Origin: Dehalococcoidia bacterium
GTDB taxonomy: Bacteria; Chloroflexota; Dehalococcoidia; CAUJGQ01
NCBI GenBank assembly: GCA_035310145.1
Contig: DATGEL010000005.1
Location: forward strand, 1 to 64,000
Direction: 5' to 3'
Length of the DNA stretch: 64,000 bases
Made by a program: the position numbers and the translations under genes. Under the pieces are notes generated by a model. It was given only the letters and a program-made list of their open reading frames with translations, had not been told where the DNA came from and searched no databases. This document shows positions 1-64,000 of the stretch, one piece after another (within the stretch, counting starts at the first letter, position 1; each line of letters opens with the position of its first letter).

Positions 1-815
1 ACGTCCTGCACGCGCTGGCTTTGCGCCCCGTGCGCCCGCGCCGTGTGCACAAGATTTGCCGTGTTCTCGCTCTTGTCGCCGCCGATCACCAGCACCACGT
101 CCGCCCGGCGCGCCCCGGCGATCACCGCCTGCTGGCGGTTCTCCGTCGCGTAGCAGATCGAGGCGTGCTCGTTGGCGCCGGCCGCCTCTGCCGCGGTGGC
201 GATCGCCGGCCGGGCGCGAGGATAGCGCCGGCGGATCGCGGCGATGATCGCCTGTGCGTCCTGGATGCTCCAGGTCGTCTGCGTGACGAAGACGATCTGA
301 TCATCCGGCGGCAACTCTAGCCGCTCCACGTCGGCGATCGAGGAGACGACGTGCGTACGGTCGGGCACCTCGCCCAGCGTACCCGTGATCTCATCGTGGG
401 CGCGCTTGCCGATGAGGATGATCTGGTCGGCGGCGTGGCGCAGCACGGCCTCGTGCACGCGGGCGACCAGCGGGCAGGTGAGGTCGATCACGGCATGAAA
501 ATCGCGCGCCGCCGCCTGCGCCCGCACCGCCGGCGAGACGCCGTGCGCACTGAACAGCAGTACGGCTCCGTCCGGCGCCTCGGCCACGTCGTCGCAAAAC
601 TCGACGCCGAGCGCCCGCAGCTCGTTCACCGGGTCGGGGTTGTGCACGATCTCGTGATAGACCCATACCGGCCGGTCGGGGTAGATCTGCCGCGCCAGGT
701 CGGCGCCGCGCAGGGCGAAGAGCACGCCGGCGCAATAGCCGTGCGGATGCGCCACGAGCACGCGCTCGACGCTCAGGGCCGCGGCTGCAACGGGAACGGC
801 GGCTTCGGGTTCCAT
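1..815 (-). CDS. ispH: 4-hydroxy-3-methylbut-2-enyl diphosphate reductase (IspH/LytB), truncated by window edge
   Basis: Last enzyme of the MEP isoprenoid pathway: a 4Fe-4S protein that reduces HMBPP to IPP and DMAPP in the cytosol. The ATG at 815 opens a frame running off the left edge (about 271 codons seen; family about 300-330), so the C-terminus is missing. The cluster-binding N-terminal motif appears as HGYCAGV near residue 25, and the C-terminal domain shows GGDKSENTANL in place of the usual GGxNSSNT. Conserved pieces such as CPLVARVHEAV and FVTQTTWS lie between. The start sits just before a palindromic repeat at 839-972, so its promoter must lie in or beyond that element. Identification is firm. 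Confidence 0.93.
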   Translation of the reverse strand, partial: MEPEAAVPVAAAALSVERVLVAHPHGYCAGVLFALRGADLARQIYPDRPVWVYHEIVHNPDPVNELRALGVEFCDDVAEAPDGAVLLFSAHGVSPAVRAQAAARDFHAVIDLTCPLVARVHEAVLRHAADQIILIGKRAHDEITGTLGEVPDRTHVVSSIADVERLELPPDDQIVFVTQTTWSIQDAQAIIAAIRRRYPRARPAIATAAEAAGANEHASICYATENRQQAVIAGARRADVVLVIGGDKSENTANLVHTARAHGAQSQRVQD

Positions 816-838
816 CGCTTCAAGTATGGCACGGCTGG

Positions 839-972
839 GCGCGTGGCCTCACCCCCTAACCCCCTCTCCAGTTCCTGGAGAGGGGGATCTGCGGAAGGCG
901 ATTCCAATCTCAAATTCCGAGTCCTCCCCTCTCCATGCAATGGAGAGGGGGCCGGGGGGTGAGGCCACGCGC
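839..972. repeat. Family 2 palindromic mobile-like element, copy a
   Basis: A 134-bp element bounded by inverted ends GCGCGTGGCCTCACCCC (839-855) and its complement (956-972). Inside are two hairpins: one with arms CCCCCTCTCC and GGAGAGGGGG, the other with CCCCTCTCC and GGAGAGGGG around an ATGCAAT centre. They are separated by about 45 bp that is less palindromic. It lies between the ispH start and a divergent UroD-like gene. A related copy is at 21131-21266. There is no coding capacity, and the structure resembles a MITE or REP-type element. Confidence 0.8.
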
Positions 973-1024
973 TATCATCGATCGCGCGAGCGCGTGTGCC
1001 CGCGGCACGGCAAGGAGGCCGGCG

Positions 1025-2023
1025 ATGACAACCACGACCATGTCTCACAAGCAGCGGCTGCGCGCCGCGCTGGACGGCCAGGCGGTGGATCATGCTCCGG
1101 CCGCGCTCTGGGGCCACGACTTCAAGCGGGAGTGGTCCGCTGTTGACCTTGCGGCCTTCACCATCGAGTCCTACGACACGTACGGCTGGGACCTGATTAA
1201 GCTCAACCCGCGCGCCACCTACTATTTCGAGGCCTGGGGCAGCGTCTACCAGCCCACCGGCAGCACGCAGCCGCGCCTACAACACCACCCGCTCAACAGC
1301 GCCGAAGAGCTCGCCAACCTGCCCGAGATCGAGGCGACGGCCGGCGTCTTCGCCGAGCAGCTCGAGGGCCTGGACCGCGTGGTTGCGCAGGTCGGCCACG
1401 AGGTCGACGTGATCCAGACCGTGTTCAATCCGCTCACCGTCGCCAGCGGCCTGCTGGGCATGCGTCCGCCCGCCTTCCTTGAGCTGACGCGGCGCCGGCC
1501 CGCGCTCGTGCACAAGGGCCTGGCGACGATCGCCCGCGTGCTGGCCCGCTACGCCGCTGCCTGCCGCGAGGCGGGCGCCGGCGGCGTCTTCTTCGCCACG
1601 GTCGACTGGGGTACGAGCGATGCAGCCGACGCGGCGTTCTACCGCGAGTACGGCCGCCCCTACGACCTGCAAGTCCTGGCCGCCGTGCACGAGGCGCCGC
1701 TGAACGTTTTGCATGTCTGCCGCGATCACAACCTGCTCGATCTGTTGCTCGATTATCCGGTCGCCGCCTTCAACTGGGACGACCACGGCGCCGGCAACGC
1801 CTCGCTCGCCGCCGCGCAGCAGAAGACGCCGCGGGCCGTGATCGGCGGCATCGACCGCGCCACCCTGCGCGACGGCACGCCGGGAGCGATCGCGGCCCAG
1901 GCGCGGCAGGCGCTGACAGAGACCGGCAGCCGCCGCGTGGTGCTCGCCGCCGGCTGCTCCGTGGATCCCTCGGCGCCCGCCGCCAACCTGCGCGCCGTCG
2001 CCGAGGCGGCGCGCGGAGGCTGA
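1025..2023 (+). CDS. Uroporphyrinogen decarboxylase (UroD)-fold family protein
   Basis: A 332-residue protein whose overall pattern fits the UroD/MtaA superfamily: an N-terminal SHKQRLRAAL-DGQ-VDHAPAALW segment, a central barrel, and GGIDRATL-DGTP and VLAAGCSVDPSAP near the end. Frame continues upstream to 935, but that part is the repeat element. ATG 1025 has an AAGGAGG ribosome site at 1012-1018 and begins the homologous part. In high-GC environmental bacteria such paralogs are often methyltransferase-like rather than heme enzymes. No hem genes are adjacent, so a true HemE role is unlikely. Substrate unknown. Confidence 0.8.
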   Translation: MTTTTMSHKQRLRAALDGQAVDHAPAALWGHDFKREWSAVDLAAFTIESYDTYGWDLIKLNPRATYYFEAWGSVYQPTGSTQPRLQHHPLNSAEELANLPEIEATAGVFAEQLEGLDRVVAQVGHEVDVIQTVFNPLTVASGLLGMRPPAFLELTRRRPALVHKGLATIARVLARYAAACREAGAGGVFFATVDWGTSDAADAAFYREYGRPYDLQVLAAVHEAPLNVLHVCRDHNLLDLLLDYPVAAFNWDDHGAGNASLAAAQQKTPRAVIGGIDRATLRDGTPGAIAAQARQALTETGSRRVVLAAGCSVDPSAPAANLRAVAEAARGG

Positions 2024-2066
2024 AGGATGCAGCGGTCCGAGGCAAACCCTGGTACGGAGCAGTGAT

Positions 2067-3119
2067 GTGACGACCGATCAGCCCGAGCCGGAGCGGCTGT
2101 GGCCGGAAGAGTGGCAGCGCGGACCGCGCTTCAGCGGCGCCTACTCGTTCATGCGCGTGCCGCTCACGCGCGACCTGCGCTTCGCCGACGTCGCCATCGT
2201 CGGCGTTCCCTTCGACGGCGGCGTCAACCATCGCCCCGGCGCACGCTTCGGCCCGCGCGGCATCCGCAACGCCACGGCGCAGGTGCGCGCCCATCCCATG
2301 CCCGGCGATCCGCTGTGGGGGCCGCTGGAGACGCTGCGCGTCGTCGACTACGGCGATCTCGATGTCTCCTCCCCCTACATCGCCTACGCCATCGACAAGA
2401 TGCAGGAGCTGCTGGCGCCGATCTTCGCCGCCGGCGTCACGCCGATCATCCTCGGCGGCGATCACACGATCTCACTGCCGATCCTGCGCGCCATGGCGCA
2501 AACGCACGGCCCCGCGTCGCTCGTGCACTTCGACGCCCACCCCGACTTCTGGAAGCCAACCGATGCGAGCCGCCCCTACCACCACGGCACGCCCTTCCGC
2601 CTCGCCGCCGACGAAGGCTTGATCCGCGTGCACGAGTCGGTGCAGATCGGCATCCGCGGCAGCGTCTCCGGCGCCATCCTGCACGAGGTGCGCGAGGCCG
2701 GCTTTCACATGATCACCGCCGACGAGTTCTACGAGCTCGGCGTGCACGGCGCTCTGGAGCGGCTGCACCGCGTGGTGCGGCCGCCCGTCTACGTCTCGCT
2801 TGACATCGACTGCGCCGACCCCGCCTACGCACCCGGCACCGGCACGCCGGAGGTGGCCGGCCTCACCAGCCGCGAGCTGGTGCAGCTCGTCCGCGGCCTG
2901 CGCGGCCTGCCGATCGTCGGCTTCGACATCGTGGAAGTAGCGCCGCCCTTCGACCAGAGCGAGATCACCGCCCTGCTCGCCGCCAACCTGGTCTACGAGT
3001 TTTTGGAGCTGGCCGCCGCCCTGAAGCGGGGCAGCAACCGGCGGGCAACGAGCAACCGAGCCGGGCGGGCGTCTGCGCCGGCCGCACGGCGCCGGCCGCG
3101 GAATCGGCCCGCTTCGTGA
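2067..3119 (+). CDS. Agmatinase/arginase family ureohydrolase
   Basis: Manganese-dependent hydrolase releasing urea from a guanidino compound (agmatine, arginine, guanidinobutyrate or similar). The three binuclear-metal motifs are present: GGDHTIS near residue 130, HFDAHPDFW near 155 and SLDIDCADP followed by PGTGTPEVAG near 245; FDIVEVAP follows near 290. The start is GTG 2067; the ATG at 2065 is immediately followed by a stop. The family is usually 300-320 residues. This protein is 350, and the extra C-terminal stretch after about residue 320 is Arg/Ala-rich and low complexity, perhaps readthrough into formerly non-coding DNA. The exact substrate cannot be told from sequence. Confidence 0.9.
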   Translation: MTTDQPEPERLWPEEWQRGPRFSGAYSFMRVPLTRDLRFADVAIVGVPFDGGVNHRPGARFGPRGIRNATAQVRAHPMPGDPLWGPLETLRVVDYGDLDVSSPYIAYAIDKMQELLAPIFAAGVTPIILGGDHTISLPILRAMAQTHGPASLVHFDAHPDFWKPTDASRPYHHGTPFRLAADEGLIRVHESVQIGIRGSVSGAILHEVREAGFHMITADEFYELGVHGALERLHRVVRPPVYVSLDIDCADPAYAPGTGTPEVAGLTSRELVQLVRGLRGLPIVGFDIVEVAPPFDQSEITALLAANLVYEFLELAAALKRGSNRRATSNRAGRASAPAARRRPRNRPAS

Positions 3120-3231
3120 TCGCAGAGCCCGTATACTCCAGCACGTAGACGTTGCCTGAGGAGCGCCGCTTGCACTCAGCACACTGCCGCCTTCTGTCCG
3201 CCCCAACCAGGTCGTGCGCCGGGGGCGGCGC

Positions 3232-3597
3232 GTGACGATCGAGGACCGCTTCCCCGACGAGCCCTACTGCTACCTCACCACCACCGGCCGCAGCAGCGGC
3301 CAGCCGCGCGAGATCGAGATCTGGTTCGCCGCCGAGGGCGACACGATCTACCTGCTCTCCGGCGGCGGCCACAACGCCCACTGGGTGTTAAACCTGATCA
3401 AACAACCGCGCGTGCGGGTGCGCATCGCCGACGAGACCTTCGCTGGCACGGCACGCGTGCTGGAACCCGGTGAGGAAGAGCGCGCGGCGAGGCCGCTGCT
3501 GGCCGCCAAGTACCAGGATTGGCAGCCGGGCAAGCCGCTCTCCGGCTGGGCGCGCACGGCCCTGCCCGTCGCCATCGCGCTGGAGAGCGGCGCCTGA
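3232..3597 (+). CDS. Nitroreductase family deazaflavin (F420)-type oxidoreductase
   Basis: A 121-residue split-beta-barrel protein of the DDN/nitroreductase-like family (pfam04075), which binds F420 or flavin and reduces nitro compounds, quinones or similar. Recognisable segments are YLTTTGRSSGQPREIEIWF near the N-terminus, LLSGGG-NAHWVLNL, and a terminal RVRI-DETFAGTARVLE block. The start is uncertain: GTG 3232 (preceded by GGGGGCGG) or GTG 3214. A TATACT hexamer at 3132-3137 could be the -10 box. It stands alone between the ureohydrolase and a small unknown gene. The presence of several LLM proteins in the window makes an F420-using organism plausible. Confidence 0.82.
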   Translation: MTIEDRFPDEPYCYLTTTGRSSGQPREIEIWFAAEGDTIYLLSGGGHNAHWVLNLIKQPRVRVRIADETFAGTARVLEPGEEERAARPLLAAKYQDWQPGKPLSGWARTALPVAIALESGA

Positions 3598-3734
3598 TCG
3601 ACGGGTGGCGGCGAACCGCCGCCGGCGTGCCGTCTCCCCCACCTTGCAGCGCTGCGCCATTCCATCGCAGATCGCCTGTGATACAGTTTCCCTGCGGAGG
3701 CGGCGCGCTCGGCGGCCGCCGAAGAAAGGATGGT

Positions 3735-3938
3735 ATGGACGAGAGCCAACCTTGGCAGGCGCACTACGACGAGTTGCGCGCCGTGCTGCGTCGCATCGGC
3801 GCCATACTTGGCGACAAGCGCACCCCGGCCCCGGATCGCGAGACCGCGGCGCAAGAATTCATCAGTGCCTGGCAGCAGATCACCCGTCATATCAAAGATC
3901 AACCGGCTACAGCCGGAGTTGCGGCGCCGCGCGATTAG
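3735..3938 (+). CDS. Small hypothetical protein (67 aa)
   Basis: I do not recognise this protein. ATG 3735 follows GAAAGGA at a suitable distance. The product is a 67-residue, mostly helical, hydrophilic protein with many Asp, Glu, Arg and Gln residues and no signal or membrane segment. It lies in the gap before the PLP-dependent dehydratase and on the same strand, 33 bp upstream of it, so the two may be cotranscribed. Confidence is moderate because of its size, although the amino-acid mix is natural and not like a shadow frame. Confidence 0.55.
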   Translation: MDESQPWQAHYDELRAVLRRIGAILGDKRTPAPDRETAAQEFISAWQQITRHIKDQPATAGVAAPRD

Positions 3939-3971
3939 CGTGGCGCCGCTCTGGCAGGCGAAGAATCCGCC

Positions 3972-4928
3972 ATGACCGGCATGGAAACCGCGCTCTCCTT
4001 GCCCCGCCTCGACGAGATTGAGGCCGCCGCGGCACGCCTCGCGCCGTACGTGCGCCGCACGCCGTCCCTGCCGCTGCGCCCCACCTACGGGGCGCTGCCC
4101 GGTGAGCTGTGGCTGAAGCTGGAGAGCCTGCAACACACCGGCTCATTCAAGCCACGCGGCGCCTTCAACAAGCTGCTCAGCGTGGAGGAGCCGCGGCGAA
4201 AGGCCGGCGTGGTGGCCGTCTCCGGCGGCAATCACGGACTCGGCGTCGCCTTCGCCGCGCACCGCCTCGGCGTGCCCGCCACGATCTTCCTGCCCGTCTA
4301 CGCCTCTCCCGTCAAGCAGCAGCGCATCGCCGCGCTCGGCGCTGAGATCGTGCTGAACGAGACGATCGCCGAGGCCTTCGCCCGTGCGGACGAGCGCGTT
4401 GCCGCGGCCGGCGCGGTGCCGGTGCATCCCTACGCCGACCCGCTGGTGATCTGCGGCCAGGGCACGGTTGGGCTGGAATTCGTACGCGATGCACCGCCGC
4501 TGGATGTGCTGTATGTGGCGGTGGGCGGCGGCGGGTTGCTCGCCGGCGTGAGCATCGCCGCGAAGGCGCAGCTGCCGGGGATCCACATCGTCGGCGTCGA
4601 GCCGGAAGGCGCGGCCACGCTGACCGCCGCGCGGCAGGCCGGCCGGCCGGTGACCCTGCCCAAGATCGGCTCCGTCGCCGCCGACTCGCTCGGCGCGCCG
4701 GACGTGGCGCCGCTCACGTTTGCCGCGGCACAGCAGCACGTGGACGAGGTCGTGCTGGTGAACGACGACGAGATCGTGGCGGCGCGCGCACGCCTCTGGC
4801 TTGAGCTGAACCTGGCGGCGGAGAACGGCGGCGCCGCCGCCTTCGCCGGTTATCTCAGCGGCCGCGCGGCGCGCGAGGGAAGCTGCGGCGTGATCGTCTG
4901 CGGCGGCAACATCGATCTCGGCTGGTGA
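3972..4928 (+). CDS. PLP-dependent threonine/serine dehydratase family protein
   Basis: Fold-type II PLP enzyme of the threonine ammonia-lyase / serine racemase group, which deaminates hydroxy-amino acids to 2-oxo acids. The PLP lysine is in GSFKPRGA (about K60). SGGNHG near residue 88 is the substrate/PLP loop and the phosphate loop is VGGGGLLAG near 183. It has 318 residues and no C-terminal ACT domain, so it is the catabolic, unregulated type. ATG 3972 is used; an in-frame ATG lies three codons later. Related activities (threo-3-hydroxyaspartate dehydratase, racemase) cannot be excluded. Confidence 0.88.
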   Translation: MTGMETALSLPRLDEIEAAAARLAPYVRRTPSLPLRPTYGALPGELWLKLESLQHTGSFKPRGAFNKLLSVEEPRRKAGVVAVSGGNHGLGVAFAAHRLGVPATIFLPVYASPVKQQRIAALGAEIVLNETIAEAFARADERVAAAGAVPVHPYADPLVICGQGTVGLEFVRDAPPLDVLYVAVGGGGLLAGVSIAAKAQLPGIHIVGVEPEGAATLTAARQAGRPVTLPKIGSVAADSLGAPDVAPLTFAAAQQHVDEVVLVNDDEIVAARARLWLELNLAAENGGAAAFAGYLSGRAAREGSCGVIVCGGNIDLGW

Positions 4929-5014
4929 TCGGGCCGCCGACAGCCGTGGCCGTGCAGTCGAGATTGCCATCTATATCGCTGTAACTGCCTCAGGACTATC
5001 CCCAAAAGGGTGAA

Positions 5015-5043
5015 TTGACAGGCCCGCGGACCCCGGCTACGGT
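5015..5043 (+). promoter_or_regulatory. Sigma70-like promoter for the fibronectin-III protein
   Basis: TTGACA at 5015-5020, an exact 17-bp spacer, then TACGGT at 5038-5043. It lies about 55 bp upstream of GTG 5097 on the same strand. The -35 is perfect and the -10 is weak. Confidence 0.5.
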
Positions 5044-5096
5044 GGGCGCTGGCGCCGCGCCGTCACCGCAGCGGCGGCGCTCGCGCGAGGCTGAGG

Positions 5097-6161
5097 GTGC
5101 ACCGTCGTTCGCAGAAACGAGTTTGGGCGCCGTATGCCGGCGTGCTGCTGCTGGTCGCGCTGCTTGCGGCGTCTCCCGCGCTCATGCCCGGCGCCGTGCC
5201 GGCGCCGGGCGCAGCGCTGGCCGACGACGGACCGAACGGCCCGCCGCAGCCCAGGACGCCGCCCGTGCCCACGCCCGATGCGCCCACGGTTACGGCATCG
5301 CTGCCCGCGACCCGCACCGGGTCTCCGACCAGACCGCCGCCCACGCCAGCGCCGGAGAGAACGCGCACGCCAACGCCGGCGGTGACCGTCGCCCCGACGC
5401 CAACGTCGCGGGCGCCGGTCGCCGCCACTTCCGCGGCGCTGTCGATCGTCGCGATCTCACCGGCGCCCGCGGCGCTGAGGATGCTGGCGCCGGTGTGCAG
5501 TGGCGGCGGCGACGCGATCAGTTGGTCATGGGTTCCCGCGCCGGACGCCGCGGGCTACCTCCTGCAAGTCTCAACTACCGCCGGCCAGCTCGATGACGGC
5601 ACGCTGGCCGATGCAGACACCTTCAACGGCCGCCTCGACGCCACGAACACCACCTTCTCCACCCCGGCTGTGCCCGGACAGCCGTACTTTGCGGTCGTGC
5701 TGCCGCTCAGCGCCGCAGGCCTGGCCGAAACCGATCGCGTGAGTCTACCGATCGAAAGCGTCTGCATCGACGCCGGGGCGAGCTCGCGGCCACTGCCGCC
5801 CACGCAGGCGCCCGCGCCGCCAGCGGCTGCCGTGGCGGACGCCGCAGCGCCCGCCGCGCCCAGCGACCTGGTCGCCACCCCGCTGGACGCCAGCGAAGTA
5901 CGCCTGGACTGGACCAGCAACTCCGAAGATGAAGGCGGCTTCGCCGTGGACGACGGTTACAGCGTGGTGGCCCAGGTGCCCGCGGGCGTGACCACGATCA
6001 CGCTGGTCGGCCTCGATCCGGACGGGCCGTACTGCGCGGCCGTCTACGCCTACAACCAGGCCGGCGCGTCTGACCTGAGCAACTTCGTCTGCTTCACCAC
6101 GCTATCCGACACCGGCGACAGCAGCACCGCTCGCGAGCCAGCGGCGGGGTTCTCGGGATGA
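5097..6161 (+). CDS. Secreted fibronectin type III domain protein
   Basis: A 354-residue exported protein. GTG 5097 is followed by a basic N-terminus and a hydrophobic signal segment (about residues 13-30). Next comes a Pro/Thr-rich linker typical of Chloroflexota surface proteins, a beta-rich region (about 115-225) containing a Cys pair, a second Ala/Pro linker, and a fibronectin-III-like domain (about 250-340; core APSDLVATPLDASEVRLDW). It probably binds other cell-surface material; no catalytic motif is seen. Its stop overlaps the next start as ATGA, so the two are translationally coupled. An upstream TTGACA-N17-TACGGT promoter fits. The start codon is GTG, so the exact N-terminus is slightly uncertain. 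Confidence 0.78.
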   Translation: MHRRSQKRVWAPYAGVLLLVALLAASPALMPGAVPAPGAALADDGPNGPPQPRTPPVPTPDAPTVTASLPATRTGSPTRPPPTPAPERTRTPTPAVTVAPTPTSRAPVAATSAALSIVAISPAPAALRMLAPVCSGGGDAISWSWVPAPDAAGYLLQVSTTAGQLDDGTLADADTFNGRLDATNTTFSTPAVPGQPYFAVVLPLSAAGLAETDRVSLPIESVCIDAGASSRPLPPTQAPAPPAAAVADAAAPAAPSDLVATPLDASEVRLDWTSNSEDEGGFAVDDGYSVVAQVPAGVTTITLVGLDPDGPYCAAVYAYNQAGASDLSNFVCFTTLSDTGDSSTAREPAAGFSG

Positions 6162-7591
6162 GCGCACGGCGGGCGGGCCTGGCCGCGCGCTGCGCGGGAC
6201 TCAGCGGCTCCGACCGGGTCACCGCCGGACTCTGGCTCGCCTTGGCCCTCTCGCTGGCCGTCGTTGCCGCGGGCGCGCTGGCTCACTCCGGATCGCGGTC
6301 GGCGCGACGCGCTGGCCGCACTGCGGCAGCTCCCGCGGCGATCGCCCCTCCCGCCGAAGCCAGTGCGGGCACGGCGCCGGCCGTGGCTGGCTCGATCGTC
6401 GCGGCGGCAGAGGCCGCACCCGCAGCCGCCGCCACGCCGGCGAGCAGCGCGCCCGCGCCGTGGCTCCAAGCGCCGCTGTCTGCCGACGCAGTCCCTGACA
6501 CGGCGATCGCGCCCGCTGGGGCGACGCTCGTGCGGCGGGTGAACCTCGCGGCTGTGGACGGCAGGCCAGACACGATCGTCGCCTACTGGCAGACGGTTGC
6601 CGCGGGCGGCTGCGCCCAACCGCGTATCGTCGTCTTCCGACCGGACGCAGGCGGCCAGTGGGCGGCCGTCTGGGACGCGAGCGCCGGCCAGAACGGCAAC
6701 GCGCCGCTCGTTCCTGCTTCGTGCGATGCCGCCGTGGGCCTGTTCGCGGTGCGGCCGCTGGACGCCTCAGGCACACCGTTTCTCGTCTTTTCCGCCACCG
6801 GCGCCGACGGCAGCCAGCGGGTGATCGCGCAAGCGCTCGACGATCCCGCGCACGCGCCGTCCGTGGTGCTGCCGGTCGCGGCGGCGGCACAGATCAGCCT
6901 GGCCGACGGCCTGCCCGGCTCGCTGCAGATCGAAACGTCCTTAACCGCGCCGGACGGCGCGGGTCTCGCCGAGCTGCGTGGCGAGGCGATCGGGCGTACG
7001 GACGATCTCTTCCGCTGGCAGGACGGCGGCTTCGCGCTCAGCAGCCGCAATCTGACGCTCAACTGCCTGGCCGGCAGTGTGCTCGACATGACGACCTCGG
7101 CAAACGGGCTGGCGATCGCCTTCCGCTGCCCCGCCGGCCCAGGCAGCGCTGTCACGGCAATCGAGGTCACGCCGGCGACGCAGATCGCGCCGAACCTGCT
7201 GATCGGCGGCTTGCGCACGGGCGACGATATCAGCGTCAGCCTGCTGCCGCCCGGGCCGGACGCCGCGCCGGGCGGGTTGCCTGTCGCGGCGCAGGTCAGC
7301 TCGCAGTCGGCGGCGGCACGCCAGGCAGCGTCGCGATCCGCCCCGGCCCCGGCACCGGCAGCGCCACACGCCGTTGTCGCGCCGCCGGCCACGTCGCCGC
7401 AGCCTCGCCAGCCGGTCGCCGCTCCGGTTCCGACAATCACCAACGTGGCCGCGCCGGCGGCGGAGGACAACAGCCAGCCGGCGCCGTCAGCCGCAGTGGC
7501 AAACACGACGATCGAGCCGCCGGCGCGGCCGATCCCCCTGCAGCCAGTCTCGGCCGCCACCGCTCGGCCGATCCCGCAGCAAGGTCGCTAG
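6158..7591 (+). CDS. Ala/Pro-rich membrane-anchored hypothetical protein
   Basis: I do not recognise a family. The 477-residue product begins with a basic segment, one hydrophobic helix (about residues 23-44) and then an Ala/Pro-rich linker. A compact central region (about 120-390) contains four or more Cys residues and repeated beta-like segments. The C-terminal 90 residues are a Pro/Ala/Ser-rich tail. This suggests an anchored extracytoplasmic protein. It overlaps the preceding fibronectin-III gene by four bases (ATGA), implying a shared transcript and perhaps a common surface structure. No enzymatic motif is visible. Confidence 0.72.
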   Translation: MSARRAGLAARCAGLSGSDRVTAGLWLALALSLAVVAAGALAHSGSRSARRAGRTAAAPAAIAPPAEASAGTAPAVAGSIVAAAEAAPAAAATPASSAPAPWLQAPLSADAVPDTAIAPAGATLVRRVNLAAVDGRPDTIVAYWQTVAAGGCAQPRIVVFRPDAGGQWAAVWDASAGQNGNAPLVPASCDAAVGLFAVRPLDASGTPFLVFSATGADGSQRVIAQALDDPAHAPSVVLPVAAAAQISLADGLPGSLQIETSLTAPDGAGLAELRGEAIGRTDDLFRWQDGGFALSSRNLTLNCLAGSVLDMTTSANGLAIAFRCPAGPGSAVTAIEVTPATQIAPNLLIGGLRTGDDISVSLLPPGPDAAPGGLPVAAQVSSQSAAARQAASRSAPAPAPAAPHAVVAPPATSPQPRQPVAAPVPTITNVAAPAAEDNSQPAPSAAVANTTIEPPARPIPLQPVSAATARPIPQQGR

Positions 7592-7618
7592 CCAGCCGCG
7601 CGAGCCGGTGGTGGACGC

Positions 7619-8017
7619 CTACTCCGGCAGCTCGGGCTCCGCGGGCCGCAGGTCGAGCGCCGCCTGGATCTGACGCACCGCCGCCTCCGGATCGTCAACG
7701 CCGACGACCACCTTCTTGTAGTGCTCGTGCGAGGTGCTGATCACGATCGCCTTTTCCGCGCCGTGCACGTCCCAGAACGCCCAGCCATCGTCCTCCCCCT
7801 TACCCGGCCGCCAAAACGAGCCGGCCGTGATCACGCCGGGGATGGCTGTGCCGGCCAGCCGCAACCCGCGCCGCCAGCGGCTCGCCTGCGCCGGGTCGTA
7901 CACCACGTCGGTCACATGCGCCAGCGGCAGCTCCAGCCGGCTCTTCAACGCCCAGAGCTTATCCATCCCCTCCATAACGATCGCCAGCTTGCCGCCGGCA
8001 ATCTCGATCCTCGCCAT
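7619..8017 (-). CDS. Hypothetical protein (132 aa), PH-like fold suspected
   Basis: ATG 8017 has a GGAGGAGC ribosome site eight bases upstream on the minus strand; an in-frame ATG farther upstream (8092) adds an unlike Arg/Gly-rich stretch and is rejected. The 132-residue product has a beta-strand-rich body with a conserved-looking FWDVHG-EKAIVIST segment and a final helix (DDPEAAVRQIQAAL). This is the pattern of small bacterial PH-like domain proteins of unknown function. It is convergent with the 6158 gene and divergent from the LLM gene. Function unknown. Confidence 0.68.
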   Translation of the reverse strand: MARIEIAGGKLAIVMEGMDKLWALKSRLELPLAHVTDVVYDPAQASRWRRGLRLAGTAIPGVITAGSFWRPGKGEDDGWAFWDVHGAEKAIVISTSHEHYKKVVVGVDDPEAAVRQIQAALDLRPAEPELPE

Positions 8018-8257
8018 GCCGCCCGCTCCTCCAGGATCCGGCCATCCCCGCGCCGCCAGCGCACGCTTGCGCCAGCCTGCCGCATTCATCATCGTGCAGC
8101 AGCGGCCGCCTGCACAGGACCGATTGGCCGCGCACAGGCGGATCTTCCGAGCGCCGCCATGTGCCCGCAGCGGGCCGCCGGGTCTAGGAAGCGGCTGGGC
8201 GCCGCGTGCTACACTCCGGCTGCGGAGGCGGCCGCCGACGCCAGCGGGAGGCAGGGC

Positions 8258-9313
8258 ATGGAGATCGGCATCGGCATTGACGGCTCACTGGCGCTCACGC
8301 TCGACGAGGAGCGCAGCCTGGTCGAAGAGGCGGTGACGCTGGGCTACGCCGCCGCCTGGACGCCCAGCGGCGCCGGCAGCCGCGACGGCTTCCACGTCTG
8401 CGGGCGCTGGTCGCTGTGGACGGGCGGAGCCGGCCAATGCCTGCCGACGGGCATCGCCGTGGTGCCGGCGCCGCTGTGGAGCGCGGCGCCGCTCGCCAGC
8501 CAGGCCGCGACGGTGGGCGAGCTGAGCGGCGGCCGCTTCGTGCTCGGCATCGGCACCGGCAGTTTGTACAGCAGCGCCTACCGGCCGATGTTCGGCCTGC
8601 CGGATGTCGGCGCCGTCGGCGCCATGCGCGACTACCTCACCGCGCTGCGCGGCCTGCTGAACGGCGAAGCGGTCACGATCGACAGCCCGCTGATCCGGCT
8701 GCGGCGGGCGCAGATCCTCCAGCGGCCCGTCTCGGTGCCGCTCTATCTCGCCGCGCTGGGGCCGCAGATGCTGCGCCTCGCCGGGCGCCTGGCCGACGGC
8801 GTCTCGCTCAACTGGTGTACGCCCGAGCAACGCGCCTGGTGCCGCGAGCAGGTGGCCGCGGGCGCCAGCGCCGCCGGCCGCGATCCGGCCGCCGTGCGCA
8901 TCACCGAGTACATCCGCGTCTGCGTTGACGAAGACGAGGACCGCGCCCGCCGCGGCCTCGCCCGCGCGGTGATGGGCTACGCGCTCTCGCGCCCCGGCGC
9001 TGGCAACGACCGCGGCTACCGCGCCCATTTCGGTCGCATGGGCTTCGAAACGCACCTGCAGGCGATCGAGGCGAAGCGCGACTCCGGCGCAAGCGAAGCG
9101 GAGTTGATCGACGCCTTCCCGCCCGAGCTGCTGCGCGCCGTCGGTTACTACGGCCCTGCCGCCGGCGCGGCGGCGGCCTTCGCGCGGCCCGCTGAAGGGC
9201 TCGACCTGGCGATCGTGCGCATCGTGCCCGCACGCCCCGGCCTCGAAGGCGCCCGCGCCGCCCTGCGTGCCTGCCGCCCGGACCTTGTTGGCGCGCCGGC
9301 GACGGCCTCATAG
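8258..9313 (+). CDS. LLM class flavin/F420-dependent oxidoreductase
   Basis: A 351-residue bacterial-luciferase-like TIM-barrel enzyme. ATG 8258 follows GGGAGGCAGGGC and begins MEIGIGIDGSLALTLDEE. Family features are the LGYAAAWTP segment, RFVLGIGTGS near residue 95, the PVYLAALGPQML-type strand (here VPLYLAALGPQ) and TEYIRVCVDED. These enzymes use FMN or F420 to oxidise or reduce small organics; whether this one uses F420 is inferred only from the family. A TACACT hexamer at 8210-8215 may be the -10 box. The gene ends 50 bp before a strong hairpin terminator. Confidence 0.87.
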   Translation: MEIGIGIDGSLALTLDEERSLVEEAVTLGYAAAWTPSGAGSRDGFHVCGRWSLWTGGAGQCLPTGIAVVPAPLWSAAPLASQAATVGELSGGRFVLGIGTGSLYSSAYRPMFGLPDVGAVGAMRDYLTALRGLLNGEAVTIDSPLIRLRRAQILQRPVSVPLYLAALGPQMLRLAGRLADGVSLNWCTPEQRAWCREQVAAGASAAGRDPAAVRITEYIRVCVDEDEDRARRGLARAVMGYALSRPGAGNDRGYRAHFGRMGFETHLQAIEAKRDSGASEAELIDAFPPELLRAVGYYGPAAGAAAAFARPAEGLDLAIVRIVPARPGLEGARAALRACRPDLVGAPATAS

Positions 9314-9362
9314 GCCGAAGCGGTCGATTGACGCGGATGCATCGCTGTCGCCGGCGAGGCGC

Positions 9363-9420
9363 ACGAACGAGCGGCCGCTCCCATCACGAGGGAGCGGCCG
9401 CTCGTTCGTTCGTCGGTTTT
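9363..9420. terminator. Bidirectional intrinsic terminator (20-bp perfect stem)
   Basis: Arms ACGAACGAGCGGCCGCTCCC (9363-9382) and its exact complement (9390-9409) enclose a 7-base loop, followed by TCGTCGGTTTT. It lies between convergent genes ending at 9313 (+) and 9434 (-), so it can stop both. The stem is unusually long and perfect. Confidence 0.8.
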
Positions 9421-9433
9421 GCTGCAGGGACGG

Positions 9434-10033
9434 CTAGGCCATGCCGGTCGCGTAACCGGGTGCGGCCGGACCGGGTTCCATGCTGAACGGCGGATAGGCA
9501 TCAGTAAGCAGGAGCACATAGGCGCTCGCGCGTTGCTGCCAGCGCGACACGCCGACCGCAAAGGTGAACATGCCCTGCGGATATTTACCCGTGAAGAGAA
9601 TCGCCCACCAGGCGATGAAGGTAATAACCTCAAGGGCGATTCCCAGCAGGTAAAGAACGATGATGTGCGGGATCGCGTAAATGATCCGCAGCAGCGTCGA
9701 AAGCCGATTCATCGGCTCCGAATAGGCCAGCTCGTATTGCAACGGATAGTCGCCGCCGCCGCCAAAGGGTGGGTACTCGTCGCGCAGCAGCGCGCCGTAG
9801 GAACTGACACGAGCGGCATAGCGCGCGACCGACAGCGAAAAGTCCCACATGCCTCGCGGATACTTGCCCGTAATCAGAATGGCAAACCAGGCGATGACGG
9901 TAACGACCTCCATGCAGACACCCAGCACGGCGAGCACGATCATGTGCGGGATCAGCATGAAGATGCGCAGCAGCGTGGTCACGCGGTTGAGTTGGGCGGG
10001 ATACGGCACGTCATAGTGCACGGTGTCGGACAT
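9434..10033 (-). CDS. Tandem DUF4389 membrane protein
   Basis: A 199-residue protein made of two DUF4389 copies (about residues 1-95 and 96-185). Each has the order Tyr-Pro start, LNRVTTLLRIF or MNRLSTLLRII, PHMIVL or PHIIVL, a hydrophobic helix pair, ITGKYPRGM or FTGKYPQGM, and a closing LLxDxYPPF. Four membrane helices are expected. The role of the family is unknown. Start ATG 10033 has GGAGGC upstream. The gene faces a 416-bp intergenic region holding a perfect CRP-type palindrome. Confidence 0.88.
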   Translation of the reverse strand: MSDTVHYDVPYPAQLNRVTTLLRIFMLIPHMIVLAVLGVCMEVVTVIAWFAILITGKYPRGMWDFSLSVARYAARVSSYGALLRDEYPPFGGGGDYPLQYELAYSEPMNRLSTLLRIIYAIPHIIVLYLLGIALEVITFIAWWAILFTGKYPQGMFTFAVGVSRWQQRASAYVLLLTDAYPPFSMEPGPAAPGYATGMA

Positions 10034-10216
10034 GGCTGCCTCCAGCGGTCAAACGAGTTCACGCGCTGAATCTGCTGACGGGGCGCCGCGGCGGCGGCGC
10101 AGCATTCGCCCGATACCTCCTCCTTACGCACAGAGGAACGGCACCTAACGCCAAACTACCCACAGCAGCGTAGGCGTTTGGCCAAGAGTACGGTGTCATC
10201 GATCGCATGTCAAAAA

Positions 10217-10232
10217 TGTGAATTCGTTCACA
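10217..10232. promoter_or_regulatory. CRP/FNR-type operator, perfect consensus
   Basis: TGTGA-ATTCGT-TCACA matches the CRP-family consensus TGTGA-N6-TCACA at every defined position. A second TGTGA half-site starts at 10250, its centre exactly 33 bp (about three helical turns) away. It could regulate the DUF4389 gene (184 bp away) or the vapBC-like module (218 bp away). No crp-like regulator gene is visible in the window. Confidence 0.6.
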
Positions 10233-10277
10233 GCCGAACCGTTACAGAATGTGATAGCGTTCCACGCTTGCTGCCTT

Positions 10278-10336
10278 TCGCCCTTTGCAACCGGCCCCGG
10301 CGCCGCTAGCATGGGGACGATCGCTTCCTGCGCGTC
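10278..10336 (+). repeat. 59-bp direct repeat, copy 1 (upstream of vapBC-like module)
   Basis: Matches 11255-11313 at 55 of 59 positions. It contains TTGCAA (10285-10290), a 16-bp spacer and TAGCAT (10307-10312), a plausible sigma70 promoter reading right. With copy 2 it brackets the toxin-antitoxin pair. Confidence 0.8.
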
Positions 10337-10449
10337 GGTCTGTACGGGGCAAGCCGCCCATGGCCGTGCCCCGCCAGTGTGTGCCGGATTGTGCCGTCTG
10401 CTGGTGACCGCTCACCCAGCGGCTGAATTGTTCAAGCGAGCGCAGAGTT

Positions 10450-10767
10450 ATGGCGCGCGACTTTTCTATTGATCTTTCCGGCTTCCCGGATCTGGCTCGC
10501 CTGGCCGAGGAAGTGCGCGCCAGCCGTCGCCGGCGTGTTCTTCGCCGCGACGGCGAGAACATCGCTGTCCTCGCACCGCTGCCCGTGCTCCGGCGTCGCG
10601 CTGCGGCGCCGGGCCCCCGCGGCGTTGCCGCAGCCCTCGCGGTCGTTGAGCGGACTGCCGGTATCTTCCACGATAACGCAAGGCGGCCGCCGCCAACCAT
10701 CGCCGAGGAAACCGCCGCGTTCGAGCAGGGCGTTGCTGACGAGGTCGTGCACGGTCCGGGAGCGTAG
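10450..10767 (+). CDS. Putative antitoxin partner of the PIN toxin
   Basis: A 105-residue protein rich in Arg and Ala. The first half (residues 1-50) looks like a short Phd/AbrB-like antitoxin: a leading LSGFPDLARLAEEV helix, an RRRRVLRRDGENIAVLAPL beta segment, then a disordered linker and a C-terminal helix that could wrap the toxin. It is called mainly by position: its TAG stop is directly followed by the ATG of a PIN-domain gene with no gap. No strong ribosome site precedes ATG 10450. The fold assignment is tentative; the pairing is convincing. Confidence 0.7.
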   Translation: MARDFSIDLSGFPDLARLAEEVRASRRRRVLRRDGENIAVLAPLPVLRRRAAAPGPRGVAAALAVVERTAGIFHDNARRPPPTIAEETAAFEQGVADEVVHGPGA

Positions 10768-11211
10768 ATGCCCGACCACCCGTTTCTCGATACGAATCTG
10801 TTCCTGCGCCACCTGACTCAGGACGACCCCGTCCGCTCGCGCAGGGCGACCGCGCTCTGGCGACGGGTCGCCGGCGGTGCGGAAGTGGTCGAAACCGTCG
10901 ATACTGTCGTCTTTGAGACGGTCTTCACGCTGCAGCGGTTCTATCAGGTCGGCCGCAGCGACATCCGCGACGGCGTCCTGCCGCTGCTGCTCTTGCGCGG
11001 TGTGCGTCTGGCGAACAAGCGGCGCTACCTTCGCGCGTTCGACCTCTACGTCAGCATGCCTGCCCTCTCCTTCGCCGACAGCTTTCATATTGCCGTCATG
11101 GAACAACGCGGCCTGACCCGTATGGTGAGCTTCGATCGCGCGTTCAGCCGCATACCGACCCTGAAGCGCATGGAGCCGAGCGACACGGGCGAACTCACTG
11201 CGCAGCCATGA
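10768..11211 (+). CDS. vapC: PIN-domain ribonuclease toxin (VapC family)
   Basis: A 147-residue PIN nuclease that, as a VapC-type toxin, would cut RNA when freed from its antitoxin. The acidic metal-binding set is visible: D8 in FLDTN, E50 in VVFE, D104 in SFADSFHIA and D123 in SFDRAF. Length and spacing are normal, so it should be catalytically competent. It starts on the base after the antitoxin stop codon. The whole pair is flanked by a 59-bp imperfect direct repeat, suggesting insertion or duplication as a cassette. A housekeeping PIN nuclease is less likely given this context. Confidence 0.85.
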   Translation: MPDHPFLDTNLFLRHLTQDDPVRSRRATALWRRVAGGAEVVETVDTVVFETVFTLQRFYQVGRSDIRDGVLPLLLLRGVRLANKRRYLRAFDLYVSMPALSFADSFHIAVMEQRGLTRMVSFDRAFSRIPTLKRMEPSDTGELTAQP

Positions 11212-11254
11212 ACCGTACGCGGACGCGGTGAAGTCGCGCTCACTGCCGTACGAG

Positions 11255-11313
11255 TCGCCCTTTGCAAGCGGCCCCGGCGCCGCTAGCATGGGGACGAGCG
11301 GTTCCTGAGCGTC
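11255..11313 (+). repeat. 59-bp direct repeat, copy 2 (promoter of CoA-transferase)
   Basis: Second copy of the repeat at 10278-10336 with four mismatches. TTGCAA (11262-11267), 16 bp, TAGCAT (11284-11289) lie about 68 bp before ATG 11357, so this copy probably drives the CoA-transferase. Confidence 0.8.
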
Positions 11314-11356
11314 CGCGCGCCTGACCCCACAGGCGGCGGCCGCCCGTTGAAAGGGC

Positions 11357-12598
11357 ATGGGCACGATGCCGGCGCTAGAGCAGATGCGCATTCTCGACCT
11401 GACGCAGTACGAGGCGGGCACCTCTTCGACTCAGTTGCTCGCCTGGCTTGGCGCCAACGTCGTCAAGATCGAACGGCCCGGCGTCGGCGACCCCGGACGC
11501 CACACCGAGCGCACCACCAGCGGCCACGACTCGCTCTACTTCCTCAGCTTCAACAGCAACAAGCGCAGCGTCGCCATCAACCTCTCGACGGAAACCGGCC
11601 GCGGCCTCTTCCTGCGCATGCTGCCGCGCTTCGACGTGGTCGTCGAAAACTTCACCCTGGGCACGATGGAGAAGCTCGGCCTGGGGTACGAGGTGCTCAA
11701 GCAGCACAACCCGGCCATCATCTACGCCACGCTCAAGGGCTTCGGCACCACCGGCCCCTACAAGGACTTCAAGTGCTTCGACATGGTGGCCCAGGCCGCG
11801 GGCGGCGCCTTCAGCACCACCGGCTGGCGCATGGAAGATCCGCCTCTGCGCCCCGGCCCCACCCTGGGCGACACCGGCACCGGCATGCACCTGGCGATGG
11901 GCATCATGGCGGCCTACATCCAGCGCCTGCAAACCGGCGCCGGCCAGATGGTCGAAGTCTCGATGCAGGAGTCGGTCGCCAGCTTCATGCGTTGCCCCTT
12001 CTCCCACCGCGAGCGCACCGGCGACCCCGTGCCGCGCCGCGGCAACCGCACGGTCTCGCCCACCGACCTCTACCCCTGCGCCCCAGGCGGCCCCAACGAT
12101 TATGTCTACATCATGATCGTCACCACGCGCATGTGGGACGCGCTGGTTACGGCGATCGACCGCCCCGAGCTCTCGCTGGACCCCCGCTTCGCCGACGCCA
12201 GGGCGCGGCACCAGAACGGCGACGCCCTGTTTGAGGAGATCGCCGCCTGGACCAGCCAGCGCACCAAGGAAGAGGTCTGGGAGCATCTGGGCGCCCACGG
12301 CGTGCCTTGCGGCGCCGTGCTCGACAGCAGCGACATCTTCACCAACCGGCACATGCGCGAGCGCCGCGCCGTGCGCACACTCGTGCATCCCGAGCGCGGC
12401 GCCTGGGACTTCATCGCGCCGCCGATCCGCATGAGCGAGTCGGACGTGGAGATGATCCCGGCGCCGCTGCTGGGCCAGCACACCATCGAGGTGCTCGGCC
12501 AGGAGCTGGGCCTGGCAGCGGAGCAGCTGCGCGAGCTGAGCGCGTCCGGCGTGGTGCAGGTGCGCGAGGCGCCGGCCGTCTCCGCCGCCGCCGACTGA
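11357..12598 (+). CDS. CaiB/BaiF type III CoA-transferase
   Basis: A 413-residue formyl-CoA-transferase-like enzyme moving CoA between acyl-CoA and a free acid via an enzyme-bound aspartyl anhydride. The catalytic Asp is seen as D142 in CFDMVAQAAGG. Other family marks are LGANVVKIERP near 31, SFNSNKRSVAINL near 65 and VVENFTLGTMEKLGLGYE near 95. A second in-frame ATG lies three codons in. Unlike the paired CoA-transferases later in the window it stands alone. It is followed 31 bp later by a small membrane gene. The promoter is within the 59-bp repeat just upstream. Confidence 0.92.
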   Translation: MGTMPALEQMRILDLTQYEAGTSSTQLLAWLGANVVKIERPGVGDPGRHTERTTSGHDSLYFLSFNSNKRSVAINLSTETGRGLFLRMLPRFDVVVENFTLGTMEKLGLGYEVLKQHNPAIIYATLKGFGTTGPYKDFKCFDMVAQAAGGAFSTTGWRMEDPPLRPGPTLGDTGTGMHLAMGIMAAYIQRLQTGAGQMVEVSMQESVASFMRCPFSHRERTGDPVPRRGNRTVSPTDLYPCAPGGPNDYVYIMIVTTRMWDALVTAIDRPELSLDPRFADARARHQNGDALFEEIAAWTSQRTKEEVWEHLGAHGVPCGAVLDSSDIFTNRHMRERRAVRTLVHPERGAWDFIAPPIRMSESDVEMIPAPLLGQHTIEVLGQELGLAAEQLRELSASGVVQVREAPAVSAAAD

Positions 12599-12629
12599 GC
12601 CGCCGCGGGCGCTCCGGGGAGCAAGCGCG

Positions 12630-13001
12630 ATGCTGGTCCGCCTGATCGGCGCCTGCCGCGTGGCGGTCGGTCTGCTGATCATCGCCCGCCCGCGCCTGGC
12701 GGCGCGCCTCTTCGCCCTGCCCGAAGCCGGCGCCACTGCCGACGCGCGCTTCGTCACCCGCATCGCCGGCAACCGCGACCTGATGCTGGGCGCGGCGCTG
12801 CTGCTCGCGCCCGCGGCGCAGACGCCGCCGCTGCTCGGCGCCTGTGTGGCGGTCGATGCCGCCGATCTGCTGGTGGCGCTGGGCTCAGCGGGCGCTAGCT
12901 TGCGCCCGCGGTCCGTGCTCAGCAACGTCGTCGTCGCCGGCGCCGCGGCCACGGGCGAGTTCTGGGCACTGGATCGCGCTCGCCGGGCGCGGCGTTTCTA
13001 G
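12630..13001 (+). CDS. Small hydrophobic membrane protein (123 aa)
   Basis: Unrecognised 123-residue protein with hydrophobic segments at about residues 5-20, 50-65, 68-85 and 95-112, separated by Arg-rich loops; probably four helices. ATG 12630 follows GGAGCAAGC. It may be cotranscribed with the CoA-transferase. Its TAG stop overlaps the stop of the convergent nucleosidase gene through a shared CTAG, leaving no intergenic DNA. Function unknown. Confidence 0.65.
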   Translation: MLVRLIGACRVAVGLLIIARPRLAARLFALPEAGATADARFVTRIAGNRDLMLGAALLLAPAAQTPPLLGACVAVDAADLLVALGSAGASLRPRSVLSNVVVAGAAATGEFWALDRARRARRF

Positions 13002-13813
13002 ACGCCGGCGCGGGTGAGCGTGGCCGCCAGCGCCAGCAGCGACCGTGCCGCGCGGTCGCCCGCCTCCGTGATCGCCGCCGGCACCTCCTCCGGCGTCAGG
13101 GCGCAGGCGGCCTCGTTGTCCGACATCACGCGGATGGCCGCGAAGGGCACGCCGTGCATGGCGCAGACCTGCGCCACATAGGCGCTCTCCATGTCCTCGC
13201 ACTCGGCCTGGTAGAGCACGCGCAGCTCCCGCAGCGCCTCGGCCTCGATCGTCCAGGCGTCCGCCGAGCCGACCACCCCGCTGACCACGAACGGCGCCCG
13301 GCGTGGCAGCGCCTGCGGCCAACCCGGCGCCTGCCACGGTCCCGCCGCCTGCGAAGCCGCGGCGGCGGCCTGCTCCGCCTGGCGCAGCAGCTCCGGCTGC
13401 GCGTCGATGTACTCCAGGCTGACCATCTCGCCGTACCGGTAGAAGCGAATCAGCGAGCCGGGCAGGCCGCGAGCGATGCGCGCCTCGCGCACGCCAGGCG
13501 CCGCCACGATCACGAAGCGTGAGCCGACCACCACATCGCCGGGCATCAGCGCCGGGTTGTGCGCCCCGGCCGAGCCGCCGTGCAGCACCGCCGCCGGCGC
13601 AAACTGCGCGATCAGCCGCTCTGTGGCCGCGGCGGCGTTCACCGGCCCCGCCGCCGAGAGGATCAGCAGCAGGCGGCGCCCCGCCAGCGCGGCCTCGTAC
13701 AGCTCCCAGGCGCCGGCGCTCGCCAGCGGCTGCAGGTCCGGCAGCAGGGCGCCGTATGGGGTGAACTCGCCGCGCGTGGGCACGAGGATCGCAAGCGGTG
13801 CTCGGTGGTTCAT
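12998..13813 (-). CDS. MTA/SAH nucleosidase-like purine phosphorylase superfamily protein
   Basis: Phosphorylase-superfamily enzyme, most like 5'-methylthioadenosine/S-adenosylhomocysteine nucleosidase or futalosine hydrolase, cleaving the N-glycosidic bond of a nucleoside. Visible motifs are HGGSAGA near residue 80, MPGDVVVGSRFV near 92, FVVSGVVGSADAW near 180, CEDMESAYVAQVC near 215 and RVMSDNEA near 238, where the family has the catalytic Asp. ATG 13813 is chosen; ATG 13825 or 13849 would add up to 12 residues, and no clear ribosome site decides. At about 271 residues it is longer than Escherichia-type MTAN (232), so the substrate is open. Confidence 0.8.
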   Translation of the reverse strand: MNHRAPLAILVPTRGEFTPYGALLPDLQPLASAGAWELYEAALAGRRLLLILSAAGPVNAAAATERLIAQFAPAAVLHGGSAGAHNPALMPGDVVVGSRFVIVAAPGVREARIARGLPGSLIRFYRYGEMVSLEYIDAQPELLRQAEQAAAAASQAAGPWQAPGWPQALPRRAPFVVSGVVGSADAWTIEAEALRELRVLYQAECEDMESAYVAQVCAMHGVPFAAIRVMSDNEAACALTPEEVPAAITEAGDRAARSLLALAATLTRAGV

Positions 13814-14018
13814 CGCGCGCAGCATAGCGGCCCGCGCCCCGGCGAACAACCGCGCACACCGGCGGGCGCGCCACGGCCATTGGTAGCGGAAACAGGGCGC
13901 ACCGCAGTGTCGATCGGCGGGCTTGCGGCCGGTCCTGCAGATCGCTGCCGCGGCACAGGCGGAGACCGCATCCTGTAACAGAGAAAGCAGGGGTGACCAC
14001 CCGGCGAGGGAGACGACG

Positions 14019-14240
14019 ATGAATCAGTTCGAACTGATGATCCTGCTCGCGCTGGACCATCCGTGGGAGATCCGCCGGCAGGCTCGCCTCAAGGCAGATG
14101 GCCCCAGCAAATTTGCCCGCCTGCGCGGCTGGCTGCAGCGCTCCACGCCGGCGGCGGCCGGCCTCGCTGCGCCCGGCTCCGGCAGCTATGGCCCGGGCGG
14201 ACCTGACAGCGAGGACGAGTCGTCGCGGCGTGCAGCATAA
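14019..14240 (+). CDS. Small hypothetical protein (73 aa)
   Basis: ATG 14019 follows GAGGGAG at good spacing. The 73-residue product starts with a short helical hydrophobic segment (MNQFELMILLALDHPWE), then a basic patch, and ends in a Gly/Ser/Asp-rich tail. I do not recognise it. A hairpin with a T-run follows 85 bp downstream, consistent with an independent short transcript. Confidence 0.6.
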   Translation: MNQFELMILLALDHPWEIRRQARLKADGPSKFARLRGWLQRSTPAAAGLAAPGSGSYGPGGPDSEDESSRRAA

Positions 14241-14324
14241 GCGCCGCGCCCCGCGCCTGAAGCCTCCGGCGGCCATGCGGCGCGGCCGAGCCGGCGAGCG
14301 CGAAAACTCACGCCCCCCCTCTGG

Positions 14325-14380
14325 ACCGGCGCCTCACCTTCTCCTCACTATAGGGAGAAGGTGAGGCGCCGGTGCTTTTT
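14325..14380 (+). terminator. Hairpin terminator, also resembling the palindromic repeat families
   Basis: Perfect 20-bp arms ACCGGCGCCTCACCTTCTCC (14325-14344) and complement (14354-14373), 9-base loop, then GC and TTTTT. It lies just before the aldo/keto reductase start. The CCTCACC arm end resembles the ends of the 134-163 bp elements elsewhere, so it may be a third, short member. Confidence 0.7.
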
Positions 14381-14403
14381 CGGCGCGCCGGGAGCAGCGA
14401 GCG

Positions 14404-15297
14404 ATGCAGTACCGCGTCCTCGGCCGCACGGGGGAGCGCGTCAGCGCCGTCGGGCTGGGCGGCTTCCACATCGGCAAGATCGAACGGCGCGCGGCGATCT
14501 CCCTGATCCGCGCCGCGATCGACGGCGGCATCACCTTCCTCGACAACTGCTGGGACTATCACAACGGCGAAAGCGAGGTGCGTATGGGCCACGCCCTGCG
14601 CGACGGCTACCGCCGGCGCGTCTTCCTGATGACGAAGCTCGACGCGCACTCGCGCGAGATGGCGGCGGCCCAGCTCGAGCAGAGCCTGCGCCGCCTGCAG
14701 ACCGACTGCATCGACCTCGTGCAGATGCACGAGGTGATCCGTCCGGGGGATCCTGACGCACTGCTGGCGCCCGGCGGCGCGATCGAAGCGCTGCTGGCCG
14801 CGCGGCAGGCCGGCAAACTGCGCTACATCGGCTTCACCGGGCACAAGGACCCGGCGGTGCACCTGAAGATGCTCGCGTCGGGCTTCCCCTTCGACACGGT
14901 GCAGATGCCGCTCAACTGCTTCGACGCGCACTTCCGTAGCTTCGAGGCCATGGTGCTGCCGCAGGTAGTCGCGCGGGGCATCGGCGTGCTCGGCATGAAG
15001 CCGCTCGCCGGCGGGCGGATTCTCGAGAGCGGCGGCGCCGGCGCCGAGGAGTGCCTGCGCTACGCGCTCAGCCTGCCGGTCTCCGTCGTGATCACTGGCT
15101 GCGAGTCGCGGGCGCAGGTCGAGCAGGCGCTGCGCGCCGGCGGCGCGTTCACGCCGCTGAGCGCCGAGGAACGCGCGGCGCTGCTGGCACGCACGGCGCC
15201 CGCGGCGGCTGACGGCGCCTGGGAGCGCTATAAGACCACCAGCCTGCACGACGGCACCGATCGCAACCCGCACTGGCTGACGGCATCGGTCGCCTGA
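14404..15297 (+). CDS. Aldo/keto reductase
   Basis: A 297-residue NAD(P)H-dependent TIM-barrel reductase of aldehydes and ketones. The catalytic tetrad can be placed: Asp and Tyr in FLDNCWDYHNGES (about 47-58), Lys in LMTKLDAHS near 78 and His in LVQMHEV near 110. The C-terminal VVITGCESRAQVEQAL is the cofactor-side segment. A GGGAGCAGCGAGCG stretch before ATG 14404 provides the ribosome site. A crotonase follows 41 bp later on the same strand, suggesting a two-gene unit acting on a ketone or enoyl intermediate. Substrate unknown. Confidence 0.9.
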   Translation: MQYRVLGRTGERVSAVGLGGFHIGKIERRAAISLIRAAIDGGITFLDNCWDYHNGESEVRMGHALRDGYRRRVFLMTKLDAHSREMAAAQLEQSLRRLQTDCIDLVQMHEVIRPGDPDALLAPGGAIEALLAARQAGKLRYIGFTGHKDPAVHLKMLASGFPFDTVQMPLNCFDAHFRSFEAMVLPQVVARGIGVLGMKPLAGGRILESGGAGAEECLRYALSLPVSVVITGCESRAQVEQALRAGGAFTPLSAEERAALLARTAPAAADGAWERYKTTSLHDGTDRNPHWLTASVA

Positions 15298-15338
15298 GGA
15301 CCGTACGGCCCCGGGCAACGCGGAAAGGACCGCCACAG

Positions 15339-16154
15339 ATGCAGTACGACGAGTACCAGTTCCTCAAGATCGCGGTTGAAGACGGCATCGCCCTGATCAC
15401 GATCAACCGCCCCGAGTTCTACAACGCCACCAACAACCGCCTGCACTGGGAGCTGACCCAAATCTGGCCGGACATCGACAACGACCCGACGGTGCGCGTT
15501 GCCGTCGTCACCGGCGCCGGCGATCAGGCGTTTTCGGCCGGCGGCGACCTGGGCGACCTGGAAGCACGCGACACGCTGCCGGCCAACGAGCGCTACGAGG
15601 CGATCGTCGCGCTCGCCAAGGAAGCGCGCGAGCTCGTCTACACGATCGTCAACTGCGACAAGCCGATCATCTCGGCGATCAACGGCGTGGCGGTCGGCGC
15701 CGGCCTGGTCGTGGCCCTGCTTGCCGACATCTCGATCATCGCCGAGGACGCGCGGCTCACCGACGGTCACACGCGGCTCGGTGTGGCCGCGGGCGATCAC
15801 GCCTGCATCATCTGGCCGTTGCTCTGCGGCATGGCGAAGGCCAAATACTATCTGCTCACCTGTGACTTCATCGACGGCCGCGAGGCGGAGCGCATCGGCC
15901 TGGTAAGCAAGGCCGTGCCACGGGCGCAGGTGCTGTCCGAGGCGATGGCGGTGGGGCGCAAGCTGGCCGACGGTCCGCAGCACGCGCTGCGCTTCACCAA
16001 GCGGGCGCTGAACCAGTGGCTGCGCCTCGGCGGCATCACCGCGTTCGACTACTCGCTGATGGCCGAGATGATGGGCTTCTTCGGCGGCGACGTGGCTGCC
16101 GGCATCCAGGGCATCCGCGAACGCCGGCCCGGCGCCTTCCCCTCCGCGCGCTAA
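15339..16154 (+). CDS. Enoyl-CoA hydratase/isomerase (crotonase) family protein
   Basis: A 271-residue crotonase-fold protein acting on acyl-CoA thioesters. Oxyanion-hole segments are FSAGGDLGDLE near residue 65 and INGVAVGAGLVVALLADIS near 110. At the second catalytic position the family's Gly-Gly pair is replaced by GVAAGDHACIIWPLL, so the exact reaction (hydration, isomerisation, hydrolysis) may differ from standard ECH. It lies downstream of the aldo/keto reductase and is probably cotranscribed. The start at ATG 15339 has AAAGGA about 12 bases upstream. Confidence 0.88.
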   Translation: MQYDEYQFLKIAVEDGIALITINRPEFYNATNNRLHWELTQIWPDIDNDPTVRVAVVTGAGDQAFSAGGDLGDLEARDTLPANERYEAIVALAKEARELVYTIVNCDKPIISAINGVAVGAGLVVALLADISIIAEDARLTDGHTRLGVAAGDHACIIWPLLCGMAKAKYYLLTCDFIDGREAERIGLVSKAVPRAQVLSEAMAVGRKLADGPQHALRFTKRALNQWLRLGGITAFDYSLMAEMMGFFGGDVAAGIQGIRERRPGAFPSAR

Positions 16155-16259
16155 CACCGCTGGCCCGCGCCCCTCCGCCGGCCGAGCCCGCCAGGCGCCG
16201 GCTGTGCCTCTGCTCCCGATGCTCGCCCGCTTGATGGGCCACCCTTCGCGGCAGGGGGC

Positions 16260-17054
16260 TTAGTTCACCTGGAACGAGCGCTTCGCCAGGCCGTACCAGT
16301 AGCCGTCGATCGTGAACCGCGGCGCGGTCGCGGCATCAGTCGCCGCGCCGAGCGTCACGAACAGCGGCGCGAAGTGGTCCGTGGTCGGATGGGCGTAGCG
16401 CACCGCCGGAGCGCGGTGGCGGAAGTCGATCAGCTCGTCCACAGCGCCGTGGGCCAGTGCCTCCGTCGCCCAGGCGTCGAACTCGGCCGACCAGGCGGGC
16501 GCGGGCGCATCCGGTGCACGGAAGTCGAGATACGGCAAGCCGTGCGTCATGAAACCGCTGCCCATGATCAGCACGCCCTCGTCGCGCAGCGGCGCCAGCC
16601 GCCGGCCCAGCCTGAACAGCCGCTCCGGATCGAGCGAGGGCATCGAGATCTGCAAGACGGGGATGTCGGCCGCGGGGTACATCACCGTCAGCGGCACGTA
16701 GGCGCCATGGTCGAGGCCGCGCTCGGGATCCTCGGCGACAGGCTCGTCGTGCGGCATCAGCGCCCGCACCTTCGCCGCCAGATCGGCGGCGCCGGGCGCG
16801 TCGTAGCGCACGCGGTAGTACTTCGCCGGGAAGCCGTAGAAGTCGTAGGTCAGCTCCGCCGGGCCGGTGGTGCCAATCGTCAGCGGCGCCGACTCCCAGT
16901 GGGCGCTGACCACAAGAATGGATGAGGGCCGCGGCAACTCGCCGGCCCAGGCCGCAAGCTGCTCGGGCCAGATCGCGTCGTCAACCAGCGGCGGCGCACC
17001 GTGGCCGAGGTACAGCGCGGGCATGCGCGCCGCACCGGTGCTAGATGAGGTCAT
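16260..17054 (-). CDS. DODA-type extradiol ring-cleavage dioxygenase (LigB/YgiD family)
   Basis: A 264-residue class III extradiol dioxygenase related to 4,5-DOPA dioxygenase, opening catechol-like rings with a single metal. The metal and active-site His residues are visible in LGHGAPP near 18, SAHWES near 50, GLDHGAYVPL near 115 and TTDHFAPLF near 235. It lies 25 bp after a VOC-family gene and in the same direction. Both are divergent from an HxlR regulator, which fits a catechol- or quinone-responsive locus. Role is inferred from family and context. Confidence 0.88.
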   Translation of the reverse strand: MTSSSTGAARMPALYLGHGAPPLVDDAIWPEQLAAWAGELPRPSSILVVSAHWESAPLTIGTTGPAELTYDFYGFPAKYYRVRYDAPGAADLAAKVRALMPHDEPVAEDPERGLDHGAYVPLTVMYPAADIPVLQISMPSLDPERLFRLGRRLAPLRDEGVLIMGSGFMTHGLPYLDFRAPDAPAPAWSAEFDAWATEALAHGAVDELIDFRHRAPAVRYAHPTTDHFAPLFVTLGAATDAATAPRFTIDGYWYGLAKRSFQVN

Positions 17055-17079
17055 TGGACGGATTCCCTTCGGGGTTCGG

Positions 17080-17529
17080 TTAGAGCGCCAGCGCCTTCAC
17101 GGGCGCCAGCACCAGCTCCGGGTGGTTCTTCCAGTCGACGCCCGGCACGTCGACGTACAGCTCGATCTCGTTGCCGTCCGGATCGAGGATGTAGAGGCTG
17201 TGGCTCACGGTGTGGTCGCTGGCGCCGACGATGCGCGCCCCGGCGGCCTGCAGGCGCGCCAGCGCCTCGCGCAGATCCTCGTCCGTGTCGCCCACCTTCA
17301 GCCCGAAGTGATAGAGGCCCACCCGGCGGCCCGAGGGGATCGGCTGCGCGTCCGGCCCGACCTCGATCAGCAACAGCTCGTGATGGGTGCGCCCGCCGGA
17401 GAAGAGCGCCACCGGCGCGCCCTCCGGCGTGGGAATGCGCTGCCAGCCGAGCACGTCGCCGTAGAAGGCGGCGGAGTCGCGCACGTTGCGCACGTAGAGC
17501 ACCAGGTGCCCGAGTTCTTTGACGGTCAT
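17080..17529 (-). CDS. VOC/glyoxalase-family metalloenzyme
   Basis: A 149-residue vicinal-oxygen-chelate protein with two beta-alpha-beta-beta-beta modules. Metal-ligand positions appear as LGHLVLYV (His), GLYHFGLKV (His) and GNEIELYV (Glu). The family includes glyoxalases, single-domain ring-cleavage dioxygenases and thiol transferases. ATG 17529 has GGAGGT seven bases upstream, deciding against a longer frame to 17601. It is the first gene of a leftward pair with the DODA dioxygenase and faces the HxlR regulator. Together they resemble catDE-like catechol-detoxification loci, though not by direct homology. Confidence 0.87.
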   Translation of the reverse strand: MTVKELGHLVLYVRNVRDSAAFYGDVLGWQRIPTPEGAPVALFSGGRTHHELLLIEVGPDAQPIPSGRRVGLYHFGLKVGDTDEDLREALARLQAAGARIVGASDHTVSHSLYILDPDGNEIELYVDVPGVDWKNHPELVLAPVKALAL

Positions 17530-17567
17530 GTGAAGACCTCCGATCGCCCGCCCGTGTTCGCGGTGTA

Positions 17568-17581
17568 TACTTACGATAGTA
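17568..17581. promoter_or_regulatory. YodB/CatR-like HxlR operator
   Basis: On the minus strand the sequence reads TACTATCGTAAGTA: inverted arms TACT and AGTA. From memory this is close to the TACTATTTGTAAGTA box bound by the Bacillus HxlR regulators YodB/CatR. It sits 38-52 bp upstream of the VOC start and 50 bp upstream of the HxlR start. Confidence 0.55.
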
Positions 17582-17631
17582 GTGATGGTGTTGGTTCGCA
17601 AGAAGGCACCAAGATGTGATGTAGGTACCCG

Positions 17632-18048
17632 ATGGTAACCAGCATTTCGGACGAACCGGCGGCCGTCTCATCGCTGAGCCCGTTCAGCGCCGGCTGCCCT
17701 ACTCGCACCCTGCTCGACTCGATCGCGGACAAGTGGGCGACACTGGTCATCGACCTCCTCGGCCTCGGTCCACGCCGCTTCGGCGCGCTGCGCCGCGCCA
17801 TCGACGGCATCTCGCAGAAGATGCTGACGCAGACGCTGCGCAACCTCGAACGCGACGGCCTCATCAGCCGCCGCGTCTATCCCACCACGCCGCCCAGCGT
17901 TGAGTACGCGCTCACGCCGCTCGGCGCGACGTTGATCGAGCCGATCGGCGCCCTGCGCGCCTGGGCCGAGGCGAACATCGAGCAGGTGCTCGCCGCCCGC
18001 GACGCCTTCGACGCGCGCTCGAGCAAACAGGTTGAACCGCTGCCCTGA
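17632..18048 (+). CDS. HxlR family transcriptional regulator
   Basis: A 138-residue winged-helix regulator. The family core is clear: the redox-type Cys in AGCPTRTLLDSIADKWATL (about residue 22), RRFGALRRAIDGISQKMLTQTLRNLERDGLI as the recognition helices, and VEYALTPLG in the wing. One N-terminal Cys in this position is what YodB/HypR/CatR use to sense quinones or electrophiles. Divergent from the VOC-DODA pair with a palindromic TACT-N6-AGTA site between, so it probably represses that pair and itself. Confidence 0.92.
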   Translation: MVTSISDEPAAVSSLSPFSAGCPTRTLLDSIADKWATLVIDLLGLGPRRFGALRRAIDGISQKMLTQTLRNLERDGLISRRVYPTTPPSVEYALTPLGATLIEPIGALRAWAEANIEQVLAARDAFDARSSKQVEPLP

Positions 18049-18122
18049 CCAGACGCGCGCCCGAGCTACTCAGCCGCCGCACCAACATGTATGCTTTCTG
18101 TATATAACATGGAGGTACGGCG

Positions 18123-19076
18123 ATGCTGCGCGTAGCGCTGCTGGACGACTATCAGGATGTGGGGCTCACTTCGGCCGACTGGCACCGGCTGGACGGCAAG
18201 GCCAGCGTCGAGGTCTTTCACGACCATCTCACCGACGAGGCGGCGCTGGCCGAGCGGCTGCAGCCGTTTGAGGTGGTGATGGCGCTGCGTGAGCGTACGC
18301 CCTTCCGCCGCTCGTTGTTGCAACGGCTGCCAAACCTGAAGCTGCTGTGCACCGCCGGCATGCGCAACGCCTCGATCGACATGGAGGCGGCCAAAGAGCG
18401 CGGTGTGCTCGTCTGCGGCACCGGCGGAGGCGGTCGCGCCACGATGGAGCTGACCTGGGGGCTGATCCTCGCCCTTGTGCGCAGCATCCCCCGCGAGGAT
18501 CGTTCGGTGCGCGCCGGCGGCTGGCAGGAGACGGTCGGCTGCGGCCTCGACGGCAAGACGCTGGGCATCATCGGCCTGGGCAACATCGGCGGGCAGGTGG
18601 CCGAAGTTGGTCGGGCCTTTCATATGCGCCTGCTCGCCTGGAGCCAGAACCTGACCGACGAGCGGGCAGCGGCCTGCGGCGCCGAGCGGGTGAGCAAGGA
18701 CGAGTTGCTGTCGCAAAGCGACATCGTTACGATCCATCTCGTGCTCAGCCCGCGCAGCAGCGGCCTGCTGGGCGAACGCGAGCTGGCGCTGTTGCGACCC
18801 AGCGCCTACCTGGTCAACACCTCGCGCGGGCCGATCGTGGACGAGACGGCGCTGATCCTGGCGCTGCGGCGGAACGCCTTCGCCGGCGCCGGGATCGATG
18901 TGTATGACCGCGAGCCGCTGCCGCCCGATCACCCGCTGCGCACGCTGCCCAACGTCGTGCTCACGCCGCACCTCGGCTACGTCACCGGCGACACGTACCG
19001 GGTGTTCTACGGCCAGACGCTGGAGAACATCGAGGCGTACATCGCCGGCGAGCCGCACCGCGTGATCAATGGGTGA
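18123..19076 (+). CDS. D-2-hydroxyacid dehydrogenase family protein
   Basis: A 317-residue NAD-dependent dehydrogenase of the D-isomer-specific (phosphoglycerate dehydrogenase-like) family. The NAD fold shows LGIIGLGNIGGQVAEVG near residue 143. Catalytic Arg, Glu and His lie in NTSRGPIVDE near 235, DVYDREPLP near 262 and LTPHLGY near 282. ATG 18123 follows GGAGGT, and TATAAC at 18103-18108 may be the -10 box. It acts on 2-oxo acids or 3-phosphoglycerate-like substrates; no ACT domain is present, so it is not a classical SerA. It stands alone. Confidence 0.9.
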   Translation: MLRVALLDDYQDVGLTSADWHRLDGKASVEVFHDHLTDEAALAERLQPFEVVMALRERTPFRRSLLQRLPNLKLLCTAGMRNASIDMEAAKERGVLVCGTGGGGRATMELTWGLILALVRSIPREDRSVRAGGWQETVGCGLDGKTLGIIGLGNIGGQVAEVGRAFHMRLLAWSQNLTDERAAACGAERVSKDELLSQSDIVTIHLVLSPRSSGLLGERELALLRPSAYLVNTSRGPIVDETALILALRRNAFAGAGIDVYDREPLPPDHPLRTLPNVVLTPHLGYVTGDTYRVFYGQTLENIEAYIAGEPHRVING

Positions 19077-19191
19077 GGCCAGTTGTGGCCCCCACGCCCC
19101 AGGTCATCTCGGTTGCCCCCGATGACGGAGGAAGGGAAGATCTGGACGCGGAAGGCTGGGGGGCTAAGGCGTAGCTGTTTGATCAGGCGCA

Positions 19192-19209
19192 GGGCGCCTG
19201 CAGGCGCCC
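19192..19209. repeat. 18-bp perfect palindrome
   Basis: GGGCGCCTG followed directly by CAGGCGCCC, without a loop, in the gap between the 2-hydroxyacid dehydrogenase and a palindromic element. The role is not evident; it could be a dimeric-protein site. Confidence 0.4.
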
Positions 19210-19257
19210 ACAGGTGGCCTCCGCAGCGCGCAGCAGCCTCCGTCCCCTCGAACCAAA

Positions 19258-19312
19258 GCTCCCCTCCCTCTCCCAGGATTGGGAGAGGGAGGGGTTGGGG
19301 GAGGGTGAGGGC
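19258..19312. repeat. Family 1 element, solo hairpin copy
   Basis: Arms CCCCTCCCTCTCCCA (19261-19275) and complement (19280-19294) around a GGAT loop, then the terminal GAGGGTGAGGGCC. It matches the right half of the 160-bp elements at 20596 and 22448. It lies 12 bp beyond the stop of the amidohydrolase gene, where it could act as a transcript-end hairpin. Confidence 0.75.
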
Positions 19313-19323
19313 CGACTGCCCGC

Positions 19324-20466
19324 TTACACCGCCGCGGCCACCGGCAGCTTCGACTGGTCGATCGCGTAGAGCTGCTGCACGTTCTTCCAGACCATCGCCT
19401 CGCGCTCGTCATCCGGCACGCCGGCCATGATCTCGCGCAATACTTCTTGCGAGCGCGGCCAGATCGAGTCGTGGTGCGGGTAGTCGTTGCCCCACAGCAG
19501 CCGGTCCACGCCGATCGAATAGCGTGTCTCCACGCCGATGTCGTCGTCCTCGAACGTCGCGTAGAACTGGCGCTTGAAATACTCGCTTCCCGTCATCTTC
19601 AGGTCAGGCGAGGCGTCGTTGCGGCTGCGGTAGATCGCGTGGTCGAAGCGCTTGAGCACGTGGCCCAGCCAGCCCGTCTCCCACTCGGCGCAGATGAAAC
19701 GCAGCTTCGGATGCCGCTCGCAGACGCCGCTCGTGATCAGGTTGCTGACCGTGTTCCAGATGCCGGCGTGCGAGAGCGTGTAGCCGACGATCGGATCCCA
19801 GTAGTCGGGCAGGCTCATGCCCCATTCGGCGCCGCAGAAGATGTGCATCGTGATCGGCAGGCCGACCTCTTCCGCCGCCGCCCAGAACGGCTCGTAGACC
19901 GGATCCTTGTACGGCTTGGCGACGGGCGCCGTGCAGGGGATGGCGACGCCGCGGATGCCCATCTTCGCGCAGCGGTACAGCTCCGCGATCGCTTCGTCCA
20001 CGTCGGGCAGCGGCAGGCAGCCGACGCCGATCAGCCGCTCCGGCGAGTGCGAGCAGTAGTCACGGATCCAGTCGTTGTGGCGCTGCATCACCGCCTGCGC
20101 CACCTCGCGGTCCGGGACGGCGAAGGTGAACATGTTCAGGCTGGGATACATCACTTCGCCGACGATGCCGTCGACCTGTTGCTCATTGAGCCGCGCCACC
20201 GGGTCCTTAACGCCGGGATTCATCCCCTCCCAGCCGTGCTTCATGCGCTCGTGCGTCTCCGGCTGGTCGAGCCGGCTGCCGGCGATGCCGAGCCGGCCGA
20301 CGAGGATCGGTCGGTTGAGCTTGGGCCAGTAGAGATAGACGCCCTCGCGGCCGTTGACGCCGTCCACCACGCGCGGCGCCCGGTCGCCAAAGCGATCGAC
20401 GAGGCCGTCGTAGACCTCGGCCGCCTCCACCACGTGCGAATCGCAGGAGTAGAAGATCTGCGCCAT
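19324..20466 (-). CDS. Amidohydrolase-2 family metal-dependent hydrolase/decarboxylase
   Basis: A 380-residue TIM-barrel protein of the ACMSD/gamma-resorcylate decarboxylase superfamily (amidohydrolase_2), acting on C-C or C-N bonds of aromatic or cyclic acids. Metal-site pieces: DSHVVE at the N-terminus, ITMHIFCGAEWG near residue 200 and LLWGNDYPHHDSIWP near 335 (catalytic Asp). ATG 20466 has GAGAGGTGA upstream; the frame farther upstream is a rejected extension. It is the last gene of the leftward catabolic run. A paralog is at 21264-22424. Confidence 0.88.
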   Translation of the reverse strand: MAQIFYSCDSHVVEAAEVYDGLVDRFGDRAPRVVDGVNGREGVYLYWPKLNRPILVGRLGIAGSRLDQPETHERMKHGWEGMNPGVKDPVARLNEQQVDGIVGEVMYPSLNMFTFAVPDREVAQAVMQRHNDWIRDYCSHSPERLIGVGCLPLPDVDEAIAELYRCAKMGIRGVAIPCTAPVAKPYKDPVYEPFWAAAEEVGLPITMHIFCGAEWGMSLPDYWDPIVGYTLSHAGIWNTVSNLITSGVCERHPKLRFICAEWETGWLGHVLKRFDHAIYRSRNDASPDLKMTGSEYFKRQFYATFEDDDIGVETRYSIGVDRLLWGNDYPHHDSIWPRSQEVLREIMAGVPDDEREAMVWKNVQQLYAIDQSKLPVAAAV

Positions 20467-20595
20467 CTTCGTCACCTCTCTCGTGAACCGGGTGCGCCGG
20501 GCTCCGCCATGACTGCCGGCATGCGGCGGCTTCGAGGTCACAATACGCCAAATCCGCGCCCTTCAACAGCGCGCCAGGCATGCCCGCGGCCGTTC

Positions 20596-20755
20596 GGCCC
20601 TCAACCTCTCGTCTCGCCTTCTCCCAATCCTGGGAGAGGGAGACGATCCGGCCTGAAGCGTTCCGATCGGTTTGCGGTTTACCGGACGCCGTCCGAGCCA
20701 GCACCCGAGGATCGCCCCTCGCCCAGGATTGGGCGAGGGGAAGGGGGTGAGGGCC
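20596..20755. repeat. Family 1 palindromic mobile-like element (160 bp, complete)
   Basis: Perfect 8-bp ends GGCCCTCA and TGAGGGCC. A left hairpin (TCTCCCAATCCTGGGAGA) and a right hairpin (CCCCTCGCCCAGGATTGGGC and on) flank a core containing GCGTTCCGATCGG and TTTGCGGTTT. The same order is seen at 22448-22610 and, with the core inverted, at 37737-37897. It occupies half of the 315-bp gap between the cupin gene and the downstream amidohydrolase; nothing else is recognised in that gap. Confidence 0.85.
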
Positions 20756-20781
20756 AGAGCCGCGGTTACGCGCCCAACCGC

Positions 20782-21132
20782 TCAGTCCGACAGCGGGATG
20801 AAGAGCGATACGCGCTCTTGCGTGCCCAGGCCCCTGGTGATGTGGCCCTTGCCCGTCAGGTCTTCGGCCAGCAGAATCGTGCCGGGGCCGATGTGGCGCT
20901 TCTCGCCGTTGGCGCCCTCGACCTCGGCCTCGCCGGAGAGCGTGATCACGAACTGCCGGCGCGGCGCATGGTGCCAGTCCACGAGCTGGTCTGCCGGGCT
21001 GGTGCGGAAGATGATCCCCGCGCCATTGAAGAGCTTCGACGTCTCCGAGGAGCCGTTGGCCGAAAGCTCGATCTGCACGTCCTCGAAGTGCGTCTGGCCG
21101 TCGTCGCCGGCGTACATACGGATGTACTGCAT
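20782..21132 (-). CDS. Small cupin-domain protein
   Basis: A 116-residue single-domain cupin. Motif 1 pieces are DWHHAPRRQFVITLSGEAEVE (about residues 49-69) with the metal-type His and Glu; motif 2 is GPGTILLAEDLTGKGHITR (about 82-100). Likely a metal-binding dioxygenase, isomerase or sensor within the catabolic run; no substrate can be assigned. The ATG at 21132 abuts the end of a palindromic element, so its ribosome site is the element's GGGTGAGG end. Frame continues upstream only through element sequence and is rejected. Confidence 0.85.
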   Translation of the reverse strand: MQYIRMYAGDDGQTHFEDVQIELSANGSSETSKLFNGAGIIFRTSPADQLVDWHHAPRRQFVITLSGEAEVEGANGEKRHIGPGTILLAEDLTGKGHITRGLGTQERVSLFIPLSD

Positions 21133-21266
21133 GGCCTCACCCCCCGGCCCCCTCTCCATGCCATGGAGAGGGGGAGGCTGCGGAACTCGTTTTGAAGTCT
21201 GGAAGCACCCCCTGGCCCGCAAAAGCCCCCTCTCCATGGCATGGAGAGGGGTTGGGGGTGAGGTCA
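21131..21266. repeat. Family 2 palindromic mobile-like element, copy b
   Basis: About 136 bp with ends TGGCCTCACC and GGTGAGGTCA. Two hairpins built on CCCCCTCTCCATGCCATGGAG and CCCCCTCTCCATGGCATGG flank a 50-bp spacer. It fills the entire gap between two minus-strand genes: its right end includes the TGA stop of the amidohydrolase (21264-21266) and its left end touches the ATG of the cupin gene (21130-21132). It is related to 839-972. Confidence 0.85.
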
Positions 21267-22424
21267 GAAGTCGAGGTGGTAGAGCGCGGCGGCGTTGTCG
21301 TGGAAGACGGCGCGGCGCACCTCTTCGGGTTGGCCCGCCATGCAGCGCTCGATATGCTCCTTGGCCGTCTCGGCGGGATAGAGCGAGGTCGGGTGCGGAA
21401 AGTCCGTCTCGAACAGCACATTTTTGTGGCCGATCACGTCCAGCAGCCGCTGCGGCGCCGTCGTTTCGAACCAGAAACAGGCGTAGATCTGGCGCTTGAA
21501 GTACTCGCTGGGCAGCAACTTGTACTCCGGATGCTCTTCACGAACGCCGCTGCCGACCCACTGCCAGTCCATCGCCTCCATCAGGAACGGGATCCAGCCG
21601 ATGCCGCTCTCGACGGAAACGAACTTCAGATCGGGGAAGCGGTGGCAGATGCCGCTGAAGATGATCTCCATCACGGCGTAGGCGTTGTTGATGAAGAGGC
21701 CGACGCCGGAGGCGGCGAAGTTGGCGTGCTTGCCGTTCTCTTTGAACTGCTTGTGCTCCGAGCTGAGGTCGCCGGAGCCGATGTGGAAGTTGATCGGCAG
21801 TTGCAGGTCCTGCGCCGCCGCCCAGATCGGGTTCCAATGCGGATCGGCCAGCATCGGCAGATCGAAGTCGTCCGGCTCGCTGGTGAAGATCACGCCTTTA
21901 TGCCCGAGTTTCCGGGCGCGGTGCATCTCCTTCACCGACGCCTCGACATCCCAGAAGGGCAGCACGCAGAGCGGCACCAGCCGCCCCTTGCCCGGCGCCG
22001 ACCACTCGATCGCGAAGTCGTTGTAGGCCCTGGCGCTCTCCAGCATCAGCTCGGGGTCCTTGAGCTTGAGGAAGCGGCCGCTGCCGAAGCCGGCGACGTT
22101 GGGATAGAGCACGTGGGCGTAAATGCCTTCTTCGTCCATCAGCCGCAGCCGTTCGATCGGGTTGAAGGCGCCCTGGTGCGCATCCTCGTACGTCGGCGGA
22201 TTGTTGGGCGGCGGCTCCTTCCAGCCGGCCATCGCCGCGGCCGGCGCGGCGGCGATCATCTCGTCGCCGATGAACCAGGCGAGGTTGCCGCGCTCCTCGT
22301 TCTTCTTGACGTGCAGGACTTTGTCGCCCCACTTCTTGGTGGAGACGCGCGAGGTCCAGAGATCGGCCGGCTCCGAGATGTGTGTGTCGACGTCGATGAT
22401 CTTGAGCGGCTGTGCGGTGACCAT
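21264..22424 (-). CDS. Amidohydrolase-2 family protein (paralog)
   Basis: A 386-residue TIM-barrel metal-dependent hydrolase or decarboxylase. Metal-site elements: IIDVDTHISEPADLW at the N-terminus (DxHxxE-type), INFHIGSGD near residue 215, VSVESGIGWIPFLME near 278, and VLFETDFPHPTSLYP near 350 with the catalytic Asp. It has the same overall plan as the protein at 19324-20466, so the two arose by duplication and may act on successive or related substrates. ATG 22424 has AAGGAGCC upstream. Probably cotranscribed with the cupin gene across a palindromic element. Confidence 0.88.
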   Translation of the reverse strand: MVTAQPLKIIDVDTHISEPADLWTSRVSTKKWGDKVLHVKKNEERGNLAWFIGDEMIAAAPAAAMAGWKEPPPNNPPTYEDAHQGAFNPIERLRLMDEEGIYAHVLYPNVAGFGSGRFLKLKDPELMLESARAYNDFAIEWSAPGKGRLVPLCVLPFWDVEASVKEMHRARKLGHKGVIFTSEPDDFDLPMLADPHWNPIWAAAQDLQLPINFHIGSGDLSSEHKQFKENGKHANFAASGVGLFINNAYAVMEIIFSGICHRFPDLKFVSVESGIGWIPFLMEAMDWQWVGSGVREEHPEYKLLPSEYFKRQIYACFWFETTAPQRLLDVIGHKNVLFETDFPHPTSLYPAETAKEHIERCMAGQPEEVRRAVFHDNAAALYHLDF

Positions 22425-22447
22425 TCGCTGGCTCCTTGCGGCCTGTC

Positions 22448-22610
22448 GGCCCTCATCCCCCTTCCCCTTCTCCCAATCCTGGGAGAAGGGGCGATCCTGC
22501 GTCGGGCGCTCCGTAGCCGGTGCGGTTACCCATGCTCCCTCTCGGCATCGCGATGCCGAGCCTCCCCTCGCCCAGGATTGGGACCAGAGGATATCCCGGG
22601 GGTGAGGGCC
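22448..22610. repeat. Family 1 palindromic mobile-like element (163 bp)
   Basis: Ends GGCCCTCA (22448-22455) and TGAGGGCC (22603-22610), with the same two-hairpin plan and degenerate core (GCGCTCCG and GTGCGGTTACC) as 20596-20755. It lies 24 bp upstream of the amidohydrolase start, so the leader of that gene runs out of the element. Confidence 0.85.
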
Positions 22611-22633
22611 GAAAGCCGGGTGAGGCCCGCCAG

Positions 22634-22675
22634 CCTCTCTCCTACGCCCTATGCCCTCCGACCTACGCCCTCAAA
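22634..22675 (-). repeat. Pyrimidine-rich imperfect short-repeat tract a
   Basis: Repeats of the type CCTACGCCCT, ATGCCCTCCG, ACCTACGCCC at the 3' end of the CoA-transferase gene and running into its stop codon. Similar tracts lie at 25194, 29722, 34828, 45212 and, inverted, 62542. Confidence 0.6.
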
Positions 22676-23921
22676 TTACGCCTTCGGCCCGCAGCTTCGC
22701 CAGATCTGCTTCGGTCAGGCCCAGTTCAGCGAAGACCTCGGCGTTGTCTTCGCCGAGCAGCGGGGCACGGCGGCGGATCTGCCACGGGGTCCTGGTGAAG
22801 CGGATCGGCGCGCCGGGGTAAAGGAAGGTTTTGCCTAGCTCCGGGTGCTCGACCTCGACCTGGAAGCCGCGGGCCTTCAGGTGCTCGTCTTCGAACGCCT
22901 CTTCCGGGCTGTAGACGATGCTGACCTGGAAGCCGCGCTGCTGCGCGCCCTGGAAGAAGTCCATGGCCGGCGTGCGCTCCGCGATGAAGTTGAGCGCGTC
23001 GCGGCCGGCGCCGAGGCGGGCGCGCACGTTGTCGTCGCTGGCAACCCGGTCGAGCTTGAGGCCGCCGGTCTCTTCGATCGCCAGTTCGAGGATCGGCGTC
23101 TGGTCGAACTCTTCGGCGATACCCAGCTCGTGCAGCCAGTCGAGCACGCTGCGGAACTGGGCGGCCGTGCGCGGCGGCACACCGGAGACGACGTAGCGGC
23201 CGTCGGCGCAGCGGATCTGCGTGGGCTGCGTGCCGTGCACGGAGGCGTGGCGGCCGGTCTGGCGCTGCACGGTCTCGCGCATGCCGAGCCAGGTGTACGT
23301 GCCGGCTTCCGTCGTGACGTTGGCGCAGGCGTGCATGTTGACGTCGATGTGCTGGCCGCGGCCGCTGCGCTCGCGCGAGAGCAGCGCGACGAGCGTGGAC
23401 ATCACGGCGAAATGGCAGGCGGTGTGGTAGCCCTGGTTGCCGCCGCCGCGCACCGGCGGCAGCGCGTGGTCGTCGTAGCCGCACATCCACACCGGCCCGC
23501 CGCCCGCGAGGATGGTCAGGTCGGTGAACGCCTGGTTCGTACGCGGGTCGGCGAGGCCGAACGGCGTGATCGTCACCACGATCAGGCGAGGATTCCGCTG
23601 CAGCAGCTCGTGCCAATCTGAATCGGGCGCCAGCCCCGGCGCGGCGCCGGCGACGGGGCACGCGAGCAAGACATCGGCCTGCCGCACCAGACGATCGAAG
23701 AGAGCGCCGCCCGCCGCCGCTTCCCGGTTGAGCGTGACGCCGCGCTTGCTCGTGTGGTAGTGCCAGCGCAGGAGCTGCCGCTCGGGCGTGAGTCCATCAG
23801 CACCGGGCTGCTCGACCAGGACGACAGCCGCGCCCATGTCGGCCATGAGCTTGCCGGCAAACGAACCGTACTCGCTGGCCACTTCAATGACCGTGACTCC
23901 GGTGAGCGGCCCTGCCGTCAT
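22671..23921 (-). CDS. CaiB/BaiF CoA-transferase, subunit with catalytic Asp
   Basis: A 416-residue type III CoA-transferase. The catalytic Asp aligns as D134 in TDLTILAGGGPVWMCG. Other landmarks are IEVASEYGSFAGKLMADMGAAVV near the N-terminus, TSKRGVTLN near 58 and the C-terminal RRRAPLLGEDNAEVF. Its ATG overlaps the stop of the preceding CoA-transferase by four bases (ATGA), implying a coupled heteromer. The partner lacks the Asp, so this would be the active half, as in BbsEF-type transferases. The substrate is probably an aromatic or branched acid, judging by the neighbouring hydroxylase. Confidence 0.9.
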   Translation of the reverse strand: MTAGPLTGVTVIEVASEYGSFAGKLMADMGAAVVLVEQPGADGLTPERQLLRWHYHTSKRGVTLNREAAAGGALFDRLVRQADVLLACPVAGAAPGLAPDSDWHELLQRNPRLIVVTITPFGLADPRTNQAFTDLTILAGGGPVWMCGYDDHALPPVRGGGNQGYHTACHFAVMSTLVALLSRERSGRGQHIDVNMHACANVTTEAGTYTWLGMRETVQRQTGRHASVHGTQPTQIRCADGRYVVSGVPPRTAAQFRSVLDWLHELGIAEEFDQTPILELAIEETGGLKLDRVASDDNVRARLGAGRDALNFIAERTPAMDFFQGAQQRGFQVSIVYSPEEAFEDEHLKARGFQVEVEHPELGKTFLYPGAPIRFTRTPWQIRRRAPLLGEDNAEVFAELGLTEADLAKLRAEGVI

Positions 23922-25201
23922 ATCGCACCGCTCTGCTGCATCACTCCGATCGCCGGCGTGCTGTAGCCGAGGATTTCGCCGAGCACGCAGCCGTTGTGCT
24001 CACCAAGGCAGGCGGCGCCGCGCTCAATCGTCCAGTCTGTTTCGGACAGGTGCACCGGCTGCCCATCCACGCGCACGCCGCCGAGCTCGGTGTGCTGCGC
24101 CTCCGGCCACAGCCCCCACGCCGCCGTATTCACATCGTGGTCGATGCGCTCCTCCGGCGACACGACGGCGCTCGCCGGCACACCGTGCTCCTGCAACAGC
24201 TGGGCTATTTCGCGGGCCTCGGCCCGCCCGGTCCAGTCCGCTATCAACGCGTCAAGTTCGTCCTCGTGCTCAGCGCGCCCTTCCAGCGTTTGGAAGCGCT
24301 TCTCCTTCATCCAGGGGAGATCAAGCGCCGAACACATGCACTCCCAGTCGTGCTGATCGCGACAGGCGATCGCCACCCAGCGGTCCTCGCCGTTCGCCGG
24401 GTAGACGCCATGCGGAACCATGCGATGGCCCAGCTCAAGCCCCTGGTCGCGGTTGCTGTTGGGCATGCCGGGGCGGCGCAGCGGGCGGCCGTTGATGGTG
24501 TAGTCCAGCAACGCGGGGCCGTTCAGCGTGGCGGCGACTTCGGTCGTGGCCATGTCCACCCACTGGCCCTCGCCCGTGCGCTCGCGGTGGAAGAGCGCGG
24601 CCATGATCGCGATCGCCATGTAGTAGGCGCCCGTGTGGTCCATGTAGGAGTAGCCCCAGCCGGCCGGCGGCTGGTCCGGCAGGCCGGACTGAAAGGTCAG
24701 GCCCGAAAACGCCTGCACGCTCGGCCCCCAGGTCTTGTACTGCTTGTACGGCCCGGTGTGGCCGAAGCCGCAGTTGGAGACGTAGACGATGTCCGGCCGG
24801 ATCTGCCGCAGCCGCTCGTAGCCAAAGCCCAGCCGCTCCATCACGCCCGCGGCGAAGTTCTCCGAGACCACGTCCGAAACGGCGATCAGGTCTTCGAGCG
24901 CCCGCCGCGCCGAGGCGGTGCGCAGGTTCAGCGTGATCCCCAGCTTCTCGACGTTGTGGTTGTTGAAGCTGATGCTGCGGTCTGTCCCCGGCTTGTGGTC
25001 CTTGAACGGCCCCATCTGCCGCAGGATGTCCCAGCGGCCCTGATTGGTCGGGTCTTCGATGCGGATCACCTGCGCGCCGAAAGCGGCCATGAAGCGCGTT
25101 GCGCCCGCGCCCGCGAGCTGGCCGGTAAAGTCGCAGATGCGCAGGTGTCCAAGCGCGGATGGGCCGGAGGGAACGCCGTCCAACATCGCTTTCCCACTCA
25201 C
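23918..25201 (-). CDS. CaiB/BaiF CoA-transferase, subunit lacking catalytic Asp
   Basis: A 427-residue type III CoA-transferase fold. Where the catalytic Asp should be, the sequence is TWGPSVQAFSG (residues 157-167), with Gly at the Asp position. Other marks: GAQVIRIEDPTNQGRWD near 43, VVSENFAAGVMERLGFGYE near 111 and HGVYPANGEDRWVAIACRD near 284. The start is GTG 25201; ATG 25186 is possible. The leader is a pyrimidine-tract repeat (purine-rich on this strand). It is coupled by ATGA to the Asp-containing subunit downstream, so it is probably a structural or CoA-binding partner. Confidence 0.9.
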   Translation of the reverse strand: MSGKAMLDGVPSGPSALGHLRICDFTGQLAGAGATRFMAAFGAQVIRIEDPTNQGRWDILRQMGPFKDHKPGTDRSISFNNHNVEKLGITLNLRTASARRALEDLIAVSDVVSENFAAGVMERLGFGYERLRQIRPDIVYVSNCGFGHTGPYKQYKTWGPSVQAFSGLTFQSGLPDQPPAGWGYSYMDHTGAYYMAIAIMAALFHRERTGEGQWVDMATTEVAATLNGPALLDYTINGRPLRRPGMPNSNRDQGLELGHRMVPHGVYPANGEDRWVAIACRDQHDWECMCSALDLPWMKEKRFQTLEGRAEHEDELDALIADWTGRAEAREIAQLLQEHGVPASAVVSPEERIDHDVNTAAWGLWPEAQHTELGGVRVDGQPVHLSETDWTIERGAACLGEHNGCVLGEILGYSTPAIGVMQQSGAI

Positions 25202-25237
25202 TCCTGTTTCCTATTTTCTAGTTGCTATTTCCTGTCG
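25194..25237 (-). repeat. Pyrimidine-rich imperfect short-repeat tract b
   Basis: CTCCTGTTTCCTATTTTCTA and GTTGCTATTTCCTGTCG between the HpaB-type gene stop and the CoA-transferase start. On the transcribed sense it reads as AGGAAA/AGGA-like units directly before the GTG start. Confidence 0.6.
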
Positions 25238-26843
25238 AGCCATCGGTCACGCCTCCGGCGGGCCGAGCACCCGAAACGGTGCTTTGCGGCTGCGTACCCG
25301 CGGGGTAGGCGCCGGCCATCGCTCCGGGCGGCGGGCGGTAGCGCGGGCGGGCGCCGGGGCGCTCGGACGAGATCGGCAGCGACGTGCCCTCGCGCCGGCC
25401 GAGCGCCCGCTCCACGATCTCGCTCAGCGGCTCTTTGTCGTACTGCAGGTAGAAGCCGGCCATGTTGCGGATCGGGTCGCCGGAGTAGAACCTCACGTAC
25501 TGCTGCATGCGCTGCGCGAACGACTCGCCGGTCACGTCCCAGGCGAGCTTGAACAGCGACACCCGCTCCTCCGCAGAGATGCCCGGCCGCCCGCGCACGA
25601 ATTTGTCCACATACGGCCGGATCTCAGGGCTGAGCAGGTCCGCCTCCGACGGCGCGTAGAAGAAGCCGCCGCCGGCCAGGCTCTGCACGATCTCGACGAA
25701 GCGGGCGTAGATCTGCGGCGTGTGCAGGTGAAACGCGCGGCCGCCCAGCCCGCCGGAGAGCCAGACGCCGTCTGGCCCCGGCTGCGCCGTCGCCTCCGTG
25801 CCGTAGAAGACGGCGCGGGCGATCTCGAGATACGAGAGCATCTCGCCCAGTTTCTCCTGCACGTGCAGAAAGCCGGTGATGCCGATGCAGTCCGCCAGCT
25901 TCGTGGCCAGGCCGCAGAAGAACTCCATCTGGCTGAGCATGCGCGCCGCGATCTGCAGCTCGGTCGTCGAGCCCACGGCGGCGAAGATCGGGTTGATGAT
26001 CGCGCCGCTGCCCGGCGAGCCGTCCACCAGCACCCGCTCCCAGGGCACGACCACATCCTCGAAGATGGCGATGCAGTCCATCTCCTCGAAGCGGCTGCTG
26101 AGCGGGTGGTCAAAGCGCGAGCGTGGCAAGGGCGAAACCGTCTCGCGGCAGATGAACTTCATGCCGGGCGTATCGATCGGGATCGAGAACGTCACGGCGT
26201 AGGCGTCGTCGCCGGGCGCCACGCCGCCGTAGGGGATGACCGCGACCTCCTCGGTGAGCGGCGCCATCGTACCCAGCATCTTAGCGCCGCGTACGACGAT
26301 CCCCTCGCTCGTCTCCCCGACTTTGCCCAGGTGCAGGAACGGGTCCTCCTGCTGCGCCGAGGTACGCGAGCGGTCGATCTGCGGGTTGATCAGCATGTGC
26401 GTGAGAAACAGGTCGTTCTCCCGCGCGAACTCATGGTAGCGCACGGCGTTCTCGCCGTACTCCGGCTTCCCTCTGGCGAAGTGCTGCTTCGCCAGGCTCC
26501 AGCCGGTGACGAAGCAGTTCATGAAGTCCGGCCCGCGGCCCAAAAAGCCGAAGTTGTGGTCGGCGCGCAGCTTGCAGTGCTGCCGCTTCTGGATCAGCTC
26601 TGCCCGCGAGCGCGGCACGAGGAACGAGGTCGAGACCGGATCGCCGCTGCTGGGCGAGCAGAAGGTCATCACCTCGCGGTAGGCCGGGTCGAGCTGCATG
26701 TCGTACAGCTCGGCGATCGCGCGCATCGGCTCCTGCAAGATCGGTTCTTCGGTCACGTCGACAACGCGCCGCCCGCCGAGATAGACACACGGCTTGCGCC
26801 GCTTCAGCGACTCGATGTACTGCTGGCCGGAGCGAGCGGGCAT
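25218..26843 (-). CDS. 4-hydroxyphenylacetate 3-monooxygenase (HpaB)-family flavoprotein
   Basis: A 541-residue member of the HpaB / 4-hydroxybutyryl-CoA dehydratase superfamily, with an acyl-CoA-dehydrogenase-like fold. HpaB proteins hydroxylate phenols using FADH2 from a separate reductase. Landmarks: SFLVPRSRAELIQKR near 72, FLGRGPDFMN near 100, FLTHMLINPQIDRS near 146, GIVVRGAKMLGTMAP near 180 and PWERVLVDG near 268. The closely spaced Cys pair of Fe-S dehydratases was not seen, so a monooxygenase is favoured. The last 45 residues are Pro/Gly-rich and unusual. No HpaC-type reductase is adjacent. It precedes the CoA-transferase pair by 17 bp, so hydroxylation may be linked to CoA activation. 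Confidence 0.87.
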   Translation of the reverse strand: MPARSGQQYIESLKRRKPCVYLGGRRVVDVTEEPILQEPMRAIAELYDMQLDPAYREVMTFCSPSSGDPVSTSFLVPRSRAELIQKRQHCKLRADHNFGFLGRGPDFMNCFVTGWSLAKQHFARGKPEYGENAVRYHEFARENDLFLTHMLINPQIDRSRTSAQQEDPFLHLGKVGETSEGIVVRGAKMLGTMAPLTEEVAVIPYGGVAPGDDAYAVTFSIPIDTPGMKFICRETVSPLPRSRFDHPLSSRFEEMDCIAIFEDVVVPWERVLVDGSPGSGAIINPIFAAVGSTTELQIAARMLSQMEFFCGLATKLADCIGITGFLHVQEKLGEMLSYLEIARAVFYGTEATAQPGPDGVWLSGGLGGRAFHLHTPQIYARFVEIVQSLAGGGFFYAPSEADLLSPEIRPYVDKFVRGRPGISAEERVSLFKLAWDVTGESFAQRMQQYVRFYSGDPIRNMAGFYLQYDKEPLSEIVERALGRREGTSLPISSERPGARPRYRPPPGAMAGAYPAGTQPQSTVSGARPAGGVTDGSTGNSN

Positions 26844-26876
26844 GGCGCTTCCTCGATTTACGATCTCCGGCGGGCT

Positions 26877-27665
26877 TCAGCCCACGAACACGCCGCCGCT
26901 GGGGTGCAGCAGCTCGCCGGTGAAGAACGAGGCCTCGTCCGAGGCGAGGAAAAGCGCCGTGTTGGCGATCTCCTCCGGCTGGCCGAAGCGGCCCATCCAG
27001 GTCATACCCAGCACGCGGCGCTGAGCCTCCTCATCGGTGCGCAGGCGCTCCGTCATCGGCGTCTCGATAAAGCCGGGGCCGATGGCGTTGACGCGGATGC
27101 CGCTCGTCGCCAGCTCCATCGCCAGCACTTTGGTCAGCATCCAGACGCCCGCCTTACTGATGCTGTAGGCGCCGCCCTGCCCCGGCATGCGCGACATGAT
27201 CGAGCCGAGGTTGATGATGCTGCCCGGCCGCTTGTTAGCCAGCATCCAGGCGGCGGCGGCCTTGTCCGAGTAGTAGACGCCCCAGAAGTTGACGTCGATC
27301 ACGCGCTTGAACCAGTCCACCGGCATCGTCAGCACCGTGAACGGCTGCTGGGGCTGCTCCTCCGTCGCCGGCCTGCCGGAGCCGATGCCCGCCGCGGCCA
27401 CCAGCACATCGACGGCGCCGAAGGCCGAGACGCACTGCTGCACCATGCGCTCGTTCGCCGCCTGGTCGGTGGTGTCCACCTGCAGCGCCGTCGCTTTGCC
27501 GCCGGCCGCCTCGACCTGGCGCACCGTTTCGGCGGCGCCTTCGAGGTTCATGTCGGCGGCGCAGACCGCGGCGCCTTCTCTGGCGAAGCGCAGGCAGCAG
27601 GCGCGGCCAATGCCGCTGCCGCCGCCCGTCACCAACGCAACCTTGCCCTCAAGCCGTCCGGCCAT
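26877..27665 (-). CDS. SDR family oxidoreductase
   Basis: A 262-residue classical short-chain dehydrogenase using NAD(P)H. Cofactor motif VTGGGSGIGRA near residue 12; NAG equivalent is AAAGIGSG near 90; the active-site Ser is in LGSIMSRMPG and YSISK (Tyr-x-x-x-Lys) follows near 155. The dimer segment ends in GGVFVG. ATG 27665 is chosen because AAGGGA lies upstream; a start at 27698 is also open. It lies 33 bp before the HpaB-type gene in the same direction. Confidence 0.9.
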   Translation of the reverse strand: MAGRLEGKVALVTGGGSGIGRACCLRFAREGAAVCAADMNLEGAAETVRQVEAAGGKATALQVDTTDQAANERMVQQCVSAFGAVDVLVAAAGIGSGRPATEEQPQQPFTVLTMPVDWFKRVIDVNFWGVYYSDKAAAAWMLANKRPGSIINLGSIMSRMPGQGGAYSISKAGVWMLTKVLAMELATSGIRVNAIGPGFIETPMTERLRTDEEAQRRVLGMTWMGRFGQPEEIANTALFLASDEASFFTGELLHPSGGVFVG

Positions 27666-27734
27666 CGTCAATCCCTTGACTCGATCATCGCTGCCCACTA
27701 ACAGAGGACACCCAGCTAGCAGCCCACCGGGATG

Positions 27735-28778
27735 TCATGGAGTCGGCGAATATAGCTCAATGGCCTTGGCCAAGGCATTAGAAATGTCAGACCGATCCCA
27801 GCGGCTCACCTCAAACTGAAACGATATCCCGTTGTGCAGGTGAATCAAGAGATGCTTCCGGAACAGGCCAGTGCCCCCGCGGCTATCTATCCTCTCAACA
27901 TCCCTCCATGCATTGCTAGCCGTCGGGGACTGCCCCGGAGTGACAGGATTCTGATAGAATGCAAATCCGGTGCTGTATATTATGATCAGCCCCGTGCGCT
28001 TTTGCGAGTTTGTGATCAGTGTGACCGCAAACTTTCCAGTTACGACCGCAGCACACTCCCCCTCACGCACAGCTCCTGCGCTCTTGCCATTGCCAAAGAC
28101 ACGCTCTTCCAAGTCGATAGGCATGGCTTGTCCGAACTGGGCCACGTATGCATGGTAAGTCGCCGGATCCAGTAGCATTTGAAGGAAGCTGAGAACAGAT
28201 GGTATTACTCCCTTTTGGATCACAAACTTCCATTGCCCCCCATCTCTCATGCAGATGACTAGTGTGGGGATCACCACATACGAATTTTCCTGTCTTGCGG
28301 TAGCTATTTCATGATACGGAATACTGACAACGGTGATATCAGATGTATACAGCCTTGGAACATAGAGCAATCTTCTATCAGTGAAGACCAGATCGCCTTT
28401 ATCTGACATTGATGTTCCAAACATCGCCTCGGCTTCCATAAGATAAAGTTCTTGATTACCATCGTCCTCGCGATTCGAAGCGGAATGACTCGAACTTTCT
28501 TGGCGTGAATATGTACCGGAGGATCGATCAAGATTGTCGCGTATATCCCAGTCGCAGTCATAGGCTCTCCTCTCCACTTCGTCACTCAGCACATCATGAG
28601 CACGATTGAGGCTCTTCATGACAGAGTTGTCACCGTTGACTTTGTCTGGGTGATACTCCTGCGATAGGCGTCGATAGGCGGCTTCGATCACTGGAAGGGT
28701 GGCATTCCTGTGCACCTGAAGGATTTCGTAGTAGTCTTCCCATAGTATTAGCCACTGCTTCTGATCCATGACTTGCAC
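27735..28778 (-). CDS. J-domain protein with two PH/GRAM-like modules, low-GC
   Basis: A 347-residue protein. The N-terminal J domain (about 12-75) has the diagnostic HPD in EYHPDK, so it should stimulate an Hsp70 ATPase. After a Ser-rich linker (about 85-105) come two beta-rich blocks (about 110-225 and 240-345). The first has LVFTDRRLLYVPR and IPYHEIATARQ, the pattern of bacterial PH/GRAM-like domains; the second has LIIIYSTGFAFY and WRDVERIDSR and may be a degenerate copy. Zn-finger and Gly/Phe regions of DnaJ are absent. Base composition is near 45-50% GC by eye, against about 70% around it. This indicates recent transfer; it splits an otherwise catabolic run. Client unknown. Confidence 0.82.
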   Translation of the reverse strand: MQVMDQKQWLILWEDYYEILQVHRNATLPVIEAAYRRLSQEYHPDKVNGDNSVMKSLNRAHDVLSDEVERRAYDCDWDIRDNLDRSSGTYSRQESSSHSASNREDDGNQELYLMEAEAMFGTSMSDKGDLVFTDRRLLYVPRLYTSDITVVSIPYHEIATARQENSYVVIPTLVICMRDGGQWKFVIQKGVIPSVLSFLQMLLDPATYHAYVAQFGQAMPIDLEERVFGNGKSAGAVREGECAAVVTGKFAVTLITNSQKRTGLIIIYSTGFAFYQNPVTPGQSPTASNAWRDVERIDSRGGTGLFRKHLLIHLHNGISFQFEVSRWDRSDISNALAKAIELYSPTP

Positions 28779-28804
28779 GCCTCATCGCAGAGTGAATCGC
28801 CGAT

Positions 28805-29719
28805 TCAGGTGGCGCGACTCTCTTCGCGGAGCCGTACTCCTCCTCTGGCTTCAACCATCTTCGCAATGCTGGTGAAGTCGTCATCGCCGTAGCCTTCGGC
28901 GACGGCGTGGCGCCAGGCGTTGACGTTCGCCTCGCAGACGATCGTGGGCACGCCCAGCGACTCGGCCAGCTCCTCGAACAGCTTCACGTCCTTCAGCATA
29001 TGCTTCGTGAGGAAGCCACCCTGAAAGCGGCCCGTCAACACCTGGCGCGGGATCTGACCCAGCGTGGCGCTGTTGCTGCCGCTGCCCGCGTTCAGCACAT
29101 CGACCGCGAGGGCAGGGTCGATCCCCGCCTTCGCGGCCACGGCCAGCGCCTCGGACGTCGCTGCCAGCGCCATCGAGGAGAGGATGTTGTTGACCAGCTT
29201 CATCGCCTGCCCCATGCCCGGCTCGGCGCCGAGGTAGAAGACGTTCTTGCCAATGATGCCGAGCAGGTCGCGGTGCGCCTCGTAGAGCGCCGCCTCGCCC
29301 GCGCACATCACCGCCAGCGTGCCCTCTTCGGCACCGCGGATTCCGCCGCTCACGGGCGCATCCAGAAAGCCGATGCCGCGCGCCGTCAGCGCCGCGGCCA
29401 CCCGCCGGCTCACCGTCACGCCGGTCGTGGAGAGGTCGATCAGACAACCGCGAAAGCCTGCCGCCGCGATGATGCCATCCTCGCCCGTCGCGACCGCTTC
29501 CAGCACGGCCGGCTCAGGCAGGCTGGCGAAGATGACGTCCGCCGCCTCGGCCACGGCGCGCGGCGTGCCGCAGACCGTGACCTCGGCCCGGTCGGCGAAC
29601 GGCGCCAGCGCCGCCGCGTTCACGTCGCAGACCGCGAGGGGATGGCCGGCGCCGTGCAGCCGGCGCGCCATCGGGCCGCCCATGTGCCCAAGCCCGATGA
29701 AGCCGATCCGCTCGCTCAT
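28805..29719 (-). CDS. 3-hydroxyisobutyrate dehydrogenase-like NAD(P)-dependent oxidoreductase
   Basis: A 304-residue beta-hydroxyacid dehydrogenase. N-terminal IGFIGLGHMGGPMARRL holds NAD(P); the substrate motif is FLDAPVSGGIRGAEEGTLAVM near 115; the catalytic Lys is in GMGQAMKLVNN near 170. It oxidises or reduces hydroxy acids such as 3-hydroxyisobutyrate or tartronate semialdehyde. ATG 29719 is preceded by a repeat tract reading AGGTGA, AGGTAACAGGTGA on the sense strand, several of which could serve as ribosome sites. Same direction as the SDR genes around it. Confidence 0.9.
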   Translation of the reverse strand: MSERIGFIGLGHMGGPMARRLHGAGHPLAVCDVNAAALAPFADRAEVTVCGTPRAVAEAADVIFASLPEPAVLEAVATGEDGIIAAAGFRGCLIDLSTTGVTVSRRVAAALTARGIGFLDAPVSGGIRGAEEGTLAVMCAGEAALYEAHRDLLGIIGKNVFYLGAEPGMGQAMKLVNNILSSMALAATSEALAVAAKAGIDPALAVDVLNAGSGSNSATLGQIPRQVLTGRFQGGFLTKHMLKDVKLFEELAESLGVPTIVCEANVNAWRHAVAEGYGDDDFTSIAKMVEARGGVRLREESRAT

Positions 29720-29721
29720 CC

Positions 29722-29756
29722 CGCCTGTCACCTGTTACCTGGCACCTATCACCTGC
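29722..29756 (-). repeat. Pyrimidine-rich imperfect short-repeat tract c
   Basis: CGCCTGTCACCTGTTACCTG then GCACCTATCACCTG: four ACCT units at 7-8 base spacing. On the sense of the flanking minus-strand genes these are AGGTGA-like Shine-Dalgarno units in tandem directly before ATG 29719. Confidence 0.65.
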
Positions 29757-29758
29757 AT

Positions 29759-30580
29759 TCAGACCAGCCCGGCGTCGGTGAAGGCACGGTCGATGCGGTT
29801 GAAACGCCGCTGGATGAAGCCGCGCGCCTCGGCGTGCGTATGGATGTAGAGCCGGTTCTCGCGCACACCTTTCAGCACCAGCTCGGCCACCTCGTCCGGC
29901 TCGATGTGGCGGCCGACCACGGCCTCCTGCTCCTCTTCGGAGCGCGTCGGCGCCGCCACGGGCCCGCCGAACTCCGGCTGGCGGTTGCGGCCGGCGAAGC
30001 GGATGTTGGTGTTCACGACCATCGGGCAGAGCACGGAGACGCCGATGCCGTAGGCGCTGAGGTCGCGGAACAGGACCTCGGAGAGGCCGAGCACGCCGTA
30101 CTTGGAGACGCAGTAAACGCCCAGCCCCTGGTTCGGGATCAGGCCGGCGAACGAGGCGGTGTTGACAATGTGCCCACCCTCACCCTGTTCAAGCAGGCGC
30201 GGCACGAAGACCTCGACGCCGTGGATCACGCCCCAGAGGTTGACCTGCAACACCCACTGCCAGTCGGCGTGCGTCATTTCCTGGATCGGCCCGGCGCGGT
30301 TGACGCCGGCGTTGTTGAAGACGACGTGGACTTTGCCGAAGCGTTGAACCGTACGCTCGGCGAGGCGCTGCACGTCTTCCAGCTTGCCGACGTCGGTCCG
30401 CACGCCAAGAGCCTCGGCGCCGGCCGCCTCAAGGCCACGTGCCGCGGCGTCGAGCGGCGCCTGCTCGATGTCGGCGATCACGATCTTCAAGCCCTCACGG
30501 GCGAAGCGCCGCGCCGTGGCGAGGCCGATGCCGCTGGCGCCGCCGGTGATCACCGCGACTTTCCCGGCCAAATCCTGCAT
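29759..30580 (-). CDS. SDR family oxidoreductase
   Basis: A 273-residue classical short-chain dehydrogenase. VITGGASGIGLATARRF near residue 10 binds the cofactor and VIADIE near 34 suggests NAD; NNAGVNRAG is near 88, followed by the catalytic Ser in NTASFAGLIP and Tyr/Lys in YCVSK near 157. It is the first gene of the leftward catabolic run. Substrate unknown. Confidence 0.9.
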   Translation of the reverse strand: MQDLAGKVAVITGGASGIGLATARRFAREGLKIVIADIEQAPLDAAARGLEAAGAEALGVRTDVGKLEDVQRLAERTVQRFGKVHVVFNNAGVNRAGPIQEMTHADWQWVLQVNLWGVIHGVEVFVPRLLEQGEGGHIVNTASFAGLIPNQGLGVYCVSKYGVLGLSEVLFRDLSAYGIGVSVLCPMVVNTNIRFAGRNRQPEFGGPVAAPTRSEEEQEAVVGRHIEPDEVAELVLKGVRENRLYIHTHAEARGFIQRRFNRIDRAFTDAGLV

Positions 30581-30766
30581 CCCACGCCTCGCCGGTTCCT
30601 GCTCGTGCCGGCGCCGCCACTCGCGGAAAACGCCGGCAACGGGGCCACGATAGCATAGAAACCGCGGCCGCGCGGCGGGCGGCTCTCAAGCCCAGCACGG
30701 GACAGCCGCAGCGGCTATGCTGAAGAGGACATCCTTTGCGCATACTCCGCCGAGAGAAGCGTCAAG

Positions 30767-31024
30767 ATGACGAAACGAACAGTAGCACCTCCTGTGGTGC
30801 TGTCGCCGCTGGACCGGGAGCGCGCCTTCTGGCGAATGCACCGCGAGGAGCTGACGGCACGATACCCGGATCAATTTGTCGCCGTGCGACGAGCGACGGG
30901 TGAAATCGTCGCCGTCGCGCCGCACCTTGCTGACGTGTGGGAGGCCGCCCGGCAGCTGGGCTTCGATCAAGGCGACGTGTGGGCAAGGAAAATGATCACC
31001 AAGCCCCTGATGTTGATCCTGTGA
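30767..31024 (+). CDS. Small hypothetical protein (85 aa), DUF5678-like
   Basis: An 85-residue hydrophilic protein: a helical start with ERAFWRMHREELTARYPDQFVAV, then a short beta/helix part (GEIVAVAPHLADVWEAARQLG). This is the pattern of small DUF5678-type proteins that often precede retropepsin-like genes. GAGAGAAG precedes ATG 30767. Its TGA overlaps the GTG start of the protease gene (GTGA), so the two are coupled. Function unknown. Confidence 0.72.
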   Translation: MTKRTVAPPVVLSPLDRERAFWRMHREELTARYPDQFVAVRRATGEIVAVAPHLADVWEAARQLGFDQGDVWARKMITKPLMLIL

Positions 31025-31494
31025 TCCGCGGAAGCTTTGAGCGACTCGAAGACCTTAGGCTCCAGAATCCGTTTCCCATCGTACGCATCGCACTGTCAAT
31101 CAACGGAATTACACCCGAGCCGGCTGAGATCGACTTCGTGATTGACACGGGTGCTCAGTTCACTTGCCTGCAACCGAACGACGCGGGGACTTGGGCAGGC
31201 ATCCCGGATGATCGGCTGCGCGATCCGCGCGCGTGGCCATCCACATCCGGCGGCTTCGGCATAGGCGGAAGCAGCGCATTCTTCCCCATGCCAGCGGTTT
31301 ACAGGTTCGCGCATGAATCAGGACGTCATCTAGCGCTGCGCCAACCTATCTACATCGCGCAACTCACACGTGAGAACGAGGAAATGCCATCCCTGATGGG
31401 CTGGGATGTGCTGCAACACTTCCGTCTCTCGCTCGATTACGCTTCCGGCGACGTGCGCCTGACGCGCCGGCGGGGCCGGCAGCGGCGAGCGTAG
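31021..31494 (+). CDS. Retropepsin-like aspartic protease-fold protein
   Basis: A 157-residue single-domain aspartic protease-like protein. The catalytic motif is DFVIDTGAQFTCL (Asp-Thr-Gly near residue 40). The family's C-terminal hydrophobic signature appears as MGWDVLQHFRLSLDYASGDVRL. No signal peptide or membrane helix is seen, so it is probably cytoplasmic and works as a dimer. GTG 31021 is chosen because it overlaps the upstream stop by four bases. The physiological target of this bacterial family is not known. Confidence 0.82.
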   Translation: MIRGSFERLEDLRLQNPFPIVRIALSINGITPEPAEIDFVIDTGAQFTCLQPNDAGTWAGIPDDRLRDPRAWPSTSGGFGIGGSSAFFPMPAVYRFAHESGRHLALRQPIYIAQLTRENEEMPSLMGWDVLQHFRLSLDYASGDVRLTRRRGRQRRA

Positions 31495-31607
31495 TCGGCC
31501 GCGTCGATCGCTGGGCGGACATGGCCTGACGCTTGATGCCTGCAAGCTCCGGCCGCAGCGCGCCCGCACCGCGACGTTGCCAGCCGAGTCCGTGAAGGTG
31601 CCGCTTG

Positions 31608-32036
31608 CTATTGCGCCACGATCTCCTGCCGGTATGGCGCAACCGCTGCCAGCGCCCGTGCGACCAGCGGCTCCGGCACGCCGGCGATGGCGAACGCTTC
31701 GTTGAAGTAGATCAGCATACGATCGAAGTCGGCTGCGGTGATGCCACGGCCCGCGTGCGCCTCGTGCATCGAGCGCCCCGTGTATTGCTCCGGCCCGTGC
31801 AGCACCAGGCCGAGGAACTCGCGCTGGTGCCGCTTCAACTCCTCCAGGTCCGTGTGCGCGAAGAACGCGGCCAGCCGCGCGTTGCCAAGCACGCGCAGAT
31901 AGAACGCATCGACCACCTTTTCGAGCACCGGCGCGCCGCCGATCGCCTGATAGAGGCTCCTCCGCGTGCTTCGCGCCAACGCCGCCTCCGGATCGCTGCC
32001 ACACCGAAGCGGGAGGCACCGAACTCGCACGTTCAT
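31608..32036 (-). CDS. Truncated hemoglobin (group I-like)
   Basis: A 142-residue trHb of 2-on-2 globin fold, binding O2 or NO with heme. The core is YQAIGGAPVLEKVVDAFYLRVL, FFAHTDLEELKRHQREFL, and the proximal His in MHEAHAGRGI. The first 20-odd residues (basic, Cys-containing) are unlike family members and the true start may be a TTG at about residue 22. It is convergent with the protease gene and divergent from the LuxR regulator. A second trHb is at 35542-35928. Confidence 0.88.
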   Translation of the reverse strand: MNVRVRCLPLRCGSDPEAALARSTRRSLYQAIGGAPVLEKVVDAFYLRVLGNARLAAFFAHTDLEELKRHQREFLGLVLHGPEQYTGRSMHEAHAGRGITAADFDRMLIYFNEAFAIAGVPEPLVARALAAVAPYRQEIVAQ

Positions 32037-32194
32037 GTGCTGCCCGCGGCCGCCCTCCGACCTGTACGAGCGTTCCGCACCAGTCGATACCGTATACTAC
32101 GCGGGAGTCTTTCGGCCGGTCACGCTCGATCGCACGGCCCGGACGGAGCGGCGCGAGACCGGGGGGATGACGCCGCTGCGCGCAGGACGGCCGC

Positions 32195-34822
32195 ATGGTG
32201 GCAGCACGGTACTCCTCGCGGCTGCTGGAGCGCGAACTGGAGCTCGATCGCCTGCGCCGAGCTTGGCGCGAGGTGCGGGCCGGGCACGGATCGGCGTGGC
32301 TGGTTTGTGCCGAGGCGGGCGGCGGCAAAACGCGCCTGGTGCACGAACTCCTCCGCGAGAGCGGCGCGCGGGCGCTGTGGGGAGCCGCTGAACCCGTCGC
32401 CCCGCCTGAGCCATACCTGGCGCTGAAGCGCGCCCTGCCCGGCTTCGAGCCAGCGGCCACGCGCGAAGGTTCGATTGCGAACGTCATGGCGCAGTTTGAG
32501 CAGGTAGGTGCGCGGGGGCCGCTGCTGTGTGTGCTGGACGACCTGCACTTCGCCGACGAAGGCACCATCGCCGTACTCGTGCGCCTCTGCCTGGAGAGCC
32601 GCGAGCGTCCCTGGCTGATCGTTGCCATGTTGCGGCCCGCGGAGGGTTCTGCTGCCCTGCAGCTTGCCGTGACCGAAACGGTGGCGCAGGGCCGGGCTCA
32701 GCGGCTTGACCTGGCGCCGCTGTCCCGTGAGGCAGTGGCCATGCTGGTCACCGCCGTGCGCGCCCGGGGCGATGCCGAGATCGACGCCGACAGCATCTAC
32801 CGTGACAGCGGCGGCAATCCCTGGTTCGCCGAAACGCTGGCGCGCGGCAACAGCGCCATCGCCGCCGCGCGCGACCGCCTGCTGCTGCGCTTGGACCGGC
32901 TGGAGAACGCGACTCCTGGCGCCTGCGCCGCCCTCGCCGCCCTTGCGCCGGCTGCCCGCCCGCTTCCCCATGCCGTCGCCGCCGACGTCTGCGGCGGCGA
33001 CCGGCCGGGGCTGCGCCGCGTCTTCCTCGGCCTGCGCGACGCCGGAGTTTTGATCGAAGAGCCGCTCGGCTGGGCCTTCCGGCACGAGTTGCTGCGCCGC
33101 TCGCTGCTCGACGGGATGATCGCCGCGGACCGCCGCGACGCCCACCGCGCCCTGGCCGAGGCGTTGGAACGGCGCGAGGCCGGCGCGCCCGAGCTGGCGA
33201 TGCACTACGCGGCCGCCGGCGATCGGCGCGCCGTGGACTGGGCGCTGCGCGCCGCGCGCGAGGCCGGCGCCGTGGACGCGCACGCGGAGGCGCTCGCCCA
33301 GCTTCAGCGGGCGCTCGCGTTTGACCTGGAAACGGAGCAGCGCCGTGCGGCGTTGCGGGCGGCCGCCATGGAGGCCTTCCGCCTCGGCCGCTTCGTCGAG
33401 GCGCAGCGGCTCAACGAGGAAGGGATCGCCCTGCCCGGCGGCGATCCGGAGACGATCTCGCTGCTGCACCAGCGCGCGGCCAACGCGGCCCGGCTGCATG
33501 GGCACCTGCCCGCGGCCGGCAGCCACATGAACGCCGCCGAACAGGTGCTGGCCGATCGCCCCGTCAGCTTTCAGAAGGCGAACGTCGCCGTGGCGCGGGC
33601 CTTGCAGTACACGGTACAGGTCTCGCCCGACCAGGCCATCGACGCGATCGAGCGGGCGCTGACAATGGCGCGGGAGTTGACCGACCCTGCCCAGGCGCTG
33701 CGCATCGACTCCGAGGCGCGTGCCTACCTCGTGCTCACCCTGCTGGACCGCGGAGACCCGGCCGCCTACCGCAGCTTCCGGCAGTTGCTCAGCGTGCCGG
33801 CCGGCGGGCGCAACTATGCCAGCGACATGGTGATCGCGCGCATCAACACCTTCGCCGGCTCGGTGTTCTCGCTCTTCCATGCCGAGGCCGAGCGCCTGCG
33901 CGAGGAGCTGCTCGACGGCATCCGCCGGCACGAGCTGGGCTGGCTGCCCTGGGCCGACCCGCACCGTGTGCTGGAACTGGTGCAGCTCGGCCGTTACACC
34001 GCGGCGCGCGAGCTCGCGCGAACGCTGACGCCGCCGCAGCCCGGCTCACTGGAAGGCAGCACCCTGCTTTGCGCGAACATCATCGCTGAGGCCCGAGCCG
34101 GGTCGCTTGAGCGGGCCAGGGCGCTGCTGAACACCGCCGAGCGAAACGACGCCTATCGGCACCAGGCGCTGCTCGGACTGGCCGAGCTCGACCTGGCGCT
34201 GGTCGAGCCGGACGCTGCCGCGGCCGGGCTGGCGCAGCGCGTCTACGAAGAGGCCGATCGCCGCCGGCATGCGCGGGTCGCCGGCGTGGCCGCGGTCGCG
34301 CAGGCGCTCAGCGCGGGAGAAGCGCCGTCTCGCCCGCCGTGGCTCGCAGACGATTCGCCGCTGGGCGTTTTCTGGGAGTGGGCCGCCGGCATCGTCGGCC
34401 AGGATGCCGAGGGGCTGCGCGCCGTCGCCGGGCGGCTTGCGGCCATGCGCTGCCCATACGAAGCGGCGCTGGCGCTGCGCGACGCCGGCGACCTCGCGGC
34501 GGCCTACAAGGCGTTTGGCGAGCTGGGCGCCGGCAACGCCCGCCGCCAGACGGCGCTGCTGCTGCGCGCCAACACCCAGCGGATTCCGCGCCGCACGCGC
34601 GCGGCGGTGGCCGACGATGGCCTCACGCCGACCGAGCGCGAGGTCTGCCGCCTCGTCGCCGCGGGCGCCAACAACCGTGCGATCGCCGACGACCTCGGCA
34701 TCAGCGTACGCACCGTCGAAAGCCATCTCGCCCGCATCTACCCCAAGACCGGACAGCGCGGCCGCGTGGCCCTTGCCGTCTGGTGGCGCGAACACGACGG
34801 CGCCGGCCGCGACGACAACTGA
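32195..34822 (+). CDS. LuxR-family (LAL/MalT-like) ATPase transcriptional regulator
   Basis: An 875-residue large ATP-binding LuxR regulator. N-terminal AAA domain with Walker [12 protein letters not shown] near residue 42 and Walker [14 protein letters not shown] near 110; a long helical TPR-like middle (about 330-790); and a C-terminal LuxR HTH (about 807-865) with [20 protein letters not shown] and [16 protein letters not shown]. Such proteins integrate an unknown ligand or signal with ATP to activate a nearby operon. ATG 32195 is used; TATACT at 32093-32098 may be the -10 box. It lies between two truncated hemoglobin genes. Confidence 0.9.
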
Positions 34823-34827
34823 GTCCG

Positions 34828-34860
34828 ACCTCCCGCCCCTCTTCCCTCTTCCCCTCCCCG
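34828..34860 (+). repeat. Pyrimidine-rich tract d
   Basis: CTCCCGCCCCTCTTCCCTCT followed by TCCCCTCCCCG just after the stop of the LuxR-type regulator. Compositionally like the other tracts at gene ends. Confidence 0.5.
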
Positions 34861-35006
34861 GCCCAGCGGAGCGCGGACCGCGTGGATTGCCTCCTCACGT
34901 CTTCGCTCGGACCGCGCCTTCGGCTGGCGGCTTCACTGTTGGCTGCACCACACAGCGCCCTTAACTTGCGTAGTCTCGCGGAGCGAAACCGGGGAGAGTC
35001 CGCGCG

Positions 35007-35309
35007 ATGCTGAGCATGCCGGCGGTGAGCGCCGCCGAGTATCTGCTCAACGAGGTGAGACTCATGCGTGACGCGACACAATCAGCGACCGATTTGCCGA
35101 ACAGCACCAGCGGCAACGAGGCGCGGGACGAGGTACAGGGCTACGGCATTAAGGTGCCCGACTTCGGCCCACAGATGCCCTCCGCGCTGAACTTCACCTT
35201 GCCGGCGCTGGGCAGCCCCACCAGTACCGCTGGAGAGGCGGACCCGTCGCTTGCCATGCGCAAGGCCGGCGGCATCCAGGGCGAATTCAGCATCATCGGC
35301 GTGCTCTAG
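35007..35309 (+). CDS. Small hypothetical protein (100 aa)
   Basis: Unrecognised 100-residue hydrophilic protein with a helical N-terminus and Ser/Thr/Pro-rich remainder. ATG 35007 has GGGGAGAG upstream. An alternative start is ATG 35064 with GAGGTGAGACTC directly before it, giving an 81-residue product. A 9-bp stem (35340-35370) follows and may end the transcript. Coding status is moderate, because codon use looks plausible but no domain is seen. Confidence 0.5.
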   Translation: MLSMPAVSAAEYLLNEVRLMRDATQSATDLPNSTSGNEARDEVQGYGIKVPDFGPQMPSALNFTLPALGSPTSTAGEADPSLAMRKAGGIQGEFSIIGVL

Positions 35310-35339
35310 CCCGCTCGCACCGTCCCCTGCTTCCTCGCT

Positions 35340-35370
35340 GCACTCGCCCTGGAACGGCGACGGCGAGTGC
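35340..35370 (+). terminator. Weak hairpin after the 100-aa gene
   Basis: GCACTCGCC (35340-35348) and GGCGAGTGC (35362-35370) form a 9-bp stem with a 13-base loop; there is no T-run, so termination is uncertain. Confidence 0.35.
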
Positions 35371-35541
35371 CACGTCCTCGTCAACATCTCCACCTACTGG
35401 GCATAGCGCGGCTGCCGGCCCTTGCGTCCCTCTCTGCGCCGGGGCCGCGGCAGCGCCCCCCTCCGTCACTTCACGTCACGGACAAGCAGGTCGCCCGCGT
35501 CATCGATTCCGGTGGCGCGGAGCGCCGAGGAGCGAAACGTC

Positions 35542-35928
35542 ATGCGGCACGATACTTCGATCTACGACGCGATCGGCGGGCAGCCGGCGGTGCTGGCCGC
35601 GGTGGAAGAGTTCTACCGGCGCGTGCTGGCCGATCCGGCGCTCGCCCCCTTCTTCGCAGAGATCCCCATGCAGCGGCTGAAGGGACATCAGGCCGCCTTC
35701 TTCGCTATGGCGCTGGGCGGACCGGACCGCTACAAGGGCAGATCCATGCGCGAGGCGCATGCCGGCCGCGACATTATCGACAGCGATTTCGACCGCGTCG
35801 CGCAGCACCTCACCGACACGCTCGAATCGCTCGAAGTCGACCAGGAAACGATCGGTCAGATCATCGGCCACGTCGCGCTACTGCGCAGCGAGGTGGTCGA
35901 CGCGGAGACGGAGGAGCCGGCGGCGTAA
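35542..35928 (+). CDS. Truncated hemoglobin (group I-like), second copy
   Basis: A 128-residue trHb beginning MRHDTSIYDAIGG. Features: VEEFYRRVLADP, FFAEIPMQRLKGHQAAFF, MREAHAGRDI with the proximal His, and a short C-terminal helix. ATG 35542 follows GAGGAG; the frame upstream is a non-homologous extension and is rejected. It is clearly paralogous to the protein at 31608-32036. Likely role: O2 or NO binding or redox protection. Confidence 0.9.
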   Translation: MRHDTSIYDAIGGQPAVLAAVEEFYRRVLADPALAPFFAEIPMQRLKGHQAAFFAMALGGPDRYKGRSMREAHAGRDIIDSDFDRVAQHLTDTLESLEVDQETIGQIIGHVALLRSEVVDAETEEPAA

Positions 35929-36062
35929 GAGTCGGCATTTCGCCTCTGTCTCCGCATATACGTCCTGGGCGTCGCCCGGCTCATCCGCGCCGGCCGCGTG
36001 CGCCAGCGACACTGAAAGGGCGCGGCCCCGGCTTCGCCGCGCTGAGAGGAGGAGGCAGCAGC

Positions 36063-36635
36063 ATGCAAAGCCCCGTCGACCGTTTGGAGAAGCTCGCGGC
36101 TTTGCACCGGCGCGGCAACCTCGGCGACGCAGCGTTTGCAGCCGCGAAGGAGTCGGTGCTGGATGCCTGCGAGGAGAGCGAGAGGCCAGATCACGCGGGC
36201 ATGGCAGTGGCGGACGCGCGCTCGTCGCACGGGGGCAGCGTTCACACAACCGCAGGCGCCTGGCCGGGAGCGTCACGCCGCGCGCCGTTCTGGCGCAACC
36301 CGTGGGCGCTGGGTGTGGCGATCACCGTGGCGATCTTCTGCGGATTCATGTATGCGGCGGTCGCGACAGCGGTCATCCCGTCGAGCGCGCTTTGGACCGG
36401 CCGGCTCGCCTGCAGCAGCCCCGCTCACCTCGTCTCTCACCGCTCGAGGGCGAGCTTCGGGAACAGTACCCAGATGACCGTGCGCTTCACGTGTGTAGAC
36501 CCCTCGGGAGCATCGAAGCGCGCTGATACATTTGCGATCTTCGGGCTACAGCTTGCGCTCGGCGCCGGGGTGTCGCTGGGCCTTATCGCCGTCACCGGTC
36601 TGGTCTCCGCCGGAATCGCCCGCCGGCGGAGATGA
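36063..36635 (+). CDS. Membrane protein with SHOCT-like N-terminus
   Basis: A 190-residue protein. Residues 5-32 (LEKLAALHRRGNLGDAAF) resemble a SHOCT short oligomerisation motif. Two hydrophobic helices follow (about 83-105 and 158-182), with a short extracytoplasmic loop containing two Cys between them. The C-terminus is Arg-rich and cytosolic. ATG 36063 follows GAGGAGGAGGC. Function unknown. Confidence 0.68.
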   Translation: MQSPVDRLEKLAALHRRGNLGDAAFAAAKESVLDACEESERPDHAGMAVADARSSHGGSVHTTAGAWPGASRRAPFWRNPWALGVAITVAIFCGFMYAAVATAVIPSSALWTGRLACSSPAHLVSHRSRASFGNSTQMTVRFTCVDPSGASKRADTFAIFGLQLALGAGVSLGLIAVTGLVSAGIARRRR

Positions 36636-36734
36636 CCGCCTCTCGCGCTCCGGCCGCGGACGTGGTTCGATCGATCCTGCGGGGACCGCGACAGGCGCGC
36701 CCCGACACCTCCGACTCTGCCAGGACGTCCGCCC

Positions 36735-37772
36735 GTGGCAATGCTCAGCGTGCTCGACCAGTCTCCCATACGCCGCGGCGGCACGCCGCGGGACGCGATC
36801 AACGAAACGCTGCGCCTGGCCGAGGTCTGTGACCGACTCGGTTATCGGCGCTATTGGCTGGCCGAGCACCACAACTCTGGCGGCCTCGCCTGCGCCAGCC
36901 CCGAAGTGCTGATCCCGATGGTGGCGGCGCGTACGCAACAGATCCGCGTCGGCTCCGGCGGCGTGATGCTCAGCCACTACAGCCCGCTGAAAGTGGCCGA
37001 GACCTTCCGCATGTTAGAAGCGCTGCATCCGGGACGCATCGACCTGGGTATCGGCCGGGCGCCGGGGAGTGACGGCCGCACGGCGCGGGCGCTGGCGCAC
37101 GGCCCCGGCGCCCTCGGCATCGAGCACTATCCGGAACAGCTCGCCGACCTCTACGGCTTTCTCACCGACGACTTCCCGCGCAACCACCCCTTCCACGGCA
37201 TCCACGCCATGCCCGCCGGACCAGAGATGCCCGAGATCTGGCTGCTCGGCTCGACGGCGGAGAGCGCCAGCCTGGCGGCGCACTTCGGCTGGGCCTTCTC
37301 CTTCGCGCAGTTCATCTCGCCGGAGGGCGGCGAGGGCATGATCAGAGCATACAAGCGCCACTTCAAGCCTTCGCCGCTGCTGGCCGAGCCGCGGGCGAGC
37401 ATCGGCGTCTCCGTCACCTGCGCCGATACCGAAGAAGAGGCGGAACGGCTCTGCTGGAGCCGCTGGTACTGGCGGGCGACGGCGCTGGGCGGCGGGCGCG
37501 GCGGCGTGCCGCCGGTGGAAGAGGCGCTGGCATATTCCTACACCGAGCAGGAGCGCGAGTACATCGAGTACATGCGCCGTCTCTCGATCCACGGCACGCC
37601 AGAGCAGGTGAAGGCGCGCCTGCTGGCGCTGGGCGAAGCGTACGGCGTGGACGAGTTCGTCGTCGTCACGATCACCCACGACTTCGCCGCCCGCGTGCAC
37701 AGCTACGAGCTGCTGGCCGAGGCGTTCGGGCTGTCGGCTCCCGTTCCCCCGTCCCCTTTCCCCCAATCCTGA
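36735..37772 (+). CDS. LLM class flavin-dependent oxidoreductase (MsnO8/luciferase-like)
   Basis: A 345-residue luciferase-like monooxygenase of the alkanal/MsnO8 subgroup: LSVLDQSPIRRGGTP at the start, YWLAEHHN near 41, VGSGGVMLSHYSPLKVAE near 70, RIDLGIGRAPGSD near 98 and EIWLLGSTAESASLAAHFG near 165. GTG 36735 is used; ATG 36741 is close. The last dozen residues and the TGA stop (37770-37772) come from a 161-bp palindromic element that begins near 37737, so the native C-terminus was probably replaced on insertion. Confidence 0.88.
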   Translation: MAMLSVLDQSPIRRGGTPRDAINETLRLAEVCDRLGYRRYWLAEHHNSGGLACASPEVLIPMVAARTQQIRVGSGGVMLSHYSPLKVAETFRMLEALHPGRIDLGIGRAPGSDGRTARALAHGPGALGIEHYPEQLADLYGFLTDDFPRNHPFHGIHAMPAGPEMPEIWLLGSTAESASLAAHFGWAFSFAQFISPEGGEGMIRAYKRHFKPSPLLAEPRASIGVSVTCADTEEEAERLCWSRWYWRATALGGGRGGVPPVEEALAYSYTEQEREYIEYMRRLSIHGTPEQVKARLLALGEAYGVDEFVVVTITHDFAARVHSYELLAEAFGLSAPVPPSPFPQS

Positions 37773-37897
37773 GGGGAAAGGGGCGATCGCGGGTTGGAGC
37801 GATCCGGACAGACGTCGGGTTAACCGCAAAGCGATCGGAACGCCGTAAGCGCGATCGCCCCTCGCCCAGGATTGGGCGAGGGGAGGGGGTGAGGGCC
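37737..37897. repeat. Family 1 palindromic mobile-like element (about 161 bp, core inverted)
   Basis: Right end TGAGGGCC (37890-37897) and right hairpin CCCCTCGCCCAGGATTGGGC are intact; the left end GGCTCCCG is eroded. The core contains GTTAACCGCAAAGCGATCGG, the reverse complement of the core at 20596-20755. The left hairpin apex CCAATCCTGA contributes the stop codon of the LLM gene. Confidence 0.8.
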
Positions 37898-37910
37898 AAT
37901 CGGCCCGCCC

Positions 37911-39734
37911 TCAGTCCCCTGCCGGCACCGCGTCGATCGCGCCCTCGAGCGCGAACTGCTGCTCGTAGAGCCGCGCGTAGACGCCGCCGCGGGCCAGCAA
38001 CTCGGCGTGTGTGCCGCGTTCCACCACGCGGCCGGCTTCCACCACCAGGATCAGGTCGGCCTTGAGGATCGTGGAGAGGCGGTGTGCGATCGCCAGCACC
38101 GTGCGGCCGCGCGTCAGCCGCTCAAGCGCCTGCTGAATCGCCCGCTCCGTGCCCGTGTCCACGCTGGAGGTCGCCTCGTCCAGGATCAGGATCGCCGGGT
38201 CTTTGAGCAGCGCCCGCGCGATCGCCACCCGCTGCTTCTCCCCGCCGGAGAGGCGGTAGCCGCGCTCGCCGACGACGGTGTCGTAGCCGTCGCGCAGGCC
38301 GGCGATGAACTCGTGGATGTTCGCCGCCCGCGCCGCCGCCTCGATCTCCGCATCGGTCGCCTCGGGGCGGGCGTAGCGCAGGTTCTCGCGGATGGACGAG
38401 TGGAAGAGGAACGGCTCCTGGTTGACCATGCTGATCGCCTGGCCCAGCGATTCCAGCGTCACATCGCGCACGTCGAGACCGTCGATCGTCACACGGCCGC
38501 TGCCCACGTCGTAAAGGCGCGGCACCAGGTAAGCGATCGTCGTTTTGCCCGCGCCGCTGGGGCCGACCAGCGCCGCGAACTTCCCCGGCGGCACGGCAAA
38601 GTCCACGTCGCGCAGCGCCGGCACGCCGCGCAGATATGAGAAACCGACATGCTCGAACGCCAGCCGTCCGGCGACGTTCGTCAGCGGCAGGGCATTGGGC
38701 TTGTCCGCGATCTCGTGCTCCAGGTCGAGGTAGTCGAAGATGCGCTCGAACAGCGCCAGCGAGCTGAGCACCGTGATCTGCACGTTGAGCAGCGAGGAGA
38801 TCGGCCCGAACAGCCGCTGCACGAAGGCCGCGAAGGCCACAACCGTGCCGATCGACGCCTCGCCGCCGATCACTCGGTGCCCGCCGTACCAGTAGACGAC
38901 GGCCGGTGCGATCGCGGAGAAGAGGCCCATCGCCATCTGGAACCAGCGGCCGACCATCGCCCGGCGGATGTTGAGGTCGCGGATTCGGCGCGAGGTGCGC
39001 TGGAAGCGCTGGTACTCGTCGGTCTGGCGGCCGAACGTCTTCACCAGCAGGGCGCCGCTGACCGAAAGCGTCTCCTGCATCTGCGCGTTGAGGTCGGCGA
39101 GCTGCTCCTGTGTCTCGCCGAAGATGCCGCGCTGCACCTCGCCCACGCGCCGCGCCGGCAGCACAAAGAGCGGCAGCGGCGCGATCGAAAAGAGCGCCAG
39201 CCGCCAGTCGAGCGCCAGCATCAGCGCCAGCGTGCTGCCCGCCGTGATCGCGTTTTCGATCACCGCGCCGAGCGTGTCGCTGACCACGCTCTGCACGCCG
39301 CCGACGTCGTTGTTGATGCGCGAGAGCACTTCGCCCGTACGGTTGGCGGTGAACCAGCGCAGCGACATGCCGCCGAGATGGCGATAGAGCGTGCCGCGCA
39401 GGTCGAAGACCACATCCTGCCCGACGAGGTTGCTGAGGAACGAGCGCAGCACGCCGACCAGGGCGCCGAGCGTCACCAGCCCGACGATCGCCAGCGCCAG
39501 CACGTCGATCTGGTAGCCGTCGTGCCGGGGAATCGCCTGGTCGATGATGCGGCGGAAAAGCAGCGGCGGCCCGAGGCCCACCGTCGCGGTGATGATGATC
39601 GTGAGCAGGTAGCCGGCCATCGTCAGCCGGTGCGGCCAGAGCAGCGCCGTGGCGCGGCGCATCGTCGGCCAGGCCGGGCGTGTGGGCCGCGATCGCTGAC
39701 GCCCCGGCCCGCCGCCGGGACCGTGGAAGAACAT
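37911..39734 (-). CDS. ABC transporter permease/ATP-binding protein (exporter half-transporter)
   Basis: A 607-residue type IV ABC exporter subunit of the MsbA/LmrA class: about six membrane helices (residues 38-320) fused to an ATPase. Walker A GPSGAGKTT near 392, signature RLSGGEKQR near 491, Walker B ILILDEATSSVD near 514 and the H-loop IAHRLST near 547. Only one such gene is present, so it likely works as a homodimer. The substrate (lipid, drug or peptide) cannot be inferred. The proline/arginine-rich first 22 residues are unusual. Confidence 0.92.
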   Translation of the reverse strand: MFFHGPGGGPGRQRSRPTRPAWPTMRRATALLWPHRLTMAGYLLTIIITATVGLGPPLLFRRIIDQAIPRHDGYQIDVLALAIVGLVTLGALVGVLRSFLSNLVGQDVVFDLRGTLYRHLGGMSLRWFTANRTGEVLSRINNDVGGVQSVVSDTLGAVIENAITAGSTLALMLALDWRLALFSIAPLPLFVLPARRVGEVQRGIFGETQEQLADLNAQMQETLSVSGALLVKTFGRQTDEYQRFQRTSRRIRDLNIRRAMVGRWFQMAMGLFSAIAPAVVYWYGGHRVIGGEASIGTVVAFAAFVQRLFGPISSLLNVQITVLSSLALFERIFDYLDLEHEIADKPNALPLTNVAGRLAFEHVGFSYLRGVPALRDVDFAVPPGKFAALVGPSGAGKTTIAYLVPRLYDVGSGRVTIDGLDVRDVTLESLGQAISMVNQEPFLFHSSIRENLRYARPEATDAEIEAAARAANIHEFIAGLRDGYDTVVGERGYRLSGGEKQRVAIARALLKDPAILILDEATSSVDTGTERAIQQALERLTRGRTVLAIAHRLSTILKADLILVVEAGRVVERGTHAELLARGGVYARLYEQQFALEGAIDAVPAGD

Positions 39735-39880
39735 GCAGCGCTCCGAAACAGAGACGGGAGCAGCCGAAAGGGCTGCTCGCCTTTCCCTCTATGGTGCCGC
39801 AGACCGGCCCGTTTCGCACTGTCTGAACGGCCCTGCCCATTCGGGCGGCAGCGCGGGCCGGAACCGGCGCACGGCCACGG

Positions 39881-40924
39881 TCAGGTGAGGTGTTCAGCCT
39901 TCAGCGCAAGCATCTCCGTCCGAAACCCTTCCTCAAGTTCGCGCCGGCGCGGCGCCGGCAGGAAGCTGTGGCGCACGGAGTTGAGTACAAGCTCGTCGAT
40001 TGTGTCGAGGTCGAGGCCGAATTGCGCACGCAAAAGCAGCAGCTCGTCTGTGAGCGTGGTGTTGAACAGCGGCGGGTCGTCGCTGCCGATGCTGAGCGGC
40101 ACGCCGGCCGCGAGCAGCGCCGGCAGTGCGTGACCGCCGTAGCCGTCGCAGACGTTCAGGCAGACGTTGCTCGTTGGGCAGACTTCCAGCGCGATGCCTC
40201 GCTCCTTCAGCACGGCCGGCAGCGCCGGGTCTTCGGCGGCGCGCACGCCGTGGCCAATGCGCTCGGCGCCCAATGCATCGATCGCCTGCCAGACGCTTTC
40301 CGGTCCGCACAGCTCGCCGGCGTGCGGCACGGCGTGCAGGCCCGCCGCCCGCGCCCGCTCGAACCAGGGCGCAAACGTCGCGGTCGGGCCGTCGCGTTCG
40401 TCGCCGGCGAGGCCGAGCGCCACTACACCCTCGCGCTGTCCCTCGATCGCGCACGCCAGCGTCTGCTCACAGGCATCGCGCCAGTCGGACCGGCTGGAGT
40501 TGTGCATCAGGTCGAAGATCCACCGGATCTCGACGCCAAGCACCCTGCGCACCCGCTCCCGGCCACGGCAGAGACCGGCGAAGCTCTGGTCGAATGGCAC
40601 GCCGCGCCGCGTGTGCGGCACCACCGAGTAGGTCACCTCGGCGTAGCGTACGTGCTGCCGCGCCAGCTCTTCGCCGAGCTGCCAGGTCAGCAGCTCGAAA
40701 TCGTCGCGCTCCTTCAGCGAGTCGCAGATCGCGCTGTAGATCTGCAGGAAGTGGCGGAAGTCGCTGAACCGGAACCACTCGCGCAGGCCGGCCACGTCGT
40801 CCGCGGGCAGCGCCACACCGTGCAGGCGCGCCAGCTTCAGCAGCGTCTCCGGCTGCATCGAGCCTTCCAGATGAACGTGCAGCTCGGCCTTGGGCAGGCC
40901 GCGGATGTAGGACTCGGCGCTCAC
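39881..40924 (-). CDS. Adenosine deaminase-family protein
   Basis: A 347-residue zinc-dependent TIM-barrel deaminase. Zn ligands: HVHLEGS at residues 16-22, PHAGE near 200 and the Asp in SIGSDDPPLFNT near 275; ERIGHGVRA near 222 carries the active-site His. It would deaminate adenosine or a modified purine nucleoside. GTG 40924 overlaps the stop of the HMG-CoA lyase-like gene (GTGA) and is taken as start; open frame continues upstream through the overlapping gene and is a shadow. The pairing with an HMGL-type lyase is unusual. Confidence 0.88.
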   Translation of the reverse strand: MSAESYIRGLPKAELHVHLEGSMQPETLLKLARLHGVALPADDVAGLREWFRFSDFRHFLQIYSAICDSLKERDDFELLTWQLGEELARQHVRYAEVTYSVVPHTRRGVPFDQSFAGLCRGRERVRRVLGVEIRWIFDLMHNSSRSDWRDACEQTLACAIEGQREGVVALGLAGDERDGPTATFAPWFERARAAGLHAVPHAGELCGPESVWQAIDALGAERIGHGVRAAEDPALPAVLKERGIALEVCPTSNVCLNVCDGYGGHALPALLAAGVPLSIGSDDPPLFNTTLTDELLLLRAQFGLDLDTIDELVLNSVRHSFLPAPRRRELEEGFRTEMLALKAEHLT

Positions 40925-41868
40925 CGCGCGGCCAGCCGCTCGCGCACGCCCGCGGGCGGCTCGTAGCGCCGCGAGCTGGGGCCGGCCTTGATGATCTGGC
41001 CGCGCAGCGGGTGGCCGAGCACCCGCTCGCCACGCGTCGCCGTCTCCACCAACTTTTCGAGGTCCACGCCCGTTTGCACGCCCATCGCCTCCAGGCAGTG
41101 CACCAGGTCCTCGGTGCAGACGTTGCCCGAGGCGCCCGGCGCAAAGGGGCAACCGCCCAGCCCGCCAAACGAGGCGTCGAAGTGCGTGACGCCGGTCTCC
41201 ATCGCCGCCAGCACGCCGGGAATGCCCATCGCCCGCGTGTCGTGCATGTGCAGGTGCCATTCGATGCCTGGGAACTTCGGCGTGAGATAGGCGAACGTCT
41301 GCTGCACCTGCCGCGGGTTGGCCATGCCGGTCGTGTCGGCCAGGCAGACGCCCTTCGCGCCCAGATCGACCAGCCCGCGCACCACCCACTCCAGCCGTTC
41401 CAGCGGCACCGCGCCCTCGAACGGACAGCCGAACGACGTGGCGATGCCGGCCACGACCGGCACGCCGGCCCGCCACGCGATCTCGGCCACGGCTGCCATG
41501 CGGTCCAGCGATTCGGCGGTGGTCATGTTGACGTTGGCCAGGTTGTGCGTGTCGCTGGCGGAGAGCACGGTGTCCAGCTCGTCCACGCCGGCCTCGACGG
41601 CGCGCTGAGCGCCGCGCTCGTTCGGCACCAGCGCCGAGTAGACGACGCCCGGGGCGCGGCGGATGCCGGCAAACACGTCGGCCGCGTCGCGCAGCTGCGG
41701 CACCGCCTTCGGACTCACGAACGACGTGACCTGAATCCGCTTCAGTCCCGTGCCGCTCAGCCGGTCGACGATCGCGATCTTCTCTTCGGTCGAGACGAAG
41801 CCCGGCTCGATCTGCAAGCCGTCGCGCATCCCCACCTCGCAAACCTCGACCGTTTTCGGCAGCTTCAT
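40921..41868 (-). CDS. Hydroxymethylglutaryl-CoA lyase-type protein
   Basis: A 315-residue DRE-TIM metallolyase splitting HMG-CoA, or a related 3-hydroxy-3-methylacyl-CoA, to acetyl-CoA and an acid. N-terminal GMRDGLQIEPGFV holds the metal and catalytic Arg. GLGGCPFAPGASGN has the signature Cys near residue 240, and WHLHMHDTR carries metal His residues. ATG 41868 has AAAGGAAG upstream; a farther ATG at 42033 is rejected. Translationally coupled (GTGA) to the deaminase. It fits leucine or branched-acid breakdown with the acyl-CoA genes at 45-48 kb. Confidence 0.92.
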   Translation of the reverse strand: MKLPKTVEVCEVGMRDGLQIEPGFVSTEEKIAIVDRLSGTGLKRIQVTSFVSPKAVPQLRDAADVFAGIRRAPGVVYSALVPNERGAQRAVEAGVDELDTVLSASDTHNLANVNMTTAESLDRMAAVAEIAWRAGVPVVAGIATSFGCPFEGAVPLERLEWVVRGLVDLGAKGVCLADTTGMANPRQVQQTFAYLTPKFPGIEWHLHMHDTRAMGIPGVLAAMETGVTHFDASFGGLGGCPFAPGASGNVCTEDLVHCLEAMGVQTGVDLEKLVETATRGERVLGHPLRGQIIKAGPSSRRYEPPAGVRERLAAR

Positions 41869-42096
41869 CGGCGGCTTCCTTTCGTCGGGGCAACGTGCGT
41901 GCGGCCGCGGATCGAACCGGCAGCCAACAGTGTAGCGGAAGACTCGGCGACGGCGGTGTGCGAGGCGTGTCCGAGTCACATGCCGGCAGACCGATGCCCT
42001 CCCAAACGAAGCTGACCCCAAACGCTTCTCCACTCAGCTACACTGACGCCGCAGTGCGATTCCGATTCGTGGCGCTGTCTTGCTGCGAGGTGAGCC

Positions 42097-45057
42097 ATGC
42101 CGGAGCTGCCGACCGGCACTATCACGTTTCTCTTCACCGATGTCGAGGGCTCGACGCGGCTGTGGGAGACGCACCCATCCGCCATGCGGGCCGTGATGGC
42201 TCGGCATGACGCGCTGCTGACCGAGGCCTTCGAACGCCATGACGGCGTGGTAGTGCGCCCGCGCGGCGAAGGCGACTCGCTGTTCGCGGTCTTCGTGCGC
42301 GCGTCCGACGCCGTGGCGGCCGCGCTGGATGGGCAGCGGGCGCTTTTGGGAGAGGACTGGGGTGAAATTGCGCCGCCGCAGGTGCGCATGGGGCTGCACA
42401 CGGGCGAGGCCGGCCTGCGCGAGGGCGACTACTACGGCTCAGCCGTCAATCGCTGCGCCCGTATCCGCGCCGCCGGCCATGGCGGCCAGATCCTGCTCTC
42501 CGAGGCGACAGCGAAGCTGGTGCGCGGCACGTTGCCGGACAGCGCAACGCTGCTGGATCTCGGCCGGCACCGCCTGCGCGACCTGAACGAGTCCGAGCAA
42601 CTCTTTCAGGCCAACGCGCCCGACCAGGCCTACACCTTTCCGCCGCTGAAGACGCTGGACGCGCGGCCCAACAACCTGCCGCTGCAACTCAGCAGCTTCA
42701 TCGGCCGCGAACGCGAGTTGGCCGAGCTGGCAAACCTGCTGAAGACGGCGCGCCTGCTGACGCTCACCGGCCCCGGCGGCACAGGCAAGACGCGGCTGGC
42801 GCTGCAGGTCGCGGCGGACCTCGTGGACCAGTTTGCTGACGGCGTCTTCTTCGTTGATCTCGCGCCGCTGACCGAACCCGGGGCCGTACCGTCCGTGGTC
42901 ACACGGGCGCTGAGTGTCCAGGAACAGCCCGGCACACCGCTGCGCGAGACGCTGCGCTTCGTGCTGCGCGGCAAACACCTGCTCCTGCTGCTCGACAACT
43001 ATGAGCACCTGCTCGACGCCGCAGAGTTCGCCGCGTTCGTGTTGCAAACCGGCCCGGCAGTCACGCTGCTGGTGACGAGCCGCACGCCGCTGCGGCTGCG
43101 CGGGGAGCGCGAGTATCCACTGTCGCCGTTGCCGTTGCCAGCAGGTGACGAGAGCGGGCCGGCCGCGCTCGCCGGCAATCCCGCGGTGCAACTGTTCATG
43201 GCGCGAGCGCAGGACGCCCGCCCGGACTTCACTCTGACGGACGAGAACGCCGGCACGCTGGCGGCGATCTGCGCCCGGCTGGACGGGCTGCCGCTGGCGA
43301 TCGAGTTGGCGGCCGCGCGTGTGCGCTCGCTCGCGCCCGAGACCCTGCTCGGCAGGCTCTCGCAGCGCCTGTCGCTCTTAACCGGCGGCGCCCGCGATGC
43401 GCCGGCGCGGCAGCAAACCCTGCGCGACACCATCGCCTGGAGCTACGCGCTGCTGGAGCCGGCCGAACAGCGGCTGTTCCGGCGGCTGGGTGTGTTCGCC
43501 GGCGGCTGCTCGCTGGAGCTGGCGGAGGCCGTCTGCGCCGACCACCAAACTCCGGTAGGGGCCGTTCGCGAACGACCCGTCGCGGTAGAGCCGCGATCAC
43601 CAGCCTCCGCGAACCTTGAACCGCCGAACGGTGCGCCTGTACCCGCGGACCCTGCGCGGACGGTTGAGGTGAAGGTCTCCGACGGTCGCGCTGCGCTCTG
43701 GCCACCCCTACCTGTCATTCCGAAGGAAGCGATCCTGGACGGCATCTCCGCCCTGGTCGAGAAGAGCCTGGTGCGGAGATCGATCATCCCCGGTGGTGAG
43801 GCCCGCTACCGCATGCTGGAGACGATCCGCGAGTTCGCCTTGGAGCAACTGGAAGGGAGCGGCGAGGCCGAGGCAGTCCGCCAGGGGCTTGCGGTGCACA
43901 TCTTGCAGCTCGCGCGGCAGGGTACGGCCGCAAACGACTGGACGCGGTTGGACGCCGAGTTGGAAAACGCCCGGGCTGTGCTGGGCTGGTGCGTGGACCA
44001 AGCAGAGCTGGCGGTCGGTGTGCGTCTACTGTGGGCCCTCGAGGGCTACCTTTTTTACCATGGGGGCCTGAAAGAGCTCGAAGCGTGGCGCCAGCGCTTG
44101 CTGGCATTGCCAGAGGCAGCGCAGCCGAGTATCTCGCGGGCACGGCTGCTGACGCAGCATCGCACTGAATTCGTCGCCGGCAGCGAAACAGACCAGTATG
44201 CCGCTGAGCTGGAGGAAGCGATTAGCCTCAGCCGCGAGCTGGATGACCGCACCTGCCTTGCCTATGCGCTGCGCAACCTCGCCTTTCTCCGCCTGAACCA
44301 GGGCCGTTATGACGAGGTGGACCCGTTGGCGGCAGAGGCGTTCCCCCTCTTGCTCGCAGCGGGCCGTACCGACCTGGCGGTGATTACGCGTGGCCACCGC
44401 ATCAACGTGGCGATTGCGCGTGGAGAGCTTGCCACCGCGGCGGCGCTGCTCACGGCAAACCGGACCCTTGCCCGCACGACGGGCGTCGCACAGCTGCGGC
44501 TTCAAGAAGCAGCGCTGGCGGAGGCACGCAGCGATGTCGCCGAAGAGCGCAGGTTTCTGGAAGAGGCCGTGCACCGCCTCGAGGTTGAACAAGGTGCGCG
44601 AAACCCTGTCCGGCTCGCCGCCCTTGTGCGCCTCGCGTGGGCCGCACTCCGGCAGGGCGACAGCCGGGCAGCGGTGACCGCCTGCGCCACGAGTCTCGCT
44701 GTCCAGCGCCGTCAGGGTCCGTCGCGCCAGCTGCCGGCGGTCCTCAGCGTGCTAGCCCTGGCGGGGGAGCGCGGTGGCCTGCTCTTGCTGAGCGCCCGCC
44801 TGTTAGCTGCCATTGCCGCCGGCAAGCTGCAGCCGAATCTCAGTTCTGTGGAAATGATCCACCTGCACGCCGAGCAAGCGGCGGCAGCGGTGCGAGTGCG
44901 CGCCATGCTGAGCGAAGAAGCGTTTGCCGCTGAATGGGCCGCGGGCGAGGCGCTCTCCCCGGAGGCCGCGATCGACCTTGGGCTGGCGGTCGCCGCAGAG
45001 CTGGCGGGCAAGCACGACCCGCCAACCGAGGCGCGCACCGATTCCCGGCCGGCCTGA
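42097..45057 (+). CDS. Class III adenylate/guanylate cyclase-domain, NB-ARC-like ATPase, TPR regulator
   Basis: A 986-residue signalling protein. The N-terminal cyclase homology domain (about 5-175) has TFLFTDVEGSTRLWE with the metal Asp and RPRGEGDSLFAVF; then a P-loop ATPase (about 205-500) with LTGPGGTGKTRLAL and LLLLLDNYEHLL, and a helical TPR-like region (about 600-960). GAGGTGAGCC precedes ATG 42097. Family members couple nucleotide cyclase and STAND-ATPase modules; no DNA-binding domain is seen. An in-frame repeat-derived insert sits at about residues 484-547, between AEAVCADH and LDGISALVEKSL, which are normally close. Confidence 0.88.
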   Translation: MPELPTGTITFLFTDVEGSTRLWETHPSAMRAVMARHDALLTEAFERHDGVVVRPRGEGDSLFAVFVRASDAVAAALDGQRALLGEDWGEIAPPQVRMGLHTGEAGLREGDYYGSAVNRCARIRAAGHGGQILLSEATAKLVRGTLPDSATLLDLGRHRLRDLNESEQLFQANAPDQAYTFPPLKTLDARPNNLPLQLSSFIGRERELAELANLLKTARLLTLTGPGGTGKTRLALQVAADLVDQFADGVFFVDLAPLTEPGAVPSVVTRALSVQEQPGTPLRETLRFVLRGKHLLLLLDNYEHLLDAAEFAAFVLQTGPAVTLLVTSRTPLRLRGEREYPLSPLPLPAGDESGPAALAGNPAVQLFMARAQDARPDFTLTDENAGTLAAICARLDGLPLAIELAAARVRSLAPETLLGRLSQRLSLLTGGARDAPARQQTLRDTIAWSYALLEPAEQRLFRRLGVFAGGCSLELAEAVCADHQTPVGAVRERPVAVEPRSPASANLEPPNGAPVPADPARTVEVKVSDGRAALWPPLPVIPKEAILDGISALVEKSLVRRSIIPGGEARYRMLETIREFALEQLEGSGEAEAVRQGLAVHILQLARQGTAANDWTRLDAELENARAVLGWCVDQAELAVGVRLLWALEGYLFYHGGLKELEAWRQRLLALPEAAQPSISRARLLTQHRTEFVAGSETDQYAAELEEAISLSRELDDRTCLAYALRNLAFLRLNQGRYDEVDPLAAEAFPLLLAAGRTDLAVITRGHRINVAIARGELATAAALLTANRTLARTTGVAQLRLQEAALAEARSDVAEERRFLEEAVHRLEVEQGARNPVRLAALVRLAWAALRQGDSRAAVTACATSLAVQRRQGPSRQLPAVLSVLALAGERGGLLLLSARLLAAIAAGKLQPNLSSVEMIHLHAEQAAAAVRVRAMLSEEAFAAEWAAGEALSPEAAIDLGLAVAAELAGKHDPPTEARTDSRPA
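43546..43737 (+). repeat. Repeat-derived in-frame insert in the cyclase/ATPase gene
   Basis: About 192 bp that keep frame. It begins with GGGGCCGTTCGCGAACGACCC (43558-43578), a near-perfect palindrome, and ends with CCTGTCATTCCGAAGGAAGC (43711-43730), a string of the type seen in intergenic repeats of other genomes. Boundaries are estimated from where family-like sequence stops and resumes. Confidence 0.55.
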
Positions 45058-45211
45058 GCCGCGGCTGATCTCGCTGCTCCGGTCACCTCGGCTGCCGCCG
45101 CTAAGGGCGCATACGATGCGCTCGGCACGCCTGTGCGCACCGCAACCCCGCGCATGGCCCTCCCCAGCCTGATGTCAGCGCCCGTGAAACCGGCTCGTGG
45201 CAGCGTCCGCT

Positions 45212-45250
45212 CCCCGATTCACTACTCCCTACTCACCACTCACCCGCTCA
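45212..45250 (-). repeat. Pyrimidine-rich imperfect short-repeat tract e
   Basis: CGATTCACTACTCCCTACTC then ACCACTCACCCGCTCA: repeated ACTCxCT units reaching the stop codon of the acyl-CoA dehydrogenase gene. Similar to tract a, which also abuts a stop. Confidence 0.6.
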
Positions 45251-46420
45251 GTACGACCGCGGCATGCCGAGCACGTGCTGGCCGACGTAGGCGAGCACGA
45301 GGTTGTTGTTGATCGGCGCCGTCAGCAGCAGGCGCGTCTCGCGGAACTTGCGCTCCACGTCGTACTCGGCCGTGAAGCCGTAGCCGCCGTGGCAGTCGAG
45401 GCAGGCGTTCGCCGCCGCCCAGGCCGCCTCAGACGCCAGGAACTTCGCCATGTTCGCCTCGGCGCCGCAGGGCTTGCCCGCGTCGAAGAGCTGCGCCGCG
45501 CGCGTGCGCATCAGCTCGGCCGCTTCTACCTGCATGTGCGCCCGCGCGATCGGGAACTGCACGCCCTGGTTCTGGCCGATCGGCCGATCGAAAACGACGC
45601 GGCTGCTCGAGTATTTCACTGCCCGCTCCACGAACCAGCGGCCGTCGCCGATCGACTCGGAGGCCACCAGCACGCGCTCGGCGTTCATGCCGTCGAGGAT
45701 GTAGCTGAAGCCGCGCCCCTCCTCGCCGATCAGGTTCTCGGCCGGCACTTCCAGGTCGTCGAAGAAGAGCTGATTGGTGGCGTGGTTGATCATCGTGCGG
45801 ATCGGCCGCACCTCCAGCCCGTGACCGCGCGCCGCGCGCAGGTCCACCAGAAAGACGCTCAGCCCCTCCGTGCGCCGCTTCACCTGCTCAACCGGCGTCG
45901 TGCGGGCGAGCAGGAGCAGCAAGTCTGATTGCAGCACGCGCGAGATGAAGACTTTTTGGCCGTTAACGATGTAACGGTCGCCCTTGCGCACGGCCGCGGT
46001 CTGCAGATGCGTGGTGTCGGAGCCGGAGTTGGGCTCCGTGACGCCGAACGCCTGCAGCCGCAGCTCGCCGCTGGCGATCTTCGGCAGATAGCGTTGCTTC
46101 TGCCCTTCGCTGCCATGACGCAAGAGCGTGCCCATGATGTACATCTGCGCGTGGCAGGCCGCCGCGTTGCCGCCGGAGCGGTTGATCTCCTCGAGGATCG
46201 CCGCGCCTTCAAGTACGCCCAGGCCGGCGCCGCCGTACTGCTGCGGAATCAGCGCGGCGAGATAGCCGGCGCGGGTCAGCGCGTTGACAAAATCCTCGGG
46301 ATAGGCGCGCTGCTCGTCGATCTCGCGCCAGTACTGGTCCGGGTACTGCGCGCACAGCTCGCGCACGCCCCGGCGAATCGCCTCAAGCTGCTCGGTCTGC
46401 TCGTCGGTTGCCGTGGTCAT
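45248..46420 (-). CDS. Acyl-CoA dehydrogenase
   Basis: A 390-residue flavoprotein forming trans-2-enoyl-CoA from acyl-CoA. FAD and substrate segments: AFGVTEPNSGSDTTHLQT near 130, QKVFISR near 158 and GRGFSYILDGMNAERVLVA near 235. The C-terminal segment CLDCHGGYGFTAEYDVERKFRETR carries the catalytic-domain helix. ATG 46420 has GAGGTGAGGG upstream; the longer frame to 46666 overlaps the LysE gene and is rejected. Together with the enoyl-CoA hydratase at 47189 it supplies two beta-oxidation steps. Confidence 0.93.
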   Translation of the reverse strand: MTTATDEQTEQLEAIRRGVRELCAQYPDQYWREIDEQRAYPEDFVNALTRAGYLAALIPQQYGGAGLGVLEGAAILEEINRSGGNAAACHAQMYIMGTLLRHGSEGQKQRYLPKIASGELRLQAFGVTEPNSGSDTTHLQTAAVRKGDRYIVNGQKVFISRVLQSDLLLLLARTTPVEQVKRRTEGLSVFLVDLRAARGHGLEVRPIRTMINHATNQLFFDDLEVPAENLIGEEGRGFSYILDGMNAERVLVASESIGDGRWFVERAVKYSSSRVVFDRPIGQNQGVQFPIARAHMQVEAAELMRTRAAQLFDAGKPCGAEANMAKFLASEAAWAAANACLDCHGGYGFTAEYDVERKFRETRLLLTAPINNNLVLAYVGQHVLGMPRSY

Positions 46421-46515
46421 CGCCCTCACCTCGCTCGCGCCTGCTGCCCGCAGCGTAGCGCGTCCGCGGGCCTGCCGCGCGGGCCGGGCGAGCGCTGGTT
46501 CGGCGGAGGCAAACG

Positions 46516-47166
46516 TCAGGCGTGCACGTGCCGGCGCAGCGTGTTGACCAGCGAGATGCAGGCGAACACCGCCAGCAACGCCGCCGCGGCGCGTTGTACC
46601 ACGATCTGCACCCGGCCGGGCAGGCGCAGGCCGAGCTGCCAGACGATCAGCGCGAAGCTCAGGCACCAGACGAGCAGTGCCGCGTAGTAGCCGGCGGCAA
46701 ACTGCGCCAGCGCCATCGGCCCGGTGGCAGGCAGGTGCGTCGCCAATAGCGTGGCGCCGACGCCGATCCAGAACGCTGCCGAGCCGGGATTGACCACGCC
46801 CAGCAGCGCACCCGCCCAGAACGGCGGCAGGTTGGCGCGCTGGCGTAGAGCCGCGCCCGTCCCACTTGTATCGCCCGGCTCAACCGCGGCGGCCGCGTCG
46901 CGCCAGCCCTGCGCCGCCAGCCAGGCGAGCAGCGCCGCGCCCATCAGGGCGCCGACCACATCCATGAACTGCAAAGTCAGCAACGCACCGATGCCGGCGA
47001 AAGCGAGCGCCGCCCAGAGGCAGTCGCCGATCGTCGAGCCCAGCTCGACGAACAGCGCGGCCCAGAAGCCGTCGCGCAGGCCGCGGCGCAGCGCCTCCGT
47101 GTTCACCGGACCCAGCGCCAGGCACTGGCCCAGCGCGAGCAGAAAGCCGAGTACGAGCGCGACCAT
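46516..47166 (-). CDS. LysE family amino-acid/metabolite exporter
   Basis: A 216-residue inner-membrane protein with six hydrophobic helices. The family N-terminal signature appears as ALGQCLALGPVNTEALRRGL, and GVVNPGSAAFWIGVG is the second conserved block near residue 122. It exports amino acids or related compounds. It sits between two acyl-CoA genes on the same strand, 22 bp from the hydratase gene; the link to their pathway is only positional. Confidence 0.85.
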   Translation of the reverse strand: MVALVLGFLLALGQCLALGPVNTEALRRGLRDGFWAALFVELGSTIGDCLWAALAFAGIGALLTLQFMDVVGALMGAALLAWLAAQGWRDAAAAVEPGDTSGTGAALRQRANLPPFWAGALLGVVNPGSAAFWIGVGATLLATHLPATGPMALAQFAAGYYAALLVWCLSFALIVWQLGLRLPGRVQIVVQRAAAALLAVFACISLVNTLRRHVHA

Positions 47167-47188
47167 CCCGCGACTCTCCTACTGCCGA

Positions 47189-48007
47189 TCAGCGCCCCGT
47201 GAAGCGCGGCGGACGGCGCTCGTTGAAGGCGCGCACGCCCTCCAGCCGGTCGTCCGTCACCACCGTGGCGTTGTAGGCCTCAATCGACAGGATCATGCCC
47301 GTCTCCAGGTCGGTCTCCGAGCCGTACATGATCGCCTTCTTCGCCTGGCGCACGGCAACCGGCCCGTTCTGCGCGATCAGCCCCGCGATCTCCAGCGCCT
47401 TCGCCCGCGCCTCGCCGGCCGGCACGAGGTGATTGACGAAGCCGGCCGATCGCGCCTCCAGCGCGTTCATGCGCCGGCCGGTGAAGATCAGCTCTTTGGC
47501 CAGCGGCGCACCGAGAATGCGCGGCAGCAACTGCGTGCCGCCGATGCCGGGGAAGATGCCGCGTGTCACCTCGGGCACGGCGAAGACGGCCGTCTCGCTC
47601 GCCACGACGAAGTCGGAGAGCGCCGCCAGCTCGAAGCCGCCGCCGAAGGCGTAGCCCTCAACCGCGCAGATCACGGGCACGGGGCAGCGCAGCAGGCGGA
47701 AGGCGCCCTGCTCGAAGATCACGTGCTGGGCGCGCCACTGCTCGTCCGTCATCCCCTCGCGCTCTTTGAGATCGCCGCCCACGCAGAAGGCGCGGCCGCC
47801 CGCGGCGCAGAGCACGACGCAGCGCACCGCCCGGTCCGTCTGCAGCGCGTTGAAGAAGTCGAGGAAGTCTTCGCCCATGCCCGTGTTCATCGCGTTGAGC
47901 GATTCGGGCCGATTCAGCTCTACCGTGACGACAAAGCCGTCCTCGACGCGAGCAACCCGGAGAAAGCGGTACTCCTTCTCCTGCCCGACTGATTCCGCTC
48001 CGGCCAT
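47189..48007 (-). CDS. Enoyl-CoA hydratase
   Basis: A 272-residue crotonase with canonical features: AFCVGGDLKE near residue 75 (oxyanion hole), AFGGGFELAALSDF near 120 and the second Glu in AVPEVTRGIFPGIGGTQLL near 145, so hydratase activity is likely. ATG 48007 is taken from homology and GGGGGTG upstream; frame upstream to 48151 is rejected. It is first in a leftward group with the LysE exporter and acyl-CoA dehydrogenase. Confidence 0.92.
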   Translation of the reverse strand: MAGAESVGQEKEYRFLRVARVEDGFVVTVELNRPESLNAMNTGMGEDFLDFFNALQTDRAVRCVVLCAAGGRAFCVGGDLKEREGMTDEQWRAQHVIFEQGAFRLLRCPVPVICAVEGYAFGGGFELAALSDFVVASETAVFAVPEVTRGIFPGIGGTQLLPRILGAPLAKELIFTGRRMNALEARSAGFVNHLVPAGEARAKALEIAGLIAQNGPVAVRQAKKAIMYGSETDLETGMILSIEAYNATVVTDDRLEGVRAFNERRPPRFTGR

Positions 48008-48209
48008 CGAGCACCCCCGCCACGCGCGGCCGCATGCTGCCACGGTACCGGCGTGATCGCGGGCGGTCCAGCCCGCGGTGCCGCCGGCCGATCGGTCCGG
48101 GGAAACGACGAGGGCGGCCGCCTTCGAGCCACCGGTCAGGGACGGTGGCAACAGTTCGGCGCAAGGCGCACGTTGGTGGAGCGGAGGCCGGCGCTGCGCG
48201 GTCGCATGT

Positions 48210-48470
48210 CTACCGTGGAATCCCGCCGACGATGATGCCGAACGGCGCGCCGAAGTCGAGGCTGCTCTGAACCCTCACCGGCGAGTAGCCAAGCACCTGG
48301 TAGAACTGGCCCTCGCGGCCGGGCGGGATCGGCTGGGGGTTCAGGTAGCCCTGCACCTCCGCGCCCGCCGGCTCATCCACGCGGCAGCGCTCGAGCAGCC
48401 CGCGCGGGATGGCGTAGAGCGTGCCGTCGTCGCCGCGAATCAGCAACACCTCGGTGTTGGAATCGGGCAT
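48210..48470 (-). CDS. Small hypothetical protein (86 aa)
   Basis: Unrecognised 86-residue protein, MPDSNTEVLLIRGDDGTLYA at the start, with a beta-rich middle and a C-terminal GIIVGGIPR. GGAGAC lies close before ATG 48470. No signal peptide or membrane segment. It lies between the enoyl-CoA hydratase and TetR genes on the same strand. Confidence 0.6.
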   Translation of the reverse strand: MPDSNTEVLLIRGDDGTLYAIPRGLLERCRVDEPAGAEVQGYLNPQPIPPGREGQFYQVLGYSPVRVQSSLDFGAPFGIIVGGIPR

Positions 48471-48631
48471 GACGAAGTCTCCTTAACGAATCGCTCCGCG
48501 ACATTCACGCTATCGCCCTTTCACCCGCGTTTCAAGCGAGTACTGCGCGGTTTTCGTGTGGGCGCACAACCGGCGCGGGGGCTCACCCAGCGCCCGCCGG
48601 ACGGTCAAGCGGCGGCGCGTTTCCGTGCACC

Positions 48632-49264
48632 TCAGGAGACAGTCGGCCACTTGCCGTCAACGCCCAGCGCCGCCCGGGCGAGCCGTTGCACCAGCGGCGT
48701 GACCGCCTCGGGGCTGCGCTGGGCGCCCGCCAATGTATCGAAGGTCTCGAAGCCGATCAGCGTGAAGAGTATGTCGGTGTCCTCGCTGAGCGCCTCCCCG
48801 TCGAGACCGCCGCGCCGTTCAGCCAGCCGGGTTAGGACGGCTCGGCAGCCGTTGCGCCGCCACTCATCCCGAGCGCGCAGGGCCTGCCCCAGCTCCGGGT
48901 CCAGCGCGCCCAGAGCGCGGAAACGGCGCAGCGCCTCGCGATCCGAGGCCCAGAAGCGGCCGAACACCGCGATCAGCTCCATCAGCGCCTCCAGTGGCTC
49001 GGCCAGCGCGAAGAGTTCCGCCATCCGCTCCATGCCGCCGCGCGCCGCCATCTGGTCGAAGACCGCCTCCAGCAACCCTCGCCTCGAGCCGAACTGGTAG
49101 TAGACGGTCATGCGCGCCACGCCCGCCTGCCGGGCAACGGCATCGATGGTGAAGCCGCGGAAGCCTTCGGCGGCGACGATCAGCTCACGCGCGGCGGCGA
49201 TCACCCGCGCGCGGGTCTCTTCGGTAGCTGCCTGGCGCCGCCGGAGGGAGTAGGGACGTGGCAT
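48632..49264 (-). CDS. TetR family transcriptional regulator
   Basis: A 210-residue regulator. The N-terminal HTH is ARVIAAARELIVAAEGF followed by FTIDAVARQAGVARMTVYYQFGSRRGLLEAVF (residues 37-68). The C-terminal ligand domain is helical with no recognisable class. It faces a divergent gene at 49625 across a promoter (49272) whose -10 is overlapped by a 17-bp palindrome, so it likely represses that unit and itself. Confidence 0.92.
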   Translation of the reverse strand: MPRPYSLRRRQAATEETRARVIAAARELIVAAEGFRGFTIDAVARQAGVARMTVYYQFGSRRGLLEAVFDQMAARGGMERMAELFALAEPLEALMELIAVFGRFWASDREALRRFRALGALDPELGQALRARDEWRRNGCRAVLTRLAERRGGLDGEALSEDTDILFTLIGFETFDTLAGAQRSPEAVTPLVQRLARAALGVDGKWPTVS

Positions 49265-49271
49265 CGCGCGC

Positions 49272-49299
49272 TTGACACCTCAATTTGATTGTATACTAT
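49272..49299 (+). promoter_or_regulatory. Sigma70-like promoter for the 49625 unit
   Basis: TTGACA (49272-49277), 16-bp spacer, TACTAT (49294-49299). Overlaps the TetR-type palindrome. Confidence 0.55.
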
Positions 49300-49305
49300 G
49301 TACAA
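49289..49305. promoter_or_regulatory. Putative TetR operator
   Basis: TTGTATACTATGTACAA: arms TTGTA and TACAA with near-symmetry inside, 24 bp upstream of the TetR start codon and over the divergent promoter's -10. Confidence 0.6.
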
Positions 49306-49624
49306 ATAGAGGGTTCCGCAGTCAACCCCGCCCAGCGGGTTCAACCGCCTTCGGCAGAGAAGATTGCCATGTACACGTTTCACCCCGCGCCGTAGTCTCC
49401 CGCCGCACCGAGTTCCACAACCGACACGAACCGCCGGCGCCCGACTGCCCAGAGCATCGGTGGTCGGTGGCCCGGGGCGAACGAGCCTCGTCATCGGCTG
49501 CGGCGTCGAACGCAACCTCGCCGGCTCCAAAGTCGATGGCCGGCGGCGGAGGCCGCGGCGCCCGGCCGGAACCCCGGTCGATTGCGTCGAACGCTCCGTT
49601 TGCGACAAATCCCGGAGGATTGAG

Positions 49625-50449
49625 ATGACCGCCTTCGCAGAAACGCCGCCCCGCCACGACGAACCGGCGACAGCGCTGCAGATCGTCAATCCCGTCCCCA
49701 GGTACGCGCGGGTACCGCTCGTCGAGCCAACGGTTTCTGGCTACATCCACATCGCCGCGCAGGTGCAGCCGCGCTCGCTGCCGTTCCTGCCGAACGGGCG
49801 CGAGAAGACGGCACTGCTGACGAACCTGAGGCCGCTCGCGCGCCGCCTCCAGCGCCTCGACGCCGTGCACGAGATCACGGGTTTCGATGCGATCGCTTCG
49901 CCGCCCTTCGGCCGGCTGCCCTACATCCGCGAGCACCCGGACGAGATCCATCTCGCGCGCTTCGACGTCGTCCTTCTGATCGAGACGGCCTCGCCTGCCG
50001 CAGCGCTCGCGCTGCAGCAGTCCGCCGAATACCTGGCCGTGCTGGACACCCTGCGTCGCGAGTCTCGTGACCTACACGTAATGGCCGCGCGCAACGCCAA
50101 GCGCATCGGCGACGTGGATCACCGGCGCCGGGACACGTTCCTGTTCAACCACTTCGTGGCCGATGACGAGGCCGTGATGCTGGAGCTGTGGGATCACCTG
50201 GCCGCCTGGTACGCCGCCGAGACCGGGCTCGACAACTCGGTGCTGCTCGTGCCGCTTGCAGACCAGCGCTCCGACTATCTGGCCGTCAACCACGCCTCCT
50301 GGCACGAAGGGCTGGCGCGTGTCTTGTGGCGGCAGTTTGCCCGGTCCAGCTTCTGGAGCTACGTCCAGGCCAACCTTACGGCGAACCACGTCGGCGCGAT
50401 GCCGGTGTTGTATCGCCGCACCTTCCGAACCGCGGATGCGGCCACGTAG
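49625..50449 (+). CDS. Conserved-looking hypothetical protein (274 aa)
   Basis: I do not recognise it. ATG 49625 follows GGAGG. The soluble 274-residue product has a proline-rich start, then alternating beta and helical segments including RFDVVLLIETASPAAALALQ (about 120) and DTFLFNHFVADDEAVMLELW (about 175). It contains no signal peptide. Two similarly sized halves could each be an alpha-beta barrel unit, but that is a guess. It is the first of three rightward genes opposite the TetR regulator, with a NTF2-like protein and an SDR. Confidence 0.65.
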   Translation: MTAFAETPPRHDEPATALQIVNPVPRYARVPLVEPTVSGYIHIAAQVQPRSLPFLPNGREKTALLTNLRPLARRLQRLDAVHEITGFDAIASPPFGRLPYIREHPDEIHLARFDVVLLIETASPAAALALQQSAEYLAVLDTLRRESRDLHVMAARNAKRIGDVDHRRRDTFLFNHFVADDEAVMLELWDHLAAWYAAETGLDNSVLLVPLADQRSDYLAVNHASWHEGLARVLWRQFARSSFWSYVQANLTANHVGAMPVLYRRTFRTADAAT

Positions 50450-50538
50450 GGCAGGCCAGGGCAGATGCCGTGAGCCGCTCCCGTCGCCGCGGCCGCCAAC
50501 TCGGTCAGTTCGAGTGCAGCGGTGCAGGAGAGGCCATC

Positions 50539-50970
50539 ATGCAGGACAACGCCGCGGATCAGGTCCGAGAGCTCGGCCGCCGCTGGGCCGACGCGGAGCA
50601 GCGCAACGACACCGCCGCGCTCGACGGCCTGCTCACCCCCGACTTCAAGGCCTTCGGGCCACGGGGCTTCGTGCTGGACAGACAGCAGTGGCTCGACCGA
50701 CTGCGCTCCGGCGATCTCGTCATGCGCTCGCTGACGCTCGACGAGGTAGAGGTGCGCGCCCACGGCATGATGGCCATCGCCATCGGCCGCGAGTCGCAGC
50801 AGGCCGCCTATCGGGGCGGTCCCGCCGACGGGCAGTTTCGCGTGACGCAAATCGCGATCCGCGATGGCGATCGCTGGCTGCTCGCGGGTTGCACCTCAGC
50901 CCCATCGCCGGCGGCGTCTGAATCGAACCAGGCGCGCCATCGCGCCGGAGTGCCTCGCCACGGAGAATGA
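50539..50970 (+). CDS. NTF2-like (SnoaL/DUF4440-type) protein
   Basis: A 143-residue cone-shaped NTF2-fold protein. The family pattern is clear: a first helix with [26 protein letters not shown], followed by [11 protein letters not shown], then the beta sheet with [19 protein letters not shown]. Members are ketosteroid isomerase-like enzymes or ligand-binding proteins. ATG 50539 has GGAGAGG upstream. Its TGA ends one base before the SDR start. Confidence 0.82.
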
Positions 50971-50971
50971 G

Positions 50972-51772
50972 ATGACGGCGCTCCAGCCGAGCAGCGGCAG
51001 CGATGCACGCCCAGGTGACTTGCTTGCCGGAACAGTCGCGATCATCACCGGCGCCAGCCGCGGAATCGGCGCGGCGACGGCACGAGCGTTCGCCGCCGCG
51101 GGGGCGAGCGTGGTGCTCGCCGCCCGGGACCAGGCGGCGCTGGCAGGCGTCGAACAATCGATCACGCGAGCCGGCGGCAGCGCCCTGGCTGTGCCGACCG
51201 ACGTGGGCGACGCCGCCGCCGTCGAACGGCTCGTGCAAATCACCTGCGAACGGTTTGGCCGCCTCGATGCGGCCTTCAACAACGCCGGCGGCAGCGGCCA
51301 CCCGCCGACGCCGCTTGCCGACGTTGCCGTCGAAGCGTTCGACAGCGCCGTGCGGGTCAACCTGCGCGGCGCGTTCCTCTGCATGAAGTACGAGATCCCC
51401 GCCATGCTCGCGGGCGGCGGAGGCGCAATCGTCAACATGTCCTCCACCGCCGGCTTCAGGGGTGTGCCCGGCCTCGCCGCCTACGTTTCCACCAAGCATG
51501 GCATCATCGGCCTCACCCAAGCCGCGGCGCTCGACTACGCGCAGCGGGGCATCCGTGTCAACGCGGTCGCACCGGGGCCGATCCTCAGCGAGCGTCTCGC
51601 GGCGCTGAGCGACGAACAGCGTGCGCCGGTCGTACGCGCCGTGCCGATGCAGCGCATCGGCCGCCCCGAGGAGGTTGCCGCCACCGTTGCCTGGCTCTGC
51701 TCCGACCGGGCCTCGTTCATCACCGGGGAGACGATCGCCGTCGACGGCGGCCGGCTCTCCTCCGGCGCATAG
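50972..51772 (+). CDS. SDR family oxidoreductase
   Basis: A 266-residue classical [20 protein letters not shown] near residue 24 binds NAD(P); NNAGGSG is near 103, MSSTAG near 153 and YVSTK (Tyr-x-x-x-Lys) near 168; the end is [20 protein letters not shown] 50972 lies one base after the NTF2-like stop. With it and the 49625 gene it forms a likely operon under TetR control, perhaps for a ketone or polycyclic compound. Confidence 0.92.
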
Positions 51773-51927
51773 CACCGCACCCCGCCCTCGCAGGCGAAGG
51801 CCGTCTCGTCCGTTCAGGAAGTCCGTGGTTAGCAAAGGGTGCCTGGTTGGGACACAACTCCGCCACGGATCCCGCAAGGACGCACCTGTCCCGCCGCCGT
51901 CGCACGTCGCCTCGGTACGCTCCCGAA

Positions 51928-51952
51928 GTTCCTTCCCGTGTCGGGAAGGGAC
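51928..51952. repeat. Hairpin repeat between SDR and hypothetical gene
   Basis: GTTCCTTCCCG (51928-51938), TGT loop, CGGGAAGGGAC (51942-51952); one mismatch. No T-run. It sits in a 236-bp gap otherwise without recognised features. Confidence 0.45.
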
Positions 51953-52008
51953 AACCGAGCCTGAGCGAGGCAGAGTTAGGCGCCCCGCCGCAACTGCCGC
52001 GCGTCGAA

Positions 52009-52467
52009 TCAATCCGGCGCAGCATCCGGCGGCCGCAGCGCCACGCTCGCGCTCAGCCCGCCCGGCGAAGGCCGGCGCGGCTCGCGGCTGCCGCAGTCGA
52101 ACGGGCTGTTGCCATTGGATGGGCCACCTCGACCGCGTATGCGCTTCTGCCGCCACATGCGCAACGGCATCAGGAGCCGGCCAAATACTCCGGGTGGGCG
52201 AGGAAGGCCGGCGCCCAGAAGCGAGGGCGCCTGTTTGGCGTTCTTCGCCTCGATGACCATGCCGGCGCCGTCGGGCCAGTGCAGCAGCGCTTCGGCCTCC
52301 GCCAGCTCACGGCATCGGTACTGCTCGCGGCATAGGATCAATCCGGGATACGCGAACCTCTCGCCCGCATGCAGGGCCCCTCTGGTGATGTGCCCGCCGG
52401 GTTGATCACACAGCCGCCGGCCGATGTAGTACGCCACGGCCGCCTCCGTTCGCTGCTGTAACGCCAC
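52009..52467 (-). CDS. Hypothetical protein (152 aa)
   Basis: An uncertain gene. Its first 75 residues look protein-like, with repeated Cys and charged helices (LILCREQYRCRELAEAEALL), but the last 60 are Arg/Pro/Gly-rich and low complexity. No homolog is recognised. It is divergent from the second HpaB-type gene. Confidence 0.45.
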   Translation of the reverse strand: MALQQRTEAAVAYYIGRRLCDQPGGHITRGALHAGERFAYPGLILCREQYRCRELAEAEALLHWPDGAGMVIEAKNAKQAPSLLGAGLPRPPGVFGRLLMPLRMWRQKRIRGRGGPSNGNSPFDCGSREPRRPSPGGLSASVALRPPDAAPD

Positions 52468-52569
52468 TGCCGTTCATTCTATCCCGCTCCGAGCCGTCAC
52501 CACATTCGTAGGCAAGCGCCCGGTCGCGGCGTATGCTGGCACGCACACGGACCGGGAGGAGACGCGATC

Positions 52570-54072
52570 ATGGCGCTGCGAAGCGGGGCCGAGTATCTGG
52601 CCGGGCTGCGCGACGGCCGCGCGATCTGGCTGCGCGGCAAGCGCGTGGCCGATGTCACGACCGAGCCGGGCCTCGCCCGCACGGCGCAGACCATCGCCGC
52701 CTACTACGACTTCCAGAGCCGTCCCGCCCTGCGCGACCTGATGACCTACGACACCGACGACGGCGAGCGCGCTCCGCTCTCTTTCATCCAGCCGCGCAGC
52801 AAAGACGACCTGCGCCGCCGCGCCGACGCCTTCGCCGCCTGGGCGGAGGTCTCGTGCGGGCTGATGGGACGCAGCCCCGACTACATGAACGCCGCCGTCG
52901 CCGCCGTGGGCATGGCCCGGGATTTCTGGGGCCGCAACGACCCGGAGATGGGTGAGCACGCGCAGAACGTCTACCTGCGCTGCCGGCGCGGCGACCTCTG
53001 CCTCACCCACACCTTCATCACGCCGATGGTGGACCGCTTCAAAGCGCTCAAGGACCAGGAGCCCTACACCAACGCCGGCGTCGTGCGCCGGACGGAAGAC
53101 GGCATCATCGTGCGCGGCGCCAAGAGCGTCGCCACGCTGGCGCCCTTCGCCGACGAGAACCTGCTGCTCTCGCTCGGCGCGTTGAACAAGCTGGAGCCGG
53201 AGAGCGCCGACTACGCCCTCTGCTTCAACCTGCCGCTGGACACGCCCGGTCTCAGCTTCATCGGCCGCGACGTGCTGGACGACGGCTCCTCGCACTTCGA
53301 CCGGCCGCTCGCCGGCCGCTTCGAGGAGATGGACTGTCTCGCCGTCTTCGACGACGTACTGGTGCCCTGGGAACTGGTCTACGCCTGCCGCGACGTGGAT
53401 ATCGGCAACGAGGCGGTGCGCGGCCTGCACTTCACCGAGTCGCTGGGGCACCAGGTGGTCTGCAAGAACGTGGCGAAGACGCGCTTCCTGCTGGGCCTCG
53501 CGCACCTGCTGGCCGAGTCGACGCAGGTAAGCAGTTTCATCAACGTGCAGGAGAAGCTGGGCGATATCACCACGGCGCTGATGACGATGGAGTCGCTGGC
53601 GCTGGCCGCGGTCGAGGGCGCCTATCAAGCCGACAACGGCTTCTGGTACTGCAATCCGGCCGCGATCAACGCCGCCCTGCGCCTCTACCCCGACTTTTAT
53701 GTGCAGATCATCGATCACCTGAAGCAGCTCGGCGGCAGCGGCTACGTGGTGATGCCCGCGGAGGCCACGCTCGACGCGCTCGGCGTGGCGGTCGAGAGCT
53801 ACTTCCGCGGCGCCACGCTGGACGCGCACGGCAAAGTCCAGCTCTTCCGCCTGGCCTGGGACATCGCCGGCAGCGGCTGGGGCGGACGCCAGGAGCTCTA
53901 CGAGCGCTTCTTCTTCGGCGACCGCACGCGCATGCGCGCCGGTCTCTACCTGGGCTACGACAAAAGCGAGGCGATCGCCATGGTGCGCCGCATCCTGGAG
54001 CCGCCGCGGCCCGGGGCGCCGCTGCCGCTGCCCGAGCGCTTTGCGGCTCAAACGGCCGCGAGCGGCAGATAA
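52570..54072 (+). CDS. HpaB-family hydroxylase flavoprotein, second copy
   Basis: A 500-residue paralog of the protein at 25218-26843. Shared landmarks in order: SFIQPRSKDDLRRRADAFA near 75, LMGRSPDYMN near 98, LTHTFITPMVDR near 141, IIVRGAKSVATLAP near 178 and FEEMDCLAVFDDVLVPWE near 253. FADH2-dependent hydroxylation of a phenol-like substrate is likely. GGGAGGAGACGCGATC precedes ATG 52570. No flavin reductase is adjacent. It lies beside a decayed flavoprotein (54091-54849). Confidence 0.9.
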   Translation: MALRSGAEYLAGLRDGRAIWLRGKRVADVTTEPGLARTAQTIAAYYDFQSRPALRDLMTYDTDDGERAPLSFIQPRSKDDLRRRADAFAAWAEVSCGLMGRSPDYMNAAVAAVGMARDFWGRNDPEMGEHAQNVYLRCRRGDLCLTHTFITPMVDRFKALKDQEPYTNAGVVRRTEDGIIVRGAKSVATLAPFADENLLLSLGALNKLEPESADYALCFNLPLDTPGLSFIGRDVLDDGSSHFDRPLAGRFEEMDCLAVFDDVLVPWELVYACRDVDIGNEAVRGLHFTESLGHQVVCKNVAKTRFLLGLAHLLAESTQVSSFINVQEKLGDITTALMTMESLALAAVEGAYQADNGFWYCNPAAINAALRLYPDFYVQIIDHLKQLGGSGYVVMPAEATLDALGVAVESYFRGATLDAHGKVQLFRLAWDIAGSGWGGRQELYERFFFGDRTRMRAGLYLGYDKSEAIAMVRRILEPPRPGAPLPLPERFAAQTAASGR

Positions 54073-54090
54073 GGCGAGCAGCCGAGGGCC

Positions 54091-54849
54091 CTACGTCAGC
54101 TTCGACAGGAAACGGCCGGCTTTGGCGATCCGCTGCGGACTCTCTTTCAGCACGTAGTCGTAGAGCGCCACGGGGATGCCGAACGAGTAGGTCGGGTAGG
54201 CGTGGATGCTGCCGATCACGTCGTCTACCGTCGGCTGGTTGTTCATCGCCAGCGTCAGCTCGTTGATCAGCTCGCCCGCGTTCGCTCCGGCGATATGCGC
54301 ACCGATGAAGCAGCGCTTTCCGTCGATCAGGAACGTCATCAGCCCGATCGGATCCTGGTCGGTGATCGCGCGCTCGAGCCGCGCGTACGAGCAGCGCACC
54401 ACCGAGAACGCCTTGCCGCGCTACTTCGCCTCGTCCTCGGTCAGCCCGACATGCGCGATCTCCGGGTCGGTGAAGGTCACCCAGGGCACATGGCCGGGTT
54501 TGAACGGCAGCCGCAGCGGCAGGAAGGCGTTGCGCACCGCCGCCGCCTGGTAGCCCGCGTAGTGCGTGAACTGCATACCGCCGACCACGTCGCCCGCCGC
54601 CCAGATGTGCTTGACGTTCGTCTGCAAGCGCCGGTTGACCGCGATGCCGCGCTTGCCGAGCTTCACGCCCGCCGCTGCGAGCCGCAGCCCCTCCACGTTC
54701 GGCGCGCGGCCCACCGCGACGAGGATCTCGTCCACGCGCAGCTCACCCGCGTGCTCGCCGGCCTGCGGCGCTCCTTGTGCAGCCGGATCCGGGCGCCGGC
54801 ACGGCCGGCCCCGCCGCTCGCGTTTGCCCGCGGCATGGGTGATCGCCAA
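54091..54849 (-). pseudogene. Remnant of pyridine nucleotide-disulfide oxidoreductase
   Basis: A decayed gene of the dihydrolipoamide dehydrogenase/mercuric reductase family. The middle part (ELRVDEILVAVGRAPNVEGL, then IWAAGDVVGG) and the C-terminal dimer domain (HIAGANAGELINELTLAMN) are in one frame but separated by an in-frame TAG at 54421-54423. The N-terminal FAD and redox-Cys domains are missing. The region upstream (54730-54849) reads as non-homologous Arg-rich sequence. Some of it might still be translated as fragments, but no active enzyme is possible. Confidence 0.82.
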
Positions 54850-54905
54850 CGCGGAAGGCCGAGGCGATTGCCCCGGCCCTCCGCAAGCCCGTGCGGCGGT
54901 TCGCC

Positions 54906-56306
54906 CTACGGTCCGATCGTAATCGTCGCACCCGCGTCGCTGAACACCCAGGCGCCCTTGCCCGGGGGCAGCACGGAGCTGACCGCATAGTTGTTGGCCG
55001 ATGGGTCAAAGATGTAGACCACGTCGGCGCCGCGCACGTTCACCGTCTGCGTCTGGCTGGGGTTGCCCACCATGATGAACTGCCCCGCCGGCGCGTTGAT
55101 CGTGATGCTGCTCTGCGTCGAGGCCACCAGCGGCACGTTCGTCGGCCCGTTGAAGAACACCCAGTAGCCGCGGCCGGCCACGATCGGGCTGCCCTGCGGC
55201 AGGATCTCGTAGTTGTCGTCGCCGGCCTGGAAGGTGTAGAGCGGCCCGTTGCCGCTGGCGAAGGTCTGCCCGTTGCCGCCGGCCACGATGTTCCAGCCCG
55301 CCGGATAGAGGGCGCTCGGCCCCGTCGGCGCGGGCGTGGGCGTCGGCGACGGCGCGGCGACCGTCACCATCGTCGTGGCGCTGCCCGTGGCGGCCGGGGT
55401 GCTGGCGCTGCTGGCCGTGACCGTCACGGTGAAGCTGCCCGCGGCGGCGAAGGTGTGCGTCACGCTCTGGCCGGTCGTGTTCGCCGTTCCGTCGCCCCAG
55501 CTCCACGTGTAGACCACGTCGGCGGGCACGCTGCCGGTGGCGCTCACCGAGTAGCCGACCGAAGCGCCGGCCGTCGCCGTGGTTGGGCCGCTGATCGTCA
55601 GGCTCAGCCCCTGGCTGGGCACGCCGATCGTCGCCGTGGTCTTATCGACGCCGACCTGGCCGGTGGTGGCGCTGGAGGCGTTCAGCGTCACGTTGAACGT
55701 GCCGGTCGTGTTGTAGGCGTGGGCCACCTGCTTGCCGGTCGCCGTGGTTGAGTCGCCGAAGTCCCAGGTGAACACCGTGTCGGCCGGTACCGTGCCGCTG
55801 GCGTTGAAGGTGATCGCCTGGCCGACGCCGCCTTTGTAGGGGCCGCCGGCGCTGATCGTCAGCGACTGCGTGATCGTCACCGTGGTGTTCGCGGTCGCGG
55901 AGCGGCCGTTGCCCGTCACCGAGACGGAGACGTTGTACGGGGTGGTGCTGGCGGTCGCGTAGGCGTGCTGCACCGTGGCGCCGCTGCCGAAGGAACCGTC
56001 GCCGAAGTTCCACAGATAGGTCAGATCGGACGTGGACATCCCGGCGTTTTGCACCGTGGCCGTAAAGGTGATCGGGATGTTTGTTTGCCCCGTGCACGGC
56101 CCGCCGATCGAAACGGCGAAGGGTGCGCTGGCGCTGGGGGTGGATGTGGTCGCCGGCGATGGCGACGGACAGCCGCCCGCGCCGGTCTGCGCGAGCGCGC
56201 CGCGCGACGGCGCCTCGCCCAGGCTGAGCGCGGCGAGCAAGCCGATGCCCGCCAGCGCCGCCCCCGCGATCCACGCCGCCCAGCGGCCCTTACCTTGTCC
56301 TCGCAT
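54906..56306 (-). CDS. Secreted PKD-repeat protein
   Basis: A 466-residue exported protein with an N-terminal signal (residues 8-40). Three PKD-type Ig-like domains follow at about 65-145, 150-230 and 235-315, each with a W-x-F/W-G-D-G/S core (WNFGDGSFG, WDFGDSTTA, WSWGDGTAN) and a YxVxVT-type strand. A short Pro/Thr linker precedes a C-terminal beta domain (about 330-466) with GWNIVAGGNGQTF. Probably an adhesion or cell-surface scaffold protein. ATG 56306 follows AGGAGGAGGCAC. Confidence 0.88.
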   Translation of the reverse strand: MRGQGKGRWAAWIAGAALAGIGLLAALSLGEAPSRGALAQTGAGGCPSPSPATTSTPSASAPFAVSIGGPCTGQTNIPITFTATVQNAGMSTSDLTYLWNFGDGSFGSGATVQHAYATASTTPYNVSVSVTGNGRSATANTTVTITQSLTISAGGPYKGGVGQAITFNASGTVPADTVFTWDFGDSTTATGKQVAHAYNTTGTFNVTLNASSATTGQVGVDKTTATIGVPSQGLSLTISGPTTATAGASVGYSVSATGSVPADVVYTWSWGDGTANTTGQSVTHTFAAAGSFTVTVTASSASTPAATGSATTMVTVAAPSPTPTPAPTGPSALYPAGWNIVAGGNGQTFASGNGPLYTFQAGDDNYEILPQGSPIVAGRGYWVFFNGPTNVPLVASTQSSITINAPAGQFIMVGNPSQTQTVNVRGADVVYIFDPSANNYAVSSVLPPGKGAWVFSDAGATITIGP

Positions 56307-56629
56307 GTGCCTCCTCCTGTGTTGCGCGCGACGGTTGCGGCGCCGTCGCGCCTCGCCTCTAAGCGATTAAACGAACTACGCGGCTTTTGGTTAACAACAA
56401 CTGAATAGCACTTTTATCGCATAACCGTATATCGTGCATATCAGTCGCCGATCGTGCCACCGCTCCCAGCATTTCCCCTTCCGGCCGCAGCGTCCAGATT
56501 CCTGAAGAGGTATGCAACCATCGTCTTTCGGCGCCGTGGCAATCGTCGCCGCGGCGCAGCCGGCCGAGCCGCGGGCGTGGGCTATAATGATGCGTCGCCA
56601 CGAACCGCACGACAGGGAGGACGACCAGC
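56307..56629. other. 323-bp AT-richer divergent intergenic region
   Basis: No gene supported. The first 130 bp are notably AT-rich for this window (around 56359-56450) and probably hold the PKD gene promoter. A TATAAT hexamer lies at 56583-56588 for the rightward gene. Confidence 0.5.
56583..56588 (+). promoter_or_regulatory. -10 box for the acidic small protein gene
   Basis: Perfect TATAAT in GC-rich surroundings, 42 bp before ATG 56630. No good -35 hexamer is visible. Confidence 0.45.
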
Positions 56630-56938
56630 ATGGGTGAGTACAGCTTCGAGCGTGAGGCTCGCACACCCTACTCGGAGGCGTTCACGATCGAGAGCGACGA
56701 CGGCGCCGACGTCGGCCGCGTCGACCTGCACTACACCCCGACCATGACCTACGCCACGCTCTGTGTGGGCGAGTCGCTGACCGAAGACGACATCCAGGAG
56801 CTGATCGGCCAGATCGACGAGCGCCTGGTCATGACCAGCGATCCCTACCGCGAGGACTTCATCGTCACCGTCTGGACCGGCCGCGAGAGCGGCGTCTACT
56901 CCGACGAAGATGACGAGGACGAGGACGAGGAGGAGTAA
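56630..56938 (+). CDS. Acidic small hypothetical protein (102 aa)
   Basis: A 102-residue protein ending in a run of Asp/Glu (last 14 residues). The body has alternating strands and one helix (DDIQELIGQIDERL). GGGAGGACGACCAGC precedes ATG 56630. Unknown function; the acidic tail may mimic nucleic acid or bind metal or protein. Confidence 0.75.
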   Translation: MGEYSFEREARTPYSEAFTIESDDGADVGRVDLHYTPTMTYATLCVGESLTEDDIQELIGQIDERLVMTSDPYREDFIVTVWTGRESGVYSDEDDEDEDEEE

Positions 56939-56963
56939 GCCTCGCGATTCAGCGGCCGATCGC

Positions 56964-57437
56964 TCAAGCCAGGGGCTTGACCAGCACCAGCGCCGGCTGC
57001 GTCTCACCCCAAAACGCCGTGCTTTCGAACAGCGGTGCGAAGCCATGAGCCGCGTAAAAGGCGCGCGTGCGCACATAGCCTTCGTCCGGCTCGCTCGGGC
57101 CAAGCGTCGGCAGAAAGACAAAGCCGTATCTCTGCCGGCGCAGCCACGCCTCCGCCTGCGCCACGAGGGCGCTGCCGATGCCGCCGCGGTGCAGCTCCGG
57201 CGCCACGGCCAGCACCAGGATCTCCGCTGAAACCGCCGTCCGCGGCTCAAGCGCGATGAAGCCGACGATTGCATCCTGACGCCGCGCCACCCAGGCCGGC
57301 AGGCGACCCAGTGCCGCGATGTATCCTTCGTTCACGCTGGGAAAGCCGAACCACTGCGGCAGCGCTGCGAGTACCGCGGCGCAGCCCGCGCGGTCGGCCC
57401 CCGTGAAGGGCTCGATCGCGATCGTGGCGCCGTTCAT
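56964..57437 (-). CDS. GNAT family N-acetyltransferase
   Basis: A 157-residue acetyltransferase. Acetyl-CoA motif A is VLAVAPELHRGGIGSALV (about 80-97), followed by AEAWLRRQRYGFVFLPTLG and FYAAHGFAPLF, the usual GNAT ending. The substrate is unknown. It lies 15 bp downstream of another small gene on the same strand. Confidence 0.9.
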   Translation of the reverse strand: MNGATIAIEPFTGADRAGCAAVLAALPQWFGFPSVNEGYIAALGRLPAWVARRQDAIVGFIALEPRTAVSAEILVLAVAPELHRGGIGSALVAQAEAWLRRQRYGFVFLPTLGPSEPDEGYVRTRAFYAAHGFAPLFESTAFWGETQPALVLVKPLA

Positions 57438-57452
57438 CCCATCCGTCCCAGC

Positions 57453-57785
57453 CTACCCCTGCCAATCCTCCACCAGCCGCGCCGCTTCATCGTGCAGGCG
57501 GGCGCCCTGTTCGGCGCTGAGCAGGTCGGCGAAGGCCGCGATCCGGTCATCGATGAAGGCGAGGCCAGCCGCCCGGTCGGTGACGTCATCGTTGCTCGCG
57601 GCCTCGCCCGCCAGCTCCGCGGCGATGTTCTCCAGCGCGCCGTCTACCAGCGCCGCCAGGGTTTCGCGCTGCGTCGCGCTCAGGGTGGCAGGATCGGGTT
57701 CGCTTTCCACGCCGAGCGCGGCAAGCGCGTCGGCGCGCCCCAGCAGCCGGATCAGTTGCACCAGCGCCGGATACGCCGCCATCAT
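57453..57785 (-). CDS. Hypothetical protein (110 aa)
   Basis: A helical, acidic, soluble 110-residue protein without recognised domains. It begins MMAAYPALVQLIRLLGRADA. Divergent from the FAD oxidoreductase and upstream of the GNAT gene by 15 bp, so likely cotranscribed with it. Confidence 0.65.
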   Translation of the reverse strand: MMAAYPALVQLIRLLGRADALAALGVESEPDPATLSATQRETLAALVDGALENIAAELAGEAASNDDVTDRAAGLAFIDDRIAAFADLLSAEQGARLHDEAARLVEDWQG

Positions 57786-57847
57786 GCTCCTCGCCGGGAG
57801 CGATTGTAGACCCTCGCCCGAGCGCCCGCACGGAGTTTGCTCAGCCC

Positions 57848-59122
57848 ATGATCGTAATCGTCGGCGGCGGGCTGGCAGGCTTGACGGCGGCGCGCGTGCT
57901 CTTCCGCGAGCGTGCCCCGTTTCTACTTCTTGAACGCGAACAGGCCCTGGGCGGCCGCGTGCGCACCGATGTCACGCCCGAGGGCTTCCGGCTCGACCGC
58001 GGCTTTCAGATGCTGTTCACCCGCTATCCGGCCGTGCGCCGCCACCTCGACTTGCAGCAACTCGGCCTCTGCCCGCTTAGCCCCGGCGCCGTCATCTTCG
58101 GCCCCGGCGGCGAGCGTGAGGAACTGGCCGACCCGTTTCGTGTGCCGGCGAAAGTCTGGAAAACGCTGCGCTCGCCCGTGCTTTCGCTGGCAGACAAGGG
58201 CCGTATCGCCCTGGAGGCCGCCGATCTGCGTCTGCGAATCGCCGAGGGTATCTGGACGGATCGCGACACCACCACTCACGCCTACCTGCACCAGCGCGGC
58301 TTCTCCGAAGCGGCGATCGAGCGCGTGTTTCGCCCCATCTTCGGCGGCATCTTTTTGGACCACTCGCTCAACACCAGCTCGAACGCCTTCCGCTTCGCCT
58401 TCAAAATGCTGGCCGAAGGCTACGGCGCCGTGCCGGCGCTCGGCATGGGTGAGATCGCCCGGCAGCTCGCGGCGCCGCTGCCGCCCGCGAGCATGCGCCT
58501 CGGCGCCGCCGTCACGGCCCTGCTGCGAGAGGGCGGGCGAGTCGCCGGCGTGCGCACGGGCGGCGAGACGCATGCCGCGGATGCCGTGATTCTGGCCGTA
58601 GACAGCCCTACCGCCGCAGCGTTCTCCGGCGCGGCGCTGCCCACGGCCGGCAACGGCGTCACCACCCTGTATTTCGCCGGCGCAGAGCCCCTGACCGACG
58701 AGCCGCGGCTGCTGCTGAACGCCGACCCCGAGGGCACGATCAACGCGGCGGTGCAAATCAGCAATGTGGCGCCGCAGTACGCGCCGGCCGGCGAGCACTT
58801 GCTGTCGGTCACGATGCTGGGCAACCGCGACGAGCCAGATGACGACCTTGAGGCGAAGGCCCGCACGGAGCTTTCCGGCTGGTTCGGCAATGACCCCGTC
58901 TCGCACCAGCGTTTGCTCTCCTTGTCGCGCATCGCCTTCGGCCAGTTTCCCCAGCCCGCGGGCTTCGCCGAGCACCTGCCGCCCGTGCGCGGTGAACCCG
59001 GCCTCTATCACGGCGGCGAATATACCCGCGCCGCCAGCATCAACGGCGCGATTGAAGCCGGCGAGGCGGCGGCGCGGGCGGCGCTGGAAGACCTCGGCTC
59101 GACGCCGGCGCGGCGCGCCTGA
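57848..59122 (+). CDS. FAD-dependent amine oxidase/desaturase-like oxidoreductase
   Basis: A 424-residue flavoprotein. GxGxxG-type FAD motif VGGGLAGLTAARVL at residues 4-17 with LEREQALGGRVRTD near 28; PIFGGIFLDHSLNTSS near 165; C-terminal FAD segment YHGGEYTRAASINGAIEAGE near 390. It fits the flavin amine oxidase / phytoene-desaturase-like group and has about the expected length. The substrate is unknown. It is followed 26 bp later by an arylamine N-acetyltransferase. Confidence 0.87.
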   Translation: MIVIVGGGLAGLTAARVLFRERAPFLLLEREQALGGRVRTDVTPEGFRLDRGFQMLFTRYPAVRRHLDLQQLGLCPLSPGAVIFGPGGEREELADPFRVPAKVWKTLRSPVLSLADKGRIALEAADLRLRIAEGIWTDRDTTTHAYLHQRGFSEAAIERVFRPIFGGIFLDHSLNTSSNAFRFAFKMLAEGYGAVPALGMGEIARQLAAPLPPASMRLGAAVTALLREGGRVAGVRTGGETHAADAVILAVDSPTAAAFSGAALPTAGNGVTTLYFAGAEPLTDEPRLLLNADPEGTINAAVQISNVAPQYAPAGEHLLSVTMLGNRDEPDDDLEAKARTELSGWFGNDPVSHQRLLSLSRIAFGQFPQPAGFAEHLPPVRGEPGLYHGGEYTRAASINGAIEAGEAAARAALEDLGSTPARRA

Positions 59123-59148
59123 CCAAGCCCATCACGGAGCGACCATCG

Positions 59149-59991
59149 ATGAACGCTGCCTGGCCCTCGGACGCAACCACCCCGTCGCCCGCGTGGATCG
59201 CGCGCTATCTGCGCCTGCTCGGCGTCCCGCAAGAGCCGCCGTCGCTTCCCGCCCTGCGACGGCTGACGCGCGCCCATCTGCTGGCGGTGCCCTTCGCGAA
59301 CACCACCGCGCTGCGCCGCCGCCGCGCCCATCTCGGCCGTCCGGCGCCGCCGCCCGATCCGGAGGCGCTGCTGACGACCTGGGAGCAGGAGCAGCTCGGC
59401 GGCGTCTGCTTCGACGTGTCGCTGATGGTGAACCGCTTGCTGGGAGGCCTCGGCTACCGGGCGCGGCAGGTGATGGGCAAGATCTCCTTTGCCGGCTCGC
59501 ACCAGTGCGTGCAGGTGGCGCTGGACGGCGAGCGCTTCCTCGTCGACGTCGGCAACGGCGCGCCCTTCTTCGAGCCGATCCCGGCGCACGAAGAGACGGA
59601 GGTGCGCGTCGGCGGCCTTGCCTACCGCTTCCGCCCAGGCGACGAACCAGAAACCTGCTGGCAGGACCGCGGCATCGACGGAGCGTGGCAGCCGTTCTGC
59701 TGCTACGACCTCGGCCCGCCTGACCTGGCCGTGCGCGAGTCGGCCTATCAACGGCACCACACGCCGGGCTTGAGCTGGGTGGTGGACAGCCTGACGCTGG
59801 TCCGCTGCGCGCCGGACCAGGTGCTCTCGCTGCGGGACGACGAGCTGACGCGCTACACCCCCGCTGGCAAGCAGCGCGTGCCGGTAACCGACTACACGCG
59901 CGTCGTGCGCGAGGATTTCGGCCTGCCGCGATTTCCGGTCGCTGAGGGTGTGCAGTCCTGGCGCGAGCTGCGCGCCGTGCGGGGCGGGTAG
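59149..59991 (+). CDS. Arylamine N-acetyltransferase
   Basis: A 280-residue NAT-family enzyme that acetylates arylamines, hydrazines and similar xenobiotics. The Cys-His-Asp triad can be placed: Cys in LGGVCFDVSLMVNRLL (about 85), His in AGSHQCVQVALDG (about 121) and Asp in FLVDVGNGAPF (about 136). N-terminal LLAVPFANTTALRRRR is typical. ATG 59149 is used. Confidence 0.9.
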   Translation: MNAAWPSDATTPSPAWIARYLRLLGVPQEPPSLPALRRLTRAHLLAVPFANTTALRRRRAHLGRPAPPPDPEALLTTWEQEQLGGVCFDVSLMVNRLLGGLGYRARQVMGKISFAGSHQCVQVALDGERFLVDVGNGAPFFEPIPAHEETEVRVGGLAYRFRPGDEPETCWQDRGIDGAWQPFCCYDLGPPDLAVRESAYQRHHTPGLSWVVDSLTLVRCAPDQVLSLRDDELTRYTPAGKQRVPVTDYTRVVREDFGLPRFPVAEGVQSWRELRAVRGG

Positions 59992-59997
59992 GGTGCG

Positions 59998-60462
59998 CTA
60001 CGGCGCCTGCGCCACGACCGGGAGATCGCGCAGCTCAAACGTCGCCACCAGCGGCACGCTGCTGGAGCCGTGCACGGCCACCGGCGCCTGGTCCGGCGCG
60101 GCGATCGCCAGGCCGAATTCGACGGGCTCGTCGATCTTCACGTCGGCAGCGACACTCAGCTCATCGGCGTGCCCAGCCGCGGTCTCCACCTGGATCGCCA
60201 GTGGAAAGGCGCCTTCGCTGTTCCCCGCGACCTGCACCACGTGGCCGGGGCCCGTCTGCACGCTGAGCGCCACCGGACCGCGCAGCAGTTCTACGGCTTC
60301 CGCGGGCAGCGCCACGCTGATCGTCTCCGCCGCGCCGTCCACCGACACCGTCGCCCTGGCGTGGCTGAGCTGCCCGTTGACCGAGGCGCCGCGGATGCGC
60401 CCGACCATGATGCTGAGCAGCACCACGGCGAGCACGGCGAGGATCGTGCGCGGGCGGGGCAT
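59998..60462 (-). CDS. Exported hypothetical protein (154 aa)
   Basis: ATG 60462 has GGAGGTT upstream; the frame to 60528 is rejected. The 154-residue product has a basic start, a hydrophobic signal segment (about residues 8-24), and then a mostly beta, Ala/Val-rich body with no Cys. It is an extracytoplasmic protein of unknown function, convergent with the NAT gene. Confidence 0.68.
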   Translation of the reverse strand: MPRPRTILAVLAVVLLSIMVGRIRGASVNGQLSHARATVSVDGAAETISVALPAEAVELLRGPVALSVQTGPGHVVQVAGNSEGAFPLAIQVETAAGHADELSVAADVKIDEPVEFGLAIAAPDQAPVAVHGSSSVPLVATFELRDLPVVAQAP

Positions 60463-60604
60463 CGCGAACCTCCAGACGAGGCCGTGCGTCAGCACGCAAG
60501 GATTTTGCAAGTAGAGTATCGGCAGCACGCGGGCAATCCAGTAACGGTGCAGAGACGCGATTCGCCGCGTTACTATGCCGTTACTCTCCCAGGAGGCAAA
60601 CGGC

Positions 60605-61798
60605 GTGCCGGCTGCCCTGAACGGCGTTCGCGTCGTGGAGCTGGCCGAGGGCCGCTCCGTCGCCTACTGCACGAAGCTGCTTGCCGGCCTCGGCGCTGCC
60701 GTCATCAAAGTCGAGCCTCCCGCCGGCGACGCCTGCCGCCGCGCCGGCCCGTTCCCCGGCGACGTGCCCAATGCCGAGGCCAGCGGCCTCTTCCTGCACC
60801 TCAACACCGGCAAGCGCGGCGTGACGCTGAACCTTGAGGATGCGTCCGGCCGCGCCCTGCTGCTCGCGCTGCTGGCCGAAACGGACGTGTTGGTCGAGGG
60901 CTTCCGGCCAGGCGCCCTCGACGCGCTCGGCCTCGGCTACGCGGCGCTGAGCGGGCGCTTTCCCGCGCTGGTGTTCGTCTCGATCACGCCCTTCGGGCAG
61001 GACGGGCCGTACGCGCACTACGCCGGCGGCGAGCTGATCGCCCACGCGCTCAGCGGCTATATGTCGATCACCGGTGACCCCGAGCGCGAGCCCTTGAAGC
61101 CCTACAGCTCGCAGATCGAGTTCCAGGCCGGCCTGCAGGGCGCGCTCGGCGCCGTCGTCGCGCTGACGGCGCGCGAACAGGACGGCCACGGCGACTGGGT
61201 GGACGTCTCGGCGCTGGAGGCGGCGACTTTCCTGCTCGGCGGCCCGGCGCAGGTGGCGGCGCTCACGGACGAGGTGCGTGTACGCAACGGCACGCGCCTG
61301 ATCGGCCTGCCGCCCCGCTACTTTTATCCCTCCACGCTGCGCCCCTGCCGCGACGGCTACGTGCACGCGCACACCAACATCCGCCACCCCGACCTGATGG
61401 CCGCGCTGATGGAGCAGCCCCGCCTTGCCGAACCCGATCTGCTGGAAGCCCCCGCCGCCCACGCCGACGAGATCGACGCCCTGATGGACGAATGGCTCGC
61501 CTGGCACGACCGTGGGGAAGCCGTGCTGCTGGCGCAGGAGCTGCGTGTGCCCTTCACCGAGGTCTTCCGCCCCGACGAGGTGCTGGCCGACGCGCACCAC
61601 GCCGCGCGCGGCGCCTTCGTCGAGCTCGATCATCCGATCGCGGGCGCGCTGCGCCAGCCGGGGCCGGCCGTGCGCCTCTCGGCCACGCCCTGGCGGGTGA
61701 CGCGGGCGCCGCTGCTGGGCGAGCACAACGCCGCGGTCTGGGGCCGCTGGCGCACAGCCGGCGAACTGGCGCAACTGCGGGCCCTGGGGGCGATCTGA
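60605..61798 (+). CDS. CaiB/BaiF CoA-transferase, subunit with Glu at the catalytic position
   Basis: A 397-residue type III CoA-transferase fold. GTG 60605 is preferred because AGGAGG precedes it by eight bases; an in-frame ATG at 60575 is less well placed. At the catalytic position the sequence is GGELIAHALSGYMSITG, so E143 replaces Asp. The rest is normal: LNTGKRGVTLN near 66 and DVLVEGFRPGALDALGLGY near 94. It lies two bases before a second CoA-transferase, forming a pair that mirrors the 22671-25201 pair. Confidence 0.9.
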   Translation: MPAALNGVRVVELAEGRSVAYCTKLLAGLGAAVIKVEPPAGDACRRAGPFPGDVPNAEASGLFLHLNTGKRGVTLNLEDASGRALLLALLAETDVLVEGFRPGALDALGLGYAALSGRFPALVFVSITPFGQDGPYAHYAGGELIAHALSGYMSITGDPEREPLKPYSSQIEFQAGLQGALGAVVALTAREQDGHGDWVDVSALEAATFLLGGPAQVAALTDEVRVRNGTRLIGLPPRYFYPSTLRPCRDGYVHAHTNIRHPDLMAALMEQPRLAEPDLLEAPAAHADEIDALMDEWLAWHDRGEAVLLAQELRVPFTEVFRPDEVLADAHHAARGAFVELDHPIAGALRQPGPAVRLSATPWRVTRAPLLGEHNAAVWGRWRTAGELAQLRALGAI

Positions 61799-61800
61799 CG

Positions 61801-63129
61801 ATGGCGAAGCCGCTGGCGGGCATCCGCGTGCTCGACTTCACGAACGCCGTCGCCGGCCCGACGGCAACCAGCATCCTCGGCGATTTCGGCGCCGACGTGA
61901 TCAAGATCGAGGGTCCCGACACACGGCATCGCAACCCGCCGGGCGCCGCGCCGCTCAGGCCGGGCGCCGCGGATGAGCCGTGGAATCGCGTAATACACTT
62001 CAACGATCTGAACCGCAGCAAGCGCAGCCTCGTGCTCGACCTGCGCCGGGCGGAGGGCCGGGCGCTGTTCCTGGAGCTGGCGAAGCTCAGTGACGCGGTG
62101 CTGGAGAACTTTTCGCCGCGGGTGATGGCGAACCTGGGTCTGGACTATCCCGATCTCTGCCGCGTGCGGCCGGACATCATCCTCGTCTCGATGCCCGCCT
62201 TCGGCAAGAGCGGGCCGTATAAGAACCGCATCTCCTACGGTCCCGGCATCGACGCGATGAGCGGCCTGTCGCACCTCACCGGCTACGAGGACGGCCCTCC
62301 CAGCAAGCCCGGCAACTTTTACTGCGACCAGAACGCGGCGCAGCTCGCGGCGCTCTCGCTGCTGGCCGCCGTGCGCCACCGCCGCCGCACGGGCGAGGGC
62401 CAGTATGTCGAGTGCGCGATGATCGAGGGCGAGCTGCAGGTGGTGGCCGAGGCGCTGCTCGACGCCCAGATGAACGGCCGCGTGCAGAAGCGGATAGGCA
62501 ACCGGCATCCCACAATGGCGCCGCACGGCGTCTTCGCCGCAGAAAAGAGGAATGAGGAAAGAGGAGATAGGGGCGACGGGAGGCAATCCGATTCGCCTGT
62601 GGCGATTCAGGCGCCGGGCGGCGACTGGATCGCGATCGCGGTGGAGACGGATGCGCAGTTCGTGGCGCTCTGCCGCGAGATGGGGCGGCCGGAGCTGGCG
62701 GCGGATGCTCGCTTTGCCGGGGCGCTGGCGCGGCATGCCAATCAAGCTGCGCTGGACGCGATGATCGGCGAATGGACGTCCGGGCAGAACAAGCACGCGT
62801 TGCAGCGGCGCCTGCAGGCGGCCGGTGTGCCGGCCGGCGCCGTGCTGAACGTGCGCGAGCTGCTCGAAGACGAGCATGTGCAGTTCCGCGACGTGTTCCA
62901 GCAGATCGACTATCCCGATCTGGAGCGGCCGTTCCCGCATACGCGCGTCGCCTTCAAGCTGCGCGGCCGGCATGGCAGCCGCATCGACACGCCGGCGCCG
63001 CGCTTCGGCGGCGCGAACCGCGCCGTGCTTGGCGACCTGCTCGGCCTCAAGGCGGAGAGCTTTGCAGCGCTCCAGGCAGGCGGGATCACGGCTGAGTTGC
63101 CCGCGGAGGCGCCGGGGGCACGGGTGTAA
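61801..63129 (+). CDS. CaiB/BaiF CoA-transferase, GP-type subunit with in-frame insert
   Basis: A 442-residue type III CoA-transferase fold with SYGPGIDAMSG (residues 145-155) instead of the Asp motif, as in the 23918-25201 subunit. GADVIKIEGPD near 30 and VLENFSPRVMANLGLDYP near 100 are conserved. Residues 248-270 are a repeat-derived insert. Compared with the paralog, whose HGVYPANGEDRWVAIA runs continuously, it separates HGVFAA from APGGDWIAIAVE. It follows the partner subunit after two bases. Confidence 0.9.
   Translation: MAKPLAGIRVLDFTNAVAGPTATSILGDFGADVIKIEGPDTRHRNPPGAAPLRPGAADEPWNRVIHFNDLNRSKRSLVLDLRRAEGRALFLELAKLSDAVLENFSPRVMANLGLDYPDLCRVRPDIILVSMPAFGKSGPYKNRISYGPGIDAMSGLSHLTGYEDGPPSKPGNFYCDQNAAQLAALSLLAAVRHRRRTGEGQYVECAMIEGELQVVAEALLDAQMNGRVQKRIGNRHPTMAPHGVFAAEKRNEERGDRGDGRQSDSPVAIQAPGGDWIAIAVETDAQFVALCREMGRPELAADARFAGALARHANQAALDAMIGEWTSGQNKHALQRRLQAAGVPAGAVLNVRELLEDEHVQFRDVFQQIDYPDLERPFPHTRVAFKLRGRHGSRIDTPAPRFGGANRAVLGDLLGLKAESFAALQAGGITAELPAEAPGARV
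62542..62610 (+). repeat. In-frame purine-rich insert inside CoA-transferase gene (tract f)
   Basis: 69 bp (23 codons) beginning GAAAAGAGGAATGAGGAAAG and ending GCCTGTGGCGATTCAG. The first half is the complement of a pyrimidine tract like 25194-25237. It keeps reading frame. Confidence 0.65.
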
Positions 63130-63204
63130 GCGGCATGCCCGCCCCCGCTGCGCCTGCGCCATGAACGTGCCATGATGGGCCGGAACGGGCGGGAGGTCGG
63201 CGGT

Positions 63205-63582
63205 ATGCCTCTGCAGAAACCGTGGCGGCGCTGGGAAGCGGGCCGCACCTTCGAGCGCGCGATCCCCAACTCGCTCGGCGTCTACGAGATCGCCGACGAG
63301 CACGGCGAGGTCGTCTACATCGGCATGGCCGGCGGCAAGAGCCTCTTCGGCCTCCGCGGCGAGCTGGCGCGCCAGTTCGCGGGCAAAGCGAACGCGGTGG
63401 CTTCGGCCCGCGGCCGCCGGTTCCGCTACGAAGAGAACATGCAGTACATGACGCGCTTCCGCGATCTCCTGCAGCGCTTCAACGAGGACCACGGCCGCCT
63501 GCCGCCTGGCAACGAGCAACCCGGCGAGTTCGTGCCCACGCTGGGCCGCTTCCACTGGAAGAGCGCAGAGGCGACGATCTGA
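63205..63582 (+). CDS. GIY-YIG-like small protein
   Basis: A 125-residue protein. SLGVYEIADEHGEVVYIGMA (about 23-42) has the G-V-Y followed by V-Y-I-G pattern of the GIY-YIG nuclease fold, and ELARQFAG follows. The catalytic Arg and Glu of true nucleases cannot be placed with confidence, so it may be a binding domain. GGGAGGTCGG precedes ATG 63205; ATG 63172 is an alternative start. Confidence 0.75.
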   Translation: MPLQKPWRRWEAGRTFERAIPNSLGVYEIADEHGEVVYIGMAGGKSLFGLRGELARQFAGKANAVASARGRRFRYEENMQYMTRFRDLLQRFNEDHGRLPPGNEQPGEFVPTLGRFHWKSAEATI

Positions 63583-63636
63583 GCCTCACCGGCGCCGCGC
63601 GACCACCTCACAGCCTCATCCCCGGCGGAGGACACG

Positions 63637-64000
63637 ATGGACCTGGAGCTGAGCGACGAGCAACGCCTGATCGTCGAGACGGTGCGGCGCTTCGTGCAGG
63701 AACAGATCGTGCCGCTCGAGCGCGAGCTGGACCCGGACTGCACCGAGCTGCCCCGCGACGATCGCCAGCGCCTGATCGCGATGACCCAGCAGATGGGCTT
63801 CTTCAACCCCGACGTACCCGTCGAGCTGGGGGGCGCCGGCCTGAGCACGACCGACCGCACGCTGATGGCCGAGGAGATGAGCCAGCACCGCGCCGGCCTC
63901 TACACGCCCTGCTACGGCGTCTTCGGCGCGGGCGGGCTGGCGCAGCTCTACGCCGGCACCGAGGAGCAGAAGGAGAAATATCTCTATCCCACGCTGCGCG
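63637..64000 (+). CDS. Acyl-CoA dehydrogenase, truncated by window edge
   Basis: Opens at ATG 63637 (CGGAGGACACG upstream) with DLELSDEQRLIVETVRRFV, the N-terminal helix of the acyl-CoA dehydrogenase family. It continues with GFFNPDVPVELGGAGLS and GTEEQKEKYL. About 121 codons are seen and the rest is outside the window. With the CoA-transferase pair it could oxidise the acyl-CoA made by them. Confidence 0.9.
   Translation, partial: MDLELSDEQRLIVETVRRFVQEQIVPLERELDPDCTELPRDDRQRLIAMTQQMGFFNPDVPVELGGAGLSTTDRTLMAEEMSQHRAGLYTPCYGVFGAGGLAQLYAGTEEQKEKYLYPTLR

Follow-up and report, generated by a model that had tools for sequence, protein, structure and literature searches.

Ten genes lie on the minus strand between positions 19324 and 30580 of the window, the whole 64,000-nucleotide stretch of Dehalococcoidia DNA that was analysed. 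They gave strong family matches (Table 1). All of the gene types named in the preliminary description were recovered at their coordinates and on the minus strand, but its list had left out the gene for a DnaJ-domain protein. For P0001 the start was taken as 20466, and residue numbers follow the long open reading frame (19324-20541).

Table 1. Genes of the minus-strand run and repeats in its spacers, in window positions
Feature	Position	Strand	Description
P0009	29759-30580	-	Short-chain dehydrogenase/reductase (SDR)
P0008	28805-29731	-	3-Hydroxyisobutyrate-dehydrogenase-like (HIBADH-like) protein
P0007	27735-28778	-	DnaJ-domain protein, 347 aa; atypical codon composition; Pfam E 2e-17
P0006	26877-27698	-	SDR
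P0005	25218-26843	-	HpaB-type monooxygenase, flavin-dependent; retains Arg100 and His142, with Phe for Tyr104
P0004	23918-25201	-	CaiB/BaiF subunit like BbsF, with the catalytic Asp
P0003	22671-23921	-	CaiB/BaiF subunit like BbsE; catalytic Asp absent
Inverted pair of palindromic repeats	22470-22584		P0002/P0003 spacer
P0002	21264-22424	-	PF04909 protein; six of seven ligands, with Thr as the seventh residue (DFPHPT); mononuclear signature like that of AibH1
Small cupin-like protein	20782-21132	-	Weak Cupin_2 match
Inverted pair of palindromic repeats	20621-20735		P0001/cupin spacer
P0001	19324-20466	-	PF04909 protein with the complete dinuclear-oxygenase ligand set; probable PtmU3-type dinuclear oxygenase

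Seven genes, from 30580 to 22671, were tightly packed, with gaps of -3 to 36 nt. The two CaiB genes overlap by 4 nt, and the HpaB-type gene lies 17 nt from the CaiB gene P0004; this spacing and overlap make it likely that the strain transcribes the HpaB and CaiB genes together. The small gaps described previously do not extend to the last three genes, where the spacers 3' of P0003 measure about 247, 131, and 315 nt. The stretch from 30580 to 22671 is probably one seven-gene transcription unit, with three looser genes after it. The high-GC3 codon pattern of the host genome was found in 9 of the 10 genes. Within the run, between the HIBADH-like gene and the SDR gene P0006, the DnaJ gene displayed a codon GC of 0.56/0.41/0.54, compared with a GC3 of about 0.9 in its neighbors. 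P0007 is probably an insertion that bears no relation to the enzymes.

A cupin gene had been reported as part of the run. A cupin-like gene is indeed present, but it sits between the two PF04909 genes, and its match to Cupin_2 (E 8e-4) is under the Pfam cut-off. Its start is probably at 21132, since the upstream part of the open reading frame is repeat-like DNA. Structure prediction for this protein gave a pLDDT of 42 and was unusable. Homologues were found in 17 of 301 genomes of the phylum, the host genome included, and in none of these genomes outside the host did the gene adjoin a homologue of the PF04909 pair of the window. The palindrome CTCCCAATCCTGGGAG, with up to 2 mismatches allowed, occurs six times in the window (at 19270, 20621, 20720, 22470, 22569, and 37863), compared with 0.01 copies expected. 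Five of the six copies lie beside the cupin-like gene, P0001, and P0002, in the spacers and the 3' flank, and two inverted pairs are formed whose members are 99 bp apart. These palindromes are REP-like.

On one side of the run, at 16260-18048, the minus strand carries a gene for a LigB-type extradiol dioxygenase (16260-17054) together with a VOC protein gene, with an HxlR-type regulator gene divergent from them. These ring-cleaving candidates are a separate unit from the ten-gene run. Elsewhere in the window, two bacterial-globin genes (31608-32036 and 35422-35928) lie either side of a gene for a LuxR-type AAA regulator.

CoA-transferase pair and HpaB-type hydroxylase

The best PDB matches of the two CaiB/BaiF proteins were the chains of 9fn0, each of which is named "Subunit of Benzylsuccinate CoA-transferase." P0004 matched 9fn0_B (E 1.5e-57), with the catalytic Asp kept, and P0003 matched the other subunit, 9fn0_A (E 1e-35), with an NQ.Y motif at the catalytic Asp position, as in BbsE. 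The names BbsE and BbsF were assigned to the two chains on the ground that one of them is without the Asp. P0003 and P0004 are thus adjacent CaiB subunits with a single catalytic Asp, the arrangement of the benzylsuccinate CoA-transferase BbsEF. The pair was adjacent in all five of the closest homologous loci and is therefore a conserved unit. The Asp pattern and the PDB matches support the previous assignment of a CoA-transferase pair for CoA activation, and they suggest that P0003 and P0004 form a heteromeric BbsEF-type enzyme. Unlike in the Bbs system, neither a benzylsuccinate synthase gene nor any further bbs gene was found among the window genes examined. In G021, a genome of the same class and the nearest useful relative, the BbsEF-like pair lies near dimethylformamidase beta-like and thiolase-like proteins (L061, 9875-17966).

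P0005 gave a full-length match and is close to HpaB of Thermus thermophilus, a 4-hydroxyphenylacetate 3-monooxygenase (PDB 2yyg). Its score against TIGR02309 was 421.3 bits, below the equivalog cut-off of 480.2 bits. Of the HpaB triad Arg100-Tyr104-His142 (PMC10537072), the equivalents of Arg100 and His142 are conserved in P0005 and Tyr104 is replaced by Phe, so that two of the three residues are retained. This Phe was found in all nine orthologues and also in some more distant relatives. No hpaC, hpaD, or hpaE gene adjoins P0005, and neither Pfam scans of selected genes nor a motif scan across the entire window revealed a flavin reductase in the region. The host genome encodes five flavin reductases, all on other contigs, one of which (on C22) adjoins a paralogue of P0005 with 41% identity. 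Collectively, the kept residues support the flavin-dependent hydroxylase type proposed previously; P0005 is likely a phenol hydroxylase, an activity predicted from sequence, and action on 4-hydroxyphenylacetate is not supported. A second HpaB-type gene, at 52570-54072 of the window, encodes a protein with 35% identity to P0005 and a Tyr at the Tyr104 position.

Ligand residues of the two PF04909 proteins

P0001 is a PF04909 TIM-barrel protein (Pfam E 5e-30). Its best PDB match was PtmU3 (6omp; E 8e-55), a nonheme diiron monooxygenase of the amidohydrolase superfamily, followed by DitZ, with decarboxylases well behind. The PDB title of the DitZ entry reads "Manganese-substituted DitZ from Rhodococcus Rhodochrous," and a literature search for DitZ gave no publication. 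By alignment, all seven dinuclear positions are occupied in P0001 (D34, H36, H233, E286, D353, H356, and D358). The corresponding residues of AibH2 are Asp25, His27, His211, Glu265, Asp337, and His340, with Asp342 nearby; PtmU3 carries Glu313 at the seventh position, the mononuclear AibH1 is without an acid there, and the seventh acid is regarded as a marker of binuclear sites (PMC7782822). A remark in PMC7782822 places PtmU3 on CoA thioesters.

The structural model of P0001, built from a three-sequence alignment, was of moderate confidence (pTM 0.75, pLDDT 62). A fold search with this model returned PtmU3 on top (TM 0.78/0.83), followed by DitZ and other PF04909 structures. P0001 shares about 30% identity with PtmU3 and has Asp358 in place of Glu313, and its surroundings look catabolic, whereas those of PtmU3 are biosynthetic. 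In a tree, P0001 did not group specifically with PtmU3 among the dinuclear-type proteins. P0001 also has the PF04909 TIM barrel and the D-x-H, H, E, and D-x-x-H residues with a seventh acid that characterize the amidohydrolase-related dinuclear oxygenase (ARO) family. A nearby Rieske ferredoxin or reductase served as a search criterion for that family, which is less than a strict definition (PMC10811679). Known AROs usually have a Rieske or ferredoxin partner as a neighbor, and P0001 is without one: no Rieske motif occurred in any frame of the whole window, and Pfam scans of selected genes combined with the whole-window motif scan detected no Rieske or ferredoxin partner near it. The full ligand set was present in nine PF04909 proteins of the host genome, located in the window and on contigs C7, C12, C16, C41, C44, C104, C107, and C110.

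Based on the PtmU3 and DitZ matches, the seven ligands, and the model fold, P0001 is a probable dinuclear oxygenase. Its predicted activity is C-H hydroxylation rather than decarboxylation or hydrolysis, although ligand identity alone is not proof of oxygenase activity.

P0002 has 28% identity to P0001, and PtmU3 and DitZ likewise led its PDB matches, with decarboxylases well behind. In the alignment, the first six ligands are present and the seventh position is occupied by Thr, a residue common to all eight aligned homologues of P0002. P0002 therefore shows the lack of a seventh-position acid that marks a mononuclear partner.

In the pathway proposed by the preliminary description, hydroxylation by the HpaB-type enzyme, with aromatic acids as candidate substrates, is followed by CoA activation through the CaiB pair and then by decarboxylation or hydrolysis of the ring or side chain, for which the two amidohydrolases would be responsible. 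Known decarboxylases do belong to the same Pfam family as P0001 and P0002. However, the decarboxylase-type comparators carry H-x-H at the first two positions and/or His at the E286 position, and Tyr or Phe as the third residue after the conserved Asp; in P0001 and P0002 these positions read D-x-H, E, and D-x-x-H, with His as that third residue, so neither protein shows the residues shared by the ACMSD or gamma-resorcylate type of PF04909 decarboxylase. A decarboxylase or hydrolase role for either protein is thus disfavored by its aligned ligand residues, P0001 having the full PtmU3/AibH2 set and P0002 an AibH1-like set.

The two proteins might instead form a heteromeric hydroxylase like AibH1H2, the 2-aminoisobutyrate hydroxylase of Rhodococcus wratislaviensis, with P0001 as the dinuclear catalytic subunit and P0002 as the mononuclear partner. 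There too, a dinuclear-type and a mononuclear-type PF04909 gene lie close together, and AibH1 and AibH2 share 28% identity (PMC7782822), the same value as P0001 and P0002. P0001 and P0002 are encoded on one strand inside a 3.1-kb interval, and their ligands match those of AibH2 and AibH1, respectively. However, the cupin gene and repeat-bearing spacers come between them, no AibF/AibG-type redox partners are found nearby, and P0002-type proteins have the seventh-position Thr. Neighboring P0001 and P0002 homologues were not seen in G021 or elsewhere in the host genome, and the G021 orthologue of P0001 (68% identity) is apart from the P0002 homologues. Since the P0002 homologues elsewhere stand alone, pairing is only possible, and we consider a heteromer unlikely.

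Gene order, chance adjacency, and proposed roles

Conservation of the order was searched for with P0001 to P0005 and the cupin-like protein as queries, each against 300-350 genomes of the phylum. Contigs of named genomes were searched further with P0005, and plasmids with P0005 and P0001. No copy of the ten-gene order was found in any of these sets. In G021, the P0001 homologue (68%) lies on contig C7, the P0002 homologue (53%) on C9, and the CaiB pair (48 and 57%) on C10, and the only HpaB homologue (35%) is elsewhere on C7; the gene set is therefore scattered there. The preliminary description had suggested looking for the order in Chloroflexota genomes and had named scattering in relatives as the finding that would tell against its pathway, and scattering is what was observed.

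Orthologues of P0005 were 55-74% identical to it: those of Rokubacteria at 73-74%, and those of actinobacteria and a single Chloroflexi genome at 55-60%. The neighbors of the HpaB relatives differ, and close orthologues share neighbors only within a Streptomyces-type group. A BbsE/BbsF-like pair was found within 5 kb of none of 20 HpaB relatives in named genomes, most of them belonging to other phyla and several of these loci having short flanks; in one locus (L090), a distant CaiB pair (34 and 31%) lies 5-8 kb from the HpaB relative. In a Rokubacteria locus (L080, 2838-8189), a 74% HpaB orthologue lies near a PF04909 protein and, on the opposite strand, a methyltransferase, a single CaiB protein, a Rieske protein, and a Fer2/FAD/NAD reductase. 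This locus was considered as an AibH-type system and rejected, as its PF04909 protein is of decarboxylase type (DYPYD, H-x-H) and HpaB is on the opposite strand.

These searches do not support a conserved pathway defined by the order of the run, and the order should not serve as a pathway marker. The co-directional genes, tightly spaced from SDR to CaiB, would suit the decarboxylation or hydrolysis pathway proposed previously, but with its gene order not conserved and the ligand residues against it, that pathway is highly improbable.

Nine HpaB-type genes were counted in the host genome (5.3 Mb in 148 contigs), along with 24 matches to PF04909 and 109 to CaiB, the latter spread over about 64 places. 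One of the nine HpaB genes has a CaiB gene within 2 kb, compared with about 0.8 expected, and three PF04909 genes do, compared with about 2 expected; both expectations are approximations that ignore contig ends. Because this density of CaiB genes gives adjacency at chance level, co-location alone is little evidence. Chance juxtaposition of separate units is accordingly a serious rival: a BbsEF-like pair, a roaming HpaB, separate PF04909 genes, and SDRs would share no common substrate. The unrelated DnaJ gene within the run, the different neighbors of each gene's relatives, and the repeat-bearing spacers around the last three genes are all consistent with such a juxtaposition, but the likely co-transcription of the closely spaced HpaB and CaiB genes argues against it. 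We regard it as quite possible, though not as the favored explanation.

The reading that we favor, with a probability of about 0.55, is that of a lineage-specific catabolic gene run drawn from families that are expanded in the genome. The families, the aligned ligand sets, and the lack of a conserved order are established at the level of sequence comparison. The CaiB pair would load CoA onto a carboxylic acid. P0001 would be a dinuclear oxygenase (Fe/Fe or Mn/Fe) that depends on O2 and hydroxylates a C-H bond; its substrate would plausibly be a CoA thioester, as is reported for PtmU3. P0005 would hydroxylate a phenol ortho to the hydroxyl group, drawing on reduced flavin from a source encoded elsewhere in the genome, and the SDRs and the HIBADH-like enzyme would oxidize the resulting alcohols. 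We infer that all of these enzymes may act on a single compound. More tentatively, and with considerable doubt, the genes may represent a CoA-dependent aerobic pathway in which BbsEF-like activation precedes PtmU3-type hydroxylation of the thioester, with or without P0002, and in which this oxygenase family, with its nine full-set paralogues, has been multiplied as an all-purpose means against recalcitrant compounds.

Expansions of CaiB/BaiF and flavin monooxygenase families have been described in SAR202-type Chloroflexi (PMC5395668, PMC6306507), and the host genome resembles these in having a large CaiB/BaiF expansion beside oxidative enzymes. The word "amidohydrolase" is absent from the main text of both papers. 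"Amidohydrolase" annotations in paralogue-rich genomes may hide many dinuclear C-H hydroxylases. A check of the seven ligand residues tells such enzymes from their decarboxylase-type relatives, and it alters how the catabolic potential of such uncultured bacteria is read.
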